A DNA stretch of 29,810 nt. It comes from Phoronis ovalis (taxonomy: Eukaryota; Phoronida; Phoronidae). Positions 1-29,810 of this stretch are shown one piece after another. Below the pieces are notes generated by a model. It was not told the DNA's origin. It did not search any database and was given only the letters and a program-made list of their open reading frames with translations. Numbering within the stretch: position 1 is the stretch's first letter; every line of letters starts with the position of its first letter. The translations under genes were made by a program, and so were the position numbers. The stretch lies in contig JAOXYB010066944.1 in the NCBI GenBank assembly GCA_028565635.1, positions 1-29,810 of the forward strand, read 5' to 3'.

Positions 1-695
1 TGTAATAGTTTTGAAGATATTTGGTGGAAAGAGTGACAGACAGACAGACAGACAGACGGACACTCGAGATTTAGTAGCTAAGTATAGATTTGCAAAAGAT
101 AAGTGACCATTTCGGGAAAAAATTGTGTTCAAACTTAAAAATAAAACTATGTTAAAAGCTCTACTTTTGTATAAACATGAAACTTGTCAAAAATTAGATT
201 TACATATAGGTCTACTAAACAATGTCTCAATTTTTAAAAATTGCTTTTGAATGTTTAAAATTTATGAATTCTGAAAATTTAATATATCAGAATTTTGCCA
301 ATTTTCATCTGACCTTATATTTCAAAAATCATAGCGTCTGAACAAAGCAAAATTAAATTCTGAGAAAGGGTTTTGTAGATGTGTAGCTGCAGTAGTTTTT
401 GACTGCTCTTTTTTTAGAGATTAAAATTATTTTGAAAAAAACATTTTTTCTCTCTCAAATGACCAAATTCAAACTTTACAAATCCTTAAAATGTATATAC
501 ATGTACACCTCTTTGTATCTAGAGACCTTGACCAATAACGTGTTACATGATAGGGAACCAAGCTATACCTGAGAGTATATGCGATAGCATCAAATGCTTT
601 GTGTAAACTTTTTAGCCATTATTTTACAGTACACTTGTCCAAATTAATATAGAAACTGCTTTTTTCAGATGTTCAGCTTTTTTTAAAAAACATAC
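1..695. other. Intron within LG4 (partial), no coding content seen
   Basis: AT-rich sequence with many poly-T and poly-A runs and the GACA repeat. No minus-strand acceptor followed by an open LG-like frame was found, so the next exon is outside the window. Confidence 0.75.
33..60. repeat. GACA microsatellite
   Basis: About six tandem GACA units, the last altered to GACG, in the intron within LG4 at the left edge of the window. Confidence 0.9.
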
Positions 696-900
696 CTCCC
701 ACCAATTTCCATCATCATACGTATACAGGGATTTAATATTTTTTGTACTATCGCTTCGTGAGCTTGTCTGCATACTAAAAACAAGATGTCCGTCTTCTAT
801 GAAGAGAGCTAACCAGTATTCAGGATTGATGTTTTGGTCAGCAGCATACAAAATTATGCCATTTGGAGTTAAAGCTCGGAATTCTACAGTAATGACAAAG
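696..900 (-). CDS. Laminin alpha: start of LG4 domain
   Basis: LG4 begins in exon 1426-1169 (GVRFGDFNNSHMAFDI, GDAAIFTTR) and continues in exon 900-696: SFVITVEFRALTPNGIILYA, EYWLALFIEDGHLVF and DDGNWWE, with the conserved Trp before the phase 0 donor. LG4-5 of alpha chains bind dystroglycan, heparin and sulfatide. The remaining LG4 strands, its cysteines and LG5 must be beyond base 1. I searched 1-695 on the minus strand for the next phase 0 exon and found none; the only tempting acceptor there opens straight into a stop. Confidence 0.9.
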
Positions 901-3900
901 CTGAAAACCAAAAAAAAATCTTTTACCATTCATGATGACACATGGTTCAGCCCTGAGTGATGAAGACAGAAATGTACAATTATTATAGCAAAATCATAGT
1001 AAGGTTCCATTGCATGCTTGTATAATAAACAGATTATCATTTATTTAGAAATAATTTCCCCCAAAACAGCATCATAGTTACTGTATGTCTACTTAGTTTA
1101 CTTTAGCAATAATACATATTGATACTCTTTCTTTTAAGCATACATTTTTTTTTGAAAGATGTACATACCTTGTTGTAAAGATGGCAGCATCCCCATTTGA
1201 ACCTATATCAAACGCCATATGACTATTATTAAAATCGCCAAATCTTACACCTGTGGGGCTTAGCTGCAAAGGTGCTGGTGGAGCACATGTTGGTGCGGCT
1301 GTCGTAGGTATAGGTGTAGTTGTTGTATAGGGTAGTGGAGGAGAAAATTGTCTTGGAGCAGAAAATCCAGCCAATGAAATGTCACGATATATAGACAGTA
1401 CAGACATGTCCATATATGGCAGGTTACTGGAATAATAAAATCATATTTTCTTTAAAATATAACAAAAGATGATAAACTGTAAATATAAATAGCATGTGGT
1501 TTAGTGTAAACAGTCAGAAGAGCACAGTGCAAAATCTCTGACCTAAAACAGACAAAATATCTTGGATAACATAGAACGTCAGATAGGTGTACCAAAACAG
1601 CTTGTGAAATTATGAGGATTGAATAAAAAAAATTAATTCTTCTGATCGTAATAAATCTTACTTGTAATTCACTTGAATGTTTGCAATTCCGCCAATGAAT
1701 GAGCGTTTCAGTGGAAATCCATTATTTAGTGTAATATCATCCCTAACACCGCCAAAAGATAAAAAGCTGTTGCTATCCGTAATGTGAATTCCAGATGTAA
1801 AAGGCTGGCTAGATTGAATTGTATAGTCATCCACGGTCAAATAAGCCCTGAAACATGGAATTTTAAAGACTATAATTATCAATAGTCAGGATAATTTTAT
1901 ATTTACATAATTCAAATTCTATTGTCAATTAAATTTTTCGTAAATAGGGCATCTAGTGAGATCCTTCTTAAAATCATTTTTGAACAAAAAAAGCTAGTTC
2001 TTTTGCTAAGTTCTAAATTTCTGTGTCGTGCGTTGTCTGATAGTAAACTGCAAGAAGTGCAGGTTCGATATTGATCCATTTGGTAAACTATAGCAAAATA
2101 TAAACTACTGCTTGCAGAAGAAGGACATATTTCCTGATGTACAATACTTCATGTACTAACTTGCAAATAATGTAGGCTATATTAACAAAAAGTTAAAATT
2201 CTCTTTTGAAAGAAATAAGTTTTCATTACTATCTAGGTTAACATCAACAGCATTCATGCGAAATGTATTAATTAATTGGATTTTTATTGTAACTGGACTA
2301 GTATGATATTGGAAGTGTTCTTTTTTTCCGTGTACTTTCATGTTAGAGGTGTTATAATAAGTATGCCATCTAACCTGGCTCCAGATAAATCCACTGTGAC
2401 TCTGTGTAAGACTCCATCAGCAAAGTATTGTCCCAGGGTAATAGCAGGTTCAATCAAAGTCGAGCTTCCCTCAGAGTATTGCAGGTACAAATTACCATTT
2501 GTTAATGCAAGGTAGAGGACAATCTGTAAAATTATCATCACATGTAAGGACAATCATTTGCTTTTATTTCAAAAAATCAAATGAACTTCACTGCACATAC
2601 ACGTTCTTTACATGGAGGTCTAGACGAATACTCTAGTATCATAATGCTAATTTTGATAAGAGTAGAAAAAAATTCATATTACTACAGTTTGGGACAGTTC
2701 CTTGTGAAATTGCATTTTTTAAGAACAAATTTAAGTTTGCATTCACAAAATGTTGTTGAAGATAAAACATATACACAAATGCAACTACGTATACAAGCCG
2801 TCATTAATTTGTGCAATTATACAAAGAATCCGAGTGTACTTAGCAGGTGACTAGTGCACATGGAAGCATTATGATTTAAACCTAGAACATTAGTGTACTT
2901 ATCATCTTTTGTTTCCAAGTATTTTACTGACAATAGACTACTTGCCTGCACTTGGTGGAGCCACTATTGTGACTACCATGCAAACACAATGTTCCCAGGT
3001 TGCACATTAAATTATGGAATCAATGAACAATGCACAGTTCTCGATCTGCACGCCCTTTGCAATTCTGTTCATAATACCAGCATGCTAGGATCATTTGGGT
3101 TCATAAAGATAGCTACACAATGCAAATAGCTTACTGTAAATCCCTTTATTTTCGCGATTTTGTTCAAAAATCGTTTTCGCGAGTAGTAAATTGTGCGAAT
3201 TATCAATCGTCAAATACTAGAAAACTGTTTTTCTAAGCCGGTTACTACGCAGCATGCGTGAAGCGAAAGTAGGTCACTCGTGACTACTAGTTCAATGCGG
3301 GTTTATATAACGTTCAAATTCAAACATGAAGCGGTGGCTAGCTACTAGTACTCCTGACAAAAAATATTTGGAATCTGCGCAAACTGAAGTTGATAATTTA
3401 TTAAATAAAACTCTTCCGACGTCTAAGAAGAGGAAACGTGAATATAATATTTTTAGTGCTGAAATTCATGCAAAAATTGGGAAATATGCGGTGGACAATG
3501 GTAACACAAAGGCAGCTCGCCATTTTGCTACTGATCTTGGAATCTCGTTGAATGAATCTAGTGTTCGAAGTATTAAAAAACCGTATCTTTGTCATCTTGA
3601 AATTAATGGCCAGGAGCACGGTGAAGTGATTGATTTGTCTGGTAGTCCATGAGGCCTACCTACACAACTGGGGAATGAACTTGAACGAGAACTCAAACAA
3701 TATTGTGAAAAGTTACGCGAAGAAGGGGGTGTTCTTAACAGCTTAATATTATCCGCAGCAGCAAGGGGAATAATTTTATACAAAGACAGAACATTATTAC
3801 AGGAAAATGGAGGACCTTTAGCTCTCAGTAAATAGTGGGCAAAATCATTTCTTCGTAGACATCGTTACGTTAAAAGGAAAGGTACAAAAGCCGCCCGGAA

Positions 3901-6900
3901 AGTACCCGGAAATTTTGTGCAACTTAAATCAGAGTTCCTGGAGCATTTATCTATTATAGCAGTTGCAGAGAAAAACATCCCAGATCAGCTTGTAATTAAC
4001 TGGGACCAGACCGGAATCCCCATTATACCAGTTAGTGATTGGACATTGGAAGAACATGGCAGTAAACAGGTTCCAATAAAATGTCTTGACGATAAACGGC
4101 AGATGACTGCATTACTCGCTGTAACACACGATGGGAAAGTTTTATCCCCACAGTTGTTGTATCAAGGCAAAACGGATAAAGTGCATCCAATTTACAATTT
4201 CCATGAATCGTGGGATATTCACCACACTGAATACCATTGGAGTACGGCCGACAGTATGATTCATTTTGTAGAGAAAATTATTCTTCCAATCATTGACCTA
4301 CCACTGAGACATCCAGCTCTCTGTATATTCGATGTTTTTGCGGCTCACAGAACAGTACCTCTCCGGGATTTACTTACTAAACATAATATTAAAATCGTTT
4401 ATGTACCAGGTGGGTGCACTGTTGAATGTCAACCACTGGATGCCCAGCCAAGCCCTAATTTTACCCTAAAAGATGGACTCAAATTTGAATTTCAACTTAC
4501 AATGGTACGCCGAGAATATTATGGCCGCAATGCATGAAGGCAAGGGAGATACAATCCCTCTAGGTCTTTCGAAACTCATGCCATTGCACGCAAAATGGTT
4601 CGTTCGTGCGTATGAAAAACTATCTAGGAACAGGGACTTAATACTGTCAGCGTGGAAAACAACCGGGATTACCGACGCCATAAAGAAAGCTAGAGCAGCA
4701 GAGAACTAATATTTTAACGACTTTAATAACAATGGATTTTATGCTTATAGGACTTTCATTTCAGTAGGATTTTATTTACATTTTAACACATACCTGTATG
4801 ATTTCATTGTGGTTTTAATCTAATAATATATTATTTTAATTCCTTTGTGATTTTACTCAGTGAATAAAGGTGGTGAGTACTAAATTGTTTAAATGTATAT
4901 TCATTTGTTGTTTTTCTTAAAATTTCAAAATGGCGGATAGCCATGCCATACTGAATGGGCGCCGCCATATTGGATTTGCCGATCGTTTTAAATGCGAGGT
5001 ACTAATTTGTGCGAGCTAATGTGCTCGCGAAATTCATGTAAATTAATTCCTCGTGAAAATAAAGGGATTTACAGTAATGTTAAAGTAACACATTCATCTC
5101 TTACTTGTTGAGCAGGGTCCTCTGTATATACCAATATTCCATTAGGATCAGTAGTGGCAAAATCAAAAGAAACGGCTTGTAAATTTCTCAGTGTGGAATA
5201 TGTTCTGTACTGGGCAAATGCTTGTCGACTAGTAAATCTGATGCCTGCTGCCACCTGAAATGCCAAATAAAACTTGACAATTACTGAAAACACGAGTTAA
5301 TACAACAATCATGACATCTATGGTGACACTGGCAAAACTAAAGAGAATAGCTGAGAACAACTGAAGAGGTTGACACAGGTCATGATACAATACTTAGAAG
5401 TGTTAACAACTTTAAAATGGCATTGAATATAAATGATACAACTTTCAAATTTAGAAATTTCAAAAATTCTCAGAAAGGTGCAATAATCATGTTTGCCTTC
5501 TTGTTATTGACAGTTGTAAAACAGTTGGATGTACTATCATACTACAGGGTGTAAAATTATCTTACAGTTGGATAACATCCAGATAAACTGATGTCTTGGC
5601 TGGCAGCAATGCTTTCATTCAGTAGTCTGCGAGTCAATGGTGAAGTTGATCCACTAAGCTGAAGAGTATTAATGCAGCCAGCAAAACTTGAGTTTGGTCC
5701 AGGGCTAAAATAGAAATATTTGAAAAATTCACTAATAAATCAGGTATATAAACAAAGGTTCCCAGGATGTATTTTTCATATTTGTGCAAGCCTTATATTA
5801 ATAAGAGTTTTGTAGTTTTAATGGCCTTCAGCATATCACAAAACAAAAAGTTAGCACAAAACACTAATTCCCTGTATATTTTAAAATCAATGGCAGCTAA
5901 AATCAAACTTAAGATGTAATTGAGCACATATTAGGGGCCAACCCAATAATTAAAATAGGATTCTTAACTTGGTTTGCCAAAAAAAATAACAACAAAAAGG
6001 TGATCAAAGTTATATGCTCACAAAAAAGTCATATGCTCATCAGCTGCACAATGACCACAAACACAAATGCATGCTTGACTTGCAACAGTATCCAGTTTTT
6101 AAGATACCAAATAGCTTATCTCGAGAACAAACATGGTCACCAGTCTGTTCTGTTGGAAGTGATTTGACCTAAGTCTGTGGTGTACATAATTATGTATGGA
6201 AGCATGCAGTGGGTAAATGCTATATTCCGCTGCTCTGCAAATGGGAAAATTTGGCTTCAGGTTAAAAAAATCCTGCCAAACATTAAATAAAGATCGACAC
6301 TAATGCGTTTTATCTTAAGAGAAAAAATAAAAAATTAATACCTGTCTACAACATCGGTAGTTTGTCCTCCAATAAAAAGTCTGCCATTAGTCAATTGAGT
6401 GAGATTGATTTGAGGTGCAGACCCAAATTTAAATTCACTTTGACTGGTCTGGGTTCCATTAATACTTCTGATATACAACATAGCATATGTCTCATTGTGC
6501 AAGACAGTAGTCTACAAAGGTTAGTGAAAAATTAATTCAACATAGTCAGAAACAGACTGGGTACAATCATTTCTAAAATCGTTTTTACATAGTTTAATCA
6601 TACAGAGCTGGTACATTCCCTTTTGAAATGTACAAGGGGATCGAAGGCACTGTATGCATATTTTACATTATGGATTACATATTAACTATAATCATGCATT
6701 ATTATGTCTAGCGTAGAGACCCTCAACCATCTATGGTATACAATTCCCATTTAAAGTCTACCATCCCTATAGGGCAAGACTGACAGAAGCAAATTATTTG
6801 CTTGTACCATATTTTTGATATCTATTGAGGATATCTATTGTCAACATACAAATAACCATTCATGATTATGATGATTGGAATGTCATCAGTCAGTTTTAAC

Positions 6901-9900
6901 TTTAAAACAAACTTAGACCATAATTAATGCTGCGCAATTCAAAACACTGCTTTATGGGCTACTTTCTCAAATAATCATGTTGCATATATATATTTTTTTA
7001 AATACAATAGATAAAGTGAAGTTTAATTCTCATAATAATCAGCATCCTCTACCATACCTCAAACCAGCTTCCCGTGTTGTACACTTTATCACTTTTAATG
7101 CTGTGATTTCCAGCTTGGGATCCATATTGAAATAGCAGATGGCCATCAACTAAATATATCCCATAATACTGAGTACTTCCAGGCTGATCAACCAGTAACA
7201 AAACAGCATTCGTGCTAAAAGTTCTGTGTTGTAACATCACTTGTGACTTGATACTGACATCAAAAGCTTCAAGATTCAATTGAAGATATCCAAAACCGTC
7301 AAAACTTGTCCCTGACATTGTTGTTGGTGCAACTGATGGAGGTTGTGCGCAACAGGAAGTGTAACCAGCTATCCGTTGCTCTTGCCATAAATGTAATAAT
7401 TGATGGTTGTATTCCAGGTTGTGGATACACCCAATAAAGCCATTATTAGTCACTTTGTCAGTCTACAAAGAATGCAAACATCAATGGATTTCTGAGGTAA
7501 CATTATTAAGTTTAAATGTATCTTGATGTATGCATCTATCCCTTCAGAATGTTTAAAACAGTGGGCAGGAATTCAGTGATAGATAATAACTTTGCTGTTA
7601 CAGGTTTAAGTCATAAATAAATCTGCTTTTAATTTATAATAATACAGTTAAACATCAGAGAGAAGTTTCCATCAATTCTTAATAAAAGAAAGGGGAATCC
7701 TGCCCATAAACTCTTGTAATGGCTCAAGCTTAGGTTATATTCATCAATACATTTTTGGTTGGGGTCAAAGCCTGGGTGAACATTCTGGATTTAAGAAGTT
7801 ATATACTAATTAATATACTTTATTATGTAATTGTTTACAAATGCAGGATGTAGATTAATATCATTAAGAATTTTATCATTCAAGTTTTAACATTTCAAAT
7901 TAACAGCCGACAACTTTTTAAAGAACAAATTATTATCTATTTTCAGTATTTATTTAATTAATATTCCTACAACATACTGAACATTATTTTAAAAAAGAGA
8001 ACAGAAACACATACGTGTATTTAAATATTATTTTCAGCTACCTGATATGATGTGGGTAATCCAGCAATATAAAACTGGTTGCTAAGCACCAAGACATTAT
8101 TTGTTCCACCTCCGTCTGCAGAGGAAACAGCAGTACCCCCAGTGTCAAGTCTGGTAACTGTTAATTGGCCTGCATTCTTATATCTAAAACAGGAATAAAT
8201 ATGAAAAGAATAATTATGCAAATCAAGGTTAATACCAGTCTGAATAAATTCATCCGTTAGTGTTCAGTACATTCTTAACTAACTTCTGGGCTTTACATCA
8301 TAGTCAATTTTTGTTTATTATCTCAAGAAGCAAAACAATCATGATAATCCTTTTATTTCTATATAAAGTGTCACAAAATCTTAACACCAATCAAATTGTA
8401 GCTTACAATAATAGGTGTAACAGGGACTAAGCGGGATCAAACCTATTCAGAATAAGTCATCGTGATAGAATAAATGTGGTAGGCGATGATGGATCGCACA
8501 GAGAGAAAGGCTTATCTCGGTTTAATGACATAATTATTTTGCTTGTGTTAATATGAAAGAATATATTAACAAAAATTGACAATAGTTAAGCCATGACGTT
8601 AGTTGGAAAGGTCCGGAACACAAACGGATAGATTTATTCAGACTGGGTTAGTACACCAAATGAAATGAGACTTACCATCTGGGTTTCGCTAAATATAACA
8701 TGATTATTATATAATTTAGCATTAAAATTTAAATATTATTAAAATGTCATTTTTAACTTGTCAACTGACATTTGAAAAATACTTGCAAAAGTTTGTTTAC
8801 TTAGGTTTTCTGAATCTAAAAGTGCAATATTTTTACATAACTATATTCCCACATACAACAATTATTAGCAGTCTTGACCCTGCTTATTCATAAGCACCTG
8901 CTTATGAATAAGCAGGGTCATGACTGACACTAACAATTCACATTTGATTAACTTCCAACAGTAAATCAATAAGAGTTTCCTCTATTTTATTGCAAGACAG
9001 TATTGATCTAAAGACACTCATTTTAATTTAAATGTCAAAACTTGGAATCACCATTTTCAAAAGATTTAGACAGTCCTCAAATCTTGATTTATTTTTAGAA
9101 ATTGCTTTCACTGCTGATGATTAGAAATTTAAAAGCAAATAATCTCACCTTGTGGCCACAACTTTGAACCAACAGCCATCACAGATGTTAGCGAGGCTTG
9201 ACAGCTCGACAACACCACTGCCAAGATTAAACCGGTAAACAATGCTACCATTCACCAGCTGAATAGATAAATGCGGCAACAAAAGAAAAATATAATTTCA
9301 TACAGTTTAAACTTATTTTCAATGCAACAAACTATTTATTAACCTATTAATTAAAAACTTTGGCTGAACATGAAACTATTAGAAATAAAAATAACTTAAA
9401 ATACACTACATGATACTAGAAATAAGCTGAACAGCTTTCAATGCCAGCATGCTAGTACTCAGTTTAACAGCATGATCCACAGGCTCTAGGGATATATACA
9501 ATGAATGCTTACCTGAAGGGAAAGTTCTGTTCCTGTTGCAGGGTCTTCCACAAAAAATAAAAGTCCCATGCTTCCATTTTGTGTTCCCAATTCCAAAGCA
9601 ATTTCACTGGATAATGATGAAACTTGTGGATTTGCCATTGTGACAGATGCATTACCATAGAAGCGGACCGGTTGTTCTAAGTTTTCAGCCAGTAATTTTG
9701 CTCGAGCTAGCTTGGCTTGAACCGTAGCCATTTTGTTGTTGATATTTTGACGAAGCTGATCAGTTGTAGCTTTTAAAGTCTCCATTTGTGTCACAGTCGA
9801 CTGGACATTATTCAGTGTTGTGTTGTATTGTGAGACTGTAACAAAAAAAAGTTGCAACTTTATATCTTTCACAATATGAACTGAAACATAAACCTTCACC

Positions 9901-12900
9901 TTAACTATCCAACTAATATACAAGTCAAATAAGACAATAAATAAATGAAAAAAAATAAAAAAATAATAGAATTGTACTCTTTTTCTTTATTTTGATATTA
10001 AATTTATGTCACTTTGTTCTCTTTCATTGTGGTATATACAATAATAAGTAAAATTTCAATTGATAATTAAAAATATTTTAAAAATTGCTCACAAGAATTA
10101 GTGATTTCTGTCATCAAAACAGAAACGTTATTCACTGTGGTTTGAATGACAGCTACAAGATTGTTTTGACTTGTCAAGTTTTGTCGATGTCCGGTAGTTT
10201 CAGTCAAAATCTTCTGAGCCTCAGTTGTAACTTCGTTAGATGTCTGCTGTCCCAGGAAGTTTAACTGGGTAATAGTTTGATCTGCAAATGAATAGGCATG
10301 CAAATTAAACAAAAACATAATTCAGTATTTTTTCAGAATATCATCCATTTTGTGGCTGACGTGTTGTTTGTTCTCTTTGTCGATTTACACAACTATTAGG
10401 TAGTGTTTGGGTTGCATTTTACGCAAAACGTGTGACGAAGAACACCTGAAAATATTAAATCAATGGCTAGTATATATGTTTAAGTATAGTTAATATTAAC
10501 GCATATATAGTCATGAAAGGTTGGAATGAAAGTGGTTCGGTTTACTATTGGGAGATGCACCTTTCTTCGGTTTATAATTTTAAACAGTAAAAACCTTTAT
10601 TTAGCTAATAAAAGGTTCTTGACAATCTTGTTTTGGTAGCTTAGAAAAATTAACAACATTTTCATATTCTGTGTTTCTTTGTTCTTTTATCATCTAAGTA
10701 ATGTGGAACAAATTTAAAAAGTATGAGTTAAAATTTGTAATAAAATCCTTTTATTTGCTTAATAATCATATTATGATGTGCACTGCTACAAGTACATGTA
10801 GCAGTAGTTTTGCTAAAACCTCTTTTATATGAATTACTCAAAATCATGTTCTACTGAATATCTCTGTTGAGATTTAGTTACAGTTACTTTAGAGAACGGA
10901 AGATTCTTAGATACGAGCATCGAGCTACGAGCAAAATATGTGCATCTGGCACATACGTTAAAGCACGTCTGTATATAAATATGGATTTTTACTAGATGTA
11001 ATGTTTTTTTTATTTACTTGTCGCTTTAACTGTCATGGTAAATGCACATATTTCACTTGTTACTCATCATTGAGAATCTTTAGCTCTCTATTGTCAAAAG
11101 AATTCTTACCAGCCATAAGAGTCTGTATGTTGTTGACTCTATCTTGAACACGGACCATTTCAGCATTTATTTCCTGCCACTGAGATATGCTGGACTGAAG
11201 GCTGGAGTTAGCATTGACCAGTCTCATATTAACAACTGAAAAGATTTTTTACAAATTGAGACTTGAAACTAGAAACATATTATAATCAGGTTTTATTTGA
11301 TGTCATCTATTAATCATTTCAGTTAATAAATTCTTCTAAAACTAAACTCAAAAGTGTAAGATTTGTAGCAGGATTATTCTTTATTCAAAATAGTCTTCTC
11401 GTGGCTGTTCCATCAGCTGATTTACCCCTACTTGCTGTTTTTATGCAGACTGATACAAACTACCAATCAATTACAATAATATGATTATATAAATAATTAA
11501 AAGGATTTTATTAGAAAACAAAATTGTAGAGAAAGAAACATGTATTATATGGTATCCATGATAATAGTATGGTACCTCATATGAATAGGAACAAATTCTA
11601 AACAAAGCTAATAACAATTATTTTTTATTTTAATATGCTTGATTTGCATGACTGTGTAGTATTACAAGGAGACTTTAATACCCATGCATGAGAAGACTCT
11701 ATTGGAGAATAACTGGCGTTAAAACACAAGTATTTAAAAAACAAAACCTCGGCACAAAAAAGAAAATATTGTTATAGTACAATGAAATTAGCATAAAATC
11801 AGTTGAAGAAAGATCCTTTACTGTAATTATACAATCATGTGATTGAATTAATATATCTATAGTATTTATTCGTACCATAAAAATGCCAGCTACATGTTGA
11901 ATCAGTAGAAGCCTCTGGCATTTGTTTAATTTTTTATGGCTCTTGGGGGCTTTTTCATAGTATTTTAGGATCGTCTAATAGAAGGAATGTTGTCTATTTG
12001 AAAAACATGGTTTTAAAATCTTAAGTAAGTACTTAAATACTTTAAATTATTATACCTCGGTTTCAGCACTGGAAATACAAAAAGATTTTCATAATAAAAA
12101 ATATACTTTTCTCAATTCTGCTATCAAGGCAAATAATTATATAATGCTGCTTTTATTGCAAGCGAATGTCACTCACCAGAGGGAGTCCCAATTTTAGCTT
12201 CTGCTCTGAATAAAGTACTTCCGCTGAGGGCTCGTGAAGTATTAGCTTGTGCTTCTAAATCTGATACAGTTACCCTTTCAACAGCATTAAGGGCCTGCAT
12301 CACAGTTTTGTTGGCCTCCACGGCCAAAGTTAAAGACTCATTCAACATTGCAGCCACAGTTTCGTAGTTTGTTATTGCATCAACAGCTCGTTGACCACGA
12401 GATTCAACACTTTGGAATTCCCTGGAAACAAATAATTCTGAATCAGTTTTCATAGAACTGAACATCATGGAAATCTATCTCAAAATAATTAATTTTAATA
12501 ATTAAAATCTGTAATCCGCCGCTTTTTGCTAATACATATTCAGCACCAATTTAGACTACCAGAAAATACACTGTATTTCAATCAAAATAGCCTCTCAATA
12601 TGTATGTCACAGTTTGGTCTTTCACATGTATCAAGTCACAACAACAGCTTTAATGACCACTTTAGAGGATAGTGCATGACATTCATTAATTTTTTATATT
12701 ATTACCTTAAAATGTTCTGTGCCTGCAGAGTAAGTAACTGAGTATATTGTTCACTTTGAGTGATATATGTGTTGTTACTGGTTATGCTATCTCGAGTCTG
12801 ATTAATTAAAGATTCCAAAATAGCTGCATCAGTTAGCCAACCAGTAATAGCTATAATGACATGAAAATATATCAGATGGCACAGTTATGCAAATATCTTA

Positions 12901-15900
12901 AACAAGTGTGATATGCACATGCACTTGTATGGAAACAAGCAATCAAGTAGCCTCTCAGCTGTCTTTTTTCATTATAAATCAATAGAAGTATTCCAGAGGT
13001 GTGATGTACTACTTTTTACTTTGATTCATTCTTTTATTGGAGTGAAAATAAGAAATGAAACTAGTACCGAAATCAAACTACTTTGAAATTAAAATATTTT
13101 ATTTATATAATATTAAAAAATTTTGTAGAAACATAACTTACTGTTATGTTGTGCCTTCTAATACGGAACAATAAACTTTAAGCATAATTTAATAAAAAGC
13201 ATTCTTTGTTATAGTTTCACATTTCAATTTAATAATAAAGAGTGTCAAAGAAAGTTAACATATCACCATGCAGCTCAGATCTGCGCTTATTTCACGGATA
13301 AAAAACTTACATGGCAAGGTTGGCGTGATAATACAATGTCCCCATAAGCTATCTGAATCAAAGTTACTTGTTGTTGCACACCATAAAACAGTGAAATCCA
13401 CATCAATACACTGAGTGTATGTCACTCCTTGATATATAAATGGAAACACGCAAGGCGCACCATTTGCATTTCCACGCTCTGTATATATGCGGTACCCTAA
13501 GCATACACAAGCAAAAAAGCTAAAGGAGACACAAATGGCATTTAAAGGGAATCGTTCTTTCAAGCTTTTATCAATCTGCAGATAAGCAGGAAAGTGAGAT
13601 CACATGACCATTAGGATAATTTCAGCAGAAGGGTGAAAGGTCACATCCATTACTGGTTGAGAGTGATATCACTGCTCAGATACATAAATCATATTTAGTA
13701 TTACCTATGAAACTGAGCAGATTGAAATATTTACAAAAAGAATGCTTTTTGACACAAGTTTATTGCATTTAACCCATAGGGATGTCTGTACAAAAAATAG
13801 ATCAAATACATTTACGGATGTTAAAAGCACACAGACATTTGATTCAACACTTTTCTTGGCCTGAATACAAATGTATGATGTCAGAAACACTGACATTATG
13901 TCAGACCAACAATAAAATAGCAACAGCACAGGTGCAGAGCCGAAGTAACAGGGTAAAGGGGGTTGTACAATATCATATATACACAGTAACAAACCTGAGT
14001 TGTCACGACCCTCATAGTTAGCCAACGCTTCTCCAAATGAAGTCACTGCCACTGCATAGTCTCTCTCAGCCTCTAATATCACGTAAGTGGTGATGTTTAA
14101 TAAAGTTACAGCTTCAGCAAACAAACGCTCAGCATAAGCCATGTTTTGCTGAAAAAAAAAAATAAGAATAGACATGAGCGCATAATAGTGTACAGTTCAT
14201 ATATTAACAGCATCTGTTTCAAATTTCAGGACTTTTCAGCACCATTTTCATTTTAATTTTTCAAGGCCTTTAAGCAGAAAGAACTATGAGGGTTTGGAGG
14301 CATACATGTATCTCTGAATTTTTTTTATATTTATCTTCTTGGTCCTTTGCTGCTCTTTATACATTTTGATCCATTGGTGATGTCAATTGATTTTCAAGGA
14401 TGTCTTAGGATATTTCATAAGGCAATTTCAATTTCAAGGACTTTTGAGGTAACCTAACAAGTTGAAGCATTCTCATTCTCTGTATGCACATGATAGATCA
14501 AGTGTGAAGTAAACAATACAGGGATAGAAGTAAACAACTTGTATAAAGTTTGCCTTAACTTGCACCAAAACTTCTGCATAATTATGATGTGGTTAATTAT
14601 GAAATTAAAACATCTAATTTTCATGCACTGACAAGTTGAAATTTCAATGAAGGAAAAACTTTGTCATTTGATGATATGTTTAAGATATTTATCTTGACAC
14701 ATAAGAGGCAAAAACTCAAATACAAATATGGTTTAGAGCATGACGACATACTAACTTGCAAAAATGATCTCCAGTAAAACATATATTTTTATAAAGGACC
14801 GCATGGACCATTATTGCTCAAGGTTACATAACATATCAATACATTGTATGATTTTGATTACCAAGAGACAAAATATGCCATGGTCTTACCAGTGACTGAT
14901 TGAAGACTGTATGGGACTGAACTCTTCTTGCATTTACACTCTCAGTTAAAAACATGACATCTTGAGACGTCTGATTTAGGGATTTCAAATCATCATGCAT
15001 GGTTCTACTACTGTCCTCCAAACGCCTCAGATATTCATCCTGTAATTGTACAACGGTAAGCACATTACAAACGATGAATAATTAAATGTCACAGGCTTAT
15101 TTTCTTGAAAAAATATGAATACCATTAATGTAAATGTAATAAAATATAGTGTCGCTTACTTGAGCTGGCTATGTGTCTACTTGACATACCCCTATGCAAC
15201 TGGTACATACTGAGCCGCTTTATACCTGTGGTCAGCCTCAATAGATGATGTAACAAATTAGCTATTTCAATGCCACCTTGAGCTTTAACCATGTAATTAG
15301 CACAGTTTTGGTACTCATATTTGAACAGTTCTGAACTATGTGATTGTTGTGAAACATACATTTACAGTGTAGTCATTCTTTGGCAGTGATTACTAGCTTT
15401 AGCTTTATTAGTACATCAGATAATATAATGAATGATGTGATTTTCACTTTATGGTCATAGTACAAGATTTCTTTGTGTCATCTTTGCATTAACAGTAGTA
15501 ACCGCAAATATAAGCTTATATTAAAATAAATAACACAGTTAAGTACCTCTGTCACTACCAAATTTTCCATCCTCGTAACACCATCAGTGGTATTTCTCAG
15601 CATTGCTGCTTCTGCTGCAACTAGTTGAAGTTCAGTTCCAAATGTCCTGCCCAGTTGAGAGTTAATGGCTGAAGAATCTGCCAACATCCTATTTCCCTCA
15701 GTTATCCAGGACTCGTAAAGAGCGATCATAGCATCAGCAGTTTGTTTTGCTGAAACTACTTGACCATGCAGCAAGCTGGCATTTGATTGGATGTACTGAA
15801 CTCGAATCAGTTCTGCAGCTGCTGTAGATTGAAGAGATTGTGACGTTTGTAATGCTGTGTTTACCTATAAGAAACAACACTATTCATTATCACTACTTGA

Positions 15901-18900
15901 TAAAGTTTCTATTGTGAGAATGTATTAACATTTTGCTTTAAATGTAAGTGTACATGTACATAATACCAAACGAGATAGACATCTCAGTACAGATTCCTAC
16001 TCTTAAAATCCAGTTATAATAATTAATAATTCTAAATCATAGTTTTCATATGACAGTGATTAAAGTACCTGCCCAGTAATTAAAACTTACTCTTTGTATA
16101 AAATTTTTAACTGTATTATTAAAGTTTCCTTCTTGTGATGTTAAGTCTGTCAAAATCAACGTCATGTTTGACAATCTGTTCGCTGAGAATCCAAGACTCC
16201 ACAAAGTGTCATTCAAAAGTGTCTGAATTGCTTGAAGCTCCATATCTTGTTCATGCAATTGACTAATGACATTAGTTGTGGTCCAATATCCTTCCCAACG
16301 AGACTGCATTGATTTTGCATCTCTACCTACAGATTTCTGACAGCTACCACATTCTATAATTGTATATTAATAAAATAACAGAGGGAGCATTACGACACTG
16401 AATTCCTCATTGAAGTTAAACACATTATAACTGTAGTTATGTTTTAAAATTTATTTTTATTAGTAAAACTAACAAAAGTTACATAATAAAATTAATTATC
16501 AATCATTCAGAGTAGTTAGATCTTGTTAGCCAGCGGAATGCAGGTAGGACGATGTCAAAACACAGTCAGACACTCTTACACCAGCAGTAGCAGTACAGTA
16601 GATATATAGAACCGTGCCATTATTTTTATGAAACATTCCATAAAACCCACAATTTCAACTGTTACAACAGAACTTAGATTTTTGCACAAATACTAAAAAT
16701 AAAAAAGTGTGTGTATTGAATACTCCAAATTTATTAAAAATATCTATTTACATGAAAGTAAGTTTAACTTACTCATTTCAGGTTGGATATGTTCTGATTC
16801 CACTAGAGTAATGAATGATGAGAGATACAATGTGATGAGATATACAATGTACTGTCTCACCTGTACATCCAGCACTTGTAAAATTATAATGCATGAAGTC
16901 ACATTGGTCACATGTCCTTCCAGATACACCTAGTTTGCATTGACATTGCCCTGTCACAAGGTCGCATGGTTCTGTGTAATTTACCGAGCCAACAGAATCA
17001 CAAGAGCAGTCTGGAATTATTAAATTCAAATAAAATTATTATTAAAACAAAATAAATTAATATAGGGTCTGAATTAAGAATGCATGCCCAGTTCTATTAC
17101 ATCACTATACCCTTTAATTTCATTATAAAGTTCACATGATATCACATGTCGGGTATCATATAAATTTTAATGTGGCAACTTGATAATTCGGAAGATAGAC
17201 TATTTCCATACCATGCTATACCTATTCCCATTGCCTAAGGGAGTTATAAAACACAAGTCATATATACACAAGTCAAAGCATTGTTGATTGCAAATAATTT
17301 AACTCTGTATTTGTAGACACTGATATTTATATACCAGTCCTTCAGAGTATGTAAAACTTTATACTTCCCACCTCCTTTAATTATAACTTTCAGGTGTCTC
17401 CAAAACAGTTCTTAGAGATGTATATTATATTATTATATACTTGGTACATGCAGACCATGCATTCCACAGTCACATTGTTTAGAAGGACATTAGACACTAG
17501 TTATTTGAGGAGAGCACTTACTTGTACAAGGTTTTACTGGTAACCCCCACAATCCTGGGGCACACTGGCTACAGTTATAACCTCCAGCATGTGTCCGGCA
17601 CGTACAGTGACCATCTATGTCGTCACACTGTAAGGTTTCACTACCATCAGCATTACAGGTACATGGAATGCAACCTGAAGACATATAAAAAGTAGAACTG
17701 ATTCAAAAAAACTTACTTTCCATAAACAAACAACTTTCAAAAATATTTTTTTTTGTAATTATTAATAAAATAGTAAATATTAATGAATTACTAGGATGTT
17801 GAATAACTCTTCACAGCTACTGAGTCAAGTTTAAAAACTTAATTGCTGTTTTTTATTTTAATTTACATTCTTGAAGAATTTGTAATTAAAATTAATATAT
17901 TAGATATTTATTAAATTAAACCAATCTGTATCAAAGTATCAAACAAGTTGAAAGTTAATCAATTAAAGAACGAAACTAGTAGATTCCTGTTTATTTATTT
18001 ATTGAATGCATAAATGCTTAATAGTAATAAAAAAATAAAATAATGACTGTGTTATATTTTGCTTATTTTGAACAGGAAAAAATATAACTCTATGATATGT
18101 ACACTGAACAGATATATTTGTACATAGAGTCTAAGACATCTAAATTTGTAAAATAATAATCCTTTAGATACCTGTGATAGAACCCACGGCATATCCCCAG
18201 TAGTTAGGCATACATCTGTCACAAGTTCTGTTACCCACACCTGGTAAGCAATCACATTGTCCACTTGTATGATTACAAATGGAAGACTGGTTAACGGTGC
18301 TCTCCAAGATGCAGTTACATTCTAAAACAGTATTATATAGTCATGTACAAATGATTAATGAACCAACTGAGTGCATCCTACTGGAAAACTCAATATGTCA
18401 TGTTAATATTCAATCCCCCATTCAAATAAACAACTACAAACATTTAATAGTAGAGTATTATAACGCACATCCTCCTGCCTGGGCAAAAGAGATCTGTTCA
18501 TTCTATATTATTTTTTTTCCAATAAACACAAAAAAAATGTTTACAAGTGAACAACAGCTAAATCAACAACCATTCAAGCTAGTTTAGTGGATTAGCAATT
18601 TGAATGTTTAACACTCTTTTTAGAACAAATGATTTAAAAAAACTCACAGCATTACAAAGTTGTGACTTAGAGAATAAATGTCATACAAGCAAAATATGCT
18701 ACATAATGTCCAATAGGTGACATATTCAGGAACAATGTCCAATAGGTGACATATTCAGGAACAATGTCCAATAGGTGACATATTCATGAACAATGTCCAA
18801 TTGCTGACATATTCAGGAACAATGTCCAATAGGTGACATATTCAAGAACAATGTCCAATAGGTGACATATTCAGGGACAATGTCCAATAGGTGACATATT

Positions 18901-21900
18901 CAGTAACAATGTCCAATAGCTGACATATTCAGCCAATAGGTGACATATTCAGGGACATGTCCAATAGGTGACATATTCAGGAACAATGTCCAATAGGTGA
19001 CATATTCAGGAACAATGTCCAATAGGTGACATATTCAGGAACAATGTCCAATAGATGACATATTCAGGAACAATGTCCAATAGGTGACATATTCAGGAAC
19101 AATGTCCATAGGTGGCATGAAGCAGATATGACGTCCAGTTTCACTAGCACATATATTATGATATATTAGCTTAATCAATCAAGCACTGAGAATGTGAAAT
19201 TAAATAGACGTATCTCATGGCTATTCAGTCAATTGATAAACGACCTATTTTGTGTGTTTATGTACATACAAACTGACAATCAATTACACTACAAATAAAG
19301 GTTTATCTGACTTTAAAAAATCAGGAAACAAAATTATAAGAAAAAAAATTAATGAGTAGTTACTATCATTATATTAACCCTCAAAGGAAGAAATTCTGAA
19401 CATAATCTTTATTTTGAACAATAATCAATAATTTTGAACATTTGTAATTTTTATTTTAATTAATGCTTAGTTTCAATATAGTATTGGGGGAGGGGCTGGA
19501 ACAACCCAATAAAGGTCTATTGCCTTATTATAAACAAGTAAACTGTATAACTTTTATCATAATTGTTTCTTAGTTAATGGGCAATAACTAACACGTCTAG
19601 TGGGAAGGAAAGATTCAGATTCTATTTTGAGGGTATATTGTAATTAATTATGTTTAGTTACCTTGACAAGACTGCAGAGAAGCGTCCCCAAAAAAACCAT
19701 CACGACACCACTGACAGTTATAGCCCGTTGTGTTGTAACTGCAGTCTAAACATTCTCCTGTAGTCTCATTACACTGCTGGGAGTTGGCATTACAATCACA
19801 GTGTGTACAAGTCCCAGTCACAAGTTCTGTTGGATTTCCCCAAAAGAATGGTTCACAGCTGCAAACATAGGTAATGGTTAGCAGCGAGCAATCATATCGT
19901 ATACAATGCCTACATGGAGAATTTTCACAATCCTTGAAAAAGGTATAATTATAATTATACTATATACTCAGCATCACTTATCTTTATGTAGTTTTTTAAA
20001 GCTATGATTATACATACTTAGCATCACTTATCTTTATGTAGTTTTTTAAAGCTATGATTATACATACTTAGCATCACTTATCTTTAATATGTAGTTTTTT
20101 AAAGCTATGATTATACATACTTAGCATCACTTATCTTTATGTAGTTTTTTAAAGCTATGATTATACATATAATGTGCGCAGAACAAAATAATAATATGAC
20201 ATTAATAAATGTAAAATTGTTTGTAAGGAGTATGAAATATTTAAATTAAAGTAATTAATTAAAAGCAATAAATAAATCATGTTACTATTAAAAATGAAAC
20301 AAATCTTCATTAGACATGATTGTTTAATATTTTATATTAATATACCTGTCACATAAATTGCCTGTGTATCCTACGCCACAATATGAACATTGTACAGTTC
20401 CATTCACGTCCTGTGTGCAGGTATTGTTAACGACTCTTGGTTCATAGCAAGGACAAGATGTACAGTCACTTGATGTACCCTGGGTAGCATCCCCATAGTA
20501 ACCATTCATGCATATCTCACAGTTTGAACCTGAAATGTTTGAAATTATTATAATAACTATATAATTATTTTTAATTGATTTTAATTTGTGCCTAGTAAGT
20601 AATTATAATTATTATTTTTAGTTAATAATTTCACCTCAGACTTTGTCACATCTATATAATATATTTGGTCCCCTATCTAACATGATGATTTAAATATTGT
20701 TAGCAATAAAACATGGTAATTGGAAGATTGTACAGTAATTATAATTTATGAACTTTATCAAAAAAAGAATAATTACTACAATTTATATTAAGCAGTTTTC
20801 CTACCTGTTGAGTTATGCAAACAGTTTACACAGATGCCAGTATCAGGAGCACAGTAATCACTGTGCCCATTACAATCACATGGTACACACTCGCCAAGAT
20901 AAGAGTGCGAGGAAACGTTCATTCTTTTATACCCATAAGCACAGTTCTATAACAATCATTTATTCAATCATTAACAATTAATAACAACTTAAGTTAGTAT
21001 TTTAACCAAAAACAACCCAACATTTTGTTAATGAATGTCCATGGGTTTTACCCTTAGGCAATTGTGGTATAAAATTAAGTTTCATGCAAATTCATGTAAT
21101 TCCATTGTGTTGTCGCCTGTACTAACAATATATACAGACTGAGGCTAGATCCTAAATATAAGAACTGATCCAGGGATCCAGCAAAAACTAAGTTTTTTTA
21201 ATGACAAATCGGAAACTTTCCCTTAAATATGAGTTGTTGCGGTTATCATAACCAAGCTGTACAAGTTGATAATTTTTAAATTTACCTGACAGGACAATCC
21301 AGTGTAGCCTACTCCACACTGGCATTCTTCAACATCTGTCTGTCGCAAACCGGAAAGACTCACATTAGAGACAGTAGTGTAAGTCACGGCACCAAAACTA
21401 CAAAAACATCATTCAAAATATGAATTGCTTAAACTGCCCTTTAGCACTGAGAATATAAATCAGTGTAAATTAAGCTAAAACTGAATTTTTCTTGAAATTG
21501 TCCAAATAAGTAAAATATAGCCTATTGAAGGGCAGCTTGAGTTCAATGCTGACTTATAGTTTGCACATAAAATTTACAGAAAATTACAAAACATAATATA
21601 TAACATGCACATCATACATTTATCTTGATATCATTACCAATAATTAAAATAAATAATTATGCGTAGGTGTTTATTTATAAATGAGGTATGAAATAGGATG
21701 GGGATGATCATTGTGTGACAGTATGTGACAATTCATATCATTCTCAATATTATCGATTACACTTACCTGACTTGATGTCGACCAGTAAAATAAAGAGCTG
21801 GTATGGATAGCTTCTTCACATCAGATATGGCTAGTAAAAATTCACCACGTGTCAATGGTTGATTAGTTGTATTTAACAACCAATCAGATTCTGTCATTCC

Positions 21901-24900
21901 TAGAGTCAGGGTTACGGAGGAGTTTGGAGCAACACTGAGAACTGGTTGAAAAAGAGTGACATCATTTCTTCCAAGCAAGATGGCAGAATTGTCAGAAACA
22001 ATGTGACCGGGTTCAAATGTACTATATATAATAGTAAAATTAACTTCACTGCCATATCTTTCCAAAAAATTTCCAGAAAATTGTGAAGGATGTTGCCAGT
22101 ATAATTTGCTTGAGCCACTTAAATTTGCCTGAATATACTGGATGCCATTTATATCCTGCAGCATTCGTGAAATATTCTGATTGCCTGTTTCAACAAGATT
22201 GAAAGCTTGCAAAGTATTTTCAGACACAGGAACATGAACCTGTAAGAGATGAACATCAAAAGATTAATTAAATCATAGACTATTTGCATGCACTTGGTGG
22301 AGCCACCAGTCTCAGACCCAAACGATCCCAGCACGTCATATTCTGTGAATGAACAATGAACATATGTAGTTCTGCGTGCATTCATGCGATTCATTCACAA
22401 AATGCATCCTTCGCATGCGGAGCCAAAACCAAAGAAAAATCTTATGTTCTTTGATCTAAGAAATACTCTCCTTTTTTGTAAGCATATCAATACATAAACA
22501 ACTATTTATTAATATCTTTTTATTTTGTTAAATTTTCATTGGTTAAAGCTCTTCAAAAGTAACATTTAAAAAAAAAAGGAAATTTTGTGTATAACTAAAG
22601 GATGCTGGTATTGAAAGGGTCTGACTGTAGCGCCCTCAAGTGCATGCAAACAGAGAACTAGCGAATGACTGATTACACCCTTTGATTAGCTACCAGAATA
22701 TTAAGCTCTATTTCAGAAGTCTTATATTTTTTTCCTGATTTTCTAATAACATAAATGTTTGTATACACTAAACATTCAGTAACATCGTTACAGTTTAAGG
22801 TGGCTGAAGGGGTTTATTTTGACATCACTTACTATATCTTTGAACCATCTAATGCTATCACAGTTTGATGTAATACCCATACAGATACAATCCAGGCAGC
22901 CATTCTCATGAGTGGTTGAAAGATCAAAACTCCCAGCAATACACGTATCACAAAGCATACTCTCAGTGCTGGCCTGAAAGTAATAATATTCATAAGAAAT
23001 GTTTCCTGATGGTTAAAGTAAAACGGATTTAAATTGATCTCGCTGTCTGTTATTATTATACACATGATCATGGTAGATTCATAGGTCATAACAGTAAATG
23101 CTACCAACAAATAACAAAGTCATCTTTTGACAAAATTCTCTAACATTTAGTGCGCTGTAGATTAGATTAGTGACATTGGTGTAATACTATTATATGAAAA
23201 TACCTTGCAAGGACACTGTCCATCTATGGCATCGCACGTGGAATTCACACTTCCTCTCTGATCACAACCACAGTCAACACAACCAGTGACAGAAAAATCT
23301 TTGTAACCATTCATGCACTGGTTACATTTCTCCCCACTAACACCTGGCTGACAGTCGCATACACCTGCTGTAAGGTTACACTGCAGATTAGTGGAACCAG
23401 TGTTGTTGCACAAACAGTCCTGCAATCAAGATTTATTTAATAGTCATATCATATAATCGCAAATTTGCTAGTGGAAGCAAATCTTACAGCAAACAATTAG
23501 TATGATCATGGCTTATAATTTAATCAACAAATATTTTGTGCTTTCAAACAAAGCTTATTAAATCATCCTCCTATCTACGTTAGTGCTGGTGACCCCTGGT
23601 GGCTAATGAAGATATGATGGTATTGGTGAGAAGTATTTAAACTTTGTCCGGAACTGAATGACATTTAAGGAGACAATGATACTATTATTTTTTATTTACA
23701 ACTGCAACTATTTGCCATTTTTAGTTGAAAATAACACAATTATATTCATTTTTTTTAAATATTAAAATATTAAATAACTTAATATTTTAATTATAATTAT
23801 TTACAAAAACAAACAAATGATGGTTACATGATATAACTTTCACCAATAATAATGATAACAGTATTATAAGTTTTATTATTTACTAATATTAAAAGCCTCA
23901 TCACGGATGTAGGTCGGTCGTAATTCCGACTATGCTTGAGGACTTTGATGGACAATCAACTGAGTTCGTATCAGTTGTATATTCGGAGATTTTGTAATAA
24001 TTTATTATAATATAATATATAAAAGATTGGCTTCATTATTTCCATTTCATGTCCTATGCGACCCAGGGATATGCTTAACGATGCTTGTACATTGTAGTCT
24101 GAACTGGTGTTCGTATATCGTGAAAAAAGTGGCTGTCGATTGTACACACCTTTGTGACACCACAACAGCATTTATGCTGTTTGCAATGTCTTATGATGTT
24201 GTTTTATAAAAGAGATTGCCATCATAATGACCTATCACTGTTATCAACTTAAAAACAGTCTGTGTCTTAAATCTAAATACGACTAAAGCTTCTAAAAGTA
24301 GTCACAAGCACATTCAAGCCAGTTTTGAGATGGCAAATCATTTCTGGTACAGGAGAGTAACAAAAGTTATACTAAAATACTATAATTTAAAAAATAATCT
24401 AAATTGCCTCTCATCTAATTCAGAGCATAATTACCTGGCATCCTTCGACCTTCCTCCAGTTCCAGTAATTGGCTACACAAGAGTCGCATGTCCTACTTTC
24501 AGTATTTGGAGAGCATTGGCACTGCCCGGTAGTAAAATCACAAATAGGATTAGTGCCAGCACAACTGCATGCTGGAATTACGGGAAACAACTAATCAGAC
24601 TGGATTCATCTTATGTAGATTAGAGATATTGATGGTAATTATGCTAGAATACTTATTTTAAGACTAATTGGTAATACATATTAATATATTGCGTTTCTCA
24701 CTCACAAAGGTATTAATTACTTTAATTTAAAGAACATCGAAATGCTATAAACATTGACAGCATAAAATACATCTTACCTGTGCAACCATCTTGAGAAAAT
24801 CCAAAATACTCCAATAAGCATACATCACAAGTTCTACCACCAACACCAGGTTTACAAGGACATTGACCGCCATATTTGTTACACGTGTTATTAACACTTC

Positions 24901-27900
24901 CTGTGAGATCACAGTTACAAGCCAAGGCTCCATTAAAATATTGTGTCACAATGGAAAATATCCTACTTTCACAAGACCCTGGTTGTGTTGGGCCAATTCT
25001 ACAATTGTGCGAAAAGTAATTGAAATGAAGAGGACAATACTTCTAGTGTTCTTTCAAATGTAAGACGTGGAACAGTAAAATAATTAATAGAGACTTTTTC
25101 TTCAAATTAAGGCCACCTAATTAACATTAAATGAATCTTATGCACATCCAATAAGGAAGTTGACAATTTGAATAACTATATATTATAAATCATTACTAAT
25201 TAACTACATAATGTTAGTCATTAAGAAAATTTATTAAAACACTTGCAGCATTCCTTACATGTTAACCAAAATTTATAAGCCTTAGGGACAAAAGCAATAA
25301 ACGGTAAAAAAAATTAAAATTGGATGGTGGTTTTAATGCAAGCTGCTAAATTATTGCCAAATATGTTCAAAGTATGCAAAAACTAAAAGATAAATAAATT
25401 AATCAAAATTATAATATCTTTCACAAAATAAATGCTTAATCCATTTAATATTAATAATTATATAAACTTTAAAGTTAATATTTAATTACAATTTTTGTTA
25501 ATTTTTTGCAATTCTTTTACAATTTATTGCCAACTTTGGGGTAAAATCCTCACAAAAGTTATTAATATTAATTTAAATTAATAGGCATTTTAATATGTCA
25601 CCTGCTTATTGTCAGACTATAAAGCACTAATGACTAGCACAATTAATTGATTCATATAAGTATATTATATAATGCCATGCTATCTGCATAAATATAAATT
25701 ATATATATTATGCTAAAATTTAAAATTTAAATTTTGGACAGATGCATAATATTATATTATATCATACCAACTGTTCACGATGCATGTACGCACACCAGAC
25801 TTGAGAAGCCTTAACCTTAACACTCCACCTCTCATTCAAGAGTACCGGTCATGCAAGGGGAGTTAATAAAATGTTCCATTGATTGAAATGGTAATGGTAT
25901 ACATAATTTATCTCACAAAAAATACAATAACTAAGCCACAACAATCAGATTAAACTTACAAACTAGAATTAGTTCCATTCCTCCTGTAATTAAAAAAGAC
26001 AACCGTACAATTAGTGTCAATTAATATTATAACTATTAATATTATTTCCGAAAAGACTATTTGCATGCACTTGAGGGCGCTACAATCAGACCCTTTCAAT
26101 ACTGGCATCCTTTAGCTATATGCGCAAAATTTGTTTTTAAATCTGACTTTAGAACAGCTTTAACTGGTCAAAATTTAACAAAACAAAAAAATATTAAGAA
26201 ATAGTTGTCAGACTGTTTATGTATTGATAAGCTCACAAAAAGGAGGGTATTTCTTAGATCAAAGAACATAACTTTTTTTTTGGTTTTGACTCAGCATGCT
26301 AAGGATGCATTTTGTGAATGAGCACATGCAGAACTACGTCATTGTTCATTCACAGGATGCGATATGCTGGGATCGTTTGGGCCTGAGACTGGTTGCTCCA
26401 CCAAGTGCATGCAAAATAGTCTATTGATGATTAATAATTATTGAATCAATTGTATTCATTTCACTTCACCTCCAACGACAGTCAAATAGTTTAATGTTGG
26501 ATTTGAAGTACTTCGATTTTTTAATAATGGTTGCAAAACAATTTACAAACTTTATTTATTGTGGACACAGTACATGATAATGCTATTGCATGGAATACTT
26601 ACGGAGAGCCATTGTCCATTACATCACATTGAAGGTTAAAACGTTCATAATTCTCACCAAGAACTTTAGATGTGTTATAAAACTCATATGGAATAACAAC
26701 TACTCGATCCTAAAAAAAATTCAAAAACAAAGTTAACTTAAAAATGTCTAAAAGCATGCTGCCTATTAAAGATTTTGACTCACATTATAATAACATGATG
26801 GGAAAATTCAAACATTTTAACTACTATTTAATACCGTATATAAAATTAAATTAACTTTAACAAAAAAGGGCTTTTATTCTCAAGTTATGTAAAATTCTGT
26901 TTATCTGAAACAAACAAGTTCACTTCTAACAATGAAACTAGGTGTCTTGTTACATTTCAATATCTCAAATAATAAAATCACAAATTCATGACAGTCATAT
27001 AGTTTTGTAAGAAATCCCTGACTTTCATTAACCAACAAGAAACGGACAATCATGTGGCATTGGCTTTGAATAGGATATTTTCCTATACCAAGAAAGAAAA
27101 TTATCCGCAATAATAAATTAAAGTGTTAATACTCACAATGAGAAACTCGTTTCCAGATCTTTCTGTTATATTCACGTTAATAGTATAGTCTCCAGAATTT
27201 AAGTTATGTGGTGAGATTGTTTGACCTAAAGTCACATAACACCATATCTCCAAACATACTGAAGTTGGAAGAAAGTTCACTTCTCCAACTATTGCCTCTT
27301 TACCTGTATAAAAAGATGATCGGAACTGTTAGTTATTTAAAAAGTTGTGTAAGTAATGTAATGCAAAAAATATCTAAAACAGCTAACAAAGTGTACTAGT
27401 TTTAATTATAATAAAATAAATTAATTTGTCAATTATAATAATTAAAGTACTTCATGTCAACAATTCGAAGGTTTTTTTAAACACTCTCTGTTGTAATGGA
27501 AATTACATGCACCCTCAACCTCCATAACTACTTTTTAAGGGATATATTACCTCGTTGCTGGAACAAATCTTTTTTGATTTCAAAGCTAACATAATAAAAT
27601 AATATTCAAATAATGACATTTAGCTGACAAGTAAGTTACACGCCAAGATCTGTAATTGCTGATTCGATAGTGGACAATTCACAAGACAGTATTGAAATCA
27701 TTCTATATTTTGCTACAGACAGTAATCAATTCATGTTTAGAATACTTCAGAATGTTTCTTTCAAACTTTCTTACCCGCTTGGTTTACAACAACATTTCCC
27801 GTAACTTGTAAGCGAGCAGAGTAGCGAAGACTGATTAAATAATCTCCGCTTACATTTACACCGATTGGTGTCGGTGGAACTGTAAAATTGGTTTCAACAG

Positions 27901-29810
27901 CTACACCCTAAAAAAATATTTTAGAATTTTATTACTGATACACTTTGAGAATAAACAGAAGACATTTTCAAATTAAAATACTTCGGAATTAAAGAGATTT
28001 CTCTGTCATGGTAAATTTTCCAATAAACTATTTTGAAATTATTACAATTAATGAATTAGAACTGCTGATAAGTATTATTCTGCAAAAATTACAACTACAA
28101 TATATTATTAATTAATGTTATCATGGTAGCCAAAAAAGTCACAAACTACATGGCATGCTGCATACTCCCCATACTACAAGTCAAAGTGCCTCGCTATTCA
28201 CACATAACTTCACTGCCGTAAAGTATAATTCTTTGTGTTGTGCATTACTATATTTACCAATATTCCTAGATTTGCAATTTATGTAGGCTTACCCCAACTC
28301 CTAAATTCAAATAACCAATATCATGGAACGGAACCTGGACACGGGAGAAATTTGGTGATTCTAGTGTTTCAAATTCACCAGTGATAAAATTGAGATATGA
28401 AGCATAAAATCCATCCAATGCCCTGTAAAAATAAAGTTAGTACAATAAAAGAAGATATTCCACAGTTATTAAAGTCATAATCTATTTTAGTCATGATAAA
28501 TGCAGTTTACTACTTAATATTGCTTGAGCGGAGTTTTTATGCAAATAACTTCAGGATTAATCACAGTGACTAATTACAGATGGATACATATTAATGTAAA
28601 CTGTGATGATGTGGTATAAAAAGGGATTTAAAACAATAACTGAACACAGACACTTACTCGTTACACTGTCTCCCTCCAATGTTAGAGCGGCACAGACACT
28701 GTCCCGTATTCTTGTCACAAACCGGACTGACACTTCCACCTACGTCACAATCACAGGGAGTGCATCCAAAAGAGTTGTTAGCTTCTAAGCCATAAAAGCC
28801 ATCAGAACACTCAAAACAGCTTCGGCTTGATGTAAAAGTCTTACAGGGGCACTGCCCCATGGCATCCCCATTGCAAATTGTCGATCCATTTATTGTACCA
28901 GGTGTATAGCAGTGACAGGCTGAAAATAGAAATATGACACACTTTATTAGTTAGTATACTATTTACTATCATATGGTCAACCATACTATTCTAATAAAAC
29001 CAAAAAATAAAATGTAAAGAAACATTTTAAAGTACACAGATTCCTAAGCTGTTGTTTGTAAAAGTTTGAATGGTATCGGGAAAATTATTAGCGAGTTAAA
29101 TCGAAGCAAGAACAACATTTTTTATTGAAGTTTACAGTATAACTAACTATAATTTTTCTATTTTTGGACAGGTATGGAAAAAAAGCTCCATATAGGTATT
29201 CTGTGGAATTATTAGATGTTGATATTGAAATGGTCAAATTTACCAAGTGAACATACTTTTATTTACTTTGCACCTGCTTGCTAAAAATCCCCCACCGATT
29301 GACTGGGAAATTCACTATCTGATGCACCACAGAATTGACCTTGAATTCCACAGGCATACTTTTACCAGTTCCACACAATTAATGATAAGATATATTAAGT
29401 TATTCGATGACAGAGCGTGCTGCTGGATCAATTGACAAACACTGTGAGAATTTGTGTGAGTTGGGTTTTTGTCTTTTTTGATTTTTTTACAATAAATTTA
29501 AAAAATTAAAACACCAAAACTAATATTTCAAAAAAGTTCAGATTTTAACATTAAATGTTTACTCTCATGGCAGATTCGATACCAGTGCAACTAAGAAGTG
29601 ACTTTTTTACTTGACTGCATGACAAAATGACATATATCAATTGACTGACAAATTTCCAAAACATCTTTGACGATGTTCAGAGTGTCTTATTTAATGCTTG
29701 TTTTAACTACAGTACCATCAACATACCAGCATTAACTACCTTTAGTTACTAGCAATGATTTAGTATAATTATTTCTTTCCTGAAAAACAGAACAATCTTT
29801 ACCTTGGCAG
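696..29810 (-). CDS. LAMA-like: Laminin alpha chain gene, partial (39 exons, both ends outside window)
   Basis: This is a secreted extracellular-matrix subunit expected to pair with beta and gamma laminins through its coiled coil and to bind cells through its LG domains. Exons in gene order: 29810-29803, 28919-28658, 28422-28293, 27907-27775, 27303-27137, 26709-26603, 25983-25960, 24998-24778, 24571-24435, 23419-23204, 22973-22833, 22239-21767, 21397-21286, 20946-20805, 20529-20346, 19858-19662, 18321-18172, 17674-17522, 17010-16861, 16353-16091, 15864-15547, 15039-14890, 14148-13995, 13496-13311, 12850-12706, 12421-12177, 11235-11110, 10281-10093, 9835-9513, 9258-9149, 8183-8042, 7462-7058, 6511-6342, 5704-5566, 5254-5105, 2523-2375, 1847-1662, 1426-1169, 900-696. 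Every intron is GT-AG and every phase joins without a stop. Domain order identifies an alpha chain, since only alpha chains carry C-terminal LG modules. Start, signal peptide, LN domain and stop lie outside. Single exon edges could be off by an alternative splice site. Confidence 0.95.
1169..5254 (-). CDS. Laminin alpha: LG3 domain and Thr/Pro-rich LG3-LG4 linker
   Basis: Exons 5254-5105 (VAAGIRFTSRQAFAQYRTYS ... DPNGILVYTEDPA), 2523-2375 (IVLYLALTNGNLYLQYSEGS ... HRVTVDLSGA), 1847-1662 (FLSFGGVRDDITLNNGFPLK, RSFIGGIANIQVNY) and 1426-1169. The fold pattern is LG, but the two canonical cysteines are missing: the 'f.GC' site reads FIGG, and the site near the end reads ISLAGFSAP. The last exon then gives PLPYTTTTPIPTTAAPTC, a Thr/Pro-rich hinge at the place where alpha chains are often cleaved or swivel between LG3 and LG4. 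The first intron of this block, 5104-2524, is the largest in the window and holds the pogo-like transposon. Confidence 0.9.
2935..3131. mobile_element. Short TIR (MITE-like) element, copy A, compact foldback form
   Basis: The left end AGACTACTTGCCTGCACTTG then GTGGAGCCAC matches the left end of copy B. The right end (...GCATGCTAGGATCATTTGGG ... AATGCAAATAGCT) resembles the reverse complement of that same end. The centre keeps ATGAACAATG and an AGTTCT...TGCA stretch shared with copy B. At about 197 bp it appears to be two copies of one arm around a small core. The pogo-like element begins directly at its right edge. No protein is encoded. Confidence 0.7.
3134..3157 (+). repeat. Left terminal inverted repeat of the pogo-like element
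   Basis: It pairs with 5051-5074 with a single mismatch in 24 bp. TA immediately outside each end is the target duplication. Confidence 0.92.
3326..4709 (+). pseudogene. Pogo-type DDE transposase pseudogene
   Basis: The open frame starting at 3326 gives a basic N-terminus (SKKRKREYN) and a helix-turn-helix-like segment (EIHAKIGKYAVDNGNTKAAR, ESSVRSIKKPY). The same frame then meets TGA at 3650-3652 and TAG at 3833-3835. It continues from 3917 with the catalytic core: NWDQTG (Asp codon 4004-4006), IFDVFAAHRT (Asp 4331-4333) and CQPLD (Asp 4439-4441), with 35 residues between the last two acids by my count. That DDD pattern and the NWDQT and AHRT motifs belong to the pogo/Tigger/CENP-B group (DDE_1 family). 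Between about 4441 and 4500 the frame shifts; the C-terminus (NLQWYAENIMAA ... ARAAEN) is in the next frame and ends at 4709. Three lesions mean no functional enzyme. The first stop could be a CGA-to-TGA transition (inference). Confidence 0.9.
5051..5074 (-). repeat. Right terminal inverted repeat of the pogo-like element
   Basis: The reverse complement starts CTGTAAATCCCTTTATTTTC, identical to the left end for 20 bases. TA follows at 5075-5076. Confidence 0.92.
5566..7462 (-). CDS. Laminin alpha: LG2 domain
   Basis: LG2 starts inside exon 7462-7058 after a short Pro/Thr linker (PPSVAPTTMS), with FDGFGYLQLNLEAFDV, AVLLLVDQPGSTQYYGIYLV, DGHLLFQYG and the Trp of SWFE. Exon 6511-6342 continues with NETYAMLYIR, NLTQLTNGRLFIGGQT and DVVDS. 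Exon 5704-5566 finishes with NSSFAGCINTLQLSG ... ISLSGCYPT, the two LG cysteines. The single exon spanning the end of LG1 and the start of LG2 shows that intron positions do not follow domain borders in this part of the gene. All three junctions keep phase (0, 2, 0). Confidence 0.92.
7058..9835 (-). CDS. Laminin alpha: LG1 (laminin G-like) domain
   Basis: Built from the end of exon 9835-9513 (VRFYGNASV ... ELGTQNGSMGLLFFVEDPA), exon 9258-9149 (LVNGSIVYRFNLGSGVVELS ... WFKVVATR), exon 8183-8042 (VLVLSNQFYIAGLPTSYQ) and the start of exon 7462-7058 (NNGFIGCIHNLEYNHQLL ... GYTSC). The order 'GLLfFv', 'l.nG.l.y.f', 'W..v...R', 'f.iGGlp', 'GfiGCi.nl ... C' is the standard LG sandwich. LG1-3 of alpha chains carry integrin-binding activity together with the coil ends of beta and gamma. 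It is unusual in having an extra closely spaced pair, ICDGCW, before the conserved Trp, and a doubled cysteine, SCC, at the end, so there may be one additional disulfide. Confidence 0.92.
8184..9148. other. LG1 intron, 965 bp
   Basis: Apart from the palindrome at 8869-8926 I recognise nothing. A less AT-rich patch at about 8400-8680 has no open frame and no match to the repeat families seen elsewhere in the window. Confidence 0.7.
8869..8926. repeat. Long near-perfect palindrome (22-bp arms, 2-base loop)
   Basis: Arms 8875-8896 and 8899-8920 are exact reverse complements (TGACCCTGCTTATTCATAAG plus CA). Only CC lies between them. After one mismatch the pairing resumes for 5 bp (CAGTC at 8869-8873 with GACTG at 8922-8926). 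It lies in an LG1 intron. It may be a foldback remnant or a DNA hairpin; it has no oligo-T tract or gene context that would make it a terminator. Confidence 0.93.
9513..12850 (-). CDS. Laminin alpha: C-terminal half of the coiled coil, running into LG1
   Basis: Exons 12850-12706, 12421-12177, 11235-11110, 10281-10093 and 9835-9513. It resumes after FN2 with ITGWLTDAAILESLINQTRD and continues as helix-forming sequence through DAITNYETVAAMLNESL, LEAQANTSRALSGS, LQSSISQWQEINAEMVRVQD and LRQNINNKMATVQAKLARAK. In the last exon the coil ends near EQPVRFYGNAS, where LG1 begins. That is about 290 residues of coil, nearly the same as the half before FN2. There are many sequons and almost no cysteine until LG1, as expected for an alpha chain. 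Exon phases are 1, 2, 1, 1 and 1 on entry. Confidence 0.9.
10282..11109. other. Coiled-coil intron, 828 bp, nothing recognised
   Basis: The only structure is a small hairpin near 10785-10808 (ACTGCTACA against TGTAGCAGT, short loop). No open frame of note. Confidence 0.7.
11236..12176. other. Coiled-coil intron, 941 bp
   Basis: An imperfect inverted repeat lies at about 11876-11940 (AAATGCCAG against CTGGCATTT, with flanking CCATAAAAA-type arms). A very short plus-strand peptide near 11670 (LQGDFNTHA) recalls a LINE endonuclease motif but is too small and too broken to call. Confidence 0.65.
13311..13496 (-). CDS. Fibronectin type II (FN2) module inside the laminin alpha coiled coil
   Basis: A single 186-nt exon in phase 1 at both ends. 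The module reads GAPCVFPFIYQGVTYTQC, then a short loop, VLWCATTSNFDSDS, and LWGHC. This gives the four FN2 cysteines plus the conserved 'CvFPFiY.g..Y..C', 'WC.Tt.nfD.D' and 'WG.C' positions. FN2 modules (in fibronectin, MMP-2/MMP-9, mannose receptor and seminal plasma proteins) usually bind gelatin or collagen, or phospholipid head groups. The frame runs on from the preceding exon (...GRDNSG) and into the next (...TLPSITGW), so it is part of the laminin reading frame and not a separate gene. The acceptor is TGTATGCTTAG and the donor a consensus GTAAGT. FN2 identity is very likely. Whether every transcript includes it cannot be told from DNA. Confidence 0.93.
13995..16353 (-). CDS. Laminin alpha: interchain cysteines and N-terminal half of the coiled coil
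   Basis: Exons 16353-16091, 15864-15547, 15039-14890 and 14148-13995, about 295 residues. It opens with ECGSCQKSV; paired cysteines here join the three laminin chains at the top of the long arm. The rest is Gln-, Asn-, Leu- and Ala-rich helix without internal prolines or cysteines (for example SQLHEQDMELQAIQTLLNDT and RVQSHTVFNQSL). It ends with ALANYEGRDNS, a glycine-containing break just before the FN2 exon. Internal junctions are phase 0, which differs from the phase 1 habit of the LE exons. The last donor (GTTTGT, at 13994-13989) is weak. With the C-terminal half the coil totals about 585 residues without FN2, close to the usual length for alpha chains. Confidence 0.9.
14149..15546. other. 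Two coiled-coil introns around exon 15039-14890, no gene seen
   Basis: The introns 14149-14889 and 15040-15546 hold AT-rich sequence. The 79-codon minus-strand frame at 15125-15361 has no suitable splice sites, no coiled-coil character and no recognised motif, so it is left out. Confidence 0.7.
16861..20946 (-). CDS. Laminin alpha: LE repeat tract after L4 (LEc)
   Basis: Exons 20946-20805, 20529-20346, 19858-19662, 18321-18172, 17674-17522 and 17010-16861. The first closes the LE interrupted by L4 (NCAYGYKRMN ... GECVPC). Six further modules start at CDCNGHSDYC, CPCYEPRVVNNTC, CDCNANSQQC, CNCILESTVNQSSIC, CTCNADGSETLQC and CSCDSVGSVNYTEPC. The CDCNGHS form and the 'NC.HNstG..Ce.C..GY.Gda' form are typical of LE repeats just after L4. 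Most junctions are phase 1, with one phase 0 and one phase 2, so exon edges only partly follow repeat edges. The NIDNV-type nidogen-binding sequence of gamma chains is absent, as expected for an alpha chain. Confidence 0.95.
18705..19118. repeat. 29-bp minisatellite, about 14-15 units
   Basis: Consensus unit: ACAATGTCCAATAGGTGACA followed by TATTCAGGA. Most units are identical or differ by one or two bases; the one near 18930 is shortened. The array decays at its right end into GTCCATAGGTGGCATGAAG. It lies in the 1.34-kb intron between LE exons 19858-19662 and 18321-18172. The unit does not encode anything in frame with the gene. Confidence 0.95.
19969..20170. repeat. 50-bp tandem repeat, four units
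   Basis: Units begin with GCATCACTTATCTTTATGTA at 19971, 20021, 20071 and 20123. They continue through GTTTTTTAAAGCTATGATTA and TACATACTTA. The third unit carries a 2-bp insertion. The near identity points to recent tandem duplication. Intronic, just upstream of LE exon 19858-19662 on the gene strand. Confidence 0.95.
21286..22973 (-). CDS. Laminin alpha: laminin IV type A (L4 / laminin B) domain inserted in an LE repeat
   Basis: Exon 22973-22833 completes the split LE (MLCDTCIAGSFDL, ENGCLDCICMGITSNC) and enters the domain with WFKDI. Exon 22239-21767 (473 nt, the largest here) encodes the core, with SKLYWQHPSQFSGNFLERYG, VNFTIIYS, a region of strand-like sequence, and the late segment LTRGEFLLAISDVKKLSIPA. 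Exon 21397-21286 carries the typical exit, VSLSGLRQTDVEECQCGVGY followed by TGLSCQ, corresponding to 'ld.A....a...VE.C.Cp.GY.G.SC'. The 'qFlGnq...YGg.L.f.i.y' pattern is partly kept. Known L4 domains are about 200 residues, which matches. There are several sequons (NIS, NLS, NFT, NSS, NTT). Confidence 0.95.
22277..22655 (+). mobile_element. Short TIR (MITE-like) element, copy B
   Basis: About 380 bp between AGACTATTTGCATGCACTTG and the inverted end CAAGTGCATGCAAA. The similarity of the two ends extends inward with gaps to CAGACCC on each side. It contains a central inverted pair around GTGAATGAACAATG and CATTCACAAAATG, and no long open frame. It lies in the intron between the two main L4 exons. 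The family is not recognised and no clear target duplication is visible. Confidence 0.82.
23204..24998 (-). CDS. Laminin alpha: LE repeats between the IVb-like and L4 domains
   Basis: Exons 24998-24778, 24571-24435 and 23419-23204. The first begins with the exit of the globular domain, SCESRIFSIVTQYFNGALAC. Its 'C..r.FSl...YNNGAl.C.C' pattern is a hallmark of alpha chains at this point. Three full LE modules follow: CNCDLTGSVNNTC ... DGC; CSCAGTNPIC ... EGC; and CLCNNTGSTNLQC ... TGC. A fourth, CGCDQRGSVNSTC ... GQCPC, is split by the L4 domain. Each full module shows the eight-cysteine spacing with the 'GQC.C' loop. Junctions are phase 1, phase 0 and phase 0. Confidence 0.93.
23420..24434. 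other. LE intron, 1,015 bp, unrecognised sequence
   Basis: The left half is very AT-rich. The stretch from about 23895 to 24200 is less AT-rich and includes a short hairpin-like GTCGGTCGTAATTCCGAC. It may be an old repeat, but I cannot match it to another copy in the window. Confidence 0.65.
24999..25959. other. Intron downstream of the microexon, 961 bp, nothing recognised
   Basis: Extremely AT-rich, with low-complexity palindromic tracts such as AAAATTTAAATTTT near 25720. A short less AT-rich patch at about 25775-25860 has no coding signal. Confidence 0.7.
25960..25983 (-). CDS. Laminin alpha: 24-nt microexon at the end of the IVb-like domain
   Basis: The acceptor is TTAATTACAG and the donor a consensus GTAAGT. 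The exon enters and leaves in phase 2, giving RNGTNSS between ...MDNGSP and LIGPTQPGSC. It adds a glycosylation sequon (NGT, or NSS) in a loop before the returning LE repeat. Because 24 is a multiple of three, skipping it would also keep the frame. It is accepted because both sites are strong and the phase joins both neighbours. Confidence 0.8.
26054..26422 (-). mobile_element. Short TIR (MITE-like) element, copy C, inverted relative to copy B
   Basis: This copy is the reverse complement of copy B along its whole length. Shared landmarks include GGGCGCTACA, CTTAGATCAAAGAACATAA, AAGGATGCATTTTGTGAATG and GATCGTTTGGG, ending CCAAGTGCATGCAAAATAGTC. It sits in the intron before the 24-nt microexon. 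The two copies differ by scattered substitutions and small indels, so the insertions are not very recent. Confidence 0.85.
26603..28422 (-). CDS. Laminin alpha: internal globular domain, IVb/LF-like
   Basis: Four exons (28422-28293, 27907-27775, 27303-27137, 26709-26603) encode about 180 residues of beta-rich, cysteine-poor sequence. Landmarks are VQVPFHDIGYLNLGVG, SGDYLISLRYSARL, VCLEIWCYVTLGQ and FLIDRVVVIPYEFYNTS. In alpha3, alpha5 and LanA-type chains, a globular domain between LEa and LEb has the same plan: an aromatic 'Y.l.lRY' strand, a pair of closely spaced cysteines, and a 'LD.V.lvP..Y' strand near the end. Several Asn-X-Ser/Thr sites (NFS, NFT, NVS, NIT, NTS) suggest heavy glycosylation. 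It does not resemble the L4 domain further along, so it is a different fold insertion. The exact family name rests on position and general pattern, not on a profile search. Confidence 0.75.
28658..29810 (-). CDS. Laminin alpha: laminin-type EGF (LE) repeats before the IVb-like domain
   Basis: Exons 29810-29803 (only its last 8 bases, ending Cys-Gln plus one base) and 28919-28658. The large exon starts in phase 1 with CHCYTPGT, continues through GQCPCK, SRSCFEC and DGFYG, and then begins a second LE with CDCDVGGSVSPVC, GQCLC and GGRQC. LE modules are disulfide-bonded rods with eight cysteines each. The second repeat breaks off after its sixth cysteine and runs into NEALDGFYASYL, which is how an LE is interrupted by an inserted globular domain in laminin alpha chains. 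The donor at 28657-28652 is a consensus GTAAGT. The tiny edge exon is supported only by its phase and by supplying the Cys-Gln that precedes the repeat. Confidence 0.88.
28920..29802. other. Intron between the first two LE exons in the window, 883 bp
   Basis: It holds an imperfect inverted pair, TTCTGTGGAATT near 29200 and AATTCCACAGG near 29343. The plus-strand frame between them has no recognisable domain. Possibly an old foldback repeat. Confidence 0.6.

Follow-up and report, generated by a model that had tools for sequence, protein, structure and literature searches.

A laminin alpha gene of Phoronis ovalis with a fibronectin type II exon in the middle of its coiled-coil region

Introduction

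Laminin alpha chains are major components of the sheets that underlie animal tissues. Those of the alpha-1/alpha-2 type are the closest known counterparts of the gene discussed here, and the resemblance extends to LE repeats, a Laminin_B domain, a cysteine pair, a coil of about 575 residues (the inserted module not counted), the laminin G domains LG1-3, a linker and LG4. The differences lie in the coil, which here holds a fibronectin type II (FN2) module halfway along, is low in charge and is matched by neither Laminin_I nor Laminin_II.

Are there precedents for a laminin arm of this kind? L-beta, in the laminin beta chain, is an interruption of about 30 residues. It is a cysteine-rich segment that, as described in PMC6744579, breaks the heptads within the long arm; it differs from the present case in that it sits in the beta chain and is not an FN2 module. 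Docking of a partner in the central laminin coil is known from the agrin-binding site, but that site lies in the coil, and the passages of PMC6744579 that treat it mention no inserted module. According to the same source, laminin coils have kinks and breaks and beta1 has L-beta, so that the first-pass annotation of this DNA put it too strongly when it credited known laminin alpha chains with an uninterrupted helical region. As for the module, exon shuffling is described (PMC3927612) as the way in which the matrix metalloproteinases MMP-2 and MMP-9 came to have FN2 modules within another structural unit, although theirs are three in tandem and lie in a protease domain.

Both parts of the gene are familiar, and it is the combination of a laminin alpha chain with an FN2 module that is likely new. 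To our knowledge, no laminin alpha chain with such a module is known, and no laminin carrying one is described in the open-licence literature among the matches listed (titles and beginnings of abstracts).

The laminin alpha gene

The window, that is, the whole stretch of DNA that was analysed, is a contig of 29,810 bases (C4205) from an assembly of 77.4 Mb in 4805 contigs. Its minus strand carries one long gene of 38 exons, joined by hand at GT-AG sites, which runs past the contig at both ends; the spliced frame has 7112 coding bases and gives 2370 residues without a stop. In the order of the protein, the features are the following:

16861..28919, minus strand, exons 1-18: EGF repeats, a globular domain (residues about 88-300), EGF repeats, Laminin_B and EGF repeats (Pfam and exon chain)
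14890..16353, minus strand, exons 19-21: start of the coil: the cysteine pair CGSC (residues 1034-1037), followed by heptads
13995..14148, minus strand, exon 22: coil exon that precedes the module, phase 0-1 (exons 19-22 jointly show heptad periodicity)
13311..13496, minus strand, exon 23: FN2 module, 186 nt, phase 1-1; alternatively 13311-13478, 168 nt
12706..12850, minus strand, exon 24: coil exon after the module, phase 1-2, aligning with exon 7087-6930 of contig C3378
9513..12421, minus strand, exons 25-28: remaining coil, then the start of LG1
1169..9258, minus strand, exons 29-37: LG1-LG3 and the Thr/Pro-rich linker between LG3 and LG4 (Pfam Laminin_G)
696..900, minus strand, exon 38: first part of LG4 (Laminin_G_2 at 27.8 bits, over positions 1-55 of the 126 in the profile)

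The domain order is that of a laminin alpha chain: laminin EGF repeats, Laminin_B, a heptad region of 575 residues, LG1-3, a linker and the start of LG4. Nine pieces of the protein and one version without the FN2 module were searched with Pfam; residues 761-1029, which were left out, are EGF repeats by eye. EGF_laminin (175.8 bits) and Laminin_B (57.1 bits) both precede the coil, as laminin alpha requires, and the coil is followed by three Laminin_G domains and the first part of a fourth. LG1-3 are collinear with the laminin alpha-1 mini-E8 5mc9 (query 27-549 on chain 61-583), and the gap between LG3 and LG4 is a Thr/Pro-rich stretch (LPYTTTT at residue 2247), in the place where laminin alpha chains are reported to have a linker (PMC11260871).

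LN domain matches are present on other contigs of the assembly. Amid the EGF repeats of the gene itself, residues about 88-300 (24998-28422) form a globular domain with no Laminin_B match, possibly a diverged L4 or LF domain; its only match, to Endotoxin_C, is marginal (21.8 bits at a cut-off of 21) and is taken as chance. The introns hold further elements. Between exons 34 and 35, on the plus strand (3311-4706), there are open frames that we take to resemble a pogo/Tigger DDE transposase, and self-comparison finds tandem repeats in laminin introns at 18705-19118 and 19950-20169.

The coil around the module

Does the module lie inside the coil? The first-pass annotation had placed it in frame within the coiled coil of a laminin alpha chain, and the exon chain, the Pfam matches, the collinearity of LG1-3 and the heptad signal all support its place in the heptad region of such a gene. 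The coil begins after CGSC, with residue 1040 as the start chosen by the analyst, and stops before EQPVRFYG (1678); it is laid out as 288 residues, the FN2 module and 287 residues. Hydrophobicity has a 3.5-residue period on both sides, with z of 18.1 before the module (1040-1327) and 5.3 after it (1391-1678), and this period is absent from the three other regions examined (z -0.9 inside the module, -0.8 in LG1-3 and -1.0 in a stretch of EGF repeats). Single-sequence AlphaFold2 predicts exon 22 as one helix from residue 2 to residue 50 of 51, at a mean pLDDT of 94.

Two other features of this coil count against our main reading: Pfam Laminin_I and Laminin_II do not match it, with or without the module, and its charge is low, at 19.1% and 16.0% in the two halves versus 32.3% in the coil of C3378, another laminin gene of the assembly. 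A PDB search with the downstream coil returned no match among 177635 sequences at E up to 1.

The fibronectin type II module

Exon 23 (13496-13311, minus strand) translates in the frame of the gene to GYRIYTERGNANGAPCVFPFIYQGVTYTQCIDVDFTVLWCATTSNFDSDSLWGHCIITPTLP. The four cysteines and the signatures CVFPFIY, LWCATT and WGHC, from which the exon had been recognized at first sight, are all present in this frame. The profile search proposed at that stage agrees: Pfam fn2 matches with 60.7 bits against a cut-off of 22.2 (E 1.3e-16, profile positions 1-42 of 42), and in the genome-wide fn2 search the same exon scores 61.5 bits. The coordinates and phase first given for it also hold, as do those of its neighbours at 14148-13995 and 12850-12706, the phases being 0-1, 1-1 and 1-2. 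When exon 23 is left out of training, the codon log-odds are 13.3 in the frame used versus 0.9 and -3.6 in the others. A search of all six frames of the window meets an fn2-like four-cysteine pattern a single time, and 200 first-order Markov windows have none; a scan of viral contigs gave eight pattern matches and no relatives.

The cysteines of the laminin module are spaced 14, 10 and 15. The 19 four-cysteine fn2 modules of the assembly, this one included, are what remains of 20 fn2 matches after one that lacks a cysteine was set aside; spacing 14 is found in all 19 and spacing 15 in 16, and the middle spacing is 10 in seven and 11 in the remainder. The best PDB match is MMP-9, with E 5.9e-36 over the whole chain and 53.4 bits in its best single module, and among solved FN2 modules those of the gelatinases MMP-9 and MMP-2 come nearest. 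A single-sequence model of the module has four strands, but its mean pLDDT is 57.7.

Is the module a recent arrival or a relic? Its identity to the other 19 fn2 matches of the assembly is 31.6-53.3%. Since the best value is no higher than this, the module is no recent duplicate, and a copy in decay would be unlikely to retain four cysteines and most of the aromatic core; the module therefore looks old and maintained rather than dead.

Splice sites and gene prediction

A small gene finder was trained on the laminin gene of the window and run at exon penalties of 6, 9, 12 and 15. All 38 exons are recovered at penalties 9 (with two extra) and 12 (with none extra), and 37 of the 38 at penalties 6 and 15. 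In eight further runs, at the four penalties, the training set lacked exon 23 alone or exons 22-24, and each of them nevertheless includes the module. The same eight runs choose the acceptor at 13478, 18 bases downstream of 13496 and in frame with it, which gives an exon of 168 bases, still of phase 1-1; this weighs against the exon edge of our main reading. A penalty of 3 overpredicts (79 exons, 33 of the 38 exact; 74 exons and 32 exact in the leave-out version). The acceptor at 13575 chosen there is out of phase with exon 22 and was rejected, and the penalty was then raised.

At 0.5, the acceptor at 13496 has the lowest score among the 38, the next lowest being 3.7, a gap that is exaggerated because training excluded exon 23 and included the other 37. 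The donor has a good score (7.1). Blanking it costs 4.8-5.4 score units relative to the best other path, so that inclusion of the exon is favoured, not forced. The alignment with MMP-9 starts at query residue 2 and runs across RIYT, which speaks for 13496. The 5' edge of the exon may therefore be 13496 or 13478, and the fn2 core is whole with either.

Related genes in the assembly

Two further laminin alpha-type genes are found, on contigs C416 and C3378, the latter with a regular, charged coil; they are called alpha-type on the strength of their LG matches and coil-like frames together. Matches to Laminin_II (PF06009) prove nothing on their own, since the six in the genome are all below the cut-off and control genomes match in 8 of 14. 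The genome profile search finds no fn2 match on C416 or C3378. The gene models of both contigs have one stop each at penalty 9 and none at penalty 12, and one coil exon of C3378, missed by the gene finder, was read by eye.

The insertion site was compared with C3378 alone; C416 seemingly holds only the last part of a coil. When the module is removed, the C3378 exon 7087-6930 aligns with exon 24, gapless from about residue 1400 past YET(I/V), and the introns after the two exons fall in the same aligned column, both in phase 2; with the module left in, the alignment is scattered. The similarity between the two coils is weak by phmmer (best domain 6.3 bits, E 0.0003 with one target), which counts against our main reading, and the match starts about 10 residues into exon 24. 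The C3378 exon has 158 bases and exon 24 has 145, so that their upstream borders lie 13 bases apart, in phase 0 versus phase 1, and MAFFT without the module leaves a gap of eight residues just after the joint of exons 22 and 24; on both counts the exact correspondence of the borders is uncertain. Since C3378 is without the module but has the next intron in common with the window, the FN2 module appears to lie at or near an older coil intron. A module exon that had been inserted into an intron would be expected to end up in such a position.

How are FN2 modules built into other genes of this animal? Exon phases were compared on C428, C3054, C178, C2122 and C477, with C1383 and C2570 left out. 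In the gene-finder models, five modules (two each on C428 and C3054, one on C178) are single exons of phase 1-1 and 156-168 nt; on C2122 and C477, the exons that encode the modules have phase 1-2. The model of C477 has three FN2 modules, at 4468-4908, downstream of what we take to be an astacin-type protease (HELLHTLGLYHE). C1383 has nine fn2 matches, in one cluster of three (6.5-6.9 kb) and another of six (12.3-13.3 kb); one of the nine lacks a cysteine.

Of 32 contigs that were tested, most of them only in part, 22 are linked by dispersed repeats: the window, C3378, C416 and 19 others. Seven contigs have repeats in common with the window directly, and C3378 and C416 are joined to it only via others such as C3054. 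One dispersed element is present in the window as two inverted copies of 82.6% identity (22275-22653 and 26057-26424) and occurs also on C1450 and C3054, which helps to link the contigs. These shared repeats suggest that the window, C3378 and C416 come from one genome. The sole cox1 match of the assembly (C1114:9800-11600) has six TGA inside, and the 1801 bases compared are not linked to the window by shared repeats. Over a stretch of 516 codons on C1114, we take eight TGA to stand where Trp is expected, 16 ATA mostly for Met and 10 AGA/AGG mostly for Ser; this usage agrees with table 5, the invertebrate mitochondrial code, and so points to a bilaterian, probably a protostome. A sponge, which size and base composition had first suggested, was rejected on this ground, since sponges use code 4.

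Residues of the ligand site

FN2 modules of fibronectin, matrix metalloproteinases and mannose receptors are reported to bind gelatin, whereas triple-helical collagen is bound, in the same account, only by the mannose receptor and Endo180 (PMC4635314). That source states that in Endo180 gelatin binding was abolished by mutating Tyr193, Arg206 together with Asp208, or Tyr219, and likewise by a glycan added at position 179; it describes DEC-205, which is not believed to internalise collagen, as having no Tyr193, Arg206 or Asp208 (PMC4635314). Other ligands are possible for FN2 domains, as PDC-109 is reported to bind phosphorylcholine (PMC2823774).

The corresponding residues of the laminin module were placed by their offsets from the cysteines, in Endo180 numbering. 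The equivalents of Tyr193 and Trp225 are kept, Tyr219 is replaced by Phe and Phe227 by His, and the loop that should carry Arg206 and Asp208 is two residues shorter and has no Arg, with two Asp at other offsets. Only one of the four residues critical for gelatin binding in Endo180, Tyr193, thus has its equivalent here. The aligned MMP modules have two more residues in this loop, mostly with an Arg, which are absent from the laminin module. Of the 19 four-cysteine modules of the assembly none has an Arg in the loop; a loop without Arg is thus maybe general in this animal, and is no proof against any binding.

Alternative explanations

How is the FN2 exon best explained? We consider it probable that this is a laminin alpha gene with a shuffled FN2 exon in mid-coil, whose module is predicted to be a looped-out docking knob on the long arm. 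Ordinary exon shuffling through introns would have brought in the symmetric exon, of phase 1-1, midway along the coiled-coil region, where an intron was already present at or beside the site. Both halves of the coil would still form the alpha strand of the heterotrimer, and the module would protrude from the side of the long arm as a small looped-out knob held by disulphide bonds, in much the way that L-beta interrupts the beta chain. Its likely job would be that of an extra docking site in mid-arm, which the L-beta interruption and the agrin-binding site in the central coil make plausible.

A sub-case of this reading makes exon 23 a cassette, included in some transcripts and skipped in others, which would give arms with and without the knob; we regard this as possible but somewhat unlikely. 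Skipping keeps the frame (...GRDNSAITGWL..., no stop), and the exon has the weakest acceptor of the gene with a second one in frame just downstream. Weak splice sites are common in regulated exons. Exon 22, moreover, is predicted to be helical almost to its end. Symmetry, however, is expected of any shuffled module, and removing its 62 residues would shift the heptad register by one, whereas the best register counted through the module is the same on its two sides (in 6 of 9 overlapping windows before it and in 8 of 10 behind it). That such splicing would give a plain coil and a coil whose looped-out docking module tethers a new partner in mid-arm is unlikely; if true, a regulated knob would let the laminin arm tether a matrix protein, a glycan or a membrane phospholipid. 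The weak acceptor would also suit a non-functional exon that is not spliced to the coil, be it a pseudo-exon or part of another gene nested within a laminin intron. This is very unlikely, given that the four-cysteine module is intact, the donor is good, the strand is right, the phase fits on both sides and the divergence from all other modules excludes a recent copy, while inspection of the frame list for the 1.1 kb interval revealed no second exon of a nested gene. As for an FN2 exon wrongly joined to a laminin contig during assembly, the assembly is indeed fragmented, but the 861-base stretch with exons 22 and 23 matches only itself in it, and frame and phases fit on both sides; such an artefact is extremely unlikely.

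Another question concerns the partner of the knob. The first-pass annotation had proposed that the module ties the laminin arm directly to collagen or gelatin, and this bridge now appears distinctly unlikely. In its favour are the kinship with the gelatinase modules, the two ligand-site residues that are kept and the collagen IV C-terminal (C4) domain matches in the assembly, several each on C4385, C316 and C4334. One more C4 match, on C2865, has three stops inside; judging from these sequences, the animal probably has collagen IV. The absence of the Arg206/Asp208 equivalents and the changes at Tyr219 and Phe227 speak against the bridge, as does the want of an Arg in the loop of all 19 modules; moreover, the module stands single and isolated, whereas gelatin binding by MMP-2 is described as the work of three cooperating FN2 modules with a KD of 10 uM (PMC4635314). 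On sequence grounds, gelatin or collagen is therefore not the favoured ligand of the predicted docking knob.

Significance

Few matrix proteins of animals are as conserved as laminin, whose long arm is commonly regarded as a plain rod. If a folded module is indeed set within the alpha strand, the trimeric coil can accommodate large inserts, and evolution can add new docking sites halfway along the rod. The gene would also be a natural test of how laminin assembly handles insertions, and it offers an example of a module shuffled into an extended helical region, for which the second alpha gene, without the module, provides the comparison.
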